In this document: positions 1 to 64,000 of the stretch, in pieces
How positions within the stretch are numbered: the stretch's first letter is position 1
Layout: each line of letters opens with the position of its first letter
NCBI GenBank assembly: GCA_003611875.1
Contig: RAYY01000029.1
Location: 1 to 64,000 of the forward strand
DNA length: 64,000 bases
Reading direction: 5' to 3'
Source of the DNA: a bacterium D16-56
GTDB lineage: Bacteria > Bacillota > Clostridia > Lachnospirales > Lachnospiraceae
The notes under the pieces: generated by a model
Database searches by the model: none
What the model was told of the DNA's origin: nothing
What the model saw: only the letters and a program-made list of their open reading frames with translations
Made by a program: the position numbers and the translations under genes

Positions 1-1198
1 TTAAATCCAATGCATTTTCCGCTTCTGCGATCATTTTTCCCAAAATATTACGGTCATAGGTTTTCACTTTTTCGGCTTTTGCTCCGGTTTCCAGCTCTTT
101 TTCTTCAGTTTTTGGTTCATCTGTTCTGGTTGCTGGTTCTTTTTCTCCGGTCTCCAGCTCCTCTCCTTCAATTTGCTGGCCTTTTTCTCTTGGTTCTGTC
201 TTTAACTTCATCCGATCACATCGAAAATCACACTGTCTTCCACAAGCTTCACAGCATGGTACTGGCTCACCGTCACCCTGTCTATGATATGCCAAAAGCA
301 GATTGACAAATTGACATTTATCCCCCACAGCATCCCGCAGCATCCCTATCTCATCTATCCGATCACACGGAAACGGATTCCCCAGTGGAGCTTCCACACA
401 ATAACAAAATTCTTGTCTGATCTGGCATTCCCTTGCACAGCTAAAACAGTCATGGCTGCCTTTAAACCCGCCATCCACACCTTGACACCCAGCTGTCGCA
501 ATCAAACTGTCCTCTGGATATACTATCCTAGGGGTTCCGTATGCAGAAAGCGGCTCCCCATCTTTTTCTTTTCCCTGCGCCTCTGTCAAGGAACTATAAA
601 ATTCCTCCCGGTCAGCATATTTCCCAGAGGCATCCCCCTTCTTAGCCCCATCCGCTTTTACAATAGTTGCGACCGTCGCAACCGTCTCCGCATTTTCTGA
701 AAGCTCACTCTGTTCCGGGATCTGCCCCTCCGGCTTTGTGCCGGAATCCTCCGCCAAAACCTCTCCCTCTGACGCCTTTGCTGCCTTTTTCTCCCGCTTT
801 GGCTTCATTTCCCGGATTTCCCTCACCTTCATCTCCGGCGTCACCTGTTCCCTCTGCTCCTCCGTCATGGAAACCATCTCAATCAGCTGGCTGACCGAGT
901 AATCCCGGTAAGGGGCTGCCAATACCGGCAGCTGCCCAAACTCGATCTGCTTTCCGAACTGCTCATACAGCCCTATGCACCGGGAAGCCCAGGACTTGTC
1001 CTTCTGGTACTGGCAGTGCAGGAACTCATGGAAGCTGTTATACCCGTCATCCTCCCACAGCCGTTCTTCCCGGATGATCCACAGATAATACCCGGTTGCC
1101 ACAAAACCGTCCTTCACATCCCGGATACTGATATCCACCAGATTTTTTGCCTCTTGAAATGTCAGCCCGCTCTTTCTAATCTCCTCCACCTTCCTCAC
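1..1198 (-). CDS. Unknown phage protein, C-terminus beyond the window
   Basis: A minus-strand frame stays open for 399 codons from GTG 1198 to the left edge, so the C-terminus is missing. The GTG overlaps the helicase stop by 4 nt (GTGA), the same coupling used along this operon. The first ~110 residues look like a compact helical domain, followed by a Lys/Glu-rich linker. Next come two cysteine clusters (DCFSCARECQIRQEFCYC, and CCEACGRQCDFRC) that could bind zinc, and a Glu/Lys-rich region with repeated ELETG. I do not recognise a family. Position in the replication operon suggests a DNA-metabolism accessory role, which is inference only. Confidence 0.75.
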   Translation of the reverse strand, partial: MRKVEEIRKSGLTFQEAKNLVDISIRDVKDGFVATGYYLWIIREERLWEDDGYNSFHEFLHCQYQKDKSWASRCIGLYEQFGKQIEFGQLPVLAAPYRDYSVSQLIEMVSMTEEQREQVTPEMKVREIREMKPKREKKAAKASEGEVLAEDSGTKPEGQIPEQSELSENAETVATVATIVKADGAKKGDASGKYADREEFYSSLTEAQGKEKDGEPLSAYGTPRIVYPEDSLIATAGCQGVDGGFKGSHDCFSCARECQIRQEFCYCVEAPLGNPFPCDRIDEIGMLRDAVGDKCQFVNLLLAYHRQGDGEPVPCCEACGRQCDFRCDRMKLKTEPREKGQQIEGEELETGEKEPATRTDEPKTEEKELETGAKAEKVKTYDRNILGKMIAEAENALDL

Positions 1199-2571
1199 TC
1201 CTCCGCTTTGATTTTCACAATCCTTGCCTTCAACGCTTCCAGCAGGCTGTCCTGGGTAGCCCGCTTGCTCTGCAGGGCATCCATCACCAGGGCGTCCGCC
1301 CCACAGTCCACCACCAGATGATGCACTATCACCTTTTCCTTCTGCCCCTGCCGGTAAAGCCTGGCATTTGCCTGCTGATACAGCTCCAGCGACCAGTTCA
1401 GCCCAAACCACACTATCGTGTTCCCCCCTGCCTGCAGGTTTAGCCCGTAAGCCGCGCTGGCCGGATGGGCCAGCAGCACCGGGATTTCCCGGTTATTCCA
1501 CCGGGTAATCACCTCCGGCCCTTTCAGCTCCTCAATCCCCACCCCCGCCCTTCCCAGACTCCTGACAATCCTCTCCTGGTCATGCCTGAAATTATAAAAC
1601 ACCAGCACCGGACGCCCCTGGGCTGCCTCCACAATCTCCCGCAGAGCTTCCAGCTTTTCCCCATGCACCTCCACCGGATTTTTCTCCCCGTCGTACACAG
1701 CCCCATTGCAGAACTGCAAAAGCTTTCCGGATAATACCGCCGCAGAGCCGGCGTCCAGAGTAGTCTCATCGATCTCCAGCAGCATCTCTTTCTCAAACTG
1801 CTCATAAGCCTTCCTGGTTTTTGGATTTAAAGCCACATGGACCACGTTGTCGATCCTCTCCGGAAGCTCCAGGTAATCCTTGGCAGACAGGCTGATGCAG
1901 ATATCCTGGATTTTTTCCTGGATCCTCTCCTCGGCCCCGGGCAGAGGCTCATAGGAGAACACCACCTCCCGGTTCCGGGATGCCGGCGTGAAATACCTTT
2001 CCCGATACAGCCCGATCCGCTTCCCCAGCCGTTCCCCTCCATCCAGCAGATAGACCTGGGACCACAAATCCACCAGGCCGTTGGGCGCCGGCGTCCCTGT
2101 CAGCCCGCAGATCCGGCGGATATGGCTTTTTACCAGGCACAGGCTCTTAAACCGCTTTGCCTGCGGGTTTTTAAAGCTGGACAGCTCATCAAGGATCACC
2201 ATGTCAAACGGCCAGTCATTCCGGTAGTAATCCACCAGCCACTGCACATTGTCCCGGCTCACCACATACACATCTCCAGGAGAGTTCAGAGCCCGGATCC
2301 GCTTTTTCAGGCTCCCCAGCACCGGCACGACCCGCAAAAGCCTTAAATGATCCCACTTGCCCGCTTCCCGTGTCCACGTATCCTCCGCCACCTTCTTGGG
2401 CGCAACCACCAACGCCTTCCGGACGGCAAACCGGTTGTACCGAAGGTCATTGACGGCAGTCAGGGTAATCACGGTTTTACCGAGGCCCATATCCAGAAAC
2501 AATCCCAGGGCCGGTTCAGCAATCAGGCGGTTGATACAATACCGCTGGTAGTCGTGGGGCACAAACTTCAT
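1195..2571 (-). CDS. SNF2-like DEAD-family phage helicase
   Basis: A 458-residue superfamily 2 helicase of the SNF2-like type common in Firmicutes phage replication cassettes. Visible motifs in order: Walker A DMGLGKT (about residues 27-33), ALVVAPKK, motif II DELS in place of DEAH (about 128), motif III TGTPAPNGL, and a C-terminal helicase lobe ending in motif VI (QANARLYRQGQ). It probably remodels DNA or recombination intermediates during phage replication. Its start overlaps the VRR-NUC gene by 4 nt (ATGA) and its stop overlaps the next gene, so the three are translationally coupled. Confidence 0.9.
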   Translation of the reverse strand: MKFVPHDYQRYCINRLIAEPALGLFLDMGLGKTVITLTAVNDLRYNRFAVRKALVVAPKKVAEDTWTREAGKWDHLRLLRVVPVLGSLKKRIRALNSPGDVYVVSRDNVQWLVDYYRNDWPFDMVILDELSSFKNPQAKRFKSLCLVKSHIRRICGLTGTPAPNGLVDLWSQVYLLDGGERLGKRIGLYRERYFTPASRNREVVFSYEPLPGAEERIQEKIQDICISLSAKDYLELPERIDNVVHVALNPKTRKAYEQFEKEMLLEIDETTLDAGSAAVLSGKLLQFCNGAVYDGEKNPVEVHGEKLEALREIVEAAQGRPVLVFYNFRHDQERIVRSLGRAGVGIEELKGPEVITRWNNREIPVLLAHPASAAYGLNLQAGGNTIVWFGLNWSLELYQQANARLYRQGQKEKVIVHHLVVDCGADALVMDALQSKRATQDSLLEALKARIVKIKAEE

Positions 2572-2894
2572 GCCTTCCCCTCCGCTTCTCCCGGATGGAG
2601 GCCCACGCAGGCGCTGGTCTTACAGACAGCCGCTACCACGCCGTCAATCCCCTCCAGGCTGTCCAGCACCCACACACCGCAGCCCAGCCCACGCAGCTCC
2701 CGCATACGTACCTGCTGCAGGGGCGTGGGATGCTTCCCCGGCGCCTTCACCTCCACAAAGCCCATATGCCCTCCCGGCATCACCACCAGCCGGTCCGGCA
2801 CCCCGTCATTCCCCGGAGAGACGAATTTATACGCCTTTCCCCCGGCCCGCTTTACCGCTTCCCTGAACTTGTCCTCGATTTCTTTCTCCCTCAC
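2568..2894 (-). CDS. VRR-NUC domain nuclease
   Basis: A 108-residue stand-alone VRR-NUC protein of the PD-(D/E)XK fold. The core is seen as SPGNDGVPDRLVV followed by MGFVEVKAPG, giving the D...ExK metal-binding arrangement, with a preceding Glu near the N-terminus. The family includes Holliday-junction and flap-type nucleases, and phage copies travel with the SNF2 helicase as here. The start is GTG 2894, preceded by AGAGGAGGATCAAT. It is the first gene of a three-gene coupled unit whose promoter should lie in the AT-rich gap upstream. Confidence 0.9.
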   Translation of the reverse strand: MREKEIEDKFREAVKRAGGKAYKFVSPGNDGVPDRLVVMPGGHMGFVEVKAPGKHPTPLQQVRMRELRGLGCGVWVLDSLEGIDGVVAAVCKTSACVGLHPGEAEGKA

Positions 2895-2953
2895 ATTGAT
2901 CCTCCTCTCTGCCCGGACAACAAACCCCTCGCGTGTGTACGCGTATCTTTTTA

Positions 2954-2997
2954 TTTAATTTAAGGGTTTAAAGGGTTATAATACCCTTAATACCCCA
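2954..2997. promoter_or_regulatory. AAGGGT/ACCCTT repeat cluster upstream of VRR-NUC operon
   Basis: The stretch contains TTTAAGGGT (2959-2967), a second AAGGGT (2971-2976), then ATACCCTTAAT (2981-2991) in the opposite orientation. The two outer words also occur in the operator region of the second HTH switch (14,718-14,728 and 14,755-14,763). It lies where the promoter of the VRR-NUC/helicase operon is expected. Confidence 0.4.
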
Positions 2998-3020
2998 TAT
3001 TTCATATTTATATAGATAAA

Positions 3021-3186
3021 GAATGTTGCAAATGTAGATATATAGGTTAAACCCGCATAAAATAAGGATTTTTCCGGGAACACCCCCTTGTTCCCACTTG
3101 TTCTTTTTTGTTGATTTGTTGCCAGGCTGCTACTTTAAGAATGTTGCCGGAATGTTGCATTTGGCATTTATATTCAAGAATGTTCC
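3021..3186. repeat. GAATGTTGC direct repeats in AT-rich gap
   Basis: GAATGTTGC occurs at 3021-3029, 3139-3147 and 3150-3158, with a near copy GAATGTTCC at 3178-3186 inside the 3' end of the primase gene. The gap between the primase stop and the VRR-NUC start (2895-3173) is otherwise AT-rich non-coding DNA. Iteron-like repeats beside replication genes could mark a phage origin, but that is a guess. Confidence 0.35.
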
Positions 3187-5627
3187 TTTGTTGGTTCCTC
3201 CTCCCGTATTCGATTAAATCCCCTTTGTTTTCCGTAATAAGGGCCAAAGGGGATTGGACCACGGCTTCGTTCCCATCCGCCTATCACAGACAGAATCGTA
3301 TTGATTTCATAGGAATCGCTTTTTTTCATCATCTTTAAATCTCCGTTAAAGCATTCGCACCAAATCTCTGCCGCGCATACCCGATCCCTGGAAACCAACT
3401 GGTCTGCATCACAGGTGTCTTTTCCAAAATTCCAAAAATCCCTCCGTGCATACAGGTCCTTCTTATTCCAGTCCAAGGTGATCTGCCTTTCCAGGAACTC
3501 ACGGATAATCCCTTCTTTCGGATTGCTCTCCATATGCTCCTCCTGCTGCCTTTCTGCCTCTCTGGCGTCCTCACCTTCCAGATACAGCTTTTCTCCACAT
3601 CTCCACCGGATTACAGCCTCTGCCCAGACCTGATCCACCTCACCTTCAAGCTGAGAAAAAATATGCTTCCTTGGTTTCCTCTCCCCCAGATCAACCGGCC
3701 AGAACCGTCTGTTTCCTGTCAGATCTCTCAAAATCTCCTTATTGTTAGTAGTTCCCACAATGATACAAGAACGGGGAAACGGTCTTGTATGGCGCCCATA
3801 AGGCTCCCGATATACGTCCTCTATTTTGCTAAGAAACTGCTTGATTGTATTCATTTCAGATTTATTCATTCCGGCCAGCTCTCCGGCTTCCAGAATCCAG
3901 TATCCCTGGATTATTTCCGCAGCCTCTTTCCCCTCAAAAGTACTTAAGCTGTCTGAATACCAATCTCTCCCCAACACACGAAAAAAAGTGCTTTTCCCCA
4001 ATCCTTGAGGACCAGATAATATAAGCATAGAATCGAATTTCACTCCGGGAGTCATGGCCCTGGCTACTGCTGCCGTCAAGGTTTTTCTGGTCACAGCCCT
4101 GACATAAGGGCTGTCCTCTGCCCCAAAATAGTCAATTAGAAGGGTATCAAGCCGTGGCATATTATCCCATACCAGCCCGCACAGATACTCCTGGAGCCTG
4201 TTAACCCGATGGGACACTGCATATACTGCCATGGCATCCAGTATATTACTCTTTCCGGTTATTCCGTATACTTTTTCCAGATAATGCCTCATGCCGGCAT
4301 CATCCTGTTCCTCCCACGCCCGCGGCTTTTGATACCGCTTTTCCGCATCCCAAGGCATGGGTTCCCCTGCCACGGGGCGGTTGGCAAATTCATCATGCCA
4401 GAAATGCCCGCACAGGCGGGGGTCATGGCTTAAAATAATCAATACGTTATCAATGGTACTTAAAAGTTTCCCTGTTTTGGAATGGCATTTCAACTTCCCC
4501 ATCCAGTCCAGGTCTTCGGGCTCCTGTGGTTCTAAGCGGGCCATAGGCATGGCCCCAAACTCCTCCTGGGCCTTCTCATACCGTTCCGCTGTAACCAGCT
4601 TTGCCACTGGCCCCAGGCCGGAGGCAAACTCACACATAGCCTGGAACGACGGAAGCTGGGTTACCGGCGTGTCCGGCTTTGCCTCCCCATCCTCCTCCCC
4701 AAACTTATGCAGCCGCACCAGGTCAAACGCATTGCACAGCTTTCCTGACGCCGGATCCGTGGCATGATGGCTGTACAGGAAGCTCCCTCCCTCATACAGC
4801 ACTGCCCCTCCTACGGTCGTCCCTTCGCTATAGGTATACCGGTCCTCCCCGCACGGCACATAGGCATCCGGAATAAACTCCGCAATCGCCTCCGGGATGG
4901 TATAGATACGGCAGAACGCCCCTACCACCCCCTGCTTCTCCAACGGGTTTCCCTGTTTCTTGGCCGACCGGTCCCTTAGCTTGGCCGCCCCCGGCACCTC
5001 CGGCCACTCCGATACATTCCTCCAGTCCTGATACAGCCCCAGCATCCCTGACCGGGATAAAAACGGCTTGTCCCCATAGAAAAACACATACTCACTGTCC
5101 CGGCTGCACCCCGGCCAGTACATCAGCCGCACCGGCTCAAAGGTGGTCGGGTCAAACAGAGACATCCCTAAAAAGGACGCCGCCTTCCTGGCAATCGGCT
5201 CATACTCCTCCACACTGCAGGGTTCATCCAAAGGGAAAATAATCCGCAGCCGGGGGGCTACAGGCTCATGCTTCCGGGTAGAGTACACCACATAGGCACA
5301 CCCTAGAGATTCCAGCGCGGTCAGCACACCCTGCGTCCCTCCTGCCTGGATGCTGTCCGCATCCAGCGTCACCAAATGCCTGGGTCCTGCGTTCTGGCTG
5401 CGCCTGGTCTCCCCTAAAAGCTCCCCTCCCACAAACCCTCCGATATCCTTTAACCGGTCCTGGCCGGACTTAGAAAGATTTCGATATTCCGCATACGATT
5501 CCTGGGTCCTTACCGGCATGGATACCCGGCGGACAAAATCCGACCACCAAAGCTCCTGCTGCTGCCAGCTCATGGACTTGCGGCTGGTCCCGATAGAGAT
5601 CCGTATGGTCCGGTCATTGATGAACAT
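3174..5627 (-). CDS. VirE-like phage primase-helicase
   Basis: A virulence-associated E (VirE) family replication protein. ATG 5627 is chosen because AAGGAGTAGAGCC sits directly before it, giving 817 residues and a 4-nt gap after the polymerase stop; a start 15 codons upstream would overlap that gene. The C-terminal half is a P-loop ATPase with Walker A GPQGLGKST, a downstream ILEAGELAG (Walker B-like) and IIVGTTNNKEILRD (sensor-like). The N-terminal third has LVTLDADSI and YSTRKH, resembling the DxD and sxH motifs of archaeo-eukaryotic primases, so it may both prime and unwind. It follows family A polymerase in the operon. Confidence 0.88.
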   Translation of the reverse strand: MFINDRTIRISIGTSRKSMSWQQQELWWSDFVRRVSMPVRTQESYAEYRNLSKSGQDRLKDIGGFVGGELLGETRRSQNAGPRHLVTLDADSIQAGGTQGVLTALESLGCAYVVYSTRKHEPVAPRLRIIFPLDEPCSVEEYEPIARKAASFLGMSLFDPTTFEPVRLMYWPGCSRDSEYVFFYGDKPFLSRSGMLGLYQDWRNVSEWPEVPGAAKLRDRSAKKQGNPLEKQGVVGAFCRIYTIPEAIAEFIPDAYVPCGEDRYTYSEGTTVGGAVLYEGGSFLYSHHATDPASGKLCNAFDLVRLHKFGEEDGEAKPDTPVTQLPSFQAMCEFASGLGPVAKLVTAERYEKAQEEFGAMPMARLEPQEPEDLDWMGKLKCHSKTGKLLSTIDNVLIILSHDPRLCGHFWHDEFANRPVAGEPMPWDAEKRYQKPRAWEEQDDAGMRHYLEKVYGITGKSNILDAMAVYAVSHRVNRLQEYLCGLVWDNMPRLDTLLIDYFGAEDSPYVRAVTRKTLTAAVARAMTPGVKFDSMLILSGPQGLGKSTFFRVLGRDWYSDSLSTFEGKEAAEIIQGYWILEAGELAGMNKSEMNTIKQFLSKIEDVYREPYGRHTRPFPRSCIIVGTTNNKEILRDLTGNRRFWPVDLGERKPRKHIFSQLEGEVDQVWAEAVIRWRCGEKLYLEGEDAREAERQQEEHMESNPKEGIIREFLERQITLDWNKKDLYARRDFWNFGKDTCDADQLVSRDRVCAAEIWCECFNGDLKMMKKSDSYEINTILSVIGGWERSRGPIPFGPYYGKQRGFNRIREEEPTKEHS

Positions 5628-5631
5628 GGCT

Positions 5632-7596
5632 CTACTCCTTTTTATAATAATCTCCCTCAAAGCCGTCTGCATTCAGCGGCAGCCCTGGCGCCCATGACGG
5701 CGCCTGGCACATAAGCCGGACCGCATCCTCCTGGCTCTGCTCTCCGCCTTCCAAAATCTCCAGCACCACCTCATCATGGATGTGGAAACAAATCCGGTAC
5801 CCACAGCTTTCCAGGACCGTCATGGCATTGGCCAGACAGTCCCTTGCCACTGCCTGTACGATATTCTCCGTCAGCTTTCCTCCATAGGTCGGCAGCATCC
5901 TCCATTTATGGCTTTTTTGGTCCATCCCCATATAATAAATCCGCTTCCGGTTCCTCTCATCCGGAATCAGACGGGGCTCCACATAAGACAGCCGCCTCCC
6001 ACTGGGAAGCTGCACCATCATCCGGCCGGCGTCCCGGCAAAAAGACACCCCACACGGCAAAACTGCCGCCGCCCCGGTTTCAATACAATCCAAGGCATAC
6101 CGCTCCACTGCATACCAGAAATCCTGGATCCTCCGGTTGGAAGCCCGCCACCTCCTCACAATGTCAGGCAGGTCCTCCTCCTTTAACCCCATCCGCAAGG
6201 CCCCCATCTGCACCAATGCTCCCGCTGCACCCTGATATCCCAATGCCAGCTCCGCGATCTTCCCTTTTGCACGCAAGGCATACTCTGGATTCCCTTTACA
6301 GATCTTCTCCACCGGCACCCCGAACATGGCGCTTGCAGAAGCCTCATAAATCCTTCCATGGGTGCGGAACACCTCAAGCCTCCATTCCTCCCCGGCCAGC
6401 CAGGCAAGCACCCGCGCCTCAATGGCAGAAAAATCCGCCACGGCAAAGCGGTGCCCCTCCCGCGGCACAAAAGCAGTCCGGATTAACTGGGACAAGGTAT
6501 CCGGCACATTTCCATAAATGGTTTTCAAAGCCTCCACCTTCTGCTTTTTCACCAGCTCCCGTGCCGTGTCCAGGCTTTCTATATAATTTCGAGGGAGATT
6601 CTGGATCTGCACCAGGCGTCCGGCCCATCTCCCGGTCCGCTGCCCGCCGTAAAACTGCAAAAGCCCACGCACCCTCCCGTCGTCACATACCGCTGCTTTC
6701 ATGGCCTCATATTTTTTCACACTGGTCTTGGACAGCTCCTGCCGGATTTTCAGCATCTTCTTCACATCCGGATTCGGCCCGTCCGCCTCCAAAAGCTCCG
6801 CCACTGTCTGCTTATCCAGGCTTTCCACCTCCAGATCGGCGTTATCCTGGACCCACTGCTTCAGCTGCGCTACGGAATTTGGATTGTCCAGCCCTGTGAT
6901 CTCCCTGGCCTGTTCTGATAAGGCGTCCGTCATATGATCGCTGACTGCCAAAGCCCCGTTTACAAACTCCATGTCCAGCGCTACCCCGCCCATGTTAATC
7001 TTCTGGTCCAGCACCCACAGACGATGCTCCTGCTCCGGTATGGGGCAGCACTCCAACCGCCTTTCGATCTCCCGCTCCGTCACCACGTCCTGCCTGCAGT
7101 ACTCCTTAAAAAGCTCCCATTTTTCCGGAGAATGTTCCGGTAAATTCCTCCGTCTCCCGCCGTTCCTCTTTGTGGGGGCGCACGGGGTACAGAAATACCG
7201 GATCAAGGCTTTTCCTTCCGCCATTTTCCTCCGGTCCTCCGGGAGATCCAAAGCCTTGCCGACAGCATCCAGGCCGCCGGCATAGCCGCAGTACCAGGCA
7301 TGTACCATAGAACAATGCCACTGATCCAGGGATGTTGCAAAATACCGGCTCAGACAGTAATACTCAAATGCAGCATGAAACGCAGTCTTTTTCACGTCCG
7401 GATTTCCTAAATCCAGGATCACAGAATAAGGGATCCTCTCCCCCTGCAGCAGATCCGCAATCTGCACAGGGCCATCGTCATACTTCCAGGAAAACAAAAG
7501 GATCTCAAAGTCCGGGGACTGCACATACCGGTACAGCCCGGACTTCTGGATTTTTACACTGCTGTAGGTCTCCAAATCAATGCTTAAAGTCTTCAA
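5632..7596 (-). CDS. Phage family A DNA polymerase
   Basis: A 654-residue DNA polymerase I-type enzyme without the 5' nuclease. The N-terminal 3'-5' exonuclease is seen as SIDLETYSS (motif I), FHAAFEYYCL (motif II) and YCRQDV (motif III). The polymerase domain has motif A (VADFSAIEARVLAWLAG), motif B region (RAKGKIAELALGYQG) and motif C (CFHIHDEVVLE). All catalytic acidic residues appear present. It overlaps the DUF2815 gene by 4 nt upstream and is followed by the primase, the standard order of this phage replication cassette. Confidence 0.95.
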   Translation of the reverse strand: MKTLSIDLETYSSVKIQKSGLYRYVQSPDFEILLFSWKYDDGPVQIADLLQGERIPYSVILDLGNPDVKKTAFHAAFEYYCLSRYFATSLDQWHCSMVHAWYCGYAGGLDAVGKALDLPEDRRKMAEGKALIRYFCTPCAPTKRNGGRRRNLPEHSPEKWELFKEYCRQDVVTEREIERRLECCPIPEQEHRLWVLDQKINMGGVALDMEFVNGALAVSDHMTDALSEQAREITGLDNPNSVAQLKQWVQDNADLEVESLDKQTVAELLEADGPNPDVKKMLKIRQELSKTSVKKYEAMKAAVCDDGRVRGLLQFYGGQRTGRWAGRLVQIQNLPRNYIESLDTARELVKKQKVEALKTIYGNVPDTLSQLIRTAFVPREGHRFAVADFSAIEARVLAWLAGEEWRLEVFRTHGRIYEASASAMFGVPVEKICKGNPEYALRAKGKIAELALGYQGAAGALVQMGALRMGLKEEDLPDIVRRWRASNRRIQDFWYAVERYALDCIETGAAAVLPCGVSFCRDAGRMMVQLPSGRRLSYVEPRLIPDERNRKRIYYMGMDQKSHKWRMLPTYGGKLTENIVQAVARDCLANAMTVLESCGYRICFHIHDEVVLEILEGGEQSQEDAVRLMCQAPSWAPGLPLNADGFEGDYYKKE

Positions 7597-8522
7597 ATCC
7601 CCATCACGCTCCCATAGAGCGGCATCCCCGTCACCGGATCTGTGGCCGGGGGAACCGGGGCAGCCCCGGCAGGCGGGAACCCGGATGCATAGCCTGGAGC
7701 ATTCTGGAACTGTCCTCCATACCCTGCGGGCGGAACCGGTGGATTCTGGGATTGCCCTCCGTAACCTGCAGGCGGAACCGGCCCAACCCCTGCACCTGAC
7801 GTCCCGGAAGGTCCGGAAGCATATCCCGGTGGATTCTGAGAGGGCCCTCCGTAACCTACAGGCGGAACCGGCCCAACCCCTGCACCTGATGTCCCAGAAG
7901 CATATCCCGGTGGATTCTGGGGCGGCCCTCCGTAACCTGCAGGCGGAACCGGCCCAGACGGAGTAGGACTCAGAGCCATCCCATAAGTAGACGGACCGTT
8001 CCAGACATTCCTGCCCCCGAAATCTTCCTCTGGGGTTGTCCGTCCGGACAGCGGCTCCCCGTCCGCTATCTTCTGTATATTATTCAAACCACATCCCACG
8101 CCCCGGTTCCCGTTCTGGTTAAAGGCAAAAAAGTTTACAGAAGCACGTGCGTAGCATCCGGAATAAAACCCATTGGGGTCTAAAATCGGCTGGATATCTT
8201 GATCCACCACAGAAGGACGCACCTTGCTGGACGCACGGACCACCCAGCATCCCCTGCACTCCTCCCCAAAAGGCTCCCCGTTATCCATCACACCGTCCCC
8301 GTCATACAACGGCATTTTGGGCCTTGCCGGCTTATGCCCGCCAAACACCTTCTGCACCCCGTCCTCAAGCGCCTGATTCATGGCGGCACAGATAGCCTGG
8401 TAAGATGCCTGGTCTGACTTGGCAAACAACATCGTAATTTGATATTTTGGCTCCCCGTCTCCCTTCGGGGCCTGCGGCTGAAACACATGGGCGTAGCTTG
8501 CCCGGAATACTCCTGTTATCAT
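7593..8522 (-). CDS. DUF2815 ssDNA-binding-like protein with repeat tail
   Basis: 309 residues. The first ~170 match the DUF2815 family, phage proteins thought to be T7 gp2.5-like single-strand DNA binding proteins (YQITMLFAKSDQ, and GFYSGCYARASVNFFAF). Residues ~185-300 are an unusual Pro/Gly/Tyr tail built from near-tandem units PVPPAGYGG.xQNPPGYASG, also visible as a DNA repeat at about 7650-7960. TPEEDFGG between the two parts also occurs at the C-terminus of the upstream DUF2800 protein. Start and stop overlap the neighbours by 4 nt. Confidence 0.88.
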   Translation of the reverse strand: MITGVFRASYAHVFQPQAPKGDGEPKYQITMLFAKSDQASYQAICAAMNQALEDGVQKVFGGHKPARPKMPLYDGDGVMDNGEPFGEECRGCWVVRASSKVRPSVVDQDIQPILDPNGFYSGCYARASVNFFAFNQNGNRGVGCGLNNIQKIADGEPLSGRTTPEEDFGGRNVWNGPSTYGMALSPTPSGPVPPAGYGGPPQNPPGYASGTSGAGVGPVPPVGYGGPSQNPPGYASGPSGTSGAGVGPVPPAGYGGQSQNPPVPPAGYGGQFQNAPGYASGFPPAGAAPVPPATDPVTGMPLYGSVMGI

Positions 8523-9745
8523 GGCTGGTCTCCTTTCTTATAAGCGTTTGCCCCTCCGAAGTCCTCCTCCGGCGTACTGTCTTTTACATAGTCCGGACGT
8601 TTATCCCCCTCCAGAGCCAGGGCGGGCGCCCCTTTAGGCTTTACAATAAACGGGGCAAGAATCGATTGGTACTCCTCTTTTGTAATCAGTTTCTCCGCCT
8701 CTGTCAGCGGCACGGGAACCTGCTCATAAAACATGGCCTTCTTATACCCGGCCTTTATCAAGGCCCCATAGGCTGCTTTAGGGTCTGTCAGGCTCCGGTT
8801 GCTCCTCCCCTCCACCAGCTTCCATCCAGGCACCGCCTCCCCGGCAAGCAGCTTTGCCAGCGCTGCCTTTTTCACTTTCTTAATCCAGGGCTCCGCCATC
8901 ATAAGAAGGGGGAGGAGCTTCCCGATCTCCTCATTGGTCAGCAATGCCTCCTCTTTCATCTTCCCGGTGGCCGGATCCACCTGTGCCTGCAAAACCGGGA
9001 CATTGGCGTCTGCACGCGCCCTGCAGGTCCCGGCTGCACAGCAGAAACAGTCGTCACACCATTTCCCCTGCTGAAACTCCCCTCCCCCTTCATATGCCTT
9101 CTGGGCTGCCGGCCTGACCACAGTCTCCGCCCAGGCATTAAGGTCCCGGACTGAGGTAGTCCATTGGGAAAAGTTTTTCACCCGGGGCTGCACGATATGG
9201 AAATGCACCGTGTCGATGGGGAAAATCAGGCCATATGCCTGTAAAGCTCCCAGAGCGTACAAGGCCATCTGGCAGTTTCCCTCCGCCTCCACCACGATCC
9301 CTTTCCCATATTTAAAATCCACTACATGCAGCTCTGTGCCATACATTACAATACAGTCCGCCGTTCCGAACCCTTCCGGAGCAATATAGCTGTAATCCAC
9401 CCGCTTCTCCACTGTTATGTACGGGGCTGAGGGATACTGGTACGCGATCTGCTGCACATAGTCCCTGTACTCGTCCGTGTACCGCTCCATCTCCGTGCTG
9501 AAATGCTTTCCCTTCCTCAATTTGTTCAACCCGGCCTTATAATCCTTCTCCGGCATCCCCGGCTCCAGGAACAGCTTCCTCAGCTTAAGCTCACAAAACT
9601 GATGGGCCAAGGTCCCTTCCTCCGCCGCCGCAGAGGTTTCCTCTGGGAACTGTTCTCGGAGGCGGGCAGAAGGCGGGCAGTGGATCCACTGCTTCGCGCT
9701 GGATGCCGAAAGGATGGCATGGGCCCTTTCTGCCGGCGCCGTCAT
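8519..9745 (-). CDS. DUF2800 RecB/Cas4-like nuclease
   Basis: 408 residues of the DUF2800 family, related to RecB/Cas4 PD-(D/E)XK exonucleases. Visible: SSAKQWIHCPPSARL at the N-terminus, AEEGTLAHQFCELK, then GTADCIVMYG..HVVDFKYGKG containing the D...DxK core, QMALYALGA (the RecB-type QxxxY region), and a C-terminal cysteine group (CDDCFCCAAGTCRA) that may hold an iron-sulphur cluster as in Cas4. It likely processes DNA ends together with the DUF2815 protein. The C-terminus ends in TPEEDFGGANAY, a motif shared with DUF2815. Confidence 0.88.
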   Translation of the reverse strand: MTAPAERAHAILSASSAKQWIHCPPSARLREQFPEETSAAAEEGTLAHQFCELKLRKLFLEPGMPEKDYKAGLNKLRKGKHFSTEMERYTDEYRDYVQQIAYQYPSAPYITVEKRVDYSYIAPEGFGTADCIVMYGTELHVVDFKYGKGIVVEAEGNCQMALYALGALQAYGLIFPIDTVHFHIVQPRVKNFSQWTTSVRDLNAWAETVVRPAAQKAYEGGGEFQQGKWCDDCFCCAAGTCRARADANVPVLQAQVDPATGKMKEEALLTNEEIGKLLPLLMMAEPWIKKVKKAALAKLLAGEAVPGWKLVEGRSNRSLTDPKAAYGALIKAGYKKAMFYEQVPVPLTEAEKLITKEEYQSILAPFIVKPKGAPALALEGDKRPDYVKDSTPEEDFGGANAYKKGDQP

Positions 9746-10329
9746 AGATTGGCCCCCAGAATCCGGAGCTGGGTTGCCAACGCCCCATACTGCTCCTTTG
9801 GCACCTGCATCAAAGATCCCGCCCCAAACTGGGACAGAACCTGCATAACCTGCGGCTGCTTTCCCTGGTCCACAAGCCCCGTCATTGCCACGGCAATCTG
9901 GTCCTGGGTATATGCCGGAGCCGAAGCTGTGGTGGGAACCGGACCCGTCATAGGAGACGGAGCCGCCGATCCGCCAGATGGCGGAAACGGACTTCCAGGC
10001 ATGTTTACCGGAGCGCCCTGCTGCTGTACCGGCATTGCAGGCATACCCGCCGGATAACTGCCAGAGGCCGCTGGTACCGGCGCCGGCTGCTGTACCGGAA
10101 CGGGCTGCTGCACTGGTGCTGTCTGTTGTACCGGAGCCACCTGCTGCATGGGGGCCGCCTGCTGCATCTGGGTCTCTGCGGAGCCATTTGCCAAAGCGCT
10201 TTTTGAAACATCTGCCGCCTCTTTGTACTGCAGGCTTGCCGTTACTCCGCTGGCTCCCATTGCACGGGCCAGGTTATTGATCGCCTCTGCGATTACCTCA
10301 AGTCCACTGAATTTAATGGATACGTTCAT
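9742..10329 (-). CDS. Q/P-rich phage protein
   Basis: 195 residues from ATG 10329, chosen because GGAAGGAG stands 7 nt before it. The N-terminus (VSIKFSGLEVIAEAINNLA) and C-terminus (DQIAVAMTGLVDQG..LATQLRILGANL) are folded-looking. The middle is a Gln/Pro/Val/Ala-rich repeat (PVQQPVPVQQPAPVP). It overlaps DUF2800 by 4 nt and heads the coupled DUF2800-DUF2815-polymerase-primase run. Comparable proteins occur in the same place in other clostridial prophages, but their role is unknown to me. Confidence 0.8.
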   Translation of the reverse strand: MNVSIKFSGLEVIAEAINNLARAMGASGVTASLQYKEAADVSKSALANGSAETQMQQAAPMQQVAPVQQTAPVQQPVPVQQPAPVPAASGSYPAGMPAMPVQQQGAPVNMPGSPFPPSGGSAAPSPMTGPVPTTASAPAYTQDQIAVAMTGLVDQGKQPQVMQVLSQFGAGSLMQVPKEQYGALATQLRILGANL

Positions 10330-10409
10330 AGTTTTCTCCTTCCCTCTCCTGTTCATTTCCATCTTGATTTTCTTTAAAAACCTCTCTATAATAGAAGGGT
10401 GATAAGCTT

Positions 10410-10691
10410 TTACAATCCTATCAGTTCCCCGGCTGTAATCTTGGCCGGGGTTTCTGCTTTCCCGGTAGTTTTAAGCCGGGTCATGTACTCACAGCACTCC
10501 CAGCTCCTTAGCTGTTCATCGATCATCATCCCGGCCCCGAAGCTCATCACCGTCTGAAACATCTGCTCCAAAGTATAAGCCTGGAAGGGCCTTACCCCAT
10601 CCGGGGTAGTATAGGCCCGCCACACATCCAGCATCAGCCTCAGCCGGTCCATCTGCTGGTGGCTGAGGTTATATTCTACGCTCATCTGCAT
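10410..10691 (-). CDS. Small phage protein, uncertain start
   Basis: 93 residues from ATG 10691 (QMSVEYNLSHQQMDRLRLML). The strong AAAGGAGG upstream is 17 nt from this ATG, which is too far. An in-frame ATA at 10700 lies 8 nt from it and would overlap the upstream stop as ATAG, the usual 4-nt coupling in this operon, so a rare ATA start adding three residues is possible. Helical, no known domain, two Cys. Function unknown. Confidence 0.7.
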   Translation of the reverse strand: MQMSVEYNLSHQQMDRLRLMLDVWRAYTTPDGVRPFQAYTLEQMFQTVMSFGAGMMIDEQLRSWECCEYMTRLKTTGKAETPAKITAGELIGL

Positions 10692-10696
10692 CTGTG

Positions 10697-10840
10697 CTAT
10701 GGCTGTCTCCTCCTTTCCTGTCTCCTCATCCCCAACGGCCCCTGCACTCCCTGCTGGTATTTCAGAAACCGGGCCTGCCGCTGTGCTGCGGCTTGTCCGC
10801 TATGTACCCGTTCAAACTCCACGATACGCTTCTTTGCCAT
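10697..10840 (-). CDS. 47-aa basic phage protein
   Basis: Starts at ATG 10840 after GAGGAGGATGCCAT and ends at TAG 10697, giving 47 residues beginning MAKKRIVEFERVHSGQ and ending QERRRQP. It is strongly basic and helical. The good ribosome binding site and tight packing between two phage genes support it as real. A nucleic-acid-binding accessory role would fit the composition but is not shown. Confidence 0.6.
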   Translation of the reverse strand: MAKKRIVEFERVHSGQAAAQRQARFLKYQQGVQGPLGMRRQERRRQP

Positions 10841-10859
10841 ATGGCATCCTCCTCTCATC

Positions 10860-11012
10860 TTAAAAAAGCAGCAAATAAACCAAAACCATTAAAGTGACGC
10901 ACACACCTTCCAGCGCCACCACCCACCGCTCCAACATCCGGATATACCGGGCCTGCCTCTGGCCAGGGGTTAAATAAACTTTTCCCCTTGGCATGAATTT
11001 CAAATCTTTCAT
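10860..11012 (-). CDS. 50-aa single-pass membrane peptide
   Basis: ATG 11012 follows AGGAGGGAAA; a longer upstream frame has no such site. The 50 residues start basic (MKDLKFMPRGKVYLT) and end in one hydrophobic helix (VVALEGVCVTLMVLVYLLLF), so a cytoplasmic N-terminus with a C-terminal membrane anchor is likely. No family recognised. Confidence 0.6.
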   Translation of the reverse strand: MKDLKFMPRGKVYLTPGQRQARYIRMLERWVVALEGVCVTLMVLVYLLLF

Positions 11013-11097
11013 TTTCCCTCCTGCTCCATGTGCATCCATATTGTCCAGGCTCCAGGCAGCACTTCGAACAATCTGAAGCACTTCCGGACTAATCTGC

Positions 11098-11346
11098 TTA
11101 AATTCCTCTTTTTACAAATTTAATATCATATCCTGCCAGGTCAAGTATCAGTGAGAGGTCACAGAATCTAATCTTGGGAAACGCTTTTTGGTCGCGTTTG
11201 TGCCGGACACTGGTAGCCTTTATACCGTTCTCCCCTATATACTTCCCTATTTCTTTGTCAGTCCAGCCTTTCCTGGATTTAAGCTCCGCTATGATAGCGT
11301 TTATATCTTCATGCGCTTGTTGATATGGCGTCTTTTTTACGGCCAT
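11098..11346 (-). CDS. Small HTH-like phage protein
   Basis: 82 residues with a helix-turn-helix-like centre (WTDKEIGKYIGENGIKATSV) and a Cro-like tail (IRFCDLSLILDLAGYDIKFV). AGAGGAGGAAATATT precedes ATG 11346. It is the first gene of the GC-richer minus-strand module and the likely first product of leftward phage expression, so it may regulate that operon. DNA binding is inferred from pattern only. Confidence 0.65.
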   Translation of the reverse strand: MAVKKTPYQQAHEDINAIIAELKSRKGWTDKEIGKYIGENGIKATSVRHKRDQKAFPKIRFCDLSLILDLAGYDIKFVKRGI

Positions 11347-11377
11347 AATATTTCCTCCTCTTAAATGTCTGCTTTAC

Positions 11378-11668
11378 TCAAAAAAGCTGCATCTGTTCCC
11401 CTTCCCTTTTCACTTGAAGTTTTCTTAAAATTTCTTTTGATAAATTTAAACATTCCAGATAAGTTTGAAACCACCCTGTTTCTTGAGTTGGTTCTGTTAA
11501 ATACCAAAATCTTTTTTCGAGAATCCATGTCGAACGCGAAGACCAAATAGGATAATCGCTAAATCCTGCCTGGAAAGGCCGTGATCGGTAAGCACTCTTT
11601 CCAGACGTTCCTTTTCGTCCTCAGATTCAGTTGTTAATTCAAATCTGCGCCACTCTATTTTCCATCAC
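11378..11668 (-). pseudogene. Possible frameshifted small gene
   Basis: A good site GGAGGTGATGG (around 11,668) leads to ATG 11665, which stops after eight codons. A neighbouring frame then reads WKIEWRRFELTTESEDEKER..LSRQDLAII, and a third frame from about 11,560 reads WILEKRFWYLTEPTQE..VKREGEQMQLFE to TGA 11378. Both look coding, so one gene broken by frameshifts is plausible. No start or family can be fixed. The rest of 11,347-11,780 shows nothing else clear. Confidence 0.3.
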
Positions 11669-11694
11669 CTCCTCTCTAAGCTCCTTTGTCTGAT
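11664..11694. repeat. 31-bp direct repeat copy A (leader)
   Basis: The block starting ATCACCTCCTCTCTAAGC recurs at 14,176-14,206 with about two mismatches. On the minus strand it contains GAGAGGAGGTGAT, a ribosome binding site, so it looks like a duplicated gene leader. Confidence 0.6.
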
Positions 11695-11780
11695 TCCACT
11701 TGTCCTTTCCTTCTTCTTCCCTTATACTGTATTCACAGGCTGTTGCCGCAGCCGAGTACATAGGAAAGGAAAACAATATC

Positions 11781-12002
11781 ATGAAACGCATTTATGCGAA
11801 CCTTTTAGGAAACTGGATCGACATTACAGAAAACGGGACAGTTGAGGACCATCAAAATCCATTAGTATACTTTGAAGAGAATCTTCGTTATGCAGATGGT
11901 TCTACGACTGCTGAATGTTTTAAATACGATTACGTCAATGTCCAGTATAATGGTTCCAACTACCGTATCCACCCATCATGTATCCAAATCGTTGAAAGCT
12001 AA
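11781..12002 (+). CDS. 73-aa phage protein of a convergent pair
   Basis: ATG 11781 follows GGAAAGGAAAACAATATC and gives 73 residues (MKRIYANLLGNWIDITENGT.. to ..YRIHPSCIQIVES). Beta-rich, acidic, no known domain. A decayed copy of its last 24 codons lies at 12,690-12,764 (DYVNIFYKGKDNRINPIFIQ), so the gene was duplicated. Its stop overlaps tail-to-tail with the minus gene ending at 11999. Codon use is AT-rich, like the rest of the switch region. Unknown function. Confidence 0.65.
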   Translation: MKRIYANLLGNWIDITENGTVEDHQNPLVYFEENLRYADGSTTAECFKYDYVNVQYNGSNYRIHPSCIQIVES

Positions 12003-12181
12003 AACTCAATTTGGATAGCTTTCTTTAATTCCTCAATATCTCCCACCACTACCCTTGCTGATGTTGAGGAAAATTTTTTATCAATCGCCATCTTAATGCG
12101 TGACCATTCATAATACTTAAGACCAGCCACGGCTTCAGCAATCATGGCGATTCTCCGCTCTCTATCTTCTATCTCCCTCAC
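11999..12181 (-). CDS. Small helical protein, paralog of 12756-12947
   Basis: About 60 residues (IAMIAEAVAGLKYYEWSRIK..AIDKKFSS). It aligns with the minus gene at 12,756-12,947 (AIFKCVQGLTFLEWQKLKQAIDENFRS). The frame opens at GTG 12181, but that codon lies inside the Shine-Dalgarno AGGAGGTGA; ATA 12172 (8 nt downstream of GGAGG) or ATG 12145 are other candidates. Its stop overlaps the stop of the convergent 73-aa gene. The convergent pair is repeated, partly decayed, about 750 bp to the right. Confidence 0.55.
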   Translation of the reverse strand: MREIEDRERRIAMIAEAVAGLKYYEWSRIKMAIDKKFSSTSARVVVGDIEELKKAIQIEF

Positions 12182-12214
12182 CTCCTATTCTCTTGTCAAT
12201 GTGCTGTGTTGCCG
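12178..12214 (-). repeat. RBS-containing leader repeat, copy 1
   Basis: Minus strand reads CGGCAACACAGCACATTGAC then AAGAGAATAGGAGGTGA. Other copies are at 12,629-12,667, 12,943-12,970 and 14,131-14,159; each ends in a strong ribosome binding site. Confidence 0.7.
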
Positions 12215-12315
12215 TTCTGTATCGACTTCTGTCTATCTGGAATTATTATCCATCCCGTGCTATAATTCTCTTATCAAAACTGCCATACAAAAAATTGATG
12301 AAAGGAATTAATCGC

Positions 12316-12510
12316 ATGAAGCTTTCCAATGAAGAAAAGCAAGCTATCCTGGACTCTTGCGAAGATGAATCTCTTAAAGTGATCCGATATCTCCAGGAGC
12401 AAGAAACCAAACAGAAACCTTATAATTTAGCTATGCTCATTTTTACCATCATCAGCGCTACAGGAGCCGTGATTGCCGCCGTCACTGGAATCCTTATGTA
12501 TTTCCAATGA
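12316..12510 (+). CDS. 64-aa single-pass membrane protein
   Basis: ATG 12316 follows AAAGGAATTAATCGC. The product begins MKLSNEEKQAILDSCEDES, carries a charged helical N-terminal half, and ends in a membrane helix (LAMLIFTIISATGAVIAAVT) and ILMYFQ. It overlaps, tail to tail, the minus-strand frame 12,427-12,624 by 84 bp; both have ribosome binding sites. Small membrane proteins in lysogeny regions often act in superinfection exclusion, but nothing here proves that. Confidence 0.5.
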   Translation: MKLSNEEKQAILDSCEDESLKVIRYLQEQETKQKPYNLAMLIFTIISATGAVIAAVTGILMYFQ

Positions 12511-12624
12511 CTGTTTCAATCCCCGTATCTCCCGAAGTATCTGAACCTGTATCATCAGGCTGACGTTCTTCATCTTGTCGGCCTGATGCTCTATCAGGTC
12601 TAAACCTTTGTCTGTTAGAAGCAC
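12427..12624 (-). CDS. 65-aa hypothetical, overlaps plus gene
   Basis: GTG 12624 follows GGGAGGTGAGGG in leader repeat copy 2. The first ~45 residues are helical (LLTDKGLDLIEHQADKMKN..QVQILREIRGLKQSLEI); the rest is Ser/Gly/Asp-rich and lies opposite the membrane segment of the plus gene. The leader argues that it is translated; the overlap argues for caution. Confidence 0.45.
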   Translation of the reverse strand: MLLTDKGLDLIEHQADKMKNVSLMIQVQILREIRGLKQSLEIHKDSSDGGNHGSCSADDGKNEHS

Positions 12625-12628
12625 CCCC

Positions 12629-12667
12629 TCACCTCCCTTATTCTGTTATCAATGTGCCGTGTTGCCG
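12629..12667 (-). repeat. RBS-containing leader repeat, copy 2
   Basis: Minus strand CGGCAACACGGCACATTGAT then AACAGAATAAGGGAGGTGA; closest to copy 1, including the CGGCAACAC start. Confidence 0.7.
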
Positions 12668-12689
12668 TATTGAACCACCTCCTACGCTA

Positions 12690-12764
12690 GATTATGTCAA
12701 TATCTTCTACAAAGGCAAAGATAATCGCATTAACCCAATATTCATACAAATAGTGTCAGAATAA
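12690..12764 (+). pseudogene. 3' relic of a copy of the 73-aa gene
   Basis: Twenty-four codons plus TAA read DYVNIFYKGKDNRINPIFIQ then IVSE, matching the C-terminus of the gene at 11,781-12,002 (DYVNVQYNGSNYRIHPSCIQ then IVES). The 5' part is gone. It remains convergent with the paralogous minus gene 12,756-12,947, preserving the paired layout. Confidence 0.75.
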
Positions 12765-12947
12765 TCTTTCGTATGAATCCATCAACTTTTCCGGGGCTGC
12801 CATAGGTATTTTATTATTCTGTTTGGTAGCCTCGCTTCTGAAATTCTCATCAATAGCCTGTTTCAGTTTTTGCCATTCCAAAAATGTAAGTCCTTGTACG
12901 CACTTAAAAATGGCTTTAAGTTTTTCGTCCTCCAATCCCCTGTTCAC
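12756..12947 (-). CDS. Small helical protein, paralog of 11999-12181
   Basis: About 60 residues (LEDEKLKAIFKCVQGLTFLE..) homologous to the minus gene at 11,999-12,181. The frame opens at GTG 12947, which lies inside the ribosome binding site AGGAGGTGAAC; TTG 12935 is the better-placed start and lines up with ATA 12172 in the paralog. Unknown function; part of the duplicated convergent cassette. Confidence 0.55.
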   Translation of the reverse strand: MNRGLEDEKLKAIFKCVQGLTFLEWQKLKQAIDENFRSEATKQNNKIPMAAPEKLMDSYERLF

Positions 12948-12970
12948 CTCCTATTCCATTATCAATGTGC
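12943..12970 (-). repeat. RBS-containing leader repeat, copy 3
   Basis: Minus strand GCACATTGATAATGGAATA then GGAGGTGAA. It directly abuts boundary repeat R1 (12,973-12,994). Confidence 0.7.
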
Positions 12971-13040
12971 AAAACCGCCATCTTAAAAAGGGACATGCCA
13001 AATTTGAGCCTTGTGGGTTATGCTTTTTATCTACATTCAT
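12951..13040 (-). CDS. 29-aa candidate peptide
   Basis: ATG 13040 lies 8 nt after AAAGGAGG and the frame runs 29 codons to TAG 12951 (MNVDKKHNPQGSN..FLRWRFCTLIME). It follows the Cro-like gene 13,077-13,301, and its 3' half is made of boundary repeat R1 and leader copy 3. It could equally be a chance frame through repeats. Confidence 0.3.
   Translation of the reverse strand: MNVDKKHNPQGSNLACPFLRWRFCTLIME
12973..12994 (+). repeat. Boundary repeat R1
   Basis: AACCGCCATCTTAAAAAGG plus GAC. Plus orientation; lies left of switch module 1. Related copies: R2 14,405-14,425 (minus), R3 15,226-15,249 (plus), R4 15,366-15,388 (minus). Confidence 0.8.
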
Positions 13041-13076
13041 CTACCCCACCTCCTTTCTCTGTCTCCCTTTAAATTC

Positions 13077-13301
13077 TCATTTTCGAGATAAACTGGCTGA
13101 GAAAAAAATAGATACTACTTCATCCCAAGTAAGATTAAGTTCTTTAGATATTGCGTCCACTTCTTTTATTGTAAAATCAGCCCCTTTCCTATTTAGTTTT
13201 CTATAAAAAGTAGACCTATTTATCCCAATTTTTTCAGAAATATCAGATACGCTTATTCCCTTTTCGGTGAGTATACTACGTATCCTATCCACATTCACCA
13301 A
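13077..13301 (-). CDS. Cro-like HTH regulator, switch module 1
   Basis: 74 residues with a clear helix-turn-helix (VSDISEKIGINRSTFYRKLN) and a tail typical of small phage Cro/XRE proteins (LTWDEVVSIF). TTG 13301 is favoured: AAGGAGG stands 8 nt upstream; GTG 13298 is the alternative. It is divergent from the larger repressor at 13,475, the classical cro-cI layout. The intergenic region holds a perfect inverted repeat TCTCA-TATG-TGAGA close to this start, likely an operator for one or both proteins. Confidence 0.8.
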   Translation of the reverse strand: MVNVDRIRSILTEKGISVSDISEKIGINRSTFYRKLNRKGADFTIKEVDAISKELNLTWDEVVSIFFSASLSRK

Positions 13302-13474
13302 ATTTCCTACCTCCTTATATTCTCATATGTGAGATATTTTAAGTTTTACATATCCTTTTTTTTCGCTGTCAATAGATTTTTCACTTTTTTGGGATTTATC
13401 GAAATATTTCATTCCTTTATTGTTGCACTTTTGAGAATCGTGTGCTAAAATGCAATTATTAAGGAGGTGTCATC
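13302..13474. promoter_or_regulatory. Operator/promoter region, switch module 1
   Basis: Plus promoter: TTGCAC 13,423-13,428, 17-bp spacer, TAAAAT 13,446-13,451, then AAGGAGGTG before ATG 13475. Minus promoter candidate: TTGACA 13,372-13,367 with TAAAAC 18 bp on. Inverted repeats TCTCATATGTGAGA (13,321-13,334) and GAAATATTTC (13,401-13,410) are operator candidates. Confidence 0.65.
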
Positions 13475-14053
13475 ATGGATATAGGAAATCGTATTAAACA
13501 ACGTCGATTAAGTTTAGGTATAACCGCCGAAGATTTAGCTTATGAAATAGGCAAATCACGCACCACTATTTATAGATATGAAAATGGGGATATCGAAAAT
13601 ATTCCAACTACCGTTTTAGAGCCTTTAGCTGAAGCCCTTCGTACCACCCCTTCATTTCTTATGGGATGGGACGATGATCCGGAAGATTATGAATCACTGG
13701 CAAATGAATATGGCATATGCCCTCCAAAGGACTATGACGGTAACATAGAAGATTGGATTAAAGCTAAACAAGTCACAGATGAAGATTATGATCAAGAAAT
13801 AGAACATAATTCTAGCGACAATTATTTATATCAAGATGATACACAAGCATTTACCTATACAAACACTGCTACTCCAGCGGAATTTGAAAAGCTGGTAAAG
13901 CCATACCGCTCCCTTGACGATTCTGGTCGCATCCATATAGATATTGTTTTGGACCGGGAAGTCGAACGCACCACCCAAGCCAAAGAATCCGCCGACACTA
14001 TAGAGCATCTTCAACAGCAGTTAGCCATACGCCCCATTCCTAAACAGACTTAA
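13475..14053 (+). CDS. XRE repressor (CI-like), switch module 1
   Basis: 192 residues. The N-terminal XRE helix-turn-helix is residues ~5-60 (IKQRRLSLGITAEDLAYEIG..TTIYRYENG). An acidic linker follows, then a short C-terminal domain (LVKPYRSLDDSGRIHIDIVL) shared with the module 3 repressor. There is no LexA-type Ser-Lys peptidase, so induction is more likely by ImmA-type cleavage or an antirepressor. A strong promoter and ribosome binding site precede it, and a hairpin terminator follows at 14,081. Confidence 0.85.
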   Translation: MDIGNRIKQRRLSLGITAEDLAYEIGKSRTTIYRYENGDIENIPTTVLEPLAEALRTTPSFLMGWDDDPEDYESLANEYGICPPKDYDGNIEDWIKAKQVTDEDYDQEIEHNSSDNYLYQDDTQAFTYTNTATPAEFEKLVKPYRSLDDSGRIHIDIVLDREVERTTQAKESADTIEHLQQQLAIRPIPKQT

Positions 14054-14080
14054 TCGCACATCCCTAAATATGATTCCCTT

Positions 14081-14113
14081 TGCCCAGTCTGCAATACTGG
14101 GCATTTCTTATTC
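14081..14113 (+). terminator. Terminator after module 1 repressor
   Basis: TGCCCAGT (14,081-14,088), 7-nt loop, ACTGGGCA (14,096-14,103), then TTTCTTATTCT. Placed 28 nt after the repressor stop. Confidence 0.75.
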
Positions 14114-14130
14114 TACTCATCCATCTTCCC

Positions 14131-14159
14131 TCACCTCCTATATTCTCTTGTCAATGTGC
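14131..14159 (-). repeat. RBS-containing leader repeat, copy 4 (orphan)
   Basis: Minus strand GCACATTGACAAGAGAATAT then AGGAGGTGA. The frame it serves, ATG at about 14,122, stops after three codons, so its gene is lost or is only a leader peptide. Confidence 0.65.
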
Positions 14160-14175
14160 GTCCCTGCTATTTTTA

Positions 14176-14206
14176 ATCACCTCCTCTCTAAGCCCCTCTG
14201 TCTGAT
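14176..14206. repeat. 31-bp direct repeat copy B (leader)
   Basis: Near-identical to 11,664-11,694. It overlaps the 3' end of the HTH gene 14,188-14,394 and carries GAGAGGAGGTGAT on the minus strand. Confidence 0.6.
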
Positions 14207-14394
14207 GCGAACAGGTAGTCAAAATCATATTCTGGAAACAACTCCGCTTTTGTTGTCTTGGCTTCTGGATAGGTTATGACCGTTTCCTCGTTCACCTTAT
14301 TCCATGCAGTTTTTTCAGAAACGCCAATAACTGCTGCATAGGCCTTAACGGAAATGCCTTTCGTGTCCAAGGCCTTCTTTAAATTAGCAAGCAC
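14188..14394 (-). CDS. Cro-like HTH paralog, switch module 2
   Basis: 68 residues starting at GTG 14394 after AAAAAGGAGGTGAAAAA. It is a clear paralog of the next gene upstream: shared pattern NLKKAL..KGISVKAYAAVIG..EKTAWNK..TYPE..ELF..DYLFA. The ISVKAYAAVIGVSEKTAWNK segment is the helix-turn-helix. Its ribosome binding site lies within boundary repeat R2. Two tandem Cro-like paralogs in one switch is unusual. Confidence 0.75.
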   Translation of the reverse strand: MLANLKKALDTKGISVKAYAAVIGVSEKTAWNKVNEETVITYPEAKTTKAELFPEYDFDYLFASDRGA

Positions 14395-14404
14395 TTTTTC
14401 ACCT

Positions 14405-14425
14405 CCTTTTTAAGATGGCGGTTGC
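14405..14425 (-). repeat. Boundary repeat R2
   Basis: Minus strand GCAACCGCCATCTTAAAAAG then G, the inverse of R1 and R3. It sits between the two Cro-like paralogs and supplies the AAAAAGGAGG of the downstream one. Confidence 0.8.
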
Positions 14426-14445
14426 TGATGATACTCCTTGGATTA

Positions 14446-14670
14446 TCATGCTGTCTGCTTGGGGGGATTGTAGGACGCTTTTTCAGCGAATAGGTAGTCA
14501 GCATTATACTCAAAAAGCAGAGCGCAGGTCTTTTTGAACTCTGGATATGTAAAATCCGTTCTGCCTGTTAATTTGTTCTGCACAGTTTTTTCTCCAGTTC
14601 CCAAAACTTCTGCATACTGTTTTACAGAAATTCCCTTCTGCCGTAATGCTATTCGTAAATTATCATACAT
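14446..14670 (-). CDS. Cro-like HTH regulator, switch module 2
   Basis: 74 residues from ATG 14670 (after AAGGGAGATGAAAAC), with helix-turn-helix ISVKQYAEVLGTGEKTVQNK and C-terminus DYLFAEKASYN. Paralogous to the gene at 14,188-14,394. Divergent from the 111-aa XRE protein at 14,827; three ACCCTT-type operator sites lie in between, one inside this gene's promoter spacer and one near its start. Probably a phage Cro-like regulator. Confidence 0.8.
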   Translation of the reverse strand: MYDNLRIALRQKGISVKQYAEVLGTGEKTVQNKLTGRTDFTYPEFKKTCALLFEYNADYLFAEKASYNPPKQTA

Positions 14671-14826
14671 GTTTTCATCTCCCTTCTACCCTTATGGGTA
14701 ATTCTTGTGTTTAATATATACCCTTAATCGTAATACGTCAAGTACTTTTTTACGTTTAAGGGTAATTTTCTGCTTGATTTTTACTTTTTTCCATGATAGA
14801 ATCGCTTTATTGGAGGTGATGAAACG
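14671..14826. promoter_or_regulatory. Operator/promoter region, switch module 2
   Basis: Minus promoter TTGACG (14,741-14,736), 17 bp, TATATT (14,718-14,713). Plus promoter TTGATT (14,774-14,779), 17 bp, TAGAAT (14,797-14,802). Operators: palindrome TACCCTTATGGGTA (14,687-14,700); ACCCTTAATCGTAA (14,720-14,733), which fills the minus spacer; and its inverted partner TTACGTTTAAGGGT (14,750-14,763). Confidence 0.75.
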
Positions 14827-15162
14827 ATGGATTTCCTAGAAAAGCTAAATTATTTGATGGAGAAAAATCATCTAAATAAAAGCACTTTGTCCAAAGCATG
14901 TAATATCCCATATACCACTATTGATGGCTGGTATAAAAAAGGATATGAAGGACTAAAGCTAACTACCTTGCGAAAATTGGCAGAATATTTTGGAACCTCT
15001 CTGGACTACTGGGCATCTGAAGAAATATTTGAAGAAGGGAATAATCCACTTGATGCACAAATCTTAAAACTCTATTCTTCCTTAACCGATGAGAACAAAA
15101 AATATCTATATGGATATATACAACGTCTGTTTGAGGAACAGCAAACAACGATGCAGGAGTGA
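14827..15162 (+). CDS. XRE repressor-like protein, switch module 2
   Basis: 111 residues. XRE-type helix-turn-helix at residues ~8-62 (LNKSTLSKACNIPYTTIDGW..LRKLAEYFGTSLDYW), then a short helical tail (LKLYSSLTDENKKYLYGYIQ). TTGGAGGTGATGAAACG precedes ATG 14827. It is much shorter than the repressors of modules 1 and 3 and lacks their C-terminal domain. Likely the lysogeny-side regulator of module 2. Its stop codon lies in a hairpin. Confidence 0.8.
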   Translation: MDFLEKLNYLMEKNHLNKSTLSKACNIPYTTIDGWYKKGYEGLKLTTLRKLAEYFGTSLDYWASEEIFEEGNNPLDAQILKLYSSLTDENKKYLYGYIQRLFEEQQTTMQE

Positions 15163-15223
15163 TTCCTACTCCTGCATTAGCCCACATGGTAGTGTATAAC
15201 ACATATTTTCCAGTGTTATACAC
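15151..15223 (+). terminator. Two hairpins after module 2 repressor
   Basis: ATGCAGGAGT/ACTCCTGCAT (15,151-15,177, 7-nt loop) overlaps the stop. GTGTATAACAC/GTGTTATACAC (15,192-15,223, 10-nt loop) follows. Neither has a T-run, so termination or RNA stability function is tentative. Confidence 0.5.
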
Positions 15224-15311
15224 CAGCAACCGCCATCTTAAAAAGGGACTTTTGTTTTAAGCCGGATGTTTCAATATACGATTTTAATAATTCGTGATTG
15301 AGGTCGAGCAA
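15216..15311 (-). pseudogene. Truncated HTH paralog between R3 and R4
   Basis: GAAAGGAGGAGATACAG precedes TTG 15311; the frame gives 31 codons (LDLNHELLKSYIETSGLKQK then SLFKMAVAGV) to TAA 15216. The part ETSGLKQKS matches the N-terminus of the module 3 Cro-like protein (EKSGLKQKSISERAGLS), so this is the start of a related gene cut off where boundary repeat R3 begins. May still be translated as a peptide. Confidence 0.55.
15226..15249 (+). repeat. Boundary repeat R3
   Basis: GCAACCGCCATCTTAAAAAG then GGAC. Inverted with respect to R4, 117 bp away, and R2. Confidence 0.8.
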
Positions 15312-15365
15312 ACTGTATCTCCTCCTTTCAGATTCAGTTTTTCTGAATCAAATATATAATAAAAC

Positions 15366-15388
15366 TCCCTTTTTAAGATAGCGGTTGC
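15366..15388 (-). repeat. Boundary repeat R4
   Basis: Minus strand GCAACCGCTATCTTAAAAAG then GGA; one mismatch to R3. It lies just after the stop of the module 3 Cro-like gene. Confidence 0.8.
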
Positions 15389-15395
15389 GGTTTCT

Positions 15396-15623
15396 TTACA
15401 TCACCTCCCTCTTGTTTGGAAAACAGGGCTTAAGGAACTTTTCCATAGGAACTCCTAACGCCAAACAAATACTTGCATATTCCCCAGTTTCGCATTTTCT
15501 TTTTCCTTGCAAAATTAAACATAAAGCAGTTTCTGACAGGCCTGCTCTTTCAGATATTGATTTCTGTTTTAATCCGGACTTTTCTACCTGTTTTCGCAAA
15601 CCATCAGTATCTAATACAAACAA
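15396..15623 (-). CDS. Cro-like HTH regulator, switch module 3
   Basis: 75 residues from TTG 15623 (after CTGGAGGTGATTTCGAT). XRE helix-turn-helix KQKSISERAGLSETALCLIL followed by GKRKCETGEYASICLALGVP. Divergent from the 160-aa repressor at 15,783; transcribed from a consensus promoter (TTGACA-17-TATAAT) whose spacer holds an operator. The 3' end carries GGGAGGTGATGTAA, a ribosome binding site with an immediate stop, which suggests loss of the next gene. Confidence 0.8.
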   Translation of the reverse strand: MFVLDTDGLRKQVEKSGLKQKSISERAGLSETALCLILQGKRKCETGEYASICLALGVPMEKFLKPCFPNKREVM

Positions 15624-15782
15624 ATCGAAATCACCTCCAGAATTTCGGTTTTCTTGATATTTTTGATTATATATCGAATTTCTTGTGCTGTCAATAATAT
15701 TTTTCGATTTTCTTGATATCTTTCTTTACAAAATCGGAATTTTTGTATATAATGTAACCATAATCACTTGGGGAGACTTTAA
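15624..15782. promoter_or_regulatory. Operator/promoter region, switch module 3
   Basis: Four direct repeats of consensus TCGRWTTTCTTGATA start at 15,645, 15,674, 15,704 and 15,734 (29-30 bp apart). Minus promoter TTGACA 15,694-15,689 and TATAAT 15,671-15,666 encloses repeat 2. Plus promoter TTTACA 15,725-15,730 and TATAAT 15,748-15,753 encloses repeat 4. Both spacers are 17 bp. Confidence 0.85.
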
Positions 15783-16265
15783 ATGAATAATTATGTTATA
15801 AGAAAATTAAAAGAAGGGCGTGTTAATGCCAAATTAAAACAATCTGAAGTAGCATCAAAAATCGGCATTAAACCAAATACTTTAAGTAATTATGAAAATG
15901 GCGTCTCGGAACCTGATATAGATACTTTTTGTGCTTTATGTGATATATACAATTTAAACCCATCTGATATTTTAAATGAAGCATATGGATTAAGTGTACA
16001 AGGAAGCAATTTTACTATTAAGCCTTCTGAAATTAAACACATAGAAAAATATCGCCTACTCGACCAACATGGCAAAGAAATGACGGATTTTGTTCTCAAT
16101 AAAGAATACGACCGCTGCCAAGCCATCCAACAAGAGAAAGTTGCCACCCTATCCAAGAAGCCCACTCGTCCGATTCCAACTGCTGCCCATGCTGATGATT
16201 ACATCCATGCTCCAGACGATCTCAAGCAATTAGAGGAAGATATTATGGATGATGAGAATTTCTAA
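15783..16265 (+). CDS. XRE repressor (ImmR/CI-like), switch module 3
   Basis: 160 residues. XRE helix-turn-helix at ~5-62 (LKQSEVASKIGIKPNTLSNY then ENGVSEPD), a linker, then a C-terminal segment (EKYRLLDQHGKEMTDFVLNK) shared with the module 1 repressor, and an acidic tail. GGGGAGACTTTAA precedes the ATG. It is followed by a coiled-coil gene and an ImmA-like protease, so it is probably the protease target, as ImmR is for ImmA in ICEBs1; that link is inference. Confidence 0.85.
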   Translation: MNNYVIRKLKEGRVNAKLKQSEVASKIGIKPNTLSNYENGVSEPDIDTFCALCDIYNLNPSDILNEAYGLSVQGSNFTIKPSEIKHIEKYRLLDQHGKEMTDFVLNKEYDRCQAIQQEKVATLSKKPTRPIPTAAHADDYIHAPDDLKQLEEDIMDDENF

Positions 16266-16295
16266 AATAAAGACAAAAAGAGAGGTGAACAAGAC

Positions 16296-16586
16296 ATGTT
16301 AGATGAAAAAGATTTAGAAATGATCGCTAAAACGATAAGAGAATCCAATGAGCCTATATTGGAAGAAATGAAAAAACTGGAAAATAAGGTTACAGAAGTC
16401 CAAATGACATTAGAAAATGAAACCAACAAAGAAATCCGTATTATTGCTGAAGGCCATCTTGACCTTTCACGCAAACTGGATGATGCCTTAAAAGTGGAAA
16501 ATGAGAAAGAAATGTTACTCTTACGTGTTACCCATCTAGAAAATGAAGTTAGAAGATTAAAACAACGTATTGAGGAAATCGCCTGA
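16296..16586 (+). CDS. Coiled-coil protein between repressor and ImmA
   Basis: 96 residues, almost entirely helical with heptad spacing (ILEEMKKLENKVTEVQMTLE, later LLLRVTHLENEVRRLKQRIE). AGAGAGGTGAACAAGAC precedes the ATG. Same-strand and close to both repressor and protease, so likely in one operon. Similar short coiled-coil proteins occur beside phage repressors in Firmicutes; an adaptor or antirepressor role is possible but unproven. Confidence 0.75.
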   Translation: MLDEKDLEMIAKTIRESNEPILEEMKKLENKVTEVQMTLENETNKEIRIIAEGHLDLSRKLDDALKVENEKEMLLLRVTHLENEVRRLKQRIEEIA

Positions 16587-16603
16587 TCCAAGGAGTGATA
16601 CTA

Positions 16604-17065
16604 TTGAGCTATGATGAACTCTTGCTAGAAGCAGACAATACCGGGCTTGTTGTGAAAGAAAAAAAACTTCCGGTAAGCAAGGGAAGGATTAAAGGAAAAA
16701 GAATTGCTATTAGGCAGAGCATTCCTACCCTGACAGAAAAAGCTTGTGTACTTGCGGAAGAAATCGGACATTACCATACCAATACATATGATATCTTAGA
16801 CCAAGAAACAACTACAAACAGAAAAATAGAACGTGCCGGACGGATGTGGGCTTATGACAAACAAATTGGTTTATGTGGAATCATCCAAGGATACCATGCC
16901 CACTGCCAAAATAGCTATGAACTGGCGGAATGCCTAAATGTAACAGAGGATTTCCTTCAAGAAGCCCTCGAATGTTATAAGGAAAAATATGGTGTTAAAG
17001 TTGAATTTGACAATTACTTCATCATATTTGAGCCATCATTGGCTGTGATTGAAAAGTATTCATGA
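16604..17065 (+). CDS. ImmA/IrrE-family metallopeptidase-like
   Basis: 153 residues from TTG 16604, chosen because AAGGAG is 8 nt upstream and the product then begins SYDELLLEADNTGL like its relatives; GTG 16595 overlaps the ribosome binding site. The zinc motif region reads TEKACVLAEEIGHYHTN: the first His of HExxH is Glu, with the second Glu and the His kept, a form I recall from clostridial phage copies. It ends with a phage-type substrate part (YKEKYGVKVEFDNYFIIFEP). Probably cleaves the module 3 repressor on induction. Confidence 0.82.
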   Translation: MSYDELLLEADNTGLVVKEKKLPVSKGRIKGKRIAIRQSIPTLTEKACVLAEEIGHYHTNTYDILDQETTTNRKIERAGRMWAYDKQIGLCGIIQGYHAHCQNSYELAECLNVTEDFLQEALECYKEKYGVKVEFDNYFIIFEPSLAVIEKYS

Positions 17066-17204
17066 TTCGATTAAAAAACTTATTACCAAACAAAAATATA
17101 TAGGAGTATCATCTAGCTTATCTCGATATAATTGTTGATGATAAAGGAGTGAAACTTGTTTGTAAAGTTTTTTGTAGAGTTTAAGGAAAGATTGAGGAAT
17201 AGTT

Positions 17205-17747
17205 ATGCAATTACTGCAAGAAAAAGTTTATACTATCCAAGATATTTATGCCCTCCCAGACGGTCAAAGAGCTGAGCTCATTGATGGGGTGATCTATATG
17301 ATGGCGCCTCCAAGTACAAAACACCAGGAAATATCCGGAAACCTTTATTATAAAATCAGAAGTTATATAGATGGCAAAAAAGGAAAATGTAAAATATATA
17401 CTGCTCCATTCGCAGTTTTTCTGTATGATGATGATTTAAATTATGTGGAACCTGATATTTCCATCATTTGTGACAATAACAAAATTGATGATAAAGGCTG
17501 CCATGGGGCCCCTGATTGGATCATAGAAATTATATCCCCATCCACTCAACACACAGACTATGGAATAAAACTTTTTAAATACCGCACTGCTGGTGTAAAA
17601 GAATATTGGATAATAAACCCCTTGACGCACACTGCAAATATCTATGACTTTGAAGGCGAAGAAGGAACTTGTCAATACAGCTTTGATGATGACATTCCCG
17701 TATGTATTTTTAAAGATTTAAAAATATGCATTTCCGGCTTACTATAA
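17205..17747 (+). CDS. Uma2-family (DUF820) PD-(D/E)XK protein
   Basis: 180 residues. Family marks: YALPDGQRAELIDGVIYMM, YVEPDISIICD, DWIIEIISPST and GVKEYWIINP, which place the D..ExK-type nuclease residues. The Uma2 family is of uncertain function, often multi-copy, and predicted to be a nuclease. Located between the immA-like gene and the integrase, where phage cargo often sits. The 17,066-17,204 gap ahead of it shows no other gene. Confidence 0.85.
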   Translation: MQLLQEKVYTIQDIYALPDGQRAELIDGVIYMMAPPSTKHQEISGNLYYKIRSYIDGKKGKCKIYTAPFAVFLYDDDLNYVEPDISIICDNNKIDDKGCHGAPDWIIEIISPSTQHTDYGIKLFKYRTAGVKEYWIINPLTHTANIYDFEGEEGTCQYSFDDDIPVCIFKDLKICISGLL

Positions 17748-17941
17748 ATAATTTAATTAAAATGTAAAAACCGCCCCTGCGCCAACAGGAACGGTTCTTG
17801 CATAGATTCTATACCTGGACAGCACACCAGATGATACAATCATACAGCAAGAATATTGTATCATTTTCGGCACCTGCTGTCAAAGGTATGGTGTTATTTT
17901 TGTACCCAAATTTACCAAAAATTTTAGAGGAGGATGGTACT

Positions 17942-18985
17942 GTGGCAAAAAAGAAAAAAAATACTCTCCCATCGGGCAACATTCGCATCCAGGTATATGA
18001 TTACACGGATGTGGATGGAAAAAAGCACTACAAATCATTTACAGCTCCTACGCGGCAGGAAGCAAAGTATCTTGCTGCACAGTGGAAAGCGGGAAAGGCG
18101 GATAAAAAACCGTCCAGGATCACACTGTATGAGGCTGTAAGCCGCTATATTGAGGCTAAAGAGGGCGTACTGTCCCCCAGCACAATCAAAGAATATTTAG
18201 GGATGCAGAAACGCCATATGAAAGATGTTGGAAGAATATGGTTAGATGAGTTAAACACTACGGATATACAGATATGGATTAGTAACAAATCTAAGAGCCT
18301 CTCTCCTAAATCTGTCCGTAACCTTTATGGTCTGCTGTCTGCTGCCATTGAAATGTTCGCTCCGGATTTGCATATTAAAGTATCATTGCCAGAAAAAAAG
18401 CGCCTTGAACTTTATTGTCCATCTGATGATGATGTAAAAACGCTTCTCAGGCAAGTAGCCGGCACCGATTTAGAAATTGCGATTTTATTAGCAGCCTTTG
18501 GCCCCTTGCGCCGTGGTGAAATATGCGCCCTGGATGCTTCGGATATTTCCGGAAACAAAGTGTCCATTACAAAAAGCATGGTAATGGGTTCTGACCGTCA
18601 GTGGCACATAAAGCAGCCAAAAACTTACGGTTCTTACCGCACAATCGAATTTCCTGATTTTGTAATAGATAAACTGAAAGGGAAAAAAGGGAGAATTATT
18701 AACCGTAGCCCAGACGCAATTACCAGGAGTTTTGAAAGGACTATAAAAAGAACCAGCTTGCCCCACTTCCGATTCCATGACCTACGGCATTATGCAGCAT
18801 CTATTATGCACGCCATCGGAGTACCAGATCAATATATACTTCAACGCGGAGGGTGGTCAAGCGATAATGTTATGAAAACAGTATACCGGAATACGATTGA
18901 TATTGAAACCGTGCGGCAAAACAAAAAAATTAATGAACATTTTGATAAAATCGCGTGTGATATTCCGTGTGATACTTTTTTATAA
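17942..18985 (+). CDS. int: Tyrosine site-specific integrase
   Basis: 347 residues from GTG 17942, 8 nt after AGAGGAGG; an upstream ATG at 17,798 has no such site. N-terminal arm-binding part (GNIRIQVYDYTDVDGKKHYK), core-binding SAM-like domain (~75-150), then the catalytic domain with Arg in FGPLRRGEICAL, HDLRHYAAS, the Trp replacing His in LQRGGWSS, and the nucleophile Tyr in MKTVYRNT. It ends 105 bp from the 3' end of a tRNA-Ala gene, the expected attachment site. Confidence 0.95.
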   Translation: MAKKKKNTLPSGNIRIQVYDYTDVDGKKHYKSFTAPTRQEAKYLAAQWKAGKADKKPSRITLYEAVSRYIEAKEGVLSPSTIKEYLGMQKRHMKDVGRIWLDELNTTDIQIWISNKSKSLSPKSVRNLYGLLSAAIEMFAPDLHIKVSLPEKKRLELYCPSDDDVKTLLRQVAGTDLEIAILLAAFGPLRRGEICALDASDISGNKVSITKSMVMGSDRQWHIKQPKTYGSYRTIEFPDFVIDKLKGKKGRIINRSPDAITRSFERTIKRTSLPHFRFHDLRHYAASIMHAIGVPDQYILQRGGWSSDNVMKTVYRNTIDIETVRQNKKINEHFDKIACDIPCDTFL

Positions 18986-19033
18986 TCCGTGTATTTAACT
19001 ATATGTTTATAATAAATGTACATATACAAGAAA

Positions 19034-19080
19034 TCCTTGAAAATACTAGCATTGAATAAGAAATCCAGCATTTTCAAGGA
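19034..19080. terminator. 11-bp inverted repeat between int and tRNA-Ala
   Basis: TCCTTGAAAAT (19,034-19,044) and ATTTTCAAGGA (19,070-19,080) are perfect inverted arms with a 25-nt loop. No T-run. Could end int or tRNA transcripts, or be part of the attachment region. Confidence 0.45.
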
Positions 19081-19090
19081 CAAAATAAAA

Positions 19091-19125
19091 TGGAGACAAC
19101 GGGATTCGAACCCGCGGTCTCTACG
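19091..19125. other. Probable attachment site (tRNA-Ala 3' end)
   Basis: The integrase gene ends next to the 3' half of tRNA-Ala, whose sequence is intact, as expected when an element regenerates the tRNA end at its integrase side. The exact core cannot be defined because the other junction lies left of the window. Confidence 0.5.
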
Positions 19126-19163
19126 TTGCGAACGTAGCGCTTTCCCAGCTAAGCTATGTCCCC
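19091..19163 (-). tRNA. tRNA-Ala (CGC)
   Basis: 73 nt, cloverleaf visible on the minus strand: acceptor GGGGACA/TGTCTCC with the alanine-specific G3-U70 pair, anticodon stem CTACG/CGTAG, loop TTCGCAA giving anticodon CGC, T-loop GGTTCGAATCC. CCA is not encoded. Confidence 0.95.
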
Positions 19164-19168
19164 ACAAC

Positions 19169-19191
19169 GATATCAGACATTCTCTGATATC
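19169..19191. other. Hairpin between the two tRNAs
   Basis: GATATCAGA (19,169-19,177), loop CATTC, TCTGATATC (19,183-19,191); perfect 9-bp stem. Possibly an RNA-processing or attenuation structure. Confidence 0.45.
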
Positions 19192-19231
19192 TTATATTCA
19201 ATTCTCCATCCATCATAATTGACAGAAAAAA

Positions 19232-19304
19232 TGGAGACAACAGGGCTCGAACCTGCGACCCCATGCGTGTGATGCATGTGCTCTCCCAGCTGAGCTATGC
19301 CTCC
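19232..19304 (-). tRNA. tRNA-Val (CAC)
   Basis: 73 nt on the minus strand: acceptor GGAGGCA/TGTCTCC, anticodon stem CATGC/GCATG, loop ATCACAC giving anticodon CAC, T-arm GGTTCGAGCCC. Upstream of and probably cotranscribed with tRNA-Ala. Confidence 0.95.
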
Positions 19305-19391
19305 GTTCATTATTCTACCACATTTTCAAAAAAATGCAACTCTTTTTTTCATTTTCCTACAATTTTTTTCAGCATTTTTTTCCGAAACTGA

Positions 19392-20072
19392 TTACAGTTC
19401 AAAATACTCCCTGTACTCTGTCTCAATCACATCCTTCATTCGGGTCATGCTGATGTATAAATGCTTTTTTAAGGCGTCCTCAAGCTCTTTCTCCTGCTGC
19501 TGCTCCAGCTGCTCCAACAGGTAAGAATGCTCCCGGATGATCCGGGAAAAATCTGTTTCCGTAGCAAAATCCAGCATCCTGAATCTGGAGTAATGCAGCT
19601 GCTGTGCCTGGATAAACTCCCACAGCTTCCCCTTTCCCAAAAACTCAAACCAAATAGCGTGCATCCTGGCATCCATCTGATGAAACTGCTCCGAATCAAT
19701 GTCCGGCTGCTGAATCAAAAGCTCTTGAAGCCGTATCTGATGGCGAACCTCCTCTAGCTGAAGCGGGGTAGCCTCCTTCATAAAATCCCTCATAACCATC
19801 AGCTCCACCGCCACACGCATATAGATCATCTGACGGATATCCTCCAGATTCAGCCGTGTCACATAAGTCCCGGAATAAGGTATGGTATGGACAAAGCTCT
19901 GCTCCTGAAGCCGTCTCAACGCCTCCCGGACCGGAGTCCGGGAAACATCAAAACGAGCACAGATCTCATTTTCACTGATCGGCTGCCCTGGCTTTAGTGT
20001 CAGATTCAGAATTTCCCTCTTCAAGGCCTCAAAAACATAATCTGCCCTGTTTCTACAACCTTTACCTTCCAT
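19392..20072 (-). CDS. GntR/FadR-family regulator (FCD domain)
   Basis: 226 residues. Winged helix-turn-helix at ~10-75 (ISENEICARFDVSRTPVREA then LRRLQEQSF), followed by an all-helical FCD ligand domain (~85-220) with the usual metal-binding Asp/His positions (QMDARMHAIWFEF, and later EHSYLLEQL). Downstream of and probably cotranscribed with the SDR gene. Three GTATAC-centred sites ahead of that gene suit a FadR-type operator, so it likely represses this pair in response to a sugar acid. Confidence 0.88.
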   Translation of the reverse strand: MEGKGCRNRADYVFEALKREILNLTLKPGQPISENEICARFDVSRTPVREALRRLQEQSFVHTIPYSGTYVTRLNLEDIRQMIYMRVAVELMVMRDFMKEATPLQLEEVRHQIRLQELLIQQPDIDSEQFHQMDARMHAIWFEFLGKGKLWEFIQAQQLHYSRFRMLDFATETDFSRIIREHSYLLEQLEQQQEKELEDALKKHLYISMTRMKDVIETEYREYFEL

Positions 20073-20117
20073 GTCTGACCTCCTGATCTGCCGATTCTGA
20101 AACAGCAGAGACCTTTG

Positions 20118-20921
20118 TCAGGACGGCTGCTTCCCTATATAAGCCTGAATGCCTCCATCCACATACAGAATCTGTCCATTCACAAAATCCGAAGCTGAGG
20201 ATGCCAAAAATACTGCCGGCCCGCCCAGATCCTCTGCTTCTCCCCAACGTCCTGCCGGAGTTTTTGACACAATAAACTGGTCAAAGGGGTGGCGGGAACC
20301 ATCTGCCTGCTTCTCTCTCAAAGGTGCGGTCTGAGGAGTGGCAATATATCCAGGTCCAATGCCATTGCACTGAATATTATATTCACCATATTCAGAAGCA
20401 ATATTCCTGGTGAGCATTTTCAGGCCGCCTTTAGCCGCCGCATAAGCAGAAACCGTCTCCCGCCCAAACTCGGACATCATGGAACAGATATTGATGATCT
20501 TGCCGCCGCCCTTTTTTATCATAGCAGGAATCACTGCCTTCGATACAATAAACGGTGCATTCAAATCCACATCAATCACCTGACGGAAATCCTTTGCCGC
20601 CATCTCAATCATCGGAATACGCTTAATAATTCCTGCGTTATTCACCAGAATATCCACAGTCCCTACTTCTTTCTCAATGGTCTCCACCACCTGATTCACT
20701 GCATCCTCGTCAGTCACATCACACACATAACCATGTGCCGTGATTCCCTCTGCCTTATAAGCCTCCACACCCTTGTCCACCAGCTCTTGACGAATGTCGT
20801 TAAACACAATGACAGCGCCGGCTCCTGCCATGGCCTTTGCAATGGCAAATCCAATTCCATAAGAGGCGCCGGTAATCCATGCCACCTTCCCTTCCAGTGA
20901 ATAATTCTTGATGTAATCCAT
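20118..20921 (-). CDS. SDR oxidoreductase, gluconate 5-dehydrogenase-like
   Basis: 267 residues from ATG 20921 (AAGGAGAAGAAGCGT upstream); the frame opens 39 codons earlier without a ribosome binding site. Classical short-chain dehydrogenase: TGASYGIG cofactor motif, NNAG, catalytic Tyr and Lys in SAYAAAKGG, and GPGYIATP. The phrase RIPMIEMAAKDFRQVIDVDL resembles gluconate 5-dehydrogenases / 2-deoxygluconate dehydrogenases, which interconvert keto- and hydroxy-sugar acids with NAD(P)H. The GntR neighbour supports a sugar-acid role. Confidence 0.85.
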   Translation of the reverse strand: MDYIKNYSLEGKVAWITGASYGIGFAIAKAMAGAGAVIVFNDIRQELVDKGVEAYKAEGITAHGYVCDVTDEDAVNQVVETIEKEVGTVDILVNNAGIIKRIPMIEMAAKDFRQVIDVDLNAPFIVSKAVIPAMIKKGGGKIINICSMMSEFGRETVSAYAAAKGGLKMLTRNIASEYGEYNIQCNGIGPGYIATPQTAPLREKQADGSRHPFDQFIVSKTPAGRWGEAEDLGGPAVFLASSASDFVNGQILYVDGGIQAYIGKQPS

Positions 20922-20950
20922 ACGCTTCTTCTCCTTTTTATCTTGTCTGA

Positions 20951-21000
20951 CACGTATACCAATCATTTGATTGTATACAAGTTTCCGATATGTATACAAT
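20951..21000. promoter_or_regulatory. Probable GntR operators
   Basis: Three GTATAC-centred sites upstream of the SDR gene: ACGTATACC (20,952-20,960), perfect palindrome TTGTATACAA (20,971-20,980) and ATGTATACAAT (20,990-21,000). Spacing is about 20 bp. Confidence 0.7.
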
Positions 21001-21155
21001 ATCACAGATGAATCTAAAAAACAACTGGCACTTTTCATAAATTATAATCTGTATTATTGTAGATATTATCCATATCTTATGGCATAAAATTCCTTCCTCT
21101 GAAGGAGTATACATTAAGGGATATCTCTGAGCTGCCATCCACGGATCAAGCGGCA

Positions 21156-21183
21156 GCAGGCAGGGCCTAAAAGCCCTGCCTGC
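21156..21183. terminator. GC-rich hairpin after the Cys-rich gene
   Basis: GCAGGCAGGGC (21,156-21,166) and GCCCTGCCTGC (21,173-21,183), 6-nt loop, no T-run. It lies downstream of the cysteine-rich gene and upstream of the SDR gene. Confidence 0.5.
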
Positions 21184-21219
21184 CCCCCTTTCCCTCTGTA
21201 ATCTCCGTAATCCCTGTAA

Positions 21220-21720
21220 TCAATCGCAGGTATCACAGCCGCCGCAGCTGTCCGTCGAGGTGGTGGAAATGGGCATGATTCCTCCATTTCCGCAGCCGCT
21301 GCAGGCATTGCAGCCATCCTGATAGCCATTGTTGTATCCCTGATTATATCCGTCACGGAAACCGGCCTGGTAGCAGCGGCAGTTATGGCCGTTTCCGCAG
21401 CTATTTCCACAGCCGCAGCTTCCGTTATTGCAGGAATTGTTGCAGTCACCGCAAACATTATTGCAGCAGGTATTCGTATTGCAGCCGCAATTATTATTGC
21501 AGGTATTTCCGCAATTATTGCAGCCACAGTTATTGTTGCAGGCATTTCCGCAATTATTGCAGCCGCAATTATTATTGCAGGGATCACAGCAGCTTCCATT
21601 ATTGGTGCCGCAGCCTCCTACTCCCGTATTATTGCATACACAAGTGCATTTACATCTGCATCTGCAGTTCCTTCCGCACCCGAAACCATTTCCACATCTA
21701 TTGAAATTACATCCACACAT
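21220..21720 (-). CDS. Cys-rich repeat protein, probable spore surface
   Basis: 166 residues from ATG 21720 (AAAGGAGCTTTCAAAT upstream). Forty are cysteine and many others Asn and Gly. The middle is built of repeats such as CNNNCGCNNCGN[AT]C. The tail has RDGYNQGYNNGYQDG then CSGCG and ends SCGGCDTCD. It is divergent from the cotJABC spore coat operon with a 156-bp shared upstream region, so a disulphide-linked or metal-binding spore coat or exosporium protein is likely. No family assigned. Confidence 0.75.
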   Translation of the reverse strand: MCGCNFNRCGNGFGCGRNCRCRCKCTCVCNNTGVGGCGTNNGSCCDPCNNNCGCNNCGNACNNNCGCNNCGNTCNNNCGCNTNTCCNNVCGDCNNSCNNGSCGCGNSCGNGHNCRCYQAGFRDGYNQGYNNGYQDGCNACSGCGNGGIMPISTTSTDSCGGCDTCD

Positions 21721-21876
21721 ATTTGAAAGCTCCTTTAATTTTGTTTTGTAATGTATCCTATGAGACATCCAAGACAAGTGTGACATCCTCATTCAATCAT
21801 GTTTAAGAACCTTTTTTTATTCTTTTCATATTAATATAATTAGAACCCTCTGAATCTTAGAAAGGAGCCTTTCATT

Positions 21877-22491
21877 ATGAATCCAAACAGCAACCAACGG
21901 TGTGGCTGTTCCTGCAGGCCGCAAATTCCTGCTCCGCCCTGTATCAACACGGACTGCCATTGCAATCCCTGCGGCACTCTGCCGCCCTCACCGCCCCCTA
22001 TGCCGCCTGTAAGACCACAGCATCACAACTGCGGCAATCCACAGCGGCCAGGTTCTGTCATACCTTCCGTTTCTCAAGCCAATCAACCGACCCGCACAAC
22101 CGCTTCTGCGGCCATGCAGTCCCCGCTGCAGCCCGGCCAGCCGGCTCATGCAGCAGTTTCTCCCACTATCCAGTCTGTCCAACAGACGAATCAGCAGGCC
22201 AATACAGCCGTCTCCTCTGCCATGCAGCCGACTCAGCAGGCCAACCAGCATTCTAACGCAGCCGTTTCTCCCTCCATGCAGCCCGGCACATCCGGCACAG
22301 CATCCAAAAGCTGCGGATGTCAATCAGGAACTCCTCTTGCTCCCAATGGCGGGCTATGCCAAATGACCATTGGCATGGCATATGTGCCTTGGCAGAAATG
22401 GAGCCACACTTATCCTATGGAACAGGGATTTACCCGGGGAACCATTTTCCCGGAGCTTGATTTTCCATTTTTAATGGGGAGGTGCCATTAA
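21877..22491 (+). CDS. cotJA: CotJA-like spore coat protein, extended
   Basis: 204 residues. The last ~45 (QMTIGMAYVPWQKWSHTYPM then GTIFPELDFPF) are the conserved CotJA domain of the inner spore coat. Usual CotJA proteins are well under 100 residues; here a Cys/Pro-rich start (CGCSCRPQIPAPPC) and a Gln/Ala/Ser repeat region (MQPTQQANQHSNAAVSPSMQ) precede it. Followed by cotJB (2 nt) and cotJC, the standard operon. Made in the mother cell during sporulation by analogy. Confidence 0.88.
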   Translation: MNPNSNQRCGCSCRPQIPAPPCINTDCHCNPCGTLPPSPPPMPPVRPQHHNCGNPQRPGSVIPSVSQANQPTRTTASAAMQSPLQPGQPAHAAVSPTIQSVQQTNQQANTAVSSAMQPTQQANQHSNAAVSPSMQPGTSGTASKSCGCQSGTPLAPNGGLCQMTIGMAYVPWQKWSHTYPMEQGFTRGTIFPELDFPFLMGRCH

Positions 22492-22493
22492 AC

Positions 22494-22745
22494 ATGTGTC
22501 AAAATGAGAATCCATTATTGCAGAAGGTATACGAAACCGGTTTTGCCCTGGATGAAGCCACGCTCTATCTGGACACTCATCCCGAGGACAGCCAGGCAAT
22601 GGAATATTATCAATATGTAAAACGAGCCAGCCAAAGTGCAGTCTCAGCCTATGAACAGACCTACGGACCACTGATGATCAACCAGGTAGAGGCAAATACC
22701 TGGACCTGGGTTAATGACCCTTGGCCATGGGAAGGAGGAAACTAA
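22494..22745 (+). CDS. cotJB: Spore coat protein CotJB
   Basis: 83 residues from ATG 22494, preceded by GGGGAGGTGCCATTAAAC; the frame also has an ATG 4 codons earlier inside cotJA. Matches CotJB: YETGFALDEATLYLDTHPED, YYQYVKRA and YGPLMINQ..TWTWVNDPWPWEGGN. It is a structural partner of CotJA and CotJC in the coat, placed between them with near-contiguous spacing. Confidence 0.93.
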   Translation: MCQNENPLLQKVYETGFALDEATLYLDTHPEDSQAMEYYQYVKRASQSAVSAYEQTYGPLMINQVEANTWTWVNDPWPWEGGN

Positions 22746-22746
22746 T

Positions 22747-23388
22747 ATGTGGAGGTATGAAAAGCGGCTTCAATATCCGGTAAAAATCTCACAGACCAAC
22801 CCAAAGCTGGCTCAATTCATAATCAGCCAATACGGCGGACCTGACGGAGAATCTGCCGCCGCCATGCGGTATCTGTCCCAACGCTATGCCATGCCTTACA
22901 GCAAAGGAAAGGCCATTCTGACCGACATAGGCACAGAGGAGCTGGGTCACTGGGAAATCATCGCAGCCATTGTCCACCAGCTGACCCGTAACCTGACTCC
23001 CCAGGAGATCGAGGAGTCAGGCTTTGGCCCTTATTATATTGACCACACCACCGGCATATGGCCCCAGGCAGCAGGCGGCGTACCCTTCAATGCCTGCGAA
23101 TTTCAGTCCAAGGGCGATCCCATCACAGATCTTTTTGAAAATCTGGCAGCCGAGCAGAAGGCCCGCACAACCTATGACAACATCCTGCGCATGGTAAAGG
23201 ATCAAGATGTCTGCGATCCCATCCGGTTCCTGCGGGAGCGGGAAATCGTCCATTTCCAGCGGTTCGGCGAGGCTCTTCGGGATGTCCAGGACCATCTGGA
23301 CAGCCGCAATTTCTATGCATTTAATCCTGCCTTTGATAAAGTACCCACACAAAATACCAGACAAAGTTCCAGACAAAATTCCAAATAA
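22747..23388 (+). CDS. cotJC: CotJC, manganese catalase-like coat protein
   Basis: 213 residues from ATG 22747 (GGAAGGAGGAAACTAAT upstream, inside the cotJB end). Manganese catalase fold with the di-metal ligands visible: ILTDIGTEELGHWEIIA (E..ExxH), LAAEQKARTTYDNI (E) and LREREIVHFQRFGEA (ExxH). It ends in a Gln/Ser/Arg tail. In spore formers it forms part of the inner coat and may protect against peroxide. Confidence 0.93.
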   Translation: MWRYEKRLQYPVKISQTNPKLAQFIISQYGGPDGESAAAMRYLSQRYAMPYSKGKAILTDIGTEELGHWEIIAAIVHQLTRNLTPQEIEESGFGPYYIDHTTGIWPQAAGGVPFNACEFQSKGDPITDLFENLAAEQKARTTYDNILRMVKDQDVCDPIRFLREREIVHFQRFGEALRDVQDHLDSRNFYAFNPAFDKVPTQNTRQSSRQNSK

Positions 23389-23402
23389 TCCTTTCCTACC
23401 AG

Positions 23403-23431
23403 GCCAGCGTTTCAAAACGCTGGCTTTTTCT
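23403..23431 (+). terminator. Terminator of cotJ operon
   Basis: GCCAGCGTT (23,403-23,411), loop TCAA, AACGCTGGC (23,416-23,424), then TTTTTCTTT. Confidence 0.9.
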
Positions 23432-23544
23432 TTACAAAAGCCGCAAAGACAATACGGCTCTCCTATACCGTCAGAAATGAAAAACCCGGCAAAGCATCTT
23501 TCTTCGATATGCCCCACCGGATTCTTGCTTGATACAATACTTCC

Positions 23545-24339
23545 CTACTCCAGGTAATCCAGCGGATCCACCGCTGCTCCCTGGTAATTCAACTGAAAAT
23601 ACACATTGCTTCCCTCTACGGTATAATACTTGGTTGGCTCTGCCACATAGCCCAAAAGCTGCCCTTTCTCCAGATATTCTCCCTCGACGGCAGAAACCTC
23701 CTTGAGCTGACCGCAGATAGCAGTATAGTCATTTCCCAGATCCAGAACCAAATAGTTTCCGATCTCCTCATTGACACCTGCTTCTACTACCCGGGCATTG
23801 GCAGGAGAACAGACCGGACTGCTGACCTCTCCCTGAATCACCAGACCAGGATTGCATTTATACTGGTCCAGGGTGGGGAAATAGATCGTAGAATCCATGC
23901 TGTAATCCAATACCACATTGCCCATTACAGGCCAGCCTGCCCGGCTGGTATCCGTAAAATCCAGCACAAGAGCCTTAGCGGCATCCACTCCCGTCCCCAC
24001 GGCCTTGGCCTCCTGGGATGGTTTGCTGTTGCCGGACTCATACGCCTTTTCCTGGATTACCGTGTCCGGGTTTGCTTCCTGCTTTGCCACCTTTTCTTCC
24101 GTTTTCTCAGGCACAGGCTTGGCGTTGGAATCTCCGGCCGTCGGTGCCTGTAACCCTTCATTTGATTCCTCGGCAAGTAAATTCTCCTGACCAGGCATAT
24201 CCACATAAGGATTCTGCTCCTGGCCGTCTCCTCTTCTCATTGTAACGACGCCTGCCGCAGCTACTATAGTCAGCAGGCCCAGTACCAGCATGACAAGGAA
24301 TAGTTTGTCCTTGAACATTTGATTGATTCTCTCTTTCAC
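23545..24339 (-). CDS. spoIIQ: SpoIIQ-like LytM protein, degenerate active site
   Basis: 264 residues from GTG 24339 (CGAGGTGATAAACG upstream). One membrane helix at ~13-34 (LFLVMLVLGLLTIVAAAGVV), a long acidic linker, and a C-terminal LytM/M23 domain (~135-264). Where M23 enzymes have catalytic and zinc His, this reads VLDYSMDSTIYFPT and NVYFQLNYQGAAVDPLDYL, so no His remains, as in Bacillus SpoIIQ. It follows spoIID as in other clostridia. Expected role: forespore side of the engulfment zipper and SpoIIIA channel. Confidence 0.87.
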   Translation of the reverse strand: MKERINQMFKDKLFLVMLVLGLLTIVAAAGVVTMRRGDGQEQNPYVDMPGQENLLAEESNEGLQAPTAGDSNAKPVPEKTEEKVAKQEANPDTVIQEKAYESGNSKPSQEAKAVGTGVDAAKALVLDFTDTSRAGWPVMGNVVLDYSMDSTIYFPTLDQYKCNPGLVIQGEVSSPVCSPANARVVEAGVNEEIGNYLVLDLGNDYTAICGQLKEVSAVEGEYLEKGQLLGYVAEPTKYYTVEGSNVYFQLNYQGAAVDPLDYLE

Positions 24340-24380
24340 CGTTTATCACCTCGGTAGTAGTTTTACCAAAGTGCCGCGTC

Positions 24381-25478
24381 TTATTCAGAAATCAGAGAGA
24401 TATTTTTATAATAATAATTTAAAATGTCCTCATAGCCCCATCCGGATTCTGCCATGGCATCTGCACCGGCCTGGCTAAGACCATATCCATGTCCTCTGCC
24501 TCGGATCCGGACCCGCATCACATTTCCTTCAGTCTCTACCCCAAAACAGGGAGAGGGAAGCCCTAAAGCATACTGAATGGCATCGCCGGAATAGCTTCCG
24601 GATCCGATTTTCATCTCCACCATATATCCGGACTCATCCTTTTTTATGGTCTGCATCTGCTTTACGTCCACCCCGGATGCCCCGGGAATCTGGCTGATTG
24701 CCTCCGCAAAGGAATCCTGACTCCATTCCATTACCTGCATATAATCATCCCGCTTTGTATCCGATACACTTTCCACAGACTGAAGATATGGAAAATCCAC
24801 CTCTCCCTCACGAGTTCTCCCTGCGCTTATGGCATGAAACAGCGGAAGAATGTAACGATCCTCATACTTCATCACCACCCCGCCGGTATCTTGAACCGCT
24901 TCCCTGCACCGCTTCAGGCTGTCAACCGCCTTCATCCGATCCCCGGTCAGGCTTCCCTCCCCCTCCCCCAGATAATCCATATCCAGTTCCTCCTCATATA
25001 TTTCCGTTCTTCCGTCCATCAGCCGATATACATAAGTCCGGGCAATCACAGCCTGACATTTTAAGGCTTCGCTATGATAGCTTGTGTCAATCTGGCAGGC
25101 AATCACCCCGGGAAGATAATCCTCCAGGTCAATATAGGTTTTGATCCCTTTTCTTTCCACCAGGATTTTCCTCTTTCTGCTTTCCCCGGAAGCTTCCGAA
25201 GGTTCGTTGGAATCTGCTACATTCTCATTTTCTCCATTTCCCGGATTTCCGCTATCCTCCTGCAATTCCCCGTCTGACTGGTCTTCCCTCCATAAAGCCT
25301 CCTTCCTTCCTGACCTGTCCCCTGCTTGTCCTGCCTGCTCTGTTTCCCCATACTCTGTCTGATCCGATAACAATCCCTGCTCTGCCTTTGCCTCAATGCC
25401 TGCACTCCTCATCCACACAAGAGAAACCACCCACGGCATCAAAAGCATTACTGCAAACCCAATCACCCATCTGCGCAT
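24381..25478 (-). CDS. spoIID: Stage II sporulation protein D
   Basis: 365 residues. Membrane anchor at the N-terminus (WVIGFAVMLLMPWVVSLVW), an acidic linker (~30-110), then the SpoIID/LytB domain with the hallmark YHSEALKCQAVIARTYVYRL, FHAISAGRT, and C-terminal RGRGHGYGLSQAGADAMA. SpoIID is a lytic transglycosylase that drives engulfment with SpoIIM/P. AGGAGGGATTCTTTTT precedes the ATG. SpoIIQ follows 41 bp downstream. Confidence 0.93.
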   Translation of the reverse strand: MRRWVIGFAVMLLMPWVVSLVWMRSAGIEAKAEQGLLSDQTEYGETEQAGQAGDRSGRKEALWREDQSDGELQEDSGNPGNGENENVADSNEPSEASGESRKRKILVERKGIKTYIDLEDYLPGVIACQIDTSYHSEALKCQAVIARTYVYRLMDGRTEIYEEELDMDYLGEGEGSLTGDRMKAVDSLKRCREAVQDTGGVVMKYEDRYILPLFHAISAGRTREGEVDFPYLQSVESVSDTKRDDYMQVMEWSQDSFAEAISQIPGASGVDVKQMQTIKKDESGYMVEMKIGSGSYSGDAIQYALGLPSPCFGVETEGNVMRVRIRGRGHGYGLSQAGADAMAESGWGYEDILNYYYKNISLISE

Positions 25479-25587
25479 AAAAAGAATCCCTCCTGACTAT
25501 TATCAGTCTATGAAGGGATTCCTGTTTCTATTACTTCTATCTATATCCTGTGAACTATATCCTGTAAAAGTCTCAGCGCCAGAAAGA

Positions 25588-28050
25588 TTACGCCTCCATC
25601 TCCACGTTCACCCTCTTTAAATGCCAAATATCCTTCACATACTCCTCAATGGTCCGGTCAGAGGAGAACTTGCCGCAGCAGGCCACATTCATCATGGCTG
25701 CCCGTGCCCACCATTTTTGGTCACGGTACATCTCATCCACCTTTTTCTGGGCGTCCGCATACATTCTGAAGTCCTTGAGAATAAAGTACGTATCTGCCCG
25801 ATTGCTGCTCTGGGTATTTAAAAGCGAGTTATAAATATCCCGGAACAGCTCCGTGTCATAGGAAGAGAAATACCCATTGATCAACTGCATCAGCACATGG
25901 CGGATATCCTGATCATTGTTAAAGATCTGCATCGGATCATAAGACCGGTTCTTCTCCAGCTCAATGATCTCGTCTGAGGAAGTACCGAAAATAAATGCAT
26001 TCTCCTCTCCTACCTCCTCCACGATCTCCACATTGGCTCCGTCCATGGTTCCGATCGTCAAAGCGCCGTTTAACATAAACTTCATATTGCCGGTACCGCT
26101 TGCCTCCTTGCTGGCCGTGGAGATCTGCTCGCTGACATCTGCTGCCGCAAAAATAATCTCCGCATTGCTTACCCGGTAATCCTCAATAAACACCACCTTA
26201 ATCTTTCCATGAATGGACTTATCATTGTTAACCACATCTGCCACTGCATTGATCAGCTTAATGGTCAGCTTGGCAATCTTATAGCCTGCAGCCGCCTTGG
26301 CCCCGAAAATAAAGGTTCTGGGAACCATATCCAGATGGGGATTCTCCTTCAGCTCATTGTACAAATACATCACATGAAGAATATTCATAAGCTGGCGCTT
26401 GTACTCATGAAGCCGCTTTACCTGTACATCGAAAATAGACCGGGGATCCACGTCAATGCCATTATGCTCTTTAATATATTTTGCCAGACGCAGCTTATTC
26501 TGATACTTAATGTTCATAAACTCATGCTGGCATTTTTCATCATCCACATACAGCTTCAGCTTGCTGATGACAGAAAGATCCTTGATCCACTCCTTCCCGA
26601 TTTTGGAAGTCACCCACTCTGCCAGCAGCGGATTTCCGTGAAGCAAGAAACGCCGCTGCGTAATGCCGTTGGTCTTATTGTTGAACTTCTCCGGCATCAT
26701 TTCATAGAAATCCTTCAGCTCCTGATGCTTTAGGATTTCCGTGTGCAGCCGTGCCACGCCGTTGACAGAAAAGCTTCCTGCAATCGCCATATGGGCCATG
26801 CGCACCTGCCCGTCATAGATAATGGACATCTTGGCAATCTTATTCTGATCGTTGGGATACATCTGGCGGATCTGGTTCTGGAACCGGCGGTTAATCTCCT
26901 CCACGATCTGGTAAATACGCGGAAGCAGGCGGGAAAACAGCTCAATCGGCCATTTTTCCAGAGCCTCTGCCATAATGGTATGATTGGTATAAGCACAGGT
27001 TTTGGTCGTCACATCCCAGGCCTCATCCCAGGTCAAAGCATATTCATCCAAAAGAATCCGCATCAGCTCTGCCACTGCCACTGTGGGATGAGTGTCATTG
27101 AGCTGGAACACATTCTTTTCATAGAATTTCCGCACATCATCATGCTTTTCCATATATTTAGCCACTGCACGCTGTACGCTTGCAGAGATAAAGAAATACT
27201 GCTGCTTTAAGCGCAGCTCCTTGCCTGCATAGTGATTGTCATTGGGGTACAGCACATCGCAGATGGTTTTCGCCAGATTCTCCTGCTCCACTGCCTTGTG
27301 ATAATCTCCCTTATCAAAAGATTCCAGGCTGAAGGTGTTAATAGGCTGGGCATCCCAGATCCGCAGGGTGTTGACCACATTGTTGCCATATCCTACAATG
27401 GGCAGATCATAAGGCACAGCCATCACGGACTGGTATCCTTCCTGGACAAAGCGCTCATGGCCATTCTCCGTCCGCTCCACCCGCACGTATCCTCCGAATT
27501 TAACCTCCGTCGCATACTCGGACCGGCGCACCTCAAAGGGATTGCCGTCTTTCAGCCACTCATCCGGCACCTCCATCTGAAAACCATTTTCAATTTTCTG
27601 CTTAAACATCCCATAGTGATACCGGATTCCGCACCCATAGGCAGGATAACCCAAGGTAGCCAGAGAATCCAGGAAGCAGGCCGCAAGCCTTCCTAAGCCT
27701 CCGTTGCCCAAAGCAGGATCCGGCTCCTGATCCTCAATCAAATTTAAGTCAAAGCCCAGCTCATCCAGCACTTCCCGAATCTCATCCTGCGCCATAATAT
27801 TGATAATATTGTTGCCCAGGGCACGTCCCATCAGAAATTCCATGGACAGATAGTAAACGGTCTTAGCGTCCTCCTTAGCATATGTTTTCTGGGAGGCAAT
27901 CCACTCGTCAATGATCACATCCTTTACCGCATAGGAAACAGCCTGAAATACCTGTGCAGGCGTAGCCTCATCCATTGTCCTGCGGAAAAGATTCTTTACA
28001 TTGTACAAAACCGATTTCTTAAATTCTTCCTTATTAAATCCCATGCTCAT
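25588..28050 (-). CDS. glgP: Glycogen/starch phosphorylase
   Basis: 820 residues from ATG 28050, 8 nt after AAGGAG; an ATG 22 codons upstream lacks a site. GT35 family: ALGNGGLGRLAACFLDSLA, GYGIRYHYG-like GCGIRYHYGMFKQKI, NDTHPT, RIVFVEDY-like KVVFIEDYRVSNAE, and the pyridoxal phosphate site EASGTGNMKFMLNGA with its Lys. It releases glucose-1-phosphate from stored glycogen. Stands alone between spoIID and ileS. Confidence 0.96.
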   Translation of the reverse strand: MSMGFNKEEFKKSVLYNVKNLFRRTMDEATPAQVFQAVSYAVKDVIIDEWIASQKTYAKEDAKTVYYLSMEFLMGRALGNNIINIMAQDEIREVLDELGFDLNLIEDQEPDPALGNGGLGRLAACFLDSLATLGYPAYGCGIRYHYGMFKQKIENGFQMEVPDEWLKDGNPFEVRRSEYATEVKFGGYVRVERTENGHERFVQEGYQSVMAVPYDLPIVGYGNNVVNTLRIWDAQPINTFSLESFDKGDYHKAVEQENLAKTICDVLYPNDNHYAGKELRLKQQYFFISASVQRAVAKYMEKHDDVRKFYEKNVFQLNDTHPTVAVAELMRILLDEYALTWDEAWDVTTKTCAYTNHTIMAEALEKWPIELFSRLLPRIYQIVEEINRRFQNQIRQMYPNDQNKIAKMSIIYDGQVRMAHMAIAGSFSVNGVARLHTEILKHQELKDFYEMMPEKFNNKTNGITQRRFLLHGNPLLAEWVTSKIGKEWIKDLSVISKLKLYVDDEKCQHEFMNIKYQNKLRLAKYIKEHNGIDVDPRSIFDVQVKRLHEYKRQLMNILHVMYLYNELKENPHLDMVPRTFIFGAKAAAGYKIAKLTIKLINAVADVVNNDKSIHGKIKVVFIEDYRVSNAEIIFAAADVSEQISTASKEASGTGNMKFMLNGALTIGTMDGANVEIVEEVGEENAFIFGTSSDEIIELEKNRSYDPMQIFNNDQDIRHVLMQLINGYFSSYDTELFRDIYNSLLNTQSSNRADTYFILKDFRMYADAQKKVDEMYRDQKWWARAAMMNVACCGKFSSDRTIEEYVKDIWHLKRVNVEMEA

Positions 28051-28119
28051 TTCTTGTTCTCCTTCCGGCTGCTGCATTCTCGGATGCCCGCAGCCTGTTG
28101 TCTCTATATGCCCCAAAGA

Positions 28120-31100
28120 TTACACCTTCTCAACACCCAAAGCAGTCTTCTCGCCATTAATGTTCCATTCCTTCACATAACCGCCCGTCTCTCCAGTACG
28201 GATCTGATCTGCCAGAACTTCCCTGCCAATGGTCTCTCCATGTGTATCCAAAAGCTTTGCAATCCTCTCATTACCGGTCTGATACACACAGATATGATCC
28301 ATGACCTCAAATCCCGCTTCTTTTCTCATGGTCTGAATCTTGCTTACCAGCTCCCGGATAAATCCCTCCTCCAGAAGCTCCGGCGTCAGATTCGTATCCA
28401 AAGCCACTGTTACCTGATTGTCCCCCTCTGACACATACCCTTCGGTCTGCGCCATATCAATCAGCAGATCCTCTTTTGTCAGGACCACCGGCTCTCCTCC
28501 AAAGTCAAAGCTTAAAGCGCCTTCCGCATTCAGGGTATCCATAGCTGCATTGCCGTCGATCTCTGCCAGCGCCTTGCGGATGTTTGCCAACTGTTTTCCA
28601 TACTTTGGTCCTACCGTCTTAAGCTGGGGCTTAAAGCTGTAGGTAGTAAAGCTGCGGACATCCTCCACAAACTCCACGGACTTTACATTCAGCTCCTCCT
28701 CAATGATTTCCACATAGAACCGGGACAACTCATGATCCGCCTTTACAAACATTTTGCCGATTGGCTGACGGTTCTTTAAGCTGGCTGTGTTCCTGGCCGC
28801 CCGGCCCAGAACCACAATATCCAGCACCTCGTCCATGTCTTCTTCCAGCTTCTTGTCTATGTGCCTCTCGTCCGCTGCCGGGAAGTCACAAAGATGAACA
28901 CTCTCCGGCGCTTCTTTGTCAATACTCCGGACCAGATTCTGATAAATCGCCTCTGTCATAAAAGGAATCATGGGAGCTGCCGCCTTGGCTGTGGTGACCA
29001 AAGCCGTGTAAAGGGTCATATAGGCATTAATCTTATCCTGTTCCATGTCCTTTGCCCAAAAACGCTCCCGGCTTCTTCTCACGTACCAGTTGCTCATGTC
29101 ATCCACAAACGCCTGAAGGGCCCGGGCTGTCTCCGGAATCCGGTAATCAGCCAGATTCTCATCCACGCTTTTTACCATGGAATTCATCTTAGACAATAGC
29201 CACTTGTCCATCACAGTCAGTTTATCATATTCCAACTGATATTTGGTGGCGTCAAAATCATCAATATTAGCATACAGCACAAAGAAAGCATAGGTGTTCC
29301 AAAGAGTTCCCATGAACTTGCGCTGTCCCTCCTTCACCGCCTCCCCATGGAAACGGTTAGGCAGCCAGGGCGCACTGTTAATATAAAAATACCACCGGAT
29401 CGCATCCGCCCCGTAGGCAGCCAGGGCCTCAAAGGGATCCACTGCATTTCCCTTAGTCTTGCTCATCTTCTGTCCAAGCTCATCCTGCACATGGCCCAGG
29501 ACAATTACATTCTTGTAGGGAGCCTTATTGAAAATCAAGGTGGAAATGGCCAGCAGGGAATAGAACCATCCTCTTGTCTGATCCACTGCCTCTGAGATAA
29601 AGTCCGCCGGGAACTGCTGATCAAACAGATCCTTGTTCTCAAAAGGATAATGATGCTGGGCAAACGGCATGGCGCCTGAATCAAACCAGCAGTCTATCAC
29701 CTCAGGAACCCGCTTCATCTCTTTGCCGCACTTCGGACAAGTGATCGTCACCTCGTCAATAAAAGGACGGTGAAGCTCAATATCCTTCGGACAGTTTTCT
29801 GACATGGACCGGAGCTCCTCAATACTTCCGACAGAATGCTGATAACCGCACTCACACTCCCATACATTCAGAGGAGTTCCCCAATAGCGGTTCCGGCTGA
29901 TTCCCCAATCCTGCACATTCTCCAGCCAGTCGCCGAAACGCCCTTTTCCGATACTTTCCGGAATCCAGTTGATGGTATTGTTGTTGCGGATCAAATCCTC
30001 CTTCACTGCTGTCATTTTGATAAACCAGGATTCTCTCGCATAGTAAATAAGAGGCGTGTCACATCGCCAGCAATGGGGATAGCTGTGCTCAAAAGCAGGC
30101 GCTGAGAATAACAGCCCTTTTTCCTCCAGCTCCTTTAATACCAGGGGATCCGCCTTTTTCACAAAGGTTCCCTGCCACGGCGTTTCCTTGGTCATCTCCC
30201 CTTTAGAATCTACCAACTGGACAAAAGGCAGATCATACCTGCGTCCCACCTTAGAGTCGTCTTCACCGAAAGCAGGCGCAATGTGTACGACACCCGTACC
30301 GTCTGTCAGGGTCACATATCCGTCGCAAACTACATAAAAAGCCTTTTTCTTCTGTTTTTCGCAAATCTCATTGGCATAAGGAAGCAAAGGCTCATATTCC
30401 TTATACTCCAGATCCTTTCCGGTACAGCGCTCCAGCACCGTATACCCGCCCTGCAGTACCGTGTCACACAAGGCTTCCGCCAGATAATAGGTGTATCCGT
30501 CGTTTTGAACCTTCACATAGGATTCGTCCGGATTGACACAAAGGGCCACATTGCTGGGCAATGTCCAGGGCGTAGTGGTCCATGCCAAAATATAGGCATC
30601 CTCCCCCTTCACCTTAAACCGGGCAATGGCAGAACGTTCCTTCACATCCTTATATCCCTGTGCCACCTCATGGCTGGACAAAGGCGTACCGCACCGGGGA
30701 CAATAAGGCACAATCTTAAAGCCCTTGTACAAAAGCCCTTTCTCCCATATCTGCTTTAAAGCCCACCATTCAGACTCAATAAAATCATTGTGATAGGTCA
30801 CATAAGGATCATCCATATCCGCCCAGAAGCCTACCGTACTGGAGAAATCTTCCCACATCCCCTTATACTTCCAGACACTCTCCTTACAGTGACCGATAAA
30901 CGGCTCCAGGCCATACTGCTCAATCTGCTCTTTTCCGTCTAAGCCCAGCATCTTCTCCACTTCCAGCTCTACCGGAAGCCCGTGAGTGTCCCATCCTGCC
31001 TTTCGGGGAACCATACAGCCTTTCATGGTACGGTACCGCGGAATCATATCCTTGATTACCCTGGTCAATACATGGCCGATATGAGGCTTTCCGTTAGCTG

Positions 31101-31245
31101 TAGGCGGCCCGTCATAAAAAGTATAGGTCGGGCCGTCCGTCCGGCTCTCCATGCTCTTTTGAAAGATATCATGGTCTTTCCAAAACTTCTCGACTTTCTT
31201 TTCCCGCTCTACAAATTTCAAATCTGTAGATACTTTCTCATACAT
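28120..31245 (-). CDS. ileS: Isoleucyl-tRNA synthetase
   Basis: 1041 residues. ATG 31245 lies 8 nt after GGAGG; an earlier ATG is only 2 nt from it. Class I motifs: PPTANGKPHIGHVLTR (HIGH) and KMSKTKGNAVDP (KMSKS). Editing domain is present (WTTTPWTLPSNVALCV, and GTGVVHIAPAFGEDD). Zinc-type cysteines occur in CPKCGKEMKR. The C-terminus is that of the eukaryote-like ileS2 form. A T-box leader with an ATC specifier precedes it, so uncharged tRNA-Ile turns it on. Confidence 0.96.
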   Translation of the reverse strand: MYEKVSTDLKFVEREKKVEKFWKDHDIFQKSMESRTDGPTYTFYDGPPTANGKPHIGHVLTRVIKDMIPRYRTMKGCMVPRKAGWDTHGLPVELEVEKMLGLDGKEQIEQYGLEPFIGHCKESVWKYKGMWEDFSSTVGFWADMDDPYVTYHNDFIESEWWALKQIWEKGLLYKGFKIVPYCPRCGTPLSSHEVAQGYKDVKERSAIARFKVKGEDAYILAWTTTPWTLPSNVALCVNPDESYVKVQNDGYTYYLAEALCDTVLQGGYTVLERCTGKDLEYKEYEPLLPYANEICEKQKKKAFYVVCDGYVTLTDGTGVVHIAPAFGEDDSKVGRRYDLPFVQLVDSKGEMTKETPWQGTFVKKADPLVLKELEEKGLLFSAPAFEHSYPHCWRCDTPLIYYARESWFIKMTAVKEDLIRNNNTINWIPESIGKGRFGDWLENVQDWGISRNRYWGTPLNVWECECGYQHSVGSIEELRSMSENCPKDIELHRPFIDEVTITCPKCGKEMKRVPEVIDCWFDSGAMPFAQHHYPFENKDLFDQQFPADFISEAVDQTRGWFYSLLAISTLIFNKAPYKNVIVLGHVQDELGQKMSKTKGNAVDPFEALAAYGADAIRWYFYINSAPWLPNRFHGEAVKEGQRKFMGTLWNTYAFFVLYANIDDFDATKYQLEYDKLTVMDKWLLSKMNSMVKSVDENLADYRIPETARALQAFVDDMSNWYVRRSRERFWAKDMEQDKINAYMTLYTALVTTAKAAAPMIPFMTEAIYQNLVRSIDKEAPESVHLCDFPAADERHIDKKLEEDMDEVLDIVVLGRAARNTASLKNRQPIGKMFVKADHELSRFYVEIIEEELNVKSVEFVEDVRSFTTYSFKPQLKTVGPKYGKQLANIRKALAEIDGNAAMDTLNAEGALSFDFGGEPVVLTKEDLLIDMAQTEGYVSEGDNQVTVALDTNLTPELLEEGFIRELVSKIQTMRKEAGFEVMDHICVYQTGNERIAKLLDTHGETIGREVLADQIRTGETGGYVKEWNINGEKTALGVEKV

Positions 31246-31324
31246 TTTCATTACCTCCGTTTTCGCGGCAAAACAGCAAAGACAAACATCTTCCACAAAA
31301 TCAAAGACGCGGTTCCCTGTAACA

Positions 31325-31705
31325 TAAAAAAGCCTTCATCCCTGTAATAAGGACGAAAGCCCGGCTTCGCTGTACCACCTATTACTGCATACCCTTGTCC
31401 GGATCTTACGAAAAAACTTATACCTGCGAGCATACCTATTTGCCAAATGATCGGAAACTGTGCTGAAAATGAGAGTATATTGGCAAATCATTGGACTTCA
31501 CGGGTATAAAAATCCGGCACTCCATATGCGCTCCCTGTAACGGCGGGACAACCGGCACAGCCTAGTAGGCTCTGACAGGAGCCTTTCAGCCTGCAACTCA
31601 GGAGTGATCTTCAGTATCTGCAATTCTGCCTCCGGGCTTTCACCATCCCCGAATCGCTGGAGCCGTCCTGCAGCCCTACTCTCTCCATCAAAGTCATTCT
31701 CTTAT
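31325..31705 (-). ncRNA. T-box riboswitch (Ile) of ileS
   Basis: On the minus strand, stem I starts near GGAGAGAGTAGGGC and carries specifier ATC (31,608-31,606) in TGAAGATCACTCCTGAG. The antiterminator T-box reads AGGTGGTACAGCG (31,380-31,368), a variant of AGGGTGGNACCGCG. The terminator follows: GGGCTTTCGTCCT paired with AGGGATGAAGGCT, then TTTTT. Confidence 0.93.
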
Positions 31706-31720
31706 TTCAAACCATTAACC

Positions 31721-31749
31721 ATTATATTAATTGAAGCATAAAATGTCAA
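31721..31749 (-). promoter_or_regulatory. Consensus promoter of ileS T-box transcript
   Basis: TTGACA (31,749-31,744), 17-bp spacer, TATAAT (31,726-31,721). Confidence 0.93.
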
Positions 31750-31816
31750 GGTCTGGAAACAAAAAACTGCTTACAAAAACGAGAGATTAGATATTGTTAT
31801 TTTTTTATCAATCAAT

Positions 31817-31845
31817 TTGCCATTTTTCTTGATCAATGCTATACT
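31817..31845 (+). promoter_or_regulatory. Promoter of pncB
   Basis: TTGCCA (31,817-31,822), 17-bp spacer, TATACT (31,840-31,845), 45 bp before the start codon. Confidence 0.8.
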
Positions 31846-31890
31846 ACATTTTAACGAAATACACTTTTCACAAAAATGGGAGGAATTACC

Positions 31891-33351
31891 ATGAAAAAAC
31901 GAAACCTTACCCTGCTGACAGACCTGTACGAGCTGACCATGATGCAAGGCTATTTCAAAGAAAAAAATGCAAACGAAACCGTAATCTTTGACGCCTTTTT
32001 CCGCGCCAATCCGGTCAATGCAGGCTATTCCATCTGCGCAGGCTTAGATCAGGTCATTGATTACATTAATAATCTTCATTTTGAGAAAGAGGACATTGAT
32101 TATCTTGGCTCCACCGGCTTATTCGGAGAGGACTTTCTTGACTACCTGCGGGATTTTCAATTTTCCGGCGATATCTATGCCATCCCGGAAGGCACGGTTA
32201 TTTTTCCGCGGGAACCGCTGGTAAAGGTGATCGCTCCCATTATGGAAGCACAATTAATCGAAACTGCACTCCTGAATATTATTAACCATCAGTCCCTCAT
32301 TGCCACAAAAGCTGCACGGGTAGTCTATGCAGCCAAAGGCGACGGCGTCATGGAATTTGGACTTCGCCGGGCCCAGGGTCCTGACGCAGGAATCTACGGA
32401 GCCCGCGCCGCCATGATCGGAGGATGCATCGGAACCTCCAATGTGCTGTGTGGCCAGATGTTCGACGTACCCGTAAAAGGCACTCATGCCCATAGCTGGA
32501 TTATGAGCTTTCCTGACGAACTGACCGCATTCCGCACCTATGCCCGCCTGTATCCCACTGCCTGCATCCTGCTGGTAGACACTTATGACACCTTAAATTC
32601 CGGCATCCCCAATGCCATTCAGGTCTTTCAGGAAATGCGTCAGGCCGGTATTCCCCTGACCTTCTACGGAATCCGTTTAGACAGCGGCGACCTTGCCTAT
32701 CTTTCCAAGGAGGCAAAAAAAATGCTGGATGCCGCAGGCTTTTCGGATGCCGTGATCTCTGCGTCCAATGATCTGGACGAAACCCTGATCACCTCCCTAA
32801 AGCTTCAGGGTGCTGCCATCAATTCCTGGGGTGTGGGAACCAACCTGATCACCTCCAAAGACTGCCCTTCCTTTGGCGGCGTCTACAAACTGGCTGCCAT
32901 CCAGGATAAAGTTACCGGCAAATTCATTCCCAAGATCAAGCTTTCCGAGAATGCAGAAAAGATCACAAACCCCGGCAACAAAACCATCCGGCGCATTTAC
33001 AATAAAAATACCGGAAAAATCATTGCAGACCTGATCTGTCTGGCCGATGAAACCTTTGACTGTTCCAACTCTCTGCTGCTTTTTGACCCTGTTTCCACCT
33101 GGAAAAAGACTCACCTGGCTCCTGATAGCTACACCATGCGGGAGCTGTTGATTCCTGTCTTTCAAAAAGGAAAATGCGTATACGAATCTCCCAAAGTCAT
33201 GGACATTCGGGAATACTGCAAAAAAGAACTGGCTACTCTGTGGGAAGAATCCCTGCGTCTGGAATATCCCCATCGGGTTCATGTAGATCTTTCCAATGAG
33301 TTATGGCATATGAAAAACCAACTTTTAGACAGCTATCAATACCAGAATTAA
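31891..33351 (+). CDS. pncB: Nicotinate phosphoribosyltransferase
   Basis: 486 residues from ATG 31891 (GGGAGGAATTACC upstream). PncB family: LTDLYELTMMQGYF at the N-terminus, EFGLRRAQGPDAGIYGARAA, the phosphorylated-His region KGTHAHSWIMSF, LVDTYDT, and YGIRLDSGDLAYLS. It makes nicotinate mononucleotide from nicotinate and PRPP, the first salvage step to NAD. Single gene, divergent from ileS. No NiaR-type site could be recognised. Confidence 0.95.
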   Translation: MKKRNLTLLTDLYELTMMQGYFKEKNANETVIFDAFFRANPVNAGYSICAGLDQVIDYINNLHFEKEDIDYLGSTGLFGEDFLDYLRDFQFSGDIYAIPEGTVIFPREPLVKVIAPIMEAQLIETALLNIINHQSLIATKAARVVYAAKGDGVMEFGLRRAQGPDAGIYGARAAMIGGCIGTSNVLCGQMFDVPVKGTHAHSWIMSFPDELTAFRTYARLYPTACILLVDTYDTLNSGIPNAIQVFQEMRQAGIPLTFYGIRLDSGDLAYLSKEAKKMLDAAGFSDAVISASNDLDETLITSLKLQGAAINSWGVGTNLITSKDCPSFGGVYKLAAIQDKVTGKFIPKIKLSENAEKITNPGNKTIRRIYNKNTGKIIADLICLADETFDCSNSLLLFDPVSTWKKTHLAPDSYTMRELLIPVFQKGKCVYESPKVMDIREYCKKELATLWEESLRLEYPHRVHVDLSNELWHMKNQLLDSYQYQN

Positions 33352-33517
33352 AACCATTATCGTTCATTTTTTGTTTACAAATGTTCACAAATGTTCACAG
33401 ATATTCTATATTTTTGCTAAACTTCCTTCATAACTGTGACGTATACTAATACCATCGAAGGAAACAAAAGAAATCTTGTAAATCCTTCTTAAATATGACA
33501 TTCAGATAAATTTTTTT

Positions 33518-33601
33518 TCATAATCGCCGGCAGCTATCGCAGTAGTTGTCGGCTCCTCCCTTTTTATAGACATATACATATTTCCCGGATTCTCTCTCCA
33601 C
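33518..33601 (-). pseudogene. 27-codon frame, possible gene 3' relic
   Basis: From GTG 33601 to TGA 33518 reads ESGKYVYVYKKGGADNYCDS then CRRL. The CxxC ending and regular composition look protein-like, but no ribosome binding site is present, so this may be the tail of a lost gene. Confidence 0.25.
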
Positions 33602-33807
33602 CTGGTTTTACGGCTGATTATCTGTCATAGCCCCCAATTTTCTCACCTCTTAACCAGGCTTTCCCGATTCATCATTTTTAAATCAAATCCCCTCGCTGCA
33701 AGAACAGCATTAGGCTCATTGCCCGCGGAAATAAACAATAGAATTACTTATCACCTGAATCTGCCGTTCACAGGCGCCCTGTTCGGGCTGCTTTTTCATG
33801 TTTTTGG

Positions 33808-33860
33808 AGGGTCCCAAGTTCAAAAATCCTCTTGCGTCGGATTTTTAAACTTGGGACCCT
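33808..33860. repeat. 22-bp palindrome, candidate dispersed repeat
   Basis: Arms 33,808-33,829 and 33,839-33,860 pair over 22 positions with one mismatch, starting AGGGTCCCAAGTT and ending AACTTGGGACCCT, 9-nt loop. No T-run follows, so it is not a usual terminator. Confidence 0.6.
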
Positions 33861-34001
33861 GGCATCATATAATTTATATAATATAGTAGTTTTTCAGGCC
33901 AAAATATGGTAAAATATAAAAATAGAATGTGAGTCAGGGAATGCATATACCATCACATTCCAGTAGAATTATAACATGTGCTATTAAAGGAGGAATAAGA
34001 A

Positions 34002-34895
34002 ATGAGATGTAAAAAAATTGCCGGAGTCTTGTATACAGTGGTATTGTCAGCAGTGATGACTACAACTGCATTTGCCAGAACCACCACTGACGGCTATTCC
34101 GAGCACAACGTTTATGATTATGAAAATGACCAGTCACAATGGGTACAAGACCAAAACGGATGGAAGTATTATAATCCTGCCGGATATACTCCTACAACCA
34201 ATGGAGCAGGGTATTATCTTGAAAGTACCTGGGCTGCCATTGATGGAAACGGAGACGGTGTTGCTGAATTTTATCATTTTAATCAAAACGGTTATCTGGA
34301 TATGAATACAACCATTTGGCCGGAAGACGGCCAGGGAAATTTAAGTGATTATTTTTACAATCATTACCATGCAGAGCATTACAATAACAGAGATCTGGAA
34401 AAAGCAGACTACTATGAAGATTTGATGCACAAATTCAGCGGTGAATCCGGCTATACGGTGAACGGCCAGGGCCAGTGGGTGGTCAACGGAGTCGTGCAGA
34501 CCGTAAATCAGAGCTGGAAAACCACCTTTGAGGCCGGATGGCTTCCCGGAATCTACTACTCCAAAAACAGAGCCGGCATAAAGATGATTCAAGCCGGCAT
34601 CGAATACAGCTCAGACAGCGGCGATATCTATCTGACTCTCTATGGCAATTCCGGCACAGAAATACTGTTCAGCGGTCAGCTCATCGGCAGCGGAACCGAT
34701 AACAATGTGTATAAGGTAACAGACCATTACAGAGGAATATCCTTGTTCGTTGAATATGATGGCATAGAGAAACTGACCATTACACCCCATAGCGGAAGTC
34801 TTCCCATCGAAGGATACACAGAATCCGATGGTTATGAGCCAGGGGATGACGGCGAATATTTGTATTATAAAGAAATTGATGGATTTATGAGCTGA
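34002..34895 (+). CDS. Secreted protein with cell-wall-binding-like repeats
   Basis: 297 residues. AAAGGAGGAATAAGAA precedes the ATG. Signal peptide MRCKKIAGVLYTVVLSAVMT with a probable cut after AFA. Then aromatic repeats like choline-/cell-wall-binding modules (WVQDQNGWKYYNPAGY and YHFNQNGYLDMNTTIW), and a beta-rich C-terminal half (ending EYLYYKEIDGFMS). No catalytic motif seen. Probably an exported surface-associated protein; function unknown. Stands alone before a bidirectional terminator. Confidence 0.8.
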   Translation: MRCKKIAGVLYTVVLSAVMTTTAFARTTTDGYSEHNVYDYENDQSQWVQDQNGWKYYNPAGYTPTTNGAGYYLESTWAAIDGNGDGVAEFYHFNQNGYLDMNTTIWPEDGQGNLSDYFYNHYHAEHYNNRDLEKADYYEDLMHKFSGESGYTVNGQGQWVVNGVVQTVNQSWKTTFEAGWLPGIYYSKNRAGIKMIQAGIEYSSDSGDIYLTLYGNSGTEILFSGQLIGSGTDNNVYKVTDHYRGISLFVEYDGIEKLTITPHSGSLPIEGYTESDGYEPGDDGEYLYYKEIDGFMS

Positions 34896-34959
34896 TTCCT
34901 ATTAAAATAGCTGCCCTTATGATATAACTTATAATTCAAATTAAAATGGATAAGAAAAA

Positions 34960-34999
34960 GCAGGCCGAACATTTTCGTGTTCGGCCTGCCTTTTTGTTT
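34960..34999. terminator. Bidirectional terminator
   Basis: GCAGGCCGAACA (34,960-34,971) and TGTTCGGCCTGC (34,978-34,989), loop TTTTCG; T-run on the plus side and A-run on the other, serving the convergent secreted-protein and chemoreceptor genes. Confidence 0.9.
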
Positions 35000-35070
35000 C
35001 ATGACTATTTTTCCATCTTTTCAATTGGTCTTTCTTGTAAATCAATGGACCTTTCTTTTAATCCATAATC

Positions 35071-36768
35071 TCAGATCCCCTTCAGCTTAAACCGGCCTAC
35101 CATATCCCGCATGAGCTGAGCCTGGCTGGACAGCTCCTGAGCCGCCGCCGCACTCTCCTCAGCAGTAGCAGAGTTGGTCTGGATAACACTGGAAATCTGG
35201 TCAATGCCAACGGTAATCTGGGAAATCGCCGCTGACTGATCCTTGCTGGCTTCTGAAATCTTATCCACCAGCAAAGTAACCTCTTTCGCCCCTTCCACTG
35301 CCTTTGTCAAGGACTGAGCCGTCTCATCTGCAATGTGTGTGCCGTTCTGTACTGCCTTAATCGAATTTTCAATCAGTGCTGCTGTATTCTTAGAAGCCTC
35401 CGCACTCTTGCTTGCCAGATTGCGAACCTCATCTGCCACCACAGCAAATCCCTTACCTGCGGTTCCTGCCCTGGCTGCCTCCACGGCTGCATTCAAAGCA
35501 AGAATATTCGTCTGGAAGGCAATATCCTCAATGGTTTTGATGATCTTTCCGATCTCATTGGAGCTTTTGCTGATATCTTCCATTGCAGAGATCATATCCT
35601 GCATCTTGGAATTGCTCAGGTTCATCTCCTCACCCACTTCCGTTACCTTGCTGTTGGCATGGCTGGCATTCTCTGCATTATCTCTAATCCGATCAGAAAT
35701 ATCGTTAATGGTAGCTGCCAATTCTTCAATCGAACTGGCCTGCTCGGTAGCCCCTTGGGACAATGCCTGTGCTCCGCTGGAAACCTGATCGGAGCTGTTG
35801 GATACCTGGCTGCTGCTGTTGTGCATCTGACACATAGCATCATTAAGCTTCTTTGCAATGGTACGGAAAGAAATCAATACCGGATGGAAACCACCAATGT
35901 ATTCCTGTTCACATACCGAATCCACCGTAAAATCTCCTGCTGCCATTTTAGCAAGGAACTGGTTCTCATCGTCAATGATTGCCTGAAGCTTCCGAATCAG
36001 CTCTCGGATCTGATCAGAAAGCATTCCCAGCTCATCCTCAGAGCTATACTGGATGGTAACATCCAGATTTCCCTTTGCCATCTGTATAGCGGCATTCTCG
36101 ATCTCCGCTACCGGCTGACGGATACTCCGAATGATGATCATGGAAAAACCAAGCGTAATCAAAAGAACTACTACCATTACCGCCAGCTGTCCTAAAATCG
36201 CGGTTTGATAAGTCTCTACACTTTCTTCTCTGGCCACGCCGCTTCCATTTGTGTTAAAGTCTGCCAGAGCCGACAAAGCATTAATCATGGCATTATATTT
36301 GGTAAGGCCCTCTCCTTCCAGCAGAACCGCTGCATCCTCATGGTTGCCTTGCTGTATCATACCGGTAAGTTCGCTGTCCATCTTCTGATACTCTGACCAT
36401 GCATTTTGCAGAGTCTGGTACAGTCCTCTGCCCTCTGTAGTCGAAACATACCCTCCATAGGCTTTAATGTTTGAATCCATGGCAGAGAGATTCTGAGCTA
36501 ATTCTTCGGAGTTGCTTCTCTCGACCTCTGGTGTACTTGCCATCACAAGAACCTGTTCATTCAGACGGACTGCCGTCAAGGTAGTTTCCATCTCGCCTGA
36601 CAGATATAGACTTGGCATCCATTTATCTGCAATAATCAAGGCTGAATGATTCAGCGTACCCATAAGTGCAATGGATATAAAGCCGACCAAAAACATTCCT
36701 AAAATCGCAATTCCTGCAAGCAAATATAGCTTTAAGTTGATCTTGAGATTTTTAATTGTGCTGCCCAT
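35071..36768 (-). CDS. Methyl-accepting chemotaxis protein 1
   Basis: 565 residues. TM1 ~14-35 ([20 protein letters not shown]), an extracellular helical 4HB-like sensor (~36-185), TM2 ~188-212, HAMP ([20 protein letters not shown]), then the signalling domain with the hairpin tip [20 protein letters not shown] and [14 protein letters not shown]. No CheR-binding pentapeptide at the C-terminus (ends [10 protein letters not shown]). Starts 29 bp after the stop of the next receptor, so both are probably cotranscribed. Ligand unknown. Confidence 0.93.
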
Positions 36769-36797
36769 ACTACTTTTCCTCCAAAAGAATTAAATAC

Positions 36798-38456
36798 TTA
36801 ACGTTTTCTTAACTGAAACTTTCCGATAAGCTGCTTAAGCACTTGAGCCTGCCCTGCCAGCTCCTGGCTGGCTGCTGCGCTTTCCTCCGACGTAGCGGAA
36901 TTGGACTGAATCACCGTAGAAATCTGGGTAATACTGTCTTTAATGCGGCCAATAGCTGCTTCTTGCTCCATGGATGCGGAAGATATCACCTTAATCTGGT
37001 TGGTAACGATTTCCGCCCCTTCCACTACAGAATGCAGAGACTCCTGCGTCAACTCTGTCAGCTCTGAGCCATTGGACACCACATGAAGAGTTTTCTCGAT
37101 CAGCTCGGTAGTACTCTTTGCCGCTTCTGCACTCTTGGCTGCTAAGTTGCGCACCTCGTCTGCCACTACGGCAAAACCCTTGCCTGCACTTCCTGCTCTG
37201 GCTGCCTCCACGGCGGCATTTAAAGCGAGAATATTGGTCTGAAAAGCAATATCCTCAATCGTCTTGATAATGTGCTGAATCTCACCGGAACAGGAACTGA
37301 TCTGTCCCATGGCTTCTGCCATCTTTTTCATCTGCTCATTACACTGATCAATCTTTTCCCCTACCCCGTCTGCTTCCCTGGTCGTAATAGACGCACTCTT
37401 GGCATTGCTGTTGATCTGTTCTGAGACCTGTTCAATCATATTCATCAGATTATCCACCTCAGAAGCCTGCTCGGTAGCTCCCTGAGCCAGATTCTGAGCC
37501 CCGTCTGCCACCTGTGTGGAACCGGCGTCTACCTGGCTGGCTGAAGAATGGATCTGGTCCATGGTTTGGCTCATCTCGGTGCCGATGGTCTCTATCGCCT
37601 TCTGAATCTCGACAAAGTCACCGATATACTGAATAGAACTGGTACTGCTTAGGTCTCCGGCAGCCATCCTGCTCAAGATCTTAGTAATATCTGAGATATA
37701 CAGCTTCAGACTCTTTGCCGAAGAATTAAGACTTTCTGCCAGCATGCCAATCTCATTATCACTTTTAATATCAATCTCAAAATCCAAATTGCCCTTTGAT
37801 AAATTCCCGCTGGATTCTGTAACCACCTGCAGCGGCTTAACTACCTGCTTCAGAATGTAAACTACCAAAAGAATACTGACCACCAGAGTCACTGCAACCG
37901 TAAAAATGGAAATGACCTTTGTGGTAGACTCAGAGGTTATCAGTCCGGCCTGGTTAGCCGCAACCTCCTTTTCTGTAATCTGCGCCACCTGATCCAATAT
38001 GGCAACCAGATTGACAACATTAGCCTTTGTGTTGTTTAAGTAGAAGTCGATTGCCGCGGCCTGATCGGTCTCCTTTAAAGTCAGGACCTGCTGAGCTGAT
38101 TCATGAATGGCCTGATGAATCGGCTTCATCTCCTCCATCAAGCGAACAATCTCCTGATTTTCAATCTTGGAACGTTCTGAACCATAAAGCCATTTTCCTA
38201 AAACGCAGCCCTGATAATCACTGCTTCCGGTAAATTCGGTCCCCATGGCCACCGCCGAACACAGATTCTCTACCCAGCCATAATGAGCCTTCTCTGCGGT
38301 CAGCACCAGGGCATTAATTTCTGTAGCCAGCTCCGTAGCTTCACTATGTCTGCGAATCTGGTTCATACCGCTAACCGTCACAATTCCACTGATAATCACA
38401 ACCACAAAAATAATGGCGATTCGTATCATAACCCCCTGTTTGATGGTATGTCTCAT
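36798..38456 (-). CDS. Chemoreceptor 2 with CZB-like zinc domain
   Basis: 552 residues. TM1 ~10-30 ([18 protein letters not shown]), TM2 ~178-200. Between them lies a CZB-like chemoreceptor zinc-binding domain: His in [11 protein letters not shown], the signature [10 protein letters not shown] (CxxGxW), and [12 protein letters not shown] giving the other His ligands. CZB is usually cytoplasmic, so this placement puts it outside the cell. HAMP, then signalling domain with [20 protein letters not shown]. Zinc or hypochlorous acid are known CZB cues in other bacteria; the ligand here is unknown. Confidence 0.92.
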
Positions 38457-38512
38457 TTTTTCACCTCAATTGATGTTTTGATTATAATATATTATAATTA
38501 TATTACAGCTAA

Positions 38513-38544
38513 TACGCAGAGTACCACCATGGCCTCTGCGTATC
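38513..38544 (-). terminator. Hairpin between receptor genes 2 and 3
   Basis: ATACGCAGAG (38,513-38,522 complement of the far arm) pairs with CTCTGCGTAT (38,535-38,544). It follows receptor gene 3 and precedes the TATAAT-rich leader of receptor gene 2. Confidence 0.6.
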
Positions 38545-38572
38545 AGATCTTGTACAGATCTTATAACATATT

Positions 38573-40411
38573 TTAATACTTTTCACTTCCATAGCTTGTA
38601 TAGGAGGACAGGTCCACGTAATCCTCATCACTTGCAGGCTGCTCATAATGGACAGGAGCCTCTGTCATCACACTACTCATATTACTGCCCACGTTATTCA
38701 CGCTGTTCATGCTCCCCATACTGTCATGGCCTTCCAAACGGAACTTCCTTACCAATTCCTTCAATATCTGTGCCTGACCGGACAGCTCCTCGCTGGCCGC
38801 CGCACTTTGCTCTGCCGTGGCGGAGTTGGTCTGAACCACACTGGAAATCTGATCAATTCCAATGGTGATCTGGGTAATGGCCTCTGCCTGCTCCTTGGAA
38901 GCCTTTGCAATGGTATCCATCATGGCCGTAGCATCGGTAATCCCCGTCATAACCTCCTCTAAGGACTTGGCAGTCTCATCTGCAATCTTCTTTCCGTTTT
39001 CAACTGCATGGAGAGAATTTTCAATCAGCACCGCCGTATTTTTGGATGCATCCGCCGATTTGCTTGCCAGATTCCGCACCTCGTCTGCCACTACGGCAAA
39101 TCCCTTTCCTGCCGCGCCTGCTCTTGCTGCCTCAACGGCTGCATTCAACGCCAGAATATTGGTCTGGAAGGCAATATCCTCAATGGTCTTAATAATCTTT
39201 CCGATCTCACCGGAAGCATTGTTGATATCCGACATAGCATTCAGCATATCCTGCATTCTGCGGTTGCTTTCTCCTGCCACCTCGCCTACAGCCTCCGCCT
39301 TCTTGCCTGCCTCCTGAGCGCCCTCAGCATTGCGGTTGATATTGCCGGAAATCTCGTTGATGGAAGCTGCCAGCTCCTCAACTGAGGAAGCCTGCTCCGT
39401 AGCGCCCTGTGACAATGCCTGCGCTCCGGAAGATACCTGATCCGAACCGGAGGAAACCTGATCCGCCGAACGGTTCAAGGTGGAAAGGGTATCGTTGAAG
39501 CTGTCCTTGATTTTCTTCATGGATTGGAAAATCTTCTGATAATCACCGATATAAAGCTCCGGAGAAGAAGAACGAACCGTAAAGTCGCCCTCAGCCATCG
39601 CACTCAAAAGAAGCTCAATATCCTTGACGATCGTACCCACGCCCTTGCTCATGGAACGCATATTCCCTGCCATGTCACCGAACTCGTCCTTAGACTCATA
39701 GCGAATATCCACAGACAGGTGTCCGTTGGACATTTCCGTCATAGCGCTCTCGATCTCCTTCATCGGATTCAGCACATTGCTCGTCAGGGTCAAAGCAATC
39801 ATACAGGTAAGGACAAAGGCAATGACAGAAACAACAATAGACAAAGTCATCAGCATATTATTCATGGCCATGGCATCTTCAAAAACCGCCTCGCACTCCT
39901 TCTCCATATTGGCGAATGCCGTCTGCAGAAGCGTGGCGCACTCCTCCGTCAGAGGATTGTACTGATTCAGCACAATCTGCTGGGCAGTCCCATTGCCCTC
40001 CTCTGTGCCGAGGGTTGCGTTTGCAACAATCTGCTGCCTCACATCCGTCGTGCTGTTGAGCTTTGTCTCAAATTCCTTCATCAGGGAAGAATCGCCTGTG
40101 TAATTGGTATATATCCACTGCAGGCTTTCCTGAATGTGGGTCAGGTACTGATCAGACGAAGCAATCCTTTCGCGGGTATTCGAATCATCCAGCTCCACCA
40201 CGCTCAGCATCAGCTCCTTCAATGACCGCTGAAGGCTGACCCGCATCTCGTAGATGTTGGTAATCACCCTGTAGTCTTCCTCGTAGAAGCTTTCGTAAGA
40301 ACCTTTGGCTTTCATAATTCCTACGCTGGAAGAAATGACCGCCACCAGAAAAAGCGCCAGGATAATACCGAAAGACAAAAGAAACTTTTTACCAACCTTT
40401 AAATTCTTCAT
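38573..40411 (-). CDS. Methyl-accepting chemotaxis protein 3
   Basis: 612 residues. TM1 ~10-32 ([20 protein letters not shown]), a 4HB-type extracellular sensor (~33-185), TM2 ~190-215 ([20 protein letters not shown]), HAMP ([16 protein letters not shown]) and a signalling domain with [21 protein letters not shown] Ser/Asp-rich extension (~570-612, [13 protein letters not shown]) may act as a flexible tail. CAAGGAGGAGCAACGA precedes the ATG. Divergent from cheA; a GCCGAGATAA word upstream resembles a sigma-28 -10 element. Confidence 0.93.
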
Positions 40412-40578
40412 TCGTTGCTCCTCCTTGTTGAGCCTTCATTTCCTGACAGCCTTCTGACCTCAGCTCAAAAAAGAAAAAGCCAGGGGGCTGCCGTATCACA
40501 CTCTTTTATATTATCTCGGCACATTTTCTCGTTATATAATCAAAATTGCAGTTTTTTTTTAAAAAATTTATATTTCCC

Positions 40579-40605
40579 TTAATAATTTGTTTTTTCCGTC
40601 GATAT
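40579..40605 (+). promoter_or_regulatory. Candidate flagellar sigma (SigD/FliA) promoter of cheA
   Basis: TTAA (40,579-40,582), 15-bp spacer, GTCGATAT (40,598-40,605), two mismatches from TAAA-N15-GCCGATAT, 91 bp before cheA. Confidence 0.5.
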
Positions 40606-40696
40606 TGTTATCAGTATGTTGTGGTCTGGTATGCTTTTTTGCACAGGACTGTTTTATTTTCATGCAAATCATTAAAAAGGATAGGTGGTGTATCGA

Positions 40697-42817
40697 ATGG
40701 ATAACGGTATGGAAAGTATGCTTGATACATATCTTTTTGAGACAAATTCCCTCTTGGACCAGCTTGACGAGATGCTTGTGAACGACGAAAAGCTGGGAGA
40801 TTTTTCATCGGATGATGTCAATGAGATCTTTCGTATCATGCACACCATCAAGGGTTCATCTGCCATGATGGAATTTGGCTCTCTCTCCAGCATTGCACAT
40901 CATATAGAGGATTTGTTCTTCTATATCCGTGACAAGGGAATCGACTCTTTAGATCCCCAGCACAAGAAAGAGCTGTTCAATCTGATGTTCCGTTCAGAGG
41001 ATTGTCTTAGAGGGCAGGTGGAAAAGGTAGAAAGCGGAACGCCTCTTGACACCAATATGGATGGGTTTGCCTCCGAGATCAACGATTTCCTGAAAAAGAT
41101 CAGCAAAGCGGAAGAGGATGCTCCTGCCGCTGAGGCTGCGTCCCGGACGACGCCCCAGACAGAAGCGGCTGCCGGCGTTCCTGCCTCTGCCGAACATCTT
41201 CCCGAGGACAGCAGCGCAATATGCTTCCTTCATGTATTTTTGGAGGAAGGCATCGGTATGGAGAACCTGCGCGCCTACATGATCATCAATGCGTTAAAGG
41301 AATGTGAACTGGAGTTCCGCTATTATCCGGAAAATATGGAGACCAATCCGGATACCTGCTCCATGATCATTGAGGACGGCTTCTATATGGCCTTTGAATC
41401 AGAGGAGATGGCAGCAAAAGCAAGCGATATGCTCCCGACACAAAGCTATATCCGCTCTTACGAATTGGTTGCCATTCCGCAGGCTGTGCCTGAACCAGAA
41501 CCGACTCCTGTATCCCCTCAGACTTCCGGCAAGGCTTCCGGACAGGCCGGTACACCGGAGCAGAAGGAAGCTCCCAAGCCTCCGGCCAAGCAGGCTCCGG
41601 CCGTGCAGGGAGCGCCCGCCAAGCAGAACCTGATCAGCGTGAATCTGATGAAGCTGGACAATCTGATGAATATTGTAGGAGAGATCGTGATCACCGAATC
41701 CATGGTCACTTCTGCTCCCGAGTTAAACCAGCTCACCCGTGACGCCTACGACAACTTTATGAAGTCTGCCCGCCAGCTCCGCAAGCTGACGGATGACCTG
41801 CAGGACATTGCCATGTCTCTGCGGATGGTACCCATCTCCGGCGTATTCCAGAAGATGAACCGTATCGTCCGGGATATGAAGCAGAAGTTGGGCAAGGATG
41901 TGCGCCTTACCTTGATCGGGGAGGACACAGAGGTTGACAAGACGATTGTAGACAGCATCCAGGATCCGATTATGCATATGGTTCGTAATGCCATGGACCA
42001 CGGAATTGAAGATGATGCCAACGAGCGGATCCGCGCCGGCAAGAGCGCTCAGGGTGAGATCATTCTGTCCGCTTCCCACACCAGCAATGAAGTCGTCATT
42101 TCCATTTCCGACGACGGTCAGGGCATGAACCCGGAGAAGCTTCTGGCCAAGGCCAGAGAGCGTGGCATCCTTACCAAGCCGGAAAACGAATATACCCGTA
42201 AGGAAGCGTTAGGGCTTGTCATGCTGCCGGGCTTCTCCACCAACCAGACTGTTACGGAATTTTCCGGCAGAGGCGTGGGCATGGATGTGGTTAAGAAAAA
42301 TGTAGAATCTGTTGGAGGCACCGTATCCCTCTCCAGTGAGGAGGGACAGGGAACCACCTTCCTGATGAAGATTCCTCTGACTCTGGCCATTATGGACGGC
42401 ATGAAGGTAACGGTAGGCTCCTCGATCTTTACGATTGCCATCGCCAATATCCGGCAGTCCTTTAAAATTCTGGCTGACGAGATCATTCTTGACGAAAGCG
42501 GCAACGAGATGGTAGAGCGGATGGGCAGCTTTTATCCCATTCTGCGGCTTCATCAGTTTTACGGCATTGAAACCCAGGTTACGGAGCTGGTAGACGGGAT
42601 TCTGTTATGGGTAGAGACAAGCGATCACTCCTTCTGCCTGTTTGTAGATGACCTGATTGGGGAACAGCAGGTTGTAGTAAAGCCGTTCCCTGCATTCCTG
42701 ACCACCTTTGATCTGAAGAATTACGGCATTTCCGGCTGTACCATCTTAGGAGACGGGAATATCAGCATCATTCTGGATATCCAGGGCCTCCATACGGCGG
42801 CGCTGGAGAGCATATAG
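40697..42817 (+). CDS. cheA: Chemotaxis histidine kinase CheA
   Basis: 706 residues from ATG 40697. P1: Hpt with His49 in FRIMHTIKGSSAMMEFG. P2-like domain ~180-265. An Ala/Pro/Gln linker (~265-318). P3 dimerisation. P4 ATPase with HMVRNAMDHGIEDD (N box), SISDDGQGMN (G1) and FSGRGVGMDVVKKN (G2). P5 CheW-like C-terminus. It phosphorylates CheY and CheB in response to receptors. First gene of cheA-cheW-cheR-cheB; cheY, cheC and cheD are not in the window. Confidence 0.96.
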   Translation: MDNGMESMLDTYLFETNSLLDQLDEMLVNDEKLGDFSSDDVNEIFRIMHTIKGSSAMMEFGSLSSIAHHIEDLFFYIRDKGIDSLDPQHKKELFNLMFRSEDCLRGQVEKVESGTPLDTNMDGFASEINDFLKKISKAEEDAPAAEAASRTTPQTEAAAGVPASAEHLPEDSSAICFLHVFLEEGIGMENLRAYMIINALKECELEFRYYPENMETNPDTCSMIIEDGFYMAFESEEMAAKASDMLPTQSYIRSYELVAIPQAVPEPEPTPVSPQTSGKASGQAGTPEQKEAPKPPAKQAPAVQGAPAKQNLISVNLMKLDNLMNIVGEIVITESMVTSAPELNQLTRDAYDNFMKSARQLRKLTDDLQDIAMSLRMVPISGVFQKMNRIVRDMKQKLGKDVRLTLIGEDTEVDKTIVDSIQDPIMHMVRNAMDHGIEDDANERIRAGKSAQGEIILSASHTSNEVVISISDDGQGMNPEKLLAKARERGILTKPENEYTRKEALGLVMLPGFSTNQTVTEFSGRGVGMDVVKKNVESVGGTVSLSSEEGQGTTFLMKIPLTLAIMDGMKVTVGSSIFTIAIANIRQSFKILADEIILDESGNEMVERMGSFYPILRLHQFYGIETQVTELVDGILLWVETSDHSFCLFVDDLIGEQQVVVKPFPAFLTTFDLKNYGISGCTILGDGNISIILDIQGLHTAALESI

Positions 42818-42833
42818 AAGGGAGGAACCAACT

Positions 42834-43322
42834 ATGTCTGAACAAGTAAACGAGCAGGATATCCTGGATATGGATTTATCGGAAGCAGATGAGCATTCCA
42901 CAGTGGAACGCTGTCTCACCTTCGAATCAGGAGAACTGATTTTATACATCAGCACCCGTTACATTATCGAGATCATTAACGGTCACTCCATTACCACCCT
43001 GCCTTTAGTGCCTCATTATGTGAAGGGCATTATCAATTTAAGGGGTCAGGTTCTGCCGGTAGTGGATCTTCAGCTCCGCATGGGAAAAGGAGAGACTGCT
43101 TCCACTGGCAAAAACTGCGTGATCGTGCTGGATATCGATTCTGTTTCCCTGGGAATCATGGTGGATTCCGTGCGTCAGGTGGTGGACATTGACCTTAAAA
43201 ATGTCCGTCCCATTCCCTTAAAGCGTCAGCAGAAGCTTCTTGACGGTATGGTCAATATGGAAGACGGCAATGTTTTCATGTCCGTAGACTGCAAAGCGCT
43301 TATCAGTACCGAAGACCTATAA
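42834..43322 (+). CDS. cheW: Chemotaxis coupling protein CheW
   Basis: 162 residues. CheW/SH3-type fold with LTFESGELILYISTRYIIEI, the conserved VPHYVKGIINLRGQVLPVVDL and IMVDSVRQVVDI. It links CheA to receptors. A 25-residue acidic N-terminal extension (QVNEQDILDMDLSEADEHST) is present. GAAGGGAGGAACCAACT precedes the ATG, 16 bp after cheA. Confidence 0.95.
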   Translation: MSEQVNEQDILDMDLSEADEHSTVERCLTFESGELILYISTRYIIEIINGHSITTLPLVPHYVKGIINLRGQVLPVVDLQLRMGKGETASTGKNCVIVLDIDSVSLGIMVDSVRQVVDIDLKNVRPIPLKRQQKLLDGMVNMEDGNVFMSVDCKALISTEDL

Positions 43323-43351
43323 AAGAACCAGGAACAAACAGGAGTAATCAG

Positions 43352-44170
43352 ATGCTGACATTAACAGACAGTGATTTCCAAAATCTTTATACCTATATAA
43401 AAAAGAATTATGGAATCGATTTAAGCAAGAAAAAGCAGCTTATTGTCAGCCGCCTTTCCAACACACTGGCTGCTCAAGGCTTTAGTGACTTTACTTCCTA
43501 TGTTAAGGATATCACTTCTGGTCGCGATCCGGAGATGGTCACAGCCATGTTAAATAAGCTGACTACCAACTATACCTATTTTCTCAGAGAGGAGGCGCAC
43601 TTCCAATACTTCCAGGATGTTGTGCTTCCTGACCTGGCCAAAAAGCATGCACGGGATAAATCCCTTGCCATATGGAGCGCAGGCTGTTCTTCCGGCGAGG
43701 AGCCCTACACCATCTCCATATACCTGAAAGAATTTTTCGGAGCACAGGCTTCTCAGTGGGATACCAGAATTTTGGCTACAGATATTTCTCAAAAGATCCT
43801 CAATTCTGCTATCACTGCCACGTATAATGAAGAAAGCATTGCTCCTCTTCCTGCTTCCTGGAAACAGAAGTATTTCGTCAAAAAGGACAGCAAGTACTAT
43901 ACTGTAGCTCCTATTTTGAAGCAGAATGTAATCTTCCGTCCCTTTAACCTGATGGATCCGATTCAATTCAAAAGAAAATTTGATTTGATTTTCTGCCGCA
44001 ATGTAATGATTTATTTCGATCAGAATACCAAAGATGCATTGGTGCAGCGTTTTTACAATGCGACTGTTCCCGGAGGCCACCTCTTTATCGGTCATTCTGA
44101 GGGGCTGACCAAAGCAACCTGCCCCTACCAGTATATTCAGCCTGCTATTTATCGAAAAACGGCGAAGTAG
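43352..44170 (+). CDS. cheR: Receptor methyltransferase CheR
   Basis: 272 residues. N-terminal CheR helical domain (LYTYIKKNYGIDLSKKKQL), then SAM-binding methyltransferase domain: FLREEAHFQYF, IWSAGCSSGEEPYTISIYL, ILATDIS, NVIFRPFNLMD, and FDLIFCRNVMIYF. It methylates glutamates on the receptors, opposing CheB downstream. AACAGGAGTAATCAG precedes the ATG. Confidence 0.96.
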   Translation: MLTLTDSDFQNLYTYIKKNYGIDLSKKKQLIVSRLSNTLAAQGFSDFTSYVKDITSGRDPEMVTAMLNKLTTNYTYFLREEAHFQYFQDVVLPDLAKKHARDKSLAIWSAGCSSGEEPYTISIYLKEFFGAQASQWDTRILATDISQKILNSAITATYNEESIAPLPASWKQKYFVKKDSKYYTVAPILKQNVIFRPFNLMDPIQFKRKFDLIFCRNVMIYFDQNTKDALVQRFYNATVPGGHLFIGHSEGLTKATCPYQYIQPAIYRKTAK

Positions 44171-44198
44171 GAAGGAGCAAAAAGGAGGGTAAATAATA

Positions 44199-45329
44199 AT
44201 GCCAAAGATCCGCCTGATGATTGTGGATGATTCCATCCTGTTCAGAAGCTGGATGGTGCAGAATTTAGGTGCCGACCCCCGTTTTGAGGTGGTCGGATAT
44301 GCCATTAATGCCATAGACGCTAAAAATAAGCTGCCTCAGCTAAAGCCAGACATTATGACCCTGGACATCGAGATGCCGGGAATGACAGGATTAGACTTTC
44401 TTCGGGAAGTCCTTCCAACCAATCCCATTCCCATTATTTTGGTATCTTCTCTGAATGTACGGGTATTCGATGCTCTGGCTGCAGGCGCTGTTGATTTTGT
44501 CCGCAAACCGGATATGAATCTTGAAGGTGGAAAGCAGGCTTTCCTGCAGACTCTCAAGTCCAAGCTGGTCGTAGGCGCAAATGCTAAGGTTCGTCTTCCT
44601 TCTCCAGGAGCTTTTGCCGGTTCGGCAGCATCCCGGGGAGGAGCCGTATCCTCTGTCTCGAGTAATGCCCGGGGAGGTGTGGGCACTCCCAGCGCTTCCG
44701 CCAGTTCCTCTGAGACTATAAGCTCTGCTCCCCTTCGATCTCCTTCCAGCTTTGGAAATGTAGACCTGATCGCAATTGGAGCCTCTACAGGAGGCACGGA
44801 AGCGATTTTGGAGGTAGTGCGCCAGTTTCCTGCAAAGATGCCGGGAATCGTCATCACCCAGCATATGCCCCCTGGCTTTACAGCCATGTATGCAGAACGC
44901 CTGAACCGGATCTGCAATCTTAAAGTAAAAGAAGCCTGCCATGGAGACAAAGTAATGCCTGGTCAGATTCTGCTTGCCCCAGGAGGTCTGCAGATGCGTG
45001 TAGTCAAAATGGGAACCGGCTTTTCGGTAAGCTGTACCGAGGAAGCCAAAGTCAGCGGCCACAAGCCTTCTGTAGATGTATTGTTTGACTCGGTTGCAGC
45101 AAATGTAAAAAGCCGGGCTATCGGCATTATTCTTACAGGCATGGGGGCTGACGGAGCCGCTGGCCTGCTTCGAATGAGAAAGGCTGGTGCTTACACTATC
45201 GGGCAGAACCGTGAAACCTGTGTGGTATACGGAATGCCTATGGAAGCCTATCGGGCCGGGGCAGTCTGCACACAGTCTGCCTTAAGCTCCATTCCCCAGG
45301 TTGTTATGGCTCAGCTTGCAAAATCCTAA
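44199..45329 (+). CDS. cheB: Receptor methylesterase CheB
   Basis: 376 residues. Receiver domain with Asp56 (MTLDIEMPGM), a Ser/Ala/Gly-rich linker (~135-185), then the methylesterase with Ser196 in IGASTGGTEA, His222 in ITQHMPPGF and Asp318 in TGMGADGAAG. All catalytic residues are present. CheA-phosphorylated CheB removes receptor methyl groups and deamidates glutamines. AAAAAGGAGGGTAAATAAT precedes the ATG. Confidence 0.96.
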   Translation: MPKIRLMIVDDSILFRSWMVQNLGADPRFEVVGYAINAIDAKNKLPQLKPDIMTLDIEMPGMTGLDFLREVLPTNPIPIILVSSLNVRVFDALAAGAVDFVRKPDMNLEGGKQAFLQTLKSKLVVGANAKVRLPSPGAFAGSAASRGGAVSSVSSNARGGVGTPSASASSSETISSAPLRSPSSFGNVDLIAIGASTGGTEAILEVVRQFPAKMPGIVITQHMPPGFTAMYAERLNRICNLKVKEACHGDKVMPGQILLAPGGLQMRVVKMGTGFSVSCTEEAKVSGHKPSVDVLFDSVAANVKSRAIGIILTGMGADGAAGLLRMRKAGAYTIGQNRETCVVYGMPMEAYRAGAVCTQSALSSIPQVVMAQLAKS

Positions 45330-45343
45330 CCGATCAATCCATT

Positions 45344-46312
45344 ATGCAAAATTATCAAATCAATAAAAAGAGAATAAACCACCATCCAAAAAGGGGCCTT
45401 GCCGAACGGATTGTTCTGACCTCCATGGCGCTTTCGGCTGCGGCTGTTGTGACCAGCCTGTTCGTCTATTTCCGCCCTTTTACCACGACGGATGTATGGA
45501 TTGCTGCAAAAAATCTCTATTCCTATGTAGATGAACAAATCACTGACATTCAGGAACGAAGAAGGGAACGGCTGAAAAAAAAGGAGGAACAGCTTGCTGC
45601 CGCAAAACGCGCAGAGCTTATGGAGAAACAAGAAGAACTCTCCCCTCCCTCTGAAACCGTTCCCTATATTGACCGCAGCGCCAATATGGGAGAAGCAGAT
45701 TCCATTAATGCGGAGCCTGTGTTTATCCCCCAGGAAGATGCGGTGTTTATTTTCATGTTAGACACTGCTTTAGGTCCTATGCTTTACTACAGCCAGGGCG
45801 ATACCCGCTGGAAAGATTACCTTTACGGCGGATTGGATCCCATGAGCAGCTATGGCTGCGGTCCTGTCTGTGTAGCTATGATTATCAACAGCTTTTCTTC
45901 CTCCAGAGTCACCCCTATTGATATGGCGGATTGGTCTGCTGCCAATGGCAACTATGCCCGCCACAGCGGTTCCTACCACAGCCTGATTCCGGACAGCTTA
46001 ACTGCCTTTGGGCTGAATGTAGAAAGCGTTGCAGACCGTTCCGTGGAAAATGCAGAGAACCTTCTGCGGACAGGGCACATTTTAGTAGCTCTGATGGGAA
46101 AAGGAAGCCTGACAGATAATGGACATTTTATTATTATTGCCAATTTAAATGATCGTGGAAATGTGTACATCGCAGATCCTGCCAACTATGAAAATTGCAC
46201 AAAGGAATGGGATTTGCAGTTATTGATGGATGAACTGAAAGGATCCTATGACAGCGGCGCTCCTCTTTGGGCAGTTTCCGTTCCGGAAACAGATGCAGCA
46301 GAACCGGAATGA
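45344..46312 (+). CDS. Membrane-anchored C39-like cysteine protease
   Basis: 322 residues. N-terminal basic segment, membrane helix ~25-46 (LTSMALSAAAVVTSLFVYF), a charged helical stalk (ERRRERLKKKEEQLAAAKRA), then a C39_2-type papain-like domain: Cys in YGCGPVCVAMII, His in NGHFIIIANL, Asp/Asn in YIADPANYEN. Likely faces outward. It starts 15 bp after cheB without a visible break, so it may share the chemotaxis transcript, which is an unusual partner. Substrate unknown. Confidence 0.82.
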   Translation: MQNYQINKKRINHHPKRGLAERIVLTSMALSAAAVVTSLFVYFRPFTTTDVWIAAKNLYSYVDEQITDIQERRRERLKKKEEQLAAAKRAELMEKQEELSPPSETVPYIDRSANMGEADSINAEPVFIPQEDAVFIFMLDTALGPMLYYSQGDTRWKDYLYGGLDPMSSYGCGPVCVAMIINSFSSSRVTPIDMADWSAANGNYARHSGSYHSLIPDSLTAFGLNVESVADRSVENAENLLRTGHILVALMGKGSLTDNGHFIIIANLNDRGNVYIADPANYENCTKEWDLQLLMDELKGSYDSGAPLWAVSVPETDAAEPE

Positions 46313-46354
46313 ACAGATAGGTGCAATTTTATGCCAGCCAATGAAAAGGAATAT

Positions 46355-46402
46355 AATGGTTTTCTTTTTGATCAGCTAACTTGTATCAAAAAGAAAACCA
46401 TT
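46355..46402. terminator. 18-bp perfect hairpin after the che cluster
   Basis: Arms 46,355-46,372 (AATGGTTTTCTTTTTGAT) and 46,385-46,402 are perfect inverses with a 12-nt loop. No trailing T-run. A weaker GAAGGAA/TTCCTTC hairpin at 46,465-46,485 follows. Confidence 0.6.
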
Positions 46403-46512
46403 AACCAATCCGGGCAATCTATAGAAATCTCAATCTATAAGAAATCAATCAGAACTTGAAAAGCGAAGGAAGCTCTCATTCCTTCACTTTTATCTGCTTC
46501 TCTTTCTCAAAA

Positions 46513-47874
46513 TCAGCCTTTACTACCCTCTGCCGCCAAAGCCTGGTCCACAACCTGAAGTTCTTCTGGAGAAAAGGTTCTCCTCATGACCTGAACCATA
46601 TTCCCATAGCCGGCCTTCATGGCTCCTTTCATCACAAAAAGCCGATCCTTCAATGTAGTAAAATCATAAAGATTCTGTCCTAAAAAGGATGCCACCGCCT
46701 CTGCCGAGGATGCTCCGGGCCTTTTGCTGCACTCATCAATGGAGAAGGCGGTCAGCATCAAAAACAGAGCGCTCATCAGATATTTATCACTCTTTAAGAG
46801 AATCACACAGTAATTGATGCTGTCAGCCAGATTTCCATTGTTAAAGCAGCAGGTGGCCAGCATTTCATACGCATTCCGGATATCCCCTGACACAAACATC
46901 GATTTAAAGGCAGTCCCATATTTCTCCAACTGATCCAATGCCCGCTTGAGATGCTTTTCCGCTGCCTTACAATTATTGTGGCGCACAAAATACTTGCCAG
47001 CATAATAGTCAAAGTCTGCCTCCTGAGGCAAACGCTTTACGGCCTTATTGTAAATCTCCATAAACACGTCCTCAGGCGTCTCATATTTGGCATAAAGGAT
47101 TTCCAACAGCTTGGTAAAGGTCATGGAGGTCCGGATTGGATCTACGATTTCTTCCGTTTCCGGCATCAGGGAAATAGACCTTCGGAAAGCTTCCTCTGCC
47201 TTTTCCAGATCATCTGCCGAGTAATATTCATCTCCCAGGTATCCCAGCATCCTGTAGCTGTCCGGATTCTCCTCCAGCTCCTTCTGAATAATCTTTATAT
47301 TTCTTCCGCTGGCAACCTTTTGGGCATGCCCGATCTTTCCATATCCTGTATGATAAATAGACAGCTCATTGACTGCATCTACAAAATGAAACTCTGAACC
47401 GTCTGTGGACATAATATACTCGTGAATCTTTCCAATGTATCCTATGCCTGGCCGATTGCGGAAGACCCTGGACTGGGTACCCACTGCTGTCACTTTACCC
47501 GCATCATCCAAGTGAACCCATGAGGACAAAATGGCATCATATTTCTTATCCTGAAGCTTCCTTACGTAGTACAGAACCTTTTTGGCATCCTCCTCGGAAA
47601 AATATTCGTCTGCATCCAAAAGAGCGATCCACTCGTACTTGGCCTTGCTGATAGCAAAATTTTTGGCGGCCGCAAAATCATCGATCCATTCAAAATGATA
47701 AATCTTTGCTCCCATGCTCTCTGCAATCTCCACCGTCCGGTCTGTAGAGCCTGTGTCCACTACAATCTGTTCAGACACTACCCCTTTCCCCCAGGAAAGA
47801 GCCTTCTCTATATTCCGCTCCTCATTCTTTACGATCATACACTGAGAAATCCTTGCCCTGCTGCGGCTTTTCAT
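46513..47874 (-). CDS. GT2 glycosyltransferase with TPR-like tail (A)
   Basis: 453 residues from ATG 47874 (GAGGAGACAGATT upstream). GT-A family 2 domain: ISQCMIVKNEERNIEKALSW, VVDTGSTDRTVEIA, and the metal-binding LLDADEYF. From ~220 on, TPR-like helices (LGYLGDEYYSADDLEKAEEA and similar). Paralog of the next upstream gene (47,912-49,231). Such GT2-TPR pairs often act in flagellin or surface glycosylation; the chemotaxis neighbourhood fits but does not prove this. Confidence 0.88.
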   Translation of the reverse strand: MKSRSRARISQCMIVKNEERNIEKALSWGKGVVSEQIVVDTGSTDRTVEIAESMGAKIYHFEWIDDFAAAKNFAISKAKYEWIALLDADEYFSEEDAKKVLYYVRKLQDKKYDAILSSWVHLDDAGKVTAVGTQSRVFRNRPGIGYIGKIHEYIMSTDGSEFHFVDAVNELSIYHTGYGKIGHAQKVASGRNIKIIQKELEENPDSYRMLGYLGDEYYSADDLEKAEEAFRRSISLMPETEEIVDPIRTSMTFTKLLEILYAKYETPEDVFMEIYNKAVKRLPQEADFDYYAGKYFVRHNNCKAAEKHLKRALDQLEKYGTAFKSMFVSGDIRNAYEMLATCCFNNGNLADSINYCVILLKSDKYLMSALFLMLTAFSIDECSKRPGASSAEAVASFLGQNLYDFTTLKDRLFVMKGAMKAGYGNMVQVMRRTFSPEELQVVDQALAAEGSKG

Positions 47875-47911
47875 AATCTGTCTCCTCTCTGTTTCCTTCT
47901 TTCCTAAAATT

Positions 47912-49231
47912 TTATGAAAGCAAAGCCGCTCTCTCCTGGGGAGAAAAAAGCTTCTCTGCCATATACCCTGCAAACCCGCTGCACCCTGTCTTCTGAGCGG
48001 TTTTTACCAAAAACAATCGATCCTTCAGGGAAGACAGATCATAGATCCCCCAAAAAAACTGCAAAATCCGATGATACTCCTCCCTCCCACCCCCTTCCGG
48101 CGCCAAAAGCAAAAGCAGCCGGGAAAGAACCGTCATAATATATTTATCATACTTCAGACATGCCACAGCATAAGTGACACATTTCTGACTCTCTCCAGCC
48201 TCAAAGCAGCACCGTACCAACAGCTCATAAGCATCCAGCAGATTGGCTGCCAGCAGAAGCGCCCGGTTAGAGCAGCCAAAATCATCCAGCTTTTTTAAGG
48301 CTGCCTCCAGATAGGAGGATGCCTTGCCAGCCTTGCCTAAGGCTGCAAAAAACCGTCCTACAATATAGTCAAAATCCGCCTCCTTGGGGAAATGCTCCAC
48401 AGCCCTTTTATAAATCTGCCTCATACCTTCCCAGGAAGTCCCATCCTTTTCTGCAAGAATCGTCAAAAGTCGAGCATAGGTCACAGCGCTTCTCTGATCT
48501 CCCTCCAAAAGCCTGCGGGGCATATTTTCTACCGAACGGCGGTACCACTGCTCTGCCCCGGCCCGGTCTCCATCCTCCAGACATTCGTCCCCCATATATC
48601 CCATCATCTCATGATCCCCAGGATTATCCTTCAGCTCCTCTAAAATCAGCTTTCGGTTTCTTCCTCCCTCATTCTTCTTAACATAAGCTTCCCCCTGATA
48701 TCCGGTATGGAAAATAGAAAGGGATGCCACCACATCTCCAATCTGAAGCTCCCGTCCGTCTACAGATTCCAGCTGCTCATGAATCCGCCTGCGGTAGCGA
48801 ATATCCGGTGTGTTCCGGAAAATCCGAATCTGGGTTCCGGAAGCAAAGATCCTCCCTTCCCCGTCAAGCTGCTGCCAGCCTGTAGAGATTCCGTCGAACC
48901 GATCAGGAGGCAGGCTGTCCAGCACTGCCAAAAGGCGCTCTCCATCCCCAGGCGCCAGGTATTCATCTGCATCCAAAAACGCGATCCAGTCTCCTTGGGC
49001 CAGCTCAATAGCATAGTTTTTCGCAGCAGCAAAATCATCAATCCAATCGAAATGATAGACCTTAGCCCCCATGCCTTCTGCAATCTCAACGGTCTGATCC
49101 GAAGATCCTGTATCAACCACGATCTGTTCCCACATCACATCCCTGCCCCAGGACAAGGCACGTTCTATATTCTTTTCCTCATTCTTTACGATCATGCACT
49201 GTGATATGCGTACATGTTTACCAGGCTCCAT
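47912..49231 (-). CDS. GT2 glycosyltransferase with TPR-like tail (B)
   Basis: 439 residues from ATG 49231 (AAGGAGGAAAGATTC upstream). Same layout as its neighbour: ISQCMIVKNEEKNIERALSW, VVDTGSSDQTVEIA, FLDADEYLAPGD, and TPR-like repeats in the C-terminal half. The two genes are 37 bp apart and clearly a tandem duplication that has diverged. An attenuator-like hairpin sits in the leader 50 bp upstream. Confidence 0.88.
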   Translation of the reverse strand: MEPGKHVRISQCMIVKNEEKNIERALSWGRDVMWEQIVVDTGSSDQTVEIAEGMGAKVYHFDWIDDFAAAKNYAIELAQGDWIAFLDADEYLAPGDGERLLAVLDSLPPDRFDGISTGWQQLDGEGRIFASGTQIRIFRNTPDIRYRRRIHEQLESVDGRELQIGDVVASLSIFHTGYQGEAYVKKNEGGRNRKLILEELKDNPGDHEMMGYMGDECLEDGDRAGAEQWYRRSVENMPRRLLEGDQRSAVTYARLLTILAEKDGTSWEGMRQIYKRAVEHFPKEADFDYIVGRFFAALGKAGKASSYLEAALKKLDDFGCSNRALLLAANLLDAYELLVRCCFEAGESQKCVTYAVACLKYDKYIMTVLSRLLLLLAPEGGGREEYHRILQFFWGIYDLSSLKDRLFLVKTAQKTGCSGFAGYMAEKLFSPQERAALLS

Positions 49232-49276
49232 GAATCTTTCCTCCTTGTCCTCTTTGCAGCGCCGCTGCACACTAAT

Positions 49277-49319
49277 CAAAAAAGCCATCTTTCGGCTTTT
49301 CCTGCCGAAAATGGCTTTT
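49277..49319 (-). terminator. Intrinsic terminator in the leader of the GT pair
   Basis: Minus strand: AAAAGCCATTTTCGGC, loop, GCCGAAAGATGGCTTTT, then TTT. It ends about 45 bp before the start of glycosyltransferase B. Confidence 0.7.
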
Positions 49320-49520
49320 GCCCTATAAGACTGCGGATTCCAACTTATTCTTATAATCGGAAGGCAAATATTTTTAAACTTTTGCTTAATCCAGATATAC
49401 TTCACAGCTTTGTTGTATATATCGTCAGATTTTGGAAATGGATAAGAGTTTTATCCTATTTTAGCATTATACACAAACTCTATACTTTTTCTATCCTAAC
49501 CAAAGAGCGGAATAATCTGT

Positions 49521-50000
49521 ATGAGAATAAGAGCAGCTACCGAATACAAGGAACAGTTATTTGAAATGCTAACAGAGTGGAAGAACGATATCATAGTAAA
49601 TCACACCGATATGTCTCCATGGAAAATATGGGCAAATGATTTTCACGATTTTGATAATTATCTAAAAAATCTTGATACAACTTTATTTTGTTTCGATAGA
49701 GATAGAAACATTTTTGTAGGGGCTGCTAACATTCGTCACTATTTAAATGATAAACTGTTAAAAACTGACGGTCATATAGGCCACGGAGTTAGACCAAGTG
49801 AAAGAAAAAAGGGTTATGCGGCTGCAATGATTGGTTTGGCATTAGACGAGTGTAAAAGACTTGGGATTAATAAAGTTTTGATATGTTGTGACAAAGATAA
49901 CATCGGTTCAGCAAAATCAATTATTGATAATGGCGGAGTATTGGAAAATGAAGTTGAAGAAAATGGACATATTAAGCAGCGTTATTGGATTCAGTTATAA
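49521..50000 (+). CDS. GNAT acetyltransferase
   Basis: 159 residues. GNAT fold: IRAATEYKEQLFEMLTEW at the N-terminus, the acetyl-CoA loop HGVRPSERKKGYAAAMIGLA and the C-terminal CDKDNIGSAKSIIDNGGVLE. Small-molecule substrate unknown. Codon use is distinctly AT-rich compared with the chromosomal genes to the left, pointing to transfer. First gene of the accessory island. Confidence 0.88.
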   Translation: MRIRAATEYKEQLFEMLTEWKNDIIVNHTDMSPWKIWANDFHDFDNYLKNLDTTLFCFDRDRNIFVGAANIRHYLNDKLLKTDGHIGHGVRPSERKKGYAAAMIGLALDECKRLGINKVLICCDKDNIGSAKSIIDNGGVLENEVEENGHIKQRYWIQL

Positions 50001-50038
50001 CATAGATGATGAATAACTGATTTTGGAGAGAAACATAG

Positions 50039-50212
50039 ATGAAAGAAATAATTGCATATGAAATGTTATATAATAAAGCATTGAAGTATCAGAATGACAT
50101 AATATGTGTTCCTTTTCAAAAAGAATATTGGAATGAATATATGAAAATATATAATGAATGTTTTTACAAAATGAGAAAGGCATTAGAAGTTGAGCCGCTT
50201 TGTTTCCTTTGA
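50039..50212 (+). pseudogene. Truncated acetyltransferase-like gene
   Basis: GGAGAGAAACATAG precedes ATG 50039; 57 codons (KEIIAYEMLYNKALKYQNDI then WNEYMKIYNECFYKMRKALE) end at TGA 50210. The AT-rich frame breaks off after EVEP, where GC-richer mobile-element sequence begins, so the 3' part was lost at a rearrangement. The N-terminus resembles GNAT proteins, with modest certainty. Confidence 0.6.
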
Positions 50213-50491
50213 GATACGGATCGGGCATATCTTCAAAGCTATCAAAAATGCAGCCTGCAAGCAGGTTTTGCGCTCTGCCGGGAGCTGGCTGTCCGCTGAA
50301 CCGCATACCGTCCTAACGGACGGGGCGGCTTTTCGCCGCCTTAATACCGCTGCTTCCCAACTTTCTCCCATCAGCGCAACATTGGCATTGTCTACAATTT
50401 TTGCAACCTTGCAAGCTTCAAGAGCGCAATTCCAAGACTGCAAAATTCTAATACCCTGCATTGCTGCGCTGTTACCCTGCCTGTCCGTCAC
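50183..50491 (-). CDS. Hypothetical mobile-element protein
   Basis: 102 residues from GTG 50491 (TDRQGNSAAMQGIRILQSWN; IVDNANVALMGESWEAAVLR). It lies just downstream of the sigma-factor relic on the same strand, as small ORFs do in Tn1549-like elements. No ribosome binding site is evident and an equally long frame exists on the other strand, so it may not be a real protein. Confidence 0.35.
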   Translation of the reverse strand: MTDRQGNSAAMQGIRILQSWNCALEACKVAKIVDNANVALMGESWEAAVLRRRKAAPSVRTVCGSADSQLPAERKTCLQAAFLIALKICPIRISKETKRLNF

Positions 50492-50500
50492 TGTCTGATT

Positions 50501-50760
50501 TTATCCAATTCCCAATACCATGTATTGTTTATCCGCTTCGCTCGGACACTCATCTGCAAAATATCGGTCATAGGTGTAAAGCTGATTTTCTTCCTGTGGC
50601 GACAGGTCGGAAAAAAATAACCTCGCGTAAATGCTGCCGTTTTATGTCCCTATGGGCGTTCATAGTTTCCCGCTTCAACGCCTGTTTGCAAAAGCCGTTA
50701 AAAGCACAACGGATTTGCCATTGAGTACGAGTTGGTTCATGCAAGTGAAATATAAACAGT
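50501..50760 (-). pseudogene. ICE sigma-70-like factor relic, frameshifted
   Basis: Reads HLHEPTRTQWQIRCAFNGFC then NAHRDIKRQHLREV, then after a 7-T run shifts frame to SDLSPQEENQLYTYDRYFAD and ends early (YMVLGIG, TAA 50501). This is the N-terminal third of the sigma-70-like proteins carried by Tn916/Tn1549-type elements. Removing one T restores the frame, and the C-terminal region 4-like part is missing. Confidence 0.75.
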
Positions 50761-50783
50761 ATTATAATGATGTGTGTAATCAT

Positions 50784-51527
50784 CTATGGAGCCGGAATAT
50801 CCCGTGTCAATGGGCGGGATTTTTGACAAAAAGCTGTTTGTCGGAATGTGTCGATTGAGTTGTTGTACCACGGCAGCGTCCTGCTTTTCGCCGCTTCCGG
50901 TGAATGAGTAACCATGATAATGGTCTGTCCGCGTTCCTTGTTGATACGCTGCAACAAACTCATTATCTCTGCTCCTGTATGGCTATCAAGGTTTCCCGTC
51001 GGTTCGTCTGCAAACAGGATTTCGGGATTTCCAATTAGCGCGCGGGCGATTGCCACACGTTGCTGTTGTCCCCCGGACAATTCGCGGGGGGTATGCCCTC
51101 GTTTGTCCCATAAGCCGACTACCTCTAAAATATCTTTCAGAGTTTTTTTATAGTCCCGCATTTTCTTTCCGTCCAGCAAAAGCGGAAGCATGATATTTTC
51201 TGCCACATTCAAGTTGGGGATAAGGTTGTAAAACTGAAAAACAAATCCTATATTCTGCCGTCTTATCCGGCTCATCTTTTCATCATTGAATTTTGAAATA
51301 TCCATGCCGTTCATAAAGACAGAGCCGCTTGTAGGTACATCAAGCCCTCCGAGAATATAAAGCAGCGTACTTTTTCCAGAGCCGGACTGTCCCATGATGG
51401 AAACAAATTCACCCTGTATCACTTTCAGCGATATGTTTTTAAGCACTCTTGTTTTGGTATCACCAAGCTGAAAGTCCTTAATTATATTTTTGCCCTCAAT
51501 GGCAGCTTCCTCTGTTAATATGTTCAT
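50784..51527 (-). CDS. MacB/FtsE-type ABC ATPase with replaced tail
   Basis: 247 residues. All ATPase motifs are present: GQSGSGKST, Q-loop FVFQFYNLIP, signature LSGGQQQRVAIARAL, Walker B ILFADEPTGNLDS, and H-loop MVTHSP. After HSPEAAKS the sequence changes to RTLPWYNNSIDTFRQ.., unlike the family's normal end, marking a fusion with other DNA near 50,880. Partner of the FtsX-like permease upstream, forming an exporter of antimicrobial peptides or similar. Confidence 0.82.
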   Translation of the reverse strand: MNILTEEAAIEGKNIIKDFQLGDTKTRVLKNISLKVIQGEFVSIMGQSGSGKSTLLYILGGLDVPTSGSVFMNGMDISKFNDEKMSRIRRQNIGFVFQFYNLIPNLNVAENIMLPLLLDGKKMRDYKKTLKDILEVVGLWDKRGHTPRELSGGQQQRVAIARALIGNPEILFADEPTGNLDSHTGAEIMSLLQRINKERGQTIIMVTHSPEAAKSRTLPWYNNSIDTFRQTAFCQKSRPLTRDIPAP

Positions 51528-51541
51528 TTGGCAAGCCCTCC

Positions 51542-54023
51542 TTACTCAAATTTTATTTCTTCCACCAGTTTCATTTTTCGGCTTTTAAAAATTGGTACTA
51601 TGGAGCCAAGCAGGGTGACGATAATTCCTAATGTCCCCGCAACGAGAAATGTCCAAATGTCCAGTTCCGGTGTCATTGAAATTTTGGGCCCAGCAACAAG
51701 GAAAATAGTCTGTATTTCCATGTAAGAAACAACAATAGCAATGACAGCACCCATAAGCCCGGAGGAAAAGCCCTCTATCAGTGTCATCTTTCTGTTTTGA
51801 CGGTTAGTTAGTCCAATGGATTTATACATGGCAATGGTGCGCCGCTTTTGTATATAGTTGATTAAAAGGTTATTGATAACGCCGACAGTCGCAAGCAGCA
51901 GGATAAAATAGGTCATGCTGTGCATTGGCTGTAAAAATGCGCCAACAGTTGCGAGCGCGTCGTTATTAAATTCCTCCACGGTACGGCTCCAATTTGAGGT
52001 TTCCCCAAACAAAGCCCGTATCTGTACCATGATTGCGTCGGGGTCTGCGGCGGTATAAGCTAAAAGGTCATAGTCAGACGCGCCAAAGTCAGATACGGCG
52101 TACATAGACGGAATGACGGCTTCCACATCAGTTGCCCTTGATTTGAAACTGCCTGCCACTACATAGGAATTTCCGCTTGTTCCATTTGAAAGCGTAATCG
52201 TATCGCCTATGGAAAAACCGCCCCGCTTCATGCAATCTTCGTTTAGAATTACTGCCCGCTCACCAGAAGCAAAGGAGAGCGCAGCCTGTTCACTCATGAG
52301 ACGATCCGTGTAATGAAGCGCAAACATGGAATTATACCATTCCAAATTATCCGTTCCCTCTAAACGGGAAATGGGTTCACGATTCCCCTGTACATTGTTC
52401 TTAAATACATAAAGAGGTAATACTTTTTCTGCTCCGTCCATCTCTTTTACCTGTTCCACAAATTCCGGCTTCATGTGTCCGTCGGCAAAACCTTGAAGCT
52501 CTGCGCCATGAAATACGTTGCTGATATAAGTTGTCACAAAATTCCCCACTACACGGATTGCAATAATCGCTGATATGCTGATGAACAGCAGCGTAATATT
52601 CTGCGTGACATTCTTATTATCTTTCATGTTGCGGGCGGCAATCCTGCCCTCATTTCCTGCTGCCGCACCATAGAAGCGCTCCAATCCTGCGCTTGCTAGA
52701 TTTGTGAAAATCGGTATCACAAGGATAGCAGCAGCAATCAGACCTGACAGGGAAAAACCACCCGCAAGATAAAGCATAGTGCCGGACGCAAAGCGCGGCA
52801 GCAAAGCGGACACGATAAACAATACAATCCCTATTCCGACAATCAGAGGACGCGGAATATGCTTTTCCTCCACCATACCTAAGACAATATCTTTTATCGG
52901 TAGTCGGCTTGCCCTGCAAACAGGCAGCCATGCCGAACACAAAGACACGATCACCGCAACCGCAAAAGAAAGAATAACGCCGGGAACAGAGATAACAACT
53001 GGGATTTCAATTCCCTGTGATAATGATTTGCCCATTCCCTGCAAAATGCCTTTTAATACAATCATACCAACAGGAATACCAATCAACCCACCTGTACAGC
53101 CGTAAAACAGGCTTTCCAAAAGCAGAATACGGGTTACGGTCTTTTCTGTCGCGCCGATACTGCGGAATGTGCCAATAATAGGTAAACGGTCTAAGGTAAT
53201 GACTTTATAGCTGCTGTAAATGATAAAAATACTCATAGTTAATGAAAAGAAACTGATTAGAAAGAAAGGCATGGATTTCTGCCTTGCGTCGGCGGCTATC
53301 TGCGCTTCATTGACAACCTCCGATACCCGGTACTTTCCGTTATCAAGAGCATTTTTCAGTTCAGAAATGAGATTGCCTGTTGTACTATTTGAGGCGGGTT
53401 CAATCAGAATTTCGCTGTAACCGTCCTCCCACCCCAAAACTTCTTTTATGGTTTCCAAAGGCAGAAGCGCTGTTGCGCCCCTTGTGTGACGCAGGAAAAC
53501 TGTGTCATAAGCGGCAATTTCCGCTGCTTCAAAATCCACTGGCAAGCCATTTATTTGCAAGGTAACCGTATCGCCTTTTTCTATGCCATATTTTGATGTA
53601 AACCTGTCCGGCAAGATAATCTGATTGCCGGATAATGCGGCAACTTCGCCGTCACCAATTAGTCGTGGTTTATTGATTTGATTTAATGCTTCCATATCAG
53701 CCGCCAAGAGGTCAACCGTTTCATAGTATCCGTTTTCATGGTAAAGGGAAGTACCCTCTACAATCCCTGTTTTTGTCTGTATGTCCGGCAATGCGGGAAT
53801 ATGGTCTGCATGAATGCCGCCCCACACTCTGAACAGAAACAGTCGCACTCCCCGCCATTCCGCGCGCCATTTTCCGTTGTGCGCTTTCATAAGAAGCGCC
53901 AATAGAAAAGGAAACGAACAGAAGCATAGCAGACAGCAGGATTGAAAGAAGCATAACGAAAGTTCTTGCTTTACGCTCTTTTACGTTTGTTAAGATATAC
54001 TTTAGAATGATTTTCAAGTTCAC
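51542..54023 (-). pseudogene. FtsX-like ABC permease, frameshifted
   Basis: The gene starts at ATG 54023 (MNLKIILKYILTNVKERKAR, with TM1 TFVMLLSILLSAMLLFVSFS) and after GSATVSVQS near 53,820 continues one frame over as GGIHADHIPALPDIQTKTGI to the stop at 51542. Together they give about 820 residues with the MacB-like periplasmic domains and FtsX membrane helices of an antimicrobial-peptide exporter. A single-base change in AGTGTGGGGCGGC would explain it. Could also be a sequencing error. Confidence 0.85.
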
Positions 54024-54126
54024 ACCTGCTTTCCATGCGTCATTTCAACGCATTTTCCATTGCTTTCAGAACGGTATCACTGGTAAGCGTTGCTTTTTCA
54101 TGTTCCACCTCCTTGTCTATAAACAG

Positions 54127-54174
54127 AAAAAAGGTTGACCGTCACTACACTTAACATAGTAAACGGTCAACCTT
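54127..54174 (-). terminator. Terminator after the sensor kinase
   Basis: AAGGTTGACCGT (54,131-54,142) pairs with ACGGTCAACCTT (54,163-54,174); T-run on the minus side. Separates the two-component genes from the exporter. Confidence 0.8.
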
Positions 54175-54204
54175 AATTAAATTTTTATCCTGCCTTAATT
54201 AACC

Positions 54205-55629
54205 TTAATTGCCGGGAAAACGGATAAGAAAAGAAGTCCCAGCACCGGGGGTACTGTTAACTGAAATTGTACCGCCATGAAGCTCTACAATGTTCTTTGC
54301 GATTGCAAGCCCTAAGCCTGTCCCCTCGGTTTTGCTCTCCGTATTTGTCCCTCTGTAATATCGCTCAAATAATCGTTCTGCCGCCACATTACTCATGCCG
54401 CCGCCATTGTCTGATACGTTTATAGTCAACTCACTTTCAGAAACCCCGATTTTTACGGTTACTTCCGTATCTTTCGTTCCATGCACAAACGCATTGATCA
54501 TCAGATTTTGAAACGCCCTTGTAAAAAGCTTTGTGTCAAAGGATAAGAGTGCTGTTTCGTCTGTAATATTATCGCTGCACTCGAACAAAATCATGCGGCT
54601 TTCGTATTCGGGGCGGTTCAATATATCGATGGACAGTTCCCGCAAGAAGCGGACAATATTCTGTTCCCGCCTGTTTACCGGAAGTGTGCCGTTTTCTAAT
54701 TGCCATGTTAATTTTAAATCGTCAATCAGATTTTCCATATATGCCGCGTTTTTTAGCATAATGCCCGCATACCGCCTGTACTCAACTGCTGTTTTTTCTG
54801 TGTCATCCTGTAAAACTTCCGCATAGCCTTTAATCGGGGATAGTGGGGTCTTTAAGTCATAGGTAATATTAGCAATCCATTCCCGGCGCATATTTTCCGT
54901 TTCCTCCCGCAGCTTATCGCTTGTCTTTACACCCGCGTCCAATTCATTCAGACTATTGTACAGCTCCCTAAATGCGCCTTTTGCCTTAACAGGAAGATAA
55001 CAGCGTCCAGAAATATCCTGTATAGACGTTACCAATTTGCGTATGGTCTTTGTCATTAGAAAACCATATGCCAACCCTAAAGAAATGATTACTGCTAATA
55101 AAATGCCAATGGTTGAGAAAACAATCTTTTTCCCGCCTGTAAACCGTTCCCCGTTTAAGTACATGGTTACTTTTTGAATGTTCATAGGGAAATGGAGAAC
55201 ATAGGCATATTCTTTTCCGCGCTCTGTTACAATACCTACAAAGGAAGTCATATCTTCTGTATCAAGGTGTCCAGTCTGATTAAGCTGTAAAAGATCAGCG
55301 TTAGAGTAAGTGTCCTGTGCATTGCCAGGCTTTTGGCACCCATATACTTCATTTCCGGCGGTGTCCAAAATTTGCAGTCCGATATGGTTATCCTGCAATC
55401 GTTCTATGCCTGTCTGTTTTACCGTGGGGCTTCCGTCTACAAAGATAATGTAGTCCGAAAAATCCAAAGTAAAATTTTTAGCCCAATCGCTGCGAACATT
55501 TTTGCCGTTGGGGTCTGGCGCGGTAATGAGCATGGCAAAAAGGCAGCACACCACAAGGAGCGTCCCTGACAGCGACAAGAAGAATATGGAATATATGTGA
55601 AAGGTGGTACGGTAGCCGGATTGCTTCAT
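54205..55629 (-). CDS. VanS-like sensor kinase lacking phospho-acceptor His
   Basis: 474 residues: TM1 ~14-36, extracellular sensor ~37-170, TM2 ~170-192, HAMP, dimerisation domain, ATPase domain. The H box reads ANITYDLKTPLSP: Tyr257 stands where the phosphorylated His belongs (codon TAT at 54,861-54,859; CAT would be His). Other boxes look intact: NLMINAFVHG, SDNGGGMS, RYYRG, GTGLGLAIAKN. Starts directly after the response regulator. Without His it should not autophosphorylate, so the system is probably inactive or rewired. Confidence 0.9.
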   Translation of the reverse strand: MKQSGYRTTFHIYSIFFLSLSGTLLVVCCLFAMLITAPDPNGKNVRSDWAKNFTLDFSDYIIFVDGSPTVKQTGIERLQDNHIGLQILDTAGNEVYGCQKPGNAQDTYSNADLLQLNQTGHLDTEDMTSFVGIVTERGKEYAYVLHFPMNIQKVTMYLNGERFTGGKKIVFSTIGILLAVIISLGLAYGFLMTKTIRKLVTSIQDISGRCYLPVKAKGAFRELYNSLNELDAGVKTSDKLREETENMRREWIANITYDLKTPLSPIKGYAEVLQDDTEKTAVEYRRYAGIMLKNAAYMENLIDDLKLTWQLENGTLPVNRREQNIVRFLRELSIDILNRPEYESRMILFECSDNITDETALLSFDTKLFTRAFQNLMINAFVHGTKDTEVTVKIGVSESELTINVSDNGGGMSNVAAERLFERYYRGTNTESKTEGTGLGLAIAKNIVELHGGTISVNSTPGAGTSFLIRFPGN

Positions 55630-56334
55630 TTAATCAGTCCTTTTCTTTAGCTTATAGCCCAGGCCTTTTATGGTAATCAGTTGTTTCGGGGTTGACGGGG
55701 TATCTTCAATCTTCTCCCGAATATGGCGAATATGTACCATGATTGTATTGTCACAAATGCTGCTGTATTCTCCCCACACCTGTTCATATAGCCGTTCCTT
55801 ACTGATAATTTTATCTGCATTTTCCATGAGATAAGACAATAGCAGAAATTCCCTTCCGGTCAGATCAATTTCCTTTTCATTTTTATAAATCCGGCTGCTT
55901 TCTCTATCAAGCGCAAGTCCTCCGACAGTCAGCAGCCCTTTTACGTCTGTCTGCATGACAGACTGGTATTGCTGGCGGCGGAGCTGCGCTTTGATTCGAT
56001 AGACAATCTCCCGTGGGCTAAAGAGTTTTGTGATATAATCGTCACCGCCGCAGGACAGTCCAAGTATTTTGTCAATATCATCATTCTTTGAGGAAAGAAA
56101 CAGGATAGAGCAAAACGAGAACTCCCGTATTTGCCTGCAAACCTCAATACCGTCAATGTCCGGCAGCATAATATCCAAAACAATCACGTCCGGTTGATAT
56201 TCCCGGCATACCTGTACAGCGTCCATACCTGTGTACACTTTCTTAATATTTTCAAAACTATCTTGACGCAATACTTCTTCTATTAAATCAGCAATGTCTT
56301 TTTCATCATCTACTAACAATATCTTACTGTCCAT
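55630..56334 (-). CDS. OmpR-family response regulator
   Basis: 234 residues. Receiver domain with the phospho-Asp in DVIVLDIMLPDIDG and Lys in TKLFSPREIVYR (usual KPF is KLF here), then a winged-helix DNA-binding domain (DLTGREFLLLSYLMENADKI and TIMVHIRHIREKIEDTPSTP). Pairs with the downstream kinase and probably controls the exporter. The TKLF in place of KPF is mildly unusual. Confidence 0.93.
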   Translation of the reverse strand: MDSKILLVDDEKDIADLIEEVLRQDSFENIKKVYTGMDAVQVCREYQPDVIVLDIMLPDIDGIEVCRQIREFSFCSILFLSSKNDDIDKILGLSCGGDDYITKLFSPREIVYRIKAQLRRQQYQSVMQTDVKGLLTVGGLALDRESSRIYKNEKEIDLTGREFLLLSYLMENADKIISKERLYEQVWGEYSSICDNTIMVHIRHIREKIEDTPSTPKQLITIKGLGYKLKKRTD

Positions 56335-56512
56335 TGATTACACCGCCTTTTCTCCTGCCGTCAACAGGCTTTTTTGCGTCCTTTGGTATTAGCCACATAT
56401 AACTAAATTTAGAAACACCGGGTATACGGTTTTCTTCGCATAGCTTCTGTACCCGTCTTTCTGAAATGCCCCAATTTTTTGCTGCTTCGGAAGCTGTAAT
56501 GTACTCTGTCAT
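56324..56512 (-). CDS. Small excisionase-like HTH protein
   Basis: 62 residues, overlapping the response regulator start by 11 nt. MerR/excisionase-type helix-turn-helix: ITASEAAKNWGISERRVQKL then CEENRIPGV and YMWLIPKDAKKPVDG. Such proteins commonly precede response regulators in clostridial mobile elements. Either a local regulator or a stray excisionase-like gene. Confidence 0.75.
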   Translation of the reverse strand: MTEYITASEAAKNWGISERRVQKLCEENRIPGVSKFSYMWLIPKDAKKPVDGRRKGGVINGQ

Positions 56513-56633
56513 ATTATCTACGCCCTTTCTTAAATCACATTATATACGGACTTACGAATAATAGCAATAGACAGGCTGCAAATAATATGTTCTATTAGTC
56601 TGCTTGCCGATATGAGCAGCCGGGACTTAACGA

Positions 56634-57266
56634 CTATGACGGCAACTGCAAAGGGAATACAGGAAGCGGACAGCAAGGAAACGGGGGATTAAAATCCTCC
56701 GTTTCTTCATCCCCCGAAGGAATCAATACAAGATACACGATCTCCTGAAACCTGTCAAACAAAAATCCATATACCATCTGCCCAACCGGCTGGGCGCACA
56801 ACGTAACAGCGGATGTATAAGCCATAATCTTCCCAATCAGTTCATCTGGCATATTTTTCTGGATCATGGATACCGCAAAAACAGAAAAAATACTAATCGC
56901 GGTCTGCATACCGCAGAAAGCAGCAACAATCACAGCATACCTTGTCATCACGCCGAATGGAAAAAGAAATACAACCCCTGCCGGAATGATACAGACGCCG
57001 ATTACCGCAAGCACATACGATAATCTGCCGAATCTTAACTTCCCCGTAAGAAGCCCCGTGGCGATACTTCCCAAAATAGTGGCAACCGCCATCGCGCTCT
57101 CCGCCCCGCCATAAAATTTCGCATCCAGGCCAAGCACAGCCGCCGAACCTGTCACTTCCAAAACATACATAGACAGCGCCAGGCGCAGGATATAATTGCC
57201 AAACAAAGAACTTGCCTGCCCCAGCACAAGGAGCGTAAAATTTTTCGTAAACAGTTTCTGCTCCAT
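56634..57266 (-). pseudogene. MFS drug transporter with internal deletion
   Basis: 210 residues, about half the ~400 of the family. It begins normally (TLLVLGQASSLFGNYILRLA, LEVTGSAAV) but then jumps straight to LDAKFYGGAESAMAVATILG, a segment that belongs after TM6, so roughly TM2-TM6 are missing in frame. The end after VLIPSG is replaced by DEETEDFNPPFP.., also foreign. Four nt after the TetR stop. Not expected to transport. Confidence 0.8.
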
Positions 57267-57269
57267 CCG

Positions 57270-57923
57270 CTACTCCTTCCTTTCTTCCCTGTAACCTCCC
57301 AGTATCCTCTCGGTCCGCCCAGCCATCTCATCCTCTATAATCGGAAGCCCCATTGCCGAAAGAACCTCCACAACAAACCTGCACTTATGCCGGATTTCTT
57401 CCGCATCCGCCGGGAACACAGACGGCAGAAGCCAGAAATTGACAAGGGGCAGCAGTTCGGAAAGTTCTTTTGCATATTCCGTCCGGATCGAACCGTCACG
57501 CTGCCCTTCCTCAATCAGCTCCAGCCATAAAGGAGTCAGCACCCGCCGGTTCGCCTCCACCGCAGCCGCCAGAATGCGCGGGTCTTTCAGGATAGGAATT
57601 GCCTGCGTACTTATTTCTTCCCGTTCCTCATCAGCCCTGTCAAAAGCAAGCACTTCCCGGATCTTCTGCAGTCCGTTCAGATCCGAACGCCCACGAACCG
57701 CATCAAAAGGATTATTCTCCAAAAACATCCGATCCCCCAAAGCGTGCATGACATCTTCCTTGCTCTGGAAAAAACGATAAAACATCCCCTTTGCGCCCCC
57801 TGCCAACTCCATGATGTCCGTAATGGCAGTTTCCTCATAACCTTTTGATAAAAACAGCTCCTTTGCCGCATCCAAAATCTCTTTCTTCCATTGTTCCGGC
57901 TGTTTTTTTACTGGCCTTGCCAA
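57270..57923 (-). CDS. TetR-family repressor
   Basis: 217 residues from TTG 57923 (GGGGCGGGGGAAAA upstream); the frame is open further but runs into the operator. TetR helix-turn-helix ~20-60 (ILDAAKELFLSKGYEETAIT, GGAKGMFYRFFQSKED). A ligand domain follows. Its own promoter and a perfect 31-bp palindrome lie just upstream, so it is self-repressing. The MFS gene it would control is broken. Confidence 0.88.
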   Translation of the reverse strand: MARPVKKQPEQWKKEILDAAKELFLSKGYEETAITDIMELAGGAKGMFYRFFQSKEDVMHALGDRMFLENNPFDAVRGRSDLNGLQKIREVLAFDRADEEREEISTQAIPILKDPRILAAAVEANRRVLTPLWLELIEEGQRDGSIRTEYAKELSELLPLVNFWLLPSVFPADAEEIRHKCRFVVEVLSAMGLPIIEDEMAGRTERILGGYREERKE

Positions 57924-57941
57924 TTTTCCCCCGCCCCTTTC

Positions 57942-57972
57942 AATAGTTATTGACTTCAAGTCAATAACTATT
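57942..57972. promoter_or_regulatory. Perfect 31-bp TetR operator
   Basis: AATAGTTATTGACTT (57,942-57,956), central C, AAGTCAATAACTATT (57,958-57,972): perfect 15-bp arms, overlapping the -10 of the tetR promoter. Confidence 0.9.
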
Positions 57973-57998
57973 ATACAAAGAATTTTCTGCCATGTCAA
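57970..57998 (-). promoter_or_regulatory. Consensus promoter of tetR-MFS
   Basis: TTGACA (57,998-57,993), 17-bp spacer, TATAAT (57,975-57,970). Confidence 0.92.
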
Positions 57999-58155
57999 TC
58001 ACTTCCGCAAATACCCTCTCACAAATGCAAAAAATATCCCATGAAAAAAGGACCGAAAAATGCCACCTCAGCATTTTCAGCCCTTTTTGTAAACTTGCAA
58101 AATTTTGACAATAAAATTCTGTTCTGGGTTCTATGATATAATCCAACTTCCGCCC

Positions 58156-58782
58156 CTAAAATAATTCCAAATATTCCTGGAGCCTATCCGCAAACTGTCC
58201 AATATGTATCCCATCCACAAAAGAATGATGAGCCTGGACAGATACGGGCATGACAATCTTGCCATCCTTTTCATAATACTTCCCCCAGTCAAACAAAGGC
58301 GTCGCATTATCCTTTTTTCCGGAATTGGTATGTGAGATATGCGTATAGGTGACCCAGGGCATAGGCGAACACTGGAACACATCATTTCCAAGGGGGCCAG
58401 TAAAATATTCCTTCTGCTCCCTTGCAATCCTTCCCGCCATCTCCACATATTCCTGAATACTGCCCCGAAGCGGCACATTGACCACTTTGAACAGCCCCGT
58501 ATCCTGATTCAGATAAGTAAAGGCAGTATCAATATGCTCAAAAAGAACCACCTTCCCGTCCAGAAAACGATACCGGAACGCTTCAATCTCATCCGCGCAT
58601 TTACAAACCACATACACAAACGCAAGCGTAAAAGAGAGGTTCTGCGCCTTCACCTTCCGGCGGAAATTTGTGATATCCGCCTCAAATGTCACACAGAAAG
58701 CAGGCTCCACGCTTCCCCTGAAAACCATACAGTGCATGGCCCTCTCCCAATTTCTTTCGTCTATCACCTGATAAGTATTCAC
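58156..58782 (-). CDS. CatA-like chloramphenicol acetyltransferase
   Basis: 208 residues from GTG 58782 (GGGAGAATCTGGA upstream), a start that matches CatA length; an ATG at 58812 is possible. Trimeric CAT fold: YQVIDERNWERAMHC, FTLAFVYVVCKCADEI, the buried FTYLNQDTGLF, and the catalytic HHSFVDGIHIGQF. The active-site His and Asp are present. Whether it acetylates chloramphenicol or another hydroxyl substrate cannot be told. Last gene of a GNAT-DUF6194-CAT run. Confidence 0.88.
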   Translation of the reverse strand: MNTYQVIDERNWERAMHCMVFRGSVEPAFCVTFEADITNFRRKVKAQNLSFTLAFVYVVCKCADEIEAFRYRFLDGKVVLFEHIDTAFTYLNQDTGLFKVVNVPLRGSIQEYVEMAGRIAREQKEYFTGPLGNDVFQCSPMPWVTYTHISHTNSGKKDNATPLFDWGKYYEKDGKIVMPVSVQAHHSFVDGIHIGQFADRLQEYLELF

Positions 58783-58813
58783 TCCAGATTCTCCCTTTCC
58801 ATTTCCACACATT

Positions 58814-59260
58814 TCACTTTCTTTTGGCAAATTTCTCTTTTGCGTATTCATATGCTTCCCGGATGTATGGCTTTAAATCTTCAAAAGTCTCTTCCGATGG
58901 GTTCAGCACACACATCCACCCCATCCACGCATAGACCGGATGGGGCAAAAAACAGTCAGCCGCGGAAAAATCATAATCCATTTCCACAACTCCGCCTGCC
59001 CCCGGACGTTTTGGCACAGCCCCGAACAGCTTCACAAACGTATCCTTACGAACACCCAGGTTCACCCGGTAAACCCCCGGCCGATTAAGCCTTGAGCCTT
59101 TATCATTATCCCCGTCCTTCTCCTTGACCGTCAATATGTACACGCCCCTTTTCAGCACATGTCCGGGATTATAAAAAATCCCCTTTTCTCCCCAGCTCTC
59201 CACAAGAACGCTGCCCTCCAGATTCTCCAGGCAATACTTCAATATCTCATCCGGCTTCAT
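58814..59260 (-). CDS. DUF6194-family protein
   Basis: 148 residues from ATG 59260 (AGGGGTGGGAT upstream), overlapping the GNAT stop by 14 nt. Conserved-looking text: PDEILKYCLENLEGSVLVES, GIFYNPGHVLKRGVYILTVK, YRVNLGVRKDTFVKLFG, and HPVYAWMGWMCVLNPSEETF. I recognise this as the DUF6194 family (moderate certainty), function unknown, MmcQ/YjbR-like in feel. Seen beside small-molecule acetyltransfer genes here. Confidence 0.7.
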   Translation of the reverse strand: MKPDEILKYCLENLEGSVLVESWGEKGIFYNPGHVLKRGVYILTVKEKDGDNDKGSRLNRPGVYRVNLGVRKDTFVKLFGAVPKRPGAGGVVEMDYDFSAADCFLPHPVYAWMGWMCVLNPSEETFEDLKPYIREAYEYAKEKFAKRK

Positions 59261-59780
59261 ATCCCACCCCTGTACTTTCCAGATTCTTTTTATAAATCTC
59301 CAATTCATAAGTTTTCCCACTGCGCTGGTCTGTCCTCCGCTCCGAATGCTGATAAGTCAATCCACAGGATAAGGCCAGTGCCCTTGAAGCAAGATTCCCT
59401 GCCCGTGTAGAATAATAAAATTCCTGCCCGTCTAAAGAAATACAGTATTCCATCAATAAACGCAATATCTGTTTTCCATATCCCCTTCCCACATACTCCG
59501 GCCCCAGGGCAATACCAGTCTCATGAAAAATATGCGGCTCTGTTTCCTCCACTCCGGCAAAACCAATGGCCTGCCCGCTGCCCCTCTCATAGACCAGCCA
59601 CGCGTCATGGGTTTCCTGCCATGCAATCGTCCTCTGTATCCTCTCCCTGGCCCCATCCTCATCAGCCGTCACTTTCCATACCATATATTCTGCTGTTTCC
59701 GGCCTTGACCAGACATTCCGGTATATCGATCTCCAATCCTCATATTTTGCCTTTCCAAGAATAATATCTTCTGTCTCCAT
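59247..59780 (-). CDS. GNAT acetyltransferase
   Basis: 177 residues from ATG 59780 (METEDIILGKAKYEDWRSIY), where homology begins and GAAGGAAGG precedes. ATG 59798 and ATG 59810, the latter overlapping the stop of the MBL relic, are alternatives. GNAT marks: WLVYERGSGQAIGFAGVEE, ETGIALGPEYVGRGYGKQIL, and AGNLASRALALSCGLTY. Substrate unknown. Leads the GNAT-DUF6194-CAT group. Confidence 0.85.
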   Translation of the reverse strand: METEDIILGKAKYEDWRSIYRNVWSRPETAEYMVWKVTADEDGARERIQRTIAWQETHDAWLVYERGSGQAIGFAGVEETEPHIFHETGIALGPEYVGRGYGKQILRLLMEYCISLDGQEFYYSTRAGNLASRALALSCGLTYQHSERRTDQRSGKTYELEIYKKNLESTGVGYEAG

Positions 59781-59809
59781 CCTTCCTTCGTCCCTCATAA
59801 ACACCCCCA

Positions 59810-59935
59810 TCACAGCCAGACCGCCCAGTCTCCGTAATCAAAAGTCCTGCTCCCATGACGCAGTTTCCCGCCCTCCTTCAATCCCCGGAAAGCATCTCTT
59901 ATACATATCCTATCAACAGTAAACCATTGATTCAT
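59810..59935 (-). pseudogene. MBL-fold hydrolase reduced to both ends
   Basis: AGGAGGGAACAG precedes ATG 59935; 41 codons read MNQWFTVDRI and then CIRDAFRGLKEGGKLRHGSR TFDYGDWAVWL in two parts. The first ten residues match the start of MBL-fold hydrolases and the rest their C-terminus, so about 200 codons, including the HxHxDH site, were lost in frame. TGA overlaps a GNAT ATG, keeping translation coupling. Confidence 0.65.
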
Positions 59936-59983
59936 CTGTTCCCTCCTGAAAATCTTTATCCCTTTCCACCTGCACCCAGCCTA

Positions 59984-60000
59984 TGGGACAAAATGTCCCA
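59984..60000. promoter_or_regulatory. Inverted repeat upstream of MBL relic
   Basis: TGGGACA-AAA-TGTCCCA, perfect 7-bp arms; possible operator for the GNAT-DUF6194-CAT transcript. Confidence 0.5.
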
Positions 60001-60078
60001 AACCTCTGGACACCGTGACTATATGTGTGGCCACACTCATCCATTTTTAAGGGCCGCTCTTTTCTCAAAATCGAAATG

Positions 60079-60111
60079 GGCGGGAAAGCCATTTTAGGGC
60101 TTTCCCGCCTT
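60079..60111. terminator. GC-rich hairpin
   Basis: GGCGGGAAAGCC (60,079-60,090) and GGCTTTCCCGCC (60,098-60,109), 7-nt loop, then TT only. Confidence 0.6.
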
Positions 60112-60123
60112 GATTACCCATCA

Positions 60124-60279
60124 GCAAAGACGGGCAGGAAGAAAGCGGCAAAGGCCAATCCCAAAATCACTGCCCTGCAAGTGGAACTTGCCCATGTGGA
60201 CGGTGAAATTGAAAAGCTGCTGGGCATATCAGCGCCTGTCAGACCGTTACCTTGTGTAGTTCCTTGTAAACTGACCTAA
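60124..60279 (+). pseudogene. Large serine recombinase fragment
   Basis: Reads AKTGRKKAAKANPKITALQV then ELAHVDGEIEKLLGI before drifting to a stop at 60279. This is the coiled-coil part of TnpX-like large serine recombinases of clostridial transposons. No catalytic domain remains. Between 60,280 and 60,486 I see only an inverted repeat TGTGGCA/TGCCACA (arms near 60,453 and 60,480). Confidence 0.6.
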
Positions 60280-60486
60280 TTCCTCCTTAAAATAATTGTA
60301 ATGAACAAAGAACGGACAACCCAAGGAGGGAGGGCTGCTTACACCAAATCGGTGCGACTGGACTACTTACCAGTTCTGCAAGATTGACTTACGTTGTGTT
60401 TTTATCTTTGCTCCTATATATTACCACATAACCGCCTATTTTTCCATAAAAATGTGGCAATCCGCTTGATATTGCGAACTGCCACA

Positions 60487-60800
60487 TTACTGCCTTTCCC
60501 TTATCTGCATTAACTTACATGGTGCCAGCATCATGTTCAAATCATTACTAAGGAAATATTCTATCTGTTTTCAGACCAATTCCACCATTAAACTTTCAAT
60601 AATTCAGAAATCACATCGTCCGAAAACCGTTTTCGTATCGGTTTTGCAGGAACACCTCCAACAATCGTATAAGGCGATACATCTTTTGTAACAACTGCTC
60701 GTGTCCCAATAACCGCTCCATCACCAATTGTTACACCAGATAGAATAACTGCTTCAAAGCCAATCCAAACATCATTGCCGATTACAATATATTCCCCGAC
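60487..60800 (-). pseudogene. CatB/Vat-type acyltransferase relic
   Basis: Left-handed beta-helix acetyltransferase remnant: [58 protein letters not shown]. Then TAA stands where Glu is expected, followed by WWNWS, and a one-base shift later KQIEYFLSNDLNMMLAP to TAA 60487. So it has one nonsense and one frameshift change, and the N-terminal half is missing. The intact family inactivates chloramphenicol or streptogramin A. Confidence 0.75.
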
Positions 60801-60884
60801 AAACTTTAATACAATCAAAACGGATACGAAAAAAGCGAGTACCACATCAAAAGGTGTGCATACCCGCTTCTCATTCCCATATTC

Positions 60885-61127
60885 TCAGTACATATCACCC
60901 AAAATGAACCCCCTCCAAGGCCGCCCATTTACAGATTCGGATACCACCGCAGACTGGGTCATTCCAAGCTTCTCTGCCAGATCGCTGACATGCGCATCCT
61001 GCTCCATTAAAAGAAGCAGGATACGAATACGGGTAGTGTTCCCCAGCATCTTAAAAAATTCAGTTAAAATGTACAGATTGCTTTCTTTAAGCCCTGCGTA
61101 AGGTTGACTGTCCTGATATTCGGCCAA
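60885..61127 (-). pseudogene. ArsR-family metal regulator, truncated
   Basis: 80 residues. Normal ArsR/SmtB start (ESNLYILTEFFKMLGNTTRI, ILLLLMEQDAHVSDLAEKLG) up to MTQSAV in the recognition helix, then an unrelated tail (VSESVNGRPWRGFILGDMY). The usual SHQLKxLxxxxLV and wing are gone, so DNA binding should be lost. Sits 16 bp after the P-type ATPase, its expected operon position. Confidence 0.8.
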
Positions 61128-61143
61128 AGGAACCCCTCCTTCC

Positions 61144-63159
61144 TTACAGCTTTTTCACAAACAGGCAGCGGATCGCATTCAGCACTGCAAGAATCATAAC
61201 ACCCACATCCGCAAAAATCGCCAGATACATATTCGCAATTCCCACTGCCCCTAACGCAAGGCAGGCAAACTTTACAACAAGCGCCATCACAATATTCTGA
61301 TAGACAATCCGCAGACACTTTCTTGAAATCTTGATGGCTTTTGCAATCTTCATCGGGTCATCATCCATCAGTACAATATCCGCCGCTTCGATTGCCGCAT
61401 CGGAACCCATTGCTCCCATAGCGATACCAATATCCGCTCTGGAAAGCACCGGGGCGTCATTGATACCGTCACCCACAAACGCCAGCTTTGCCTTGCCCTG
61501 CTTCACCCGCAGAAGTTCTTCCACTTTTTCAACCTTATCTGCCGGCAGAAGCTCGCTGTAAACCTCGTCAATCCCAAGAGAGGAAGCAACCTGATTTGCC
61601 ACTTTCTTTGCATCGCCCGTCAACATGACAGTCTTATCAACGCCTGCTTTCTTTAATTCCGAAATCGCCGCTTTAGAATGAGGTTTGATAATATCGGAAA
61701 TCACGATATGACCGGCATATTTCCCACCCACTGCCATGTGTATAATCGTTCCGGTCTGGTGGCAGTCTTGATAAGGAATATTCAGGTGTTTCATCAGTTT
61801 ATCGTTCCCGGCTGCAACCTCCATGCCGTCTACTTTCGCAGTCACGCCGTTTCCGCTGATCTCCTGTATATCCGATACACGGGTTCTGTCAATCTCTTTC
61901 CCGTATGCCCGCTGTAAGCTCTTGCTGATGGGGTGGGAAGATGCGCTCTCTGCAAGAGCCGCATACTCCAGCAGCTTTTCATTCTCAATGGTAGAATGGT
62001 GAATCCCGTTTACCTCAAAGACTCCTTTTGTCATGGTTCCGGTTTTGTCGAAAACAACATACTTTGTCTGGGAGAGGATTTCCAGATAGTTGGAACCTTT
62101 CACCAGCACACCCTCCTTGCTTGCGCCTCCAATTCCCGCAAAGAAACTCAATGGGATACTGATTACAAGTGCACAAGGGCAGCTGATAACGAGGAATGTC
62201 AACGCCCGGTAAATCCACACACCCCAGTCCGCAGACAATCCCATAAAAAGCATACGAACAACAGGTGGAAGGAAAGCCAGCGCCAAAGCCGCATAGCAGA
62301 CGGCAGGCGTATATATTTTTGCAAATTTCGAGATAAAATCTTCTGATTTTGATTTGCGGGAACTTGCATTTTCCACCAAATCCAAAATCTTGGAAACCGT
62401 GGATTCCCCAAACTCCTTGGTGGTCTGTATCTTCAATACACCAGTCATGCTGATACATCCGCTGATTACTTCGTCACCAACCTTTGCCTCCCTCGGCAGA
62501 CTTTCCCCGGTCAGCGCACTGGTATTCAGGCTGGAATTGCCCTCAACAATCATACCGTCAATCGGCACTTTCTCTCCCGGCTGGACAACAATCACGCTGC
62601 CAATCCCTACTTCATCCGGGTCTGCCTGCTCTAACTTTCCGTTCCTCTCTACATTTGCATAATCGGGACGGATATCCATCAGGCTACTGATATTGCGGCG
62701 GCTCTTTCCAACCGCATATCCCTGGAACCACTCCCCAATCTGGTAAAACAGCATGACAGCAATGGCTTCCAGATACTCGCCATTCTCATAAATAGCCAGA
62801 GCCATTGCTCCAATCGTAGCCACTGCCATCAAAAAACTCTCGTCAAATACCTGACGGTTTTTAATGCCCTTTGCAGCTTTCCTCAGAATGTCATATCCGA
62901 TAATCAGATAGTCAACCAGATAGCACCCAAAACGAAGCCATCTTCCTGCGGATGGGAATAAATATTCGCAAGCCGTATCAAACATCTCTGCGGAAATAAA
63001 CTGGAGAGCCAATAAGATTCCGGCGCTGATTAAAATACGAATCATCATAACCCGTTGCTTTTTTGTCATACCATCCTTGCGGCTGCCGACAAAAATAAGA
63101 AGTACGGCAGCCATTATAATAACCACTGTCAGCAATATGCTGATTACTAATTCCTGCAT
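61144..63159 (-). CDS. Zn/Cd/Pb-type P1B ATPase
   Basis: 671 residues from ATG 63159 (AAAGGAGTTTTTACC upstream). Heavy-metal exporter: actuator TGES (LTGESLPREAKVG), CPC in SCPCALVISIPLSF, phosphorylated Asp in FDKTGTMTKG, HP motif ASSHPIS, GDGINDAPVLSRADIGIAMG. The CPC with later Lys (VLVKGSNYLE region) and Asp fit the ZntA/CadA group. No N-terminal metal-binding domain; that is a separate gene just upstream. It pumps Zn, Cd or Pb out of the cell. Confidence 0.93.
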   Translation of the reverse strand: MQELVISILLTVVIIMAAVLLIFVGSRKDGMTKKQRVMMIRILISAGILLALQFISAEMFDTACEYLFPSAGRWLRFGCYLVDYLIIGYDILRKAAKGIKNRQVFDESFLMAVATIGAMALAIYENGEYLEAIAVMLFYQIGEWFQGYAVGKSRRNISSLMDIRPDYANVERNGKLEQADPDEVGIGSVIVVQPGEKVPIDGMIVEGNSSLNTSALTGESLPREAKVGDEVISGCISMTGVLKIQTTKEFGESTVSKILDLVENASSRKSKSEDFISKFAKIYTPAVCYAALALAFLPPVVRMLFMGLSADWGVWIYRALTFLVISCPCALVISIPLSFFAGIGGASKEGVLVKGSNYLEILSQTKYVVFDKTGTMTKGVFEVNGIHHSTIENEKLLEYAALAESASSHPISKSLQRAYGKEIDRTRVSDIQEISGNGVTAKVDGMEVAAGNDKLMKHLNIPYQDCHQTGTIIHMAVGGKYAGHIVISDIIKPHSKAAISELKKAGVDKTVMLTGDAKKVANQVASSLGIDEVYSELLPADKVEKVEELLRVKQGKAKLAFVGDGINDAPVLSRADIGIAMGAMGSDAAIEAADIVLMDDDPMKIAKAIKISRKCLRIVYQNIVMALVVKFACLALGAVGIANMYLAIFADVGVMILAVLNAIRCLFVKKL

Positions 63160-63180
63160 GGTAAAAACTCCTTTCAAAAT

Positions 63181-63198
63181 ATACTTAATTATTTAATT
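63181..63198. repeat. AT-rich inverted repeat, copy 1
   Basis: ATACTTAATTATTTAATT in the ATPase leader; inverted 17/18 match at 63,527-63,544. Candidate ArsR-type operator. Confidence 0.6.
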
Positions 63199-63207
63199 AT
63201 TCCTGAT

Positions 63208-63251
63208 AAAAAAGACACCCCAAAACTGCAGCTGGGCATTTTAAGGGTGTC
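63208..63251 (-). terminator. Terminator between HMA gene and ATPase
   Basis: Minus strand GACACCC ... GGGTGTC (63,251-63,245 and 63,220-63,214) with extra inner pairing, then TTTTTT. Partial read-through would favour the HMA protein. Confidence 0.65.
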
Positions 63252-63274
63252 ATTCCATCACTGGCTGCTGCCGC

Positions 63275-63493
63275 TTAAAGGAAAATCTCGCAGTCCGGCT
63301 CCACTTTCTTGCAGGCATCCAACACGTTCTTCATAACATCCTTCGGCTCCTGCCCCTCGTCAAATTCCACAATCATCTTCTGTGTCATAAAATTGACGGT
63401 TGCGCTCTGTACGCCAGCGGTCTTGCGGGCCGCATCCTCCATCAGATTGGCACAGTTGGCACAGTCTACCTCGATCTTGTAAGTCTTTTTCAT
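63275..63493 (-). CDS. Stand-alone HMA metal-binding protein
   Basis: 72 residues. Heavy-metal-associated fold with the DCxxC site in KIEVDCANCANLMEDAA, the Zn/Cd-type form, and beta-alpha-beta-beta-alpha-beta spacing (ATVNFMTQKMIVEFD). Probably the detached N-terminal domain or metallochaperone of the P-ATPase that follows. AAGGAGGACTTTTCCA precedes the ATG. Confidence 0.92.
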   Translation of the reverse strand: MKKTYKIEVDCANCANLMEDAARKTAGVQSATVNFMTQKMIVEFDEGQEPKDVMKNVLDACKKVEPDCEIFL

Positions 63494-63526
63494 TGGAAAA
63501 GTCCTCCTTGCTATTTTCTGTTTTCA

Positions 63527-63544
63527 AATTTAATAATTAAGTAT
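63527..63544. repeat. AT-rich inverted repeat, copy 2
   Basis: Minus strand ATACTTAATTATTAAATT, 22 bp downstream of the HMA promoter -10. Inverse of the copy at 63,181-63,198. Confidence 0.6.
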
Positions 63545-63565
63545 TTATTTAATCATTATGGTTGC

Positions 63566-63594
63566 AGTATAATACACAAAAAGGCACTGGTCAA
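63566..63594 (-). promoter_or_regulatory. Promoter of HMA-ATPase operon
   Basis: TTGACC (63,594-63,589), 17-bp spacer, TATACT (63,571-63,566). Confidence 0.85.
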
Positions 63595-63676
63595 TACCTC
63601 TCAGGCATTCCCTCCCAAATGGGCGAAAAGTATTTCCATTTGGGCGAAATGCAAACGAAAAAGAAAGGAAAGCAAT

Positions 63677-63841
63677 ATGGACAATATGAACCTTCTCATG
63701 GTAAATGCTGCTATAACCTCCTTCACTGATATGGTTTATATTTTCAAAATCCTACGCTTACGGAACCCACAGAAAAAATTGATGCGGACAATTATATACC
63801 ATATAGGCAGGAGGAAAGAAAATTGGATAAGATCATCTTAG
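63677..63841 (+). CDS. 54-aa small ORF of a mobile element
   Basis: ATG 63677 follows GAAAGGAAAGCAAT. 54 residues: hydrophobic start (MDNMNLLMVNAAITSFTDMV) and basic end (RRKENWIRSS). Overlaps the next small ORF by 19 nt. Its position ahead of a DUF932 gene suggests a plasmid/ICE accessory gene. No function known. Confidence 0.45.
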   Translation: MDNMNLLMVNAAITSFTDMVYIFKILRLRNPQKKLMRTIIYHIGRRKENWIRSS

Positions 63842-63900
63842 CAGTATTAAGCCTGATTGCAGTTGTCGTAAGCGAGGTTTTAACAGATGGTGAAGATTGA
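63823..63900 (+). CDS. 25-aa membrane peptide
   Basis: AGGAGGAAAGAAAA precedes TTG 63823; 25 residues MDKIILAVLSLIAVVVSEVL then TDGED. One hydrophobic helix. Perfect ribosome binding site and mobile-element context support it; very short, so tentative. Confidence 0.5.
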   Translation: MDKIILAVLSLIAVVVSEVLTDGED

Positions 63901-63931
63901 ACCGTATCAGAAAAGCGAGGAGGAAATGAAT

Positions 63932-64000
63932 ATGGCAGCAATGGTTGAAACAATGTTCAGCGTAAGGGAGAAGCCTTGGCACGGCCTCGGCGAAATTATC
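63932..64000 (+). CDS. DUF932 family protein, start only
   Basis: GAGGAGGAAATGAAT precedes ATG 63932; the first 23 codons (MAAMVETMFSVREKPWHGLG then EII) match the highly conserved N-terminus of DUF932 plasmid/phage-like proteins. The rest lies beyond the right edge. Marks the start of another mobile-type gene block. Confidence 0.85.
   Translation, partial: MAAMVETMFSVREKPWHGLGEII

Follow-up and report, generated by a model that had tools for sequence, protein, structure and literature searches.

The window, a 64,000-nucleotide stretch of contig RAYY01000029.1, carries a Lachnospiraceae prophage in which three intact divergent helix-turn-helix (HTH) gene pairs lie in tandem, with early genes on one side and the integrase on the other. 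In each pair, the Cro-like gene is on the minus strand and the repressor gene on the plus strand. An earlier note on this DNA had described three such head-to-head pairs; they are real, and all seven ORFs are intact and lie where that note had placed them. The prophage reaches the left end of the contig (base 1 of the window is base 1 of the contig), and a tyrosine integrase gene, close to a tRNA-Ala gene, marks its end. The position at the contig end was absent from the earlier note, as were an ImmA-like gene and a truncated fourth Cro-like gene. An IMG/VR contig is identical to window positions 2–18985 (18,984 of 18,984 bases) and probably represents the same assembly rather than an independent copy. 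The features of the locus are as follows.

13077–13301, minus strand: cro1, 74-aa Cro-like HTH protein (PF13443, HTH_26, 39.1 bits)
13321–13334: module-1 operator predicted from sequence, TCTCATATGTGAGA
13423–13436: module-1 operator predicted from sequence, TTGCACTTTTGAGA, overlapping the −35 element of the rep1 promoter
13423–13428 and 13446–13451, plus strand: rep1 promoter, TTGCAC and TAAAAT (by eye)
13475–14053, plus strand: rep1, 192-aa repressor, HTH plus linker (PF01381, HTH_3, 45.7 bits; phrog_8, 68.7 bits)
14081–14103, plus strand: terminator-like hairpin 3' of rep1, with a T-run on the plus strand only
14188–14394, minus strand: cro2b, 68-aa paralogue of cro2a (59% identity over 63 aa)
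14446–14670, minus strand: cro2a, 74-aa Cro-like HTH protein (Pfam HTH match below cut-off)
14687–14700: predicted module-2 operator O1, TACCCTTATGGGTA (matrix rank 1 in 64 kb)
14713–14741, minus strand: promoter-like pair for cro2a/cro2b, TTGACG-17-TATATT (10/12)
14719–14732: predicted module-2 operator O2, TACCCTTAATCGTA (matrix rank 3 in 64 kb)
14751–14764: predicted module-2 operator O3, TACGTTTAAGGGTA (matrix rank 2 in 64 kb)
14827–15162, plus strand: rep2, 111-aa repressor (PF13443, HTH_26, 36.5 bits)
15151–15223 (ends approximate): two strong hairpins between modules 2 and 3 (141-nt stretch; z −3.98 on the minus and −4.30 on the plus strand)
15216–15311, minus strand: truncated fourth Cro-like remnant, 31 codons plus stop (LLDLNHELLKSYIETSGLKQKSLFKMAVAGV)
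15396–15623, minus strand: cro3, 75-aa Cro-like HTH protein (Pfam HTH match below cut-off)
15645–15716: module-3 operator words (TCG-type) predicted from sequence, TCGGTTTTCTTGA at 15645, TCGAATTTCTTGT at 15674 and TCGATTTTCTTGA at 15704
15694–15666, minus strand: promoter-like TTGACA-17-TATAAT (12/12)
15725–15753, plus strand: promoter-like TTTACA-17-TATAAT (11/12)
15783–16265, plus strand: rep3, 160-aa repressor (PF01381, HTH_3, 52.2 bits)
16296–16586, plus strand: 96-aa protein, coiled-coil-like by eye
16595–17065, plus strand: ImmA-like protein, Peptidase_M78 (PF06114, 24.0 bits, cut-off 22; phrog_87, 111.3 bits)
17798–18985, plus strand: tyrosine integrase (PF00589, 43.5 bits)
19090–19164: tRNA-Ala

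The HTH domains of cro1, rep1, rep2 and rep3 exceed the Pfam curated cut-offs, HTH models match cro2a and cro3 only below these cut-offs, and cro2b and the 96-aa protein have no Pfam match. No S24 self-cleavage domain was matched in rep1, rep2 or rep3 in the Pfam search; thus, SOS self-cleavage of these repressors is not expected. A scan for promoter-like pairs yielded 25, against 16.3 ± 4.6 in shuffled sequences, so a single promoter match is weak evidence. The proposal that each module has its own promoters agrees with the promoter-like pairs on both strands of modules 2 (9/12 on the plus strand) and 3, and is weakest for the lytic direction of module 1, where TTGACA is kept (13372–13367) and, by eye, no good −10 element lies at 17 nt. 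By eye, several relatives keep a good −10 at this place.

In module 1, cro1 opens the leftward early operon, and cro1-like genes are also found opposite the relatives of rep1. Only two good operator sites are present, the middle operator being degenerate by eye. For the operator comparison, 14 of the 19 rep1 loci other than our own were taken, and 13 of these contain at least one T[CT][GT]CA-N4-5-TG[CA]GA site; L072, one of the five loci left out, is without the module-1 word. A reading of module 1 as the native switch was also considered: L134 and L135, the nearest DUF2800 relatives, each have a repressor whose best match in the window is rep1, but at only 38 and 44% identity.

The predicted module-2 operators are three TAC-N8-GTA sites whose starts lie exactly 32 nt apart (14687, 14719 and 14751). 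An operator matrix built from 17 rep2 relatives, the window being excluded, ranked 14687, 14751 and 14719 as the top three positions in the 64 kb; these relatives were chosen from 66 rep2 loci other than our own, and their sites were gathered with the TAC-N8-GTA pattern itself. Three or more such sites are present in 12 of the 17, two in four and one in the remaining relative, as compared with 0.02–0.12 per region in shuffles, and the position and spacing of the operators are mostly kept among these chosen relatives. Cro2a is 73, 81 and 69% identical to the products of the genes opposite the rep2 relatives in L022, L023 and L024, respectively. The first 65 residues of Rep2 are exactly those encoded by phage contig L022 despite 28 synonymous codon differences. 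Since the DNA-binding domain of Rep2 is that of L022 over these residues, Rep2 should still read L022 operators. Only three codons are unique to the window and all are synonymous, so that selection on Rep2 cannot be placed after the stacking.

Module 3 is related to the switch of Roseburia phage Jekyll, on which no paper was found in the open-licence literature. Cro3 is 61% identical to the Jekyll protein encoded opposite its repressor gene, and Rep3 is 50% identical to the Jekyll repressor and 56% identical over 118 residues to a protein of genome G111. The module-3 operator words differ from those of Jekyll, and immunity to Jekyll-type phages is therefore not implied. The 96-aa protein is 59% identical to the product of the gene that follows the rep3 relative in L058. 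The ImmA-like protein has EEIGHYH in place of the HExxH zinc motif, a variant shared with Jekyll (EELGHYY) and L011 (EELGH).

The claim that each module has a different operator word was borne out by three distinct sets at predicted sites in the respective intergenic regions. Within the window, the words of modules 1 and 3 are each confined to the intergenic region of their own module, although the module-3 pattern was derived from its own three sites and shows only absence elsewhere in the window. Because no operator word was found in the intergenic region of another module, cross-regulation via shared operators looks unlikely. To this extent the predicted lack of cross-regulation stands; other routes (antisense transcription and ImmA) are considered below. 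An operator-array pattern matched four of 397 family genomes (our own, G132, G366 and G287); its reversed control matched two of 397, so this search offers weak support. The matches in G132 and G366, the latter of which we infer to be the L081 genome, sit at rep2 switches, and that in G287 looks like a simple repeat. Module-2-like sites occur at four places in our own genome, three of which are module 2, a number below the control counts (6 and 8).

The sequences between the modules contain further structures. At the two hairpins between modules 2 and 3, a T-run is present on the minus strand only, at the first hairpin (terminator-like site 15177–15151). On the minus strand, the interval from cro2b to rep1 yielded no terminator-like site, and weak ones lie inside cro2b (14373–14356) and rep1 (13879–13864). 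By eye, the truncated Cro remnant and cro3 have the sequence SGLKQKS in common. A CAACCGCCATCTTAAAAAGG-type motif, absent from all of 100 shuffles, is present at 12972, 14403, 15227 and 15366. A GCACATTGA leader stands at 12193, 12646, 12959 and 14148. A leftover early-gene leader lies 3' of cro2b, and 40 nt across the cro2b 3' end (14167–14206) match early-region positions 11655–11694 at 90%; this early-type leader suggests that module 2 once touched the early genes. We also considered whether the inverted repeat 15226–15259/15355–15388 is MITE-like. This was rejected because the only own-genome match outside the locus is 14 bases long (G000:C129) in sequence that looks unrelated, and because in the L078 phage contig one of the copies lies after a small gene and the second lies before one; the repeat looks like boundary sequence.

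Among 78 relative loci, 45 contain one divergent HTH pair, six contain two and none contains three; the remaining 27, without a pair, are contig ends or loci in which no partner was found. The seven window proteins themselves served as seeds of the HTH profile, and its recovery of those seven is therefore no test. The statement that phages normally have one such switch fits this sample: where a pair is present at all, it is the sole pair in 45 of 51 loci. Two-pair stacks recur (L023, L024, L088, L092, L107 and L130 of the 78 loci, and L137 of a set of 38), and the collections searched yielded no relative that has the three modules together. The earlier note had held that the stack would be debris if two of the modules were not transcribed and related prophages carried only one as an intact unit; most paired relatives do carry only one, but not all, so this comparison does not decide between debris and a working array. 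The recurrent two-pair stacks speak against pure debris. In other phages, rep1-, rep2- and rep3-type pairs are each found as the sole divergent pair, and module order is shuffled: L088 has a rep2 type on the left and a rep4 type on the right, and L024 has the reverse, with Rep4 proteins that are 60% identical. In the L088/L107 genome, whose phage is Mu-like, five Bro-N-type copies, confined to two contigs, accompany at least four repressor/Cro pairs.

Each module resembles a lambda-type CI/Cro switch in having a divergent repressor gene with small Cro-like HTH genes, and repeated predicted operators over both promoters, although module 1 has only two good sites. The window differs in its three tandem units with different operator words and in the lack of an S24 match in the repressors. 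Bipartite and tripartite immunity is the closest known kind, as several immunity loci are present in one prophage. However, such loci lie apart, and in P22 (immC plus immI) the second locus has ribbon-helix-helix repressors, whereas the window has three HTH/HTH loci of the same kind in one 3.2-kb stretch. In bipartite P22 and tripartite P1, P7 and N15, there is more than one immunity locus per prophage, and a second kind of locus, which in P22 has Mnt and the Ant antirepressor, regulates the first, as described in PMC6550527. Bro-N, AntA, ANT and KilA had no match among the genes tested, a subset of the prophage ORFs. ICEBs1 ImmR/ImmA is similar in that an M78-domain gene lies one gene after rep3, and differs in that here a Cro-like gene faces rep3, EEIGH replaces HExxH and two further switches precede; ImmR/ImmA-like lysogeny control has been proposed for Clostridium clostridioforme prophages (PMC11318856). 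Several Clostridia phages (L023, L024, L088/L107, L140, L172 and L181) also have at least two regulator modules in the lysogeny region. By our counting rule, however, they have at most two HTH pairs per locus, and several have Bro-N/AntA antirepressors or HicAB-like genes between the modules, of which the window showed none. In the open-licence literature, judged by title and abstract start, we recognised no paper that deals with HTH immunity switches in tandem. Three such switches in a row would be a new form of immunity with several loci.

The reading that we favour, with roughly an even chance of being right, is an immunity region grown by accretion, in which Rep1 would gate the lytic operon, and Rep2 and Rep3/ImmA would be additional switches that serve chiefly to broaden superinfection immunity. 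The three switches were probably gathered from different phages via recombination. All three repressors would be made in the lysogen. Rep1 would bind the sites before cro1 and hold the leftward early operon, and Rep2 and Rep3 would hold only their own divergent promoters inside the prophage, with Rep3 predicted to be removed by the ImmA-like protein. Since the minus strand between cro2b and rep1 showed no terminator-like site, transcription from a released module-2 leftward promoter might also run antisense through rep1 into cro1; the weak sites inside cro2b and rep1 could stop such read-through. An incoming phage with Rep2-type (TAC-N8-GTA triplets) or Rep3-type operators at its early promoters would be repressed in trans, and the lysogen would thereby gain extra superinfection immunity specificities. 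In lactococcal phages, a cloned repressor protects against phages with a homologous repressor (PMC7693887). The distinct operator words, the mostly kept module-2 operators, the Rep2 DNA-binding domain identical to that of L022, single-pair relatives, recurrent two-pair stacks and shuffled module order are consistent with accretion. The signs of decay (the truncated Cro, the poor module-1 lytic −10 and the degenerate middle operator) argue against it, as do the lack of a three-module relative in the collections searched and the codon data that leave selection on Rep2 undated relative to the stacking.

A less probable but serious alternative is a functionless recombination mosaic, in which one switch works and the others are recent passengers exchanged at short shared boundary sequences. 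The CAACCGCCATCTTAAAAAGG-type boundary repeats, the GCACATTGA leader and the 90% early-region match around the modules point to such exchange, as do the truncated Cro and the predominance of single-pair loci. However, none of the seven HTH ORFs is broken, modules 2 and 3 keep both their promoter-like sites and their operator words, and stacks of two recur; for the passenger modules to be still intact, the event would have to be young.

A layered circuit as in P22, P1 or N15, with mutual regulation and several induction inputs, appears unlikely; in it, module-2 transcription would, for example, run antisense over rep1, and the ImmA-like protein would have several repressors as targets. Minus-strand read-through is possible because the hairpin between rep1 and cro2b has its T-run on the plus strand only, but the weak minus-strand sites inside cro2b and rep1 count against the circuit. 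ImmA-like genes follow Rep1-type repressors in L011, L140 and L150, so that one ImmA could serve both Rep1 and Rep3, and the expected lack of SOS self-cleavage also fits such a circuit. However, the strong hairpins, one with a minus-strand T-run, part module 3 from module 2, the genes tested included no recognisable antirepressor, and the operator words are unshared.

That module 3 (rep3, the coil and the ImmA-like gene) is a toxin–antitoxin or defence unit rather than an immunity switch is very improbable: in the Jekyll record, the homologues are annotated as 'putative anti-toxin, Xre-like' and 'putative toxin component of TA system', and the neighbouring Uma2 gene matches the PADLOC candidate PDC-S03 (170.8 bits), but a Cro-like gene and repeated operator words face rep3, the homologous Cro3/Rep3/ImmA unit contains the one divergent HTH pair that was detected in the 13.7 kb next to the Jekyll integrase, and a PADLOC search at 0.001 gave no match for the ImmA-like protein.

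A prophage is usually regarded as conferring a single specificity of superinfection immunity. We tentatively suggest, as a view that may well prove wrong, that Clostridia lysogeny regions are cassette arrays in which whole repressor/Cro modules, often including an antirepressor, are gained, lost and reordered at short boundaries to form a stored superinfection-immunity repertoire, the window being a three-unit case and L088/L107 a longer one. The locus would supply three mutually distinct repressor/operator pairs, and the idea can be put to a direct test through the prediction that Rep2 acts against L022-type phages. Should foreign repressor modules be stacked and retained, a single prophage could control which other phages gain entry to a gut bacterium, and immunity would then be a cassette that can be acquired, not a fixed trait.

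The source genome comprises 5.54 Mb in 202 contigs, and the window represents bases 1-64000 of one of them (contig 123). A prophage whose integrase end takes up bases 1 to about 19,000 of the window extends to the left contig end; its gene order onward from DUF2800 is small early genes, a three-pair region, Uma2, a tyrosine integrase gene and tRNA-Ala. The three head-to-head HTH gene pairs that an earlier note had listed in 12,951-16,265 are all present, namely cro1/rep1 (module 1), cro2a with cro2b/rep2 (module 2) and cro3/rep3 (module 3), with the Cro-like genes on the minus strand and the repressor genes on the plus strand. Further features of the prophage are as follows.

Minus strand: genes for an SNF2 helicase, a VapE-like protein, a family-A DNA polymerase, an Enc34-type SSB and DUF2800
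15216-15311: Cro-like remnant of 31 codons and a stop
Downstream of rep3: gene for a 96-aa protein, then one for an ImmA-like M78 protein

The immunity region (11001-18000) is AT-rich, with a GC content of about 0.33-0.42 in 1-kb windows, whereas that of the replication genes at 8501-11000 is 0.54-0.58. The Uma2 gene (17205-17747) adjoins the integrase gene and matches the PADLOC defence candidate PDC-S03 (170.8 bits); in the related locus L134, a gene 56% identical to it adjoins an integrase-like gene.

Rep1, Rep2, Rep3 and Cro1 score above the Pfam HTH-family cut-offs and Cro2a and Cro3 below them. Cro2b has no Pfam match and is 59% identical to Cro2a; this pair excepted, there is no close paralogy among the HTH proteins of the window. 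The Pfam search detected no S24 domain in the three repressors. Rep2 relatives come in long and short forms, the closest being short, and 29 of the 65 Rep2-type ORFs from 66 loci (L036 stops short of the gene) have at least 240 aa. The Rep2 DNA-binding domain differs from that of the related locus L022 at 28 synonymous codons and no amino acid, and its three window-only codons relative to seven close relatives are all synonymous. The domain is free of decay, and any selection on it may predate the stacking. The ImmA-like protein has the motif EEIGH, which is EELGH in the Roseburia phage Jekyll, where a module-3-type pair is the only divergent HTH pair found in 13.7 kb.

Each module has its own predicted operators. 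A module-2 matrix was built from 46 TAC-N8-GTA sites in the intergenic regions of 17 relatives picked from 66 loci, the window excluded, and its top three scores in the 64 kb are at 14687 (19.1 bits), 14751 (18.5) and 14719 (18.2), followed by 14.7 bits at 61022. At least three such sites are present in 12 relatives, two in 4 and one in 1, against a mean of 0.02-0.12 in shuffled regions, figures that are descriptive because the pattern and relatives were picked after inspecting the sequences. The sites vary symmetrically between relatives (CCCCTAGGGG, CCCTGCGGGG, ACGACCAGTCGT), most of which keep a 32-nt step; the third site is off step in L082 and L083. The module-1 pattern, T[CT][GT]CA-N4-5-TG[CA]GA, occurs in the window at 13321 and 13423 only and at least once in 13 of the 14 relatives tested (none in L068); L072, outside these 14, is also without it. 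The middle operator and the lytic-promoter -10 of module 1 appear degraded by eye. The module-3 word occurs in the window only at 15645, 15674 and 15704, the same three sites from which it was derived, and the sites in the Jekyll switch region differ from it.

A module-2-like site, TACCCCTATGGGTA, is also present elsewhere in the window's own genome (G000:C124:266567, L208), possibly as a chance match. It lies close to a gene that presumably encodes a CsoR-like protein, and CsoR sites have a similar shape.

Divergent pairs in related loci were counted with an HTH profile seeded with seven window proteins, which gave zero matches among reversed sequences (one later search was run without this control). 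Among 78 loci (25 viral loci, 2 phage records and 51 loci taken from named genomes), which are not all independent (L029-L033 share lengths and identities, L082 and L083 appear similar, and L088 and L107 have a common source genome), 45 contain one pair, 6 two, 27 none and 0 three. This rule undercounts, as L140 has an extra Cro-like ORF (by eye) unlisted by the profile, and in L035 and L112 the counted pair is other than that of the rep2 relative. The two-pair loci are L023, L024, L088, L092, L107 and L130, the last a marginal match (E 3e-5). In a second sample, obtained via DUF2800 (38 of 42 non-own matches taken in, several ended by contig ends), one pair was found in 8 loci, two in 1 (L137, with its pairs far apart) and none in 29. 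Three HTH pairs were found in the window only, among the loci compared. A small HTH gene lies opposite the Rep1-type repressor in 8 of the 10 viral loci other than the window's own and in all 9 family-genome loci.

Several other loci are stacked as well. In L023, cro2a/rep2 is accompanied by another divergent pair and by an integrase-like gene. L024 carries a pair of a further repressor type (rep4), HicAB-like genes (HicB match 22.1 bits, cut-off 27), cro2a/rep2 and a serine-integrase-like gene; the genes of both loci were named by eye. In L088, which encodes a Mu-type transposase, cro2a/rep2 and the rep4 type stand in reversed order. L088 and L107, both from genome G397, hold four pairs between them, interspersed with Bro-N-type genes; of three tested, two score above the Bro-N cut-off and one just under, and all five Bro-N-type matches of this genome are on these two contigs. 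L172 contains two antirepressor/repressor units (partly by eye). Because stacks recur in L023, L024, L088/L107, L172 and L181, stacking is not a freak of the window.

Other arrangements were also observed. L088 1-5605 and L107 1-3877 form an apparent array of repressor/Cro units in a Mu-like phage, and their Bro-N-type genes have a similar C-terminus by eye. L181 3146-5876 contains a stack of two divergent ribbon-helix-helix pairs (by eye), accompanied by antirepressor-like genes; read on the reverse strand, these lie ahead of one HTH gene and one integrase-like gene. Within L024 1735-5336, three early genes form a block that is present twice, its copies flanking a lone HTH gene.

Boundary sequences recur between the modules. 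A 20-nt motif has four copies in both orientations (12972-12993, 14403-14424, 15227-15248 and 15366-15387), and the boundary motif is common to the phage contig L078. The minus-strand leader GCACATTGA(T/C)AA is repeated at 12193, 12646, 12959 and 14148, three copies preceding small early genes and one following cro2b. After cro2b, this early-type leader remains and is followed by a start codon, with a stop no more than four codons on (by eye). The boundary repeats, the Cro-like remnant and the leftover leader fit a gain of modules via recombination at short stretches of shared sequence, accompanied by a degree of loss.

Strong hairpins are predicted on both strands between modules 2 and 3 (z -4.0 and -4.3), with a T-run for the minus strand only. 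Because the hairpin between rep1 and cro2b has a T-run on the plus strand alone, antisense read-through over rep1 is possible; weak minus-strand terminator-like sites within cro2b and rep1 count against it (7 terminator-like sites overall versus 3.7 +/- 2.0 in shuffles). Rep1 most likely holds lysogeny, because rep1 adjoins the early operon and putative operators precede cro1. Rep2 and Rep3 would each act on their own promoters, and the most likely consequence would be extra immunity in trans, because their switch types occur as single pairs in other phages.

Multi-locus immunity is on record as bipartite in P22 and tripartite in P1, P7 and N15 (PMC6550527), and Clostridium clostridioforme prophages are reported to have CI/Cro-, ImmR/ImmA- or C/Ner-like systems, assigned phage by phage (PMC11318856). 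Our searches of open-licence papers, judged by title and the start of the abstract, brought up none that describes three tandem HTH switches. Multi-locus immunity is thus a known kind of arrangement, of which three HTH switches in tandem are a new form.
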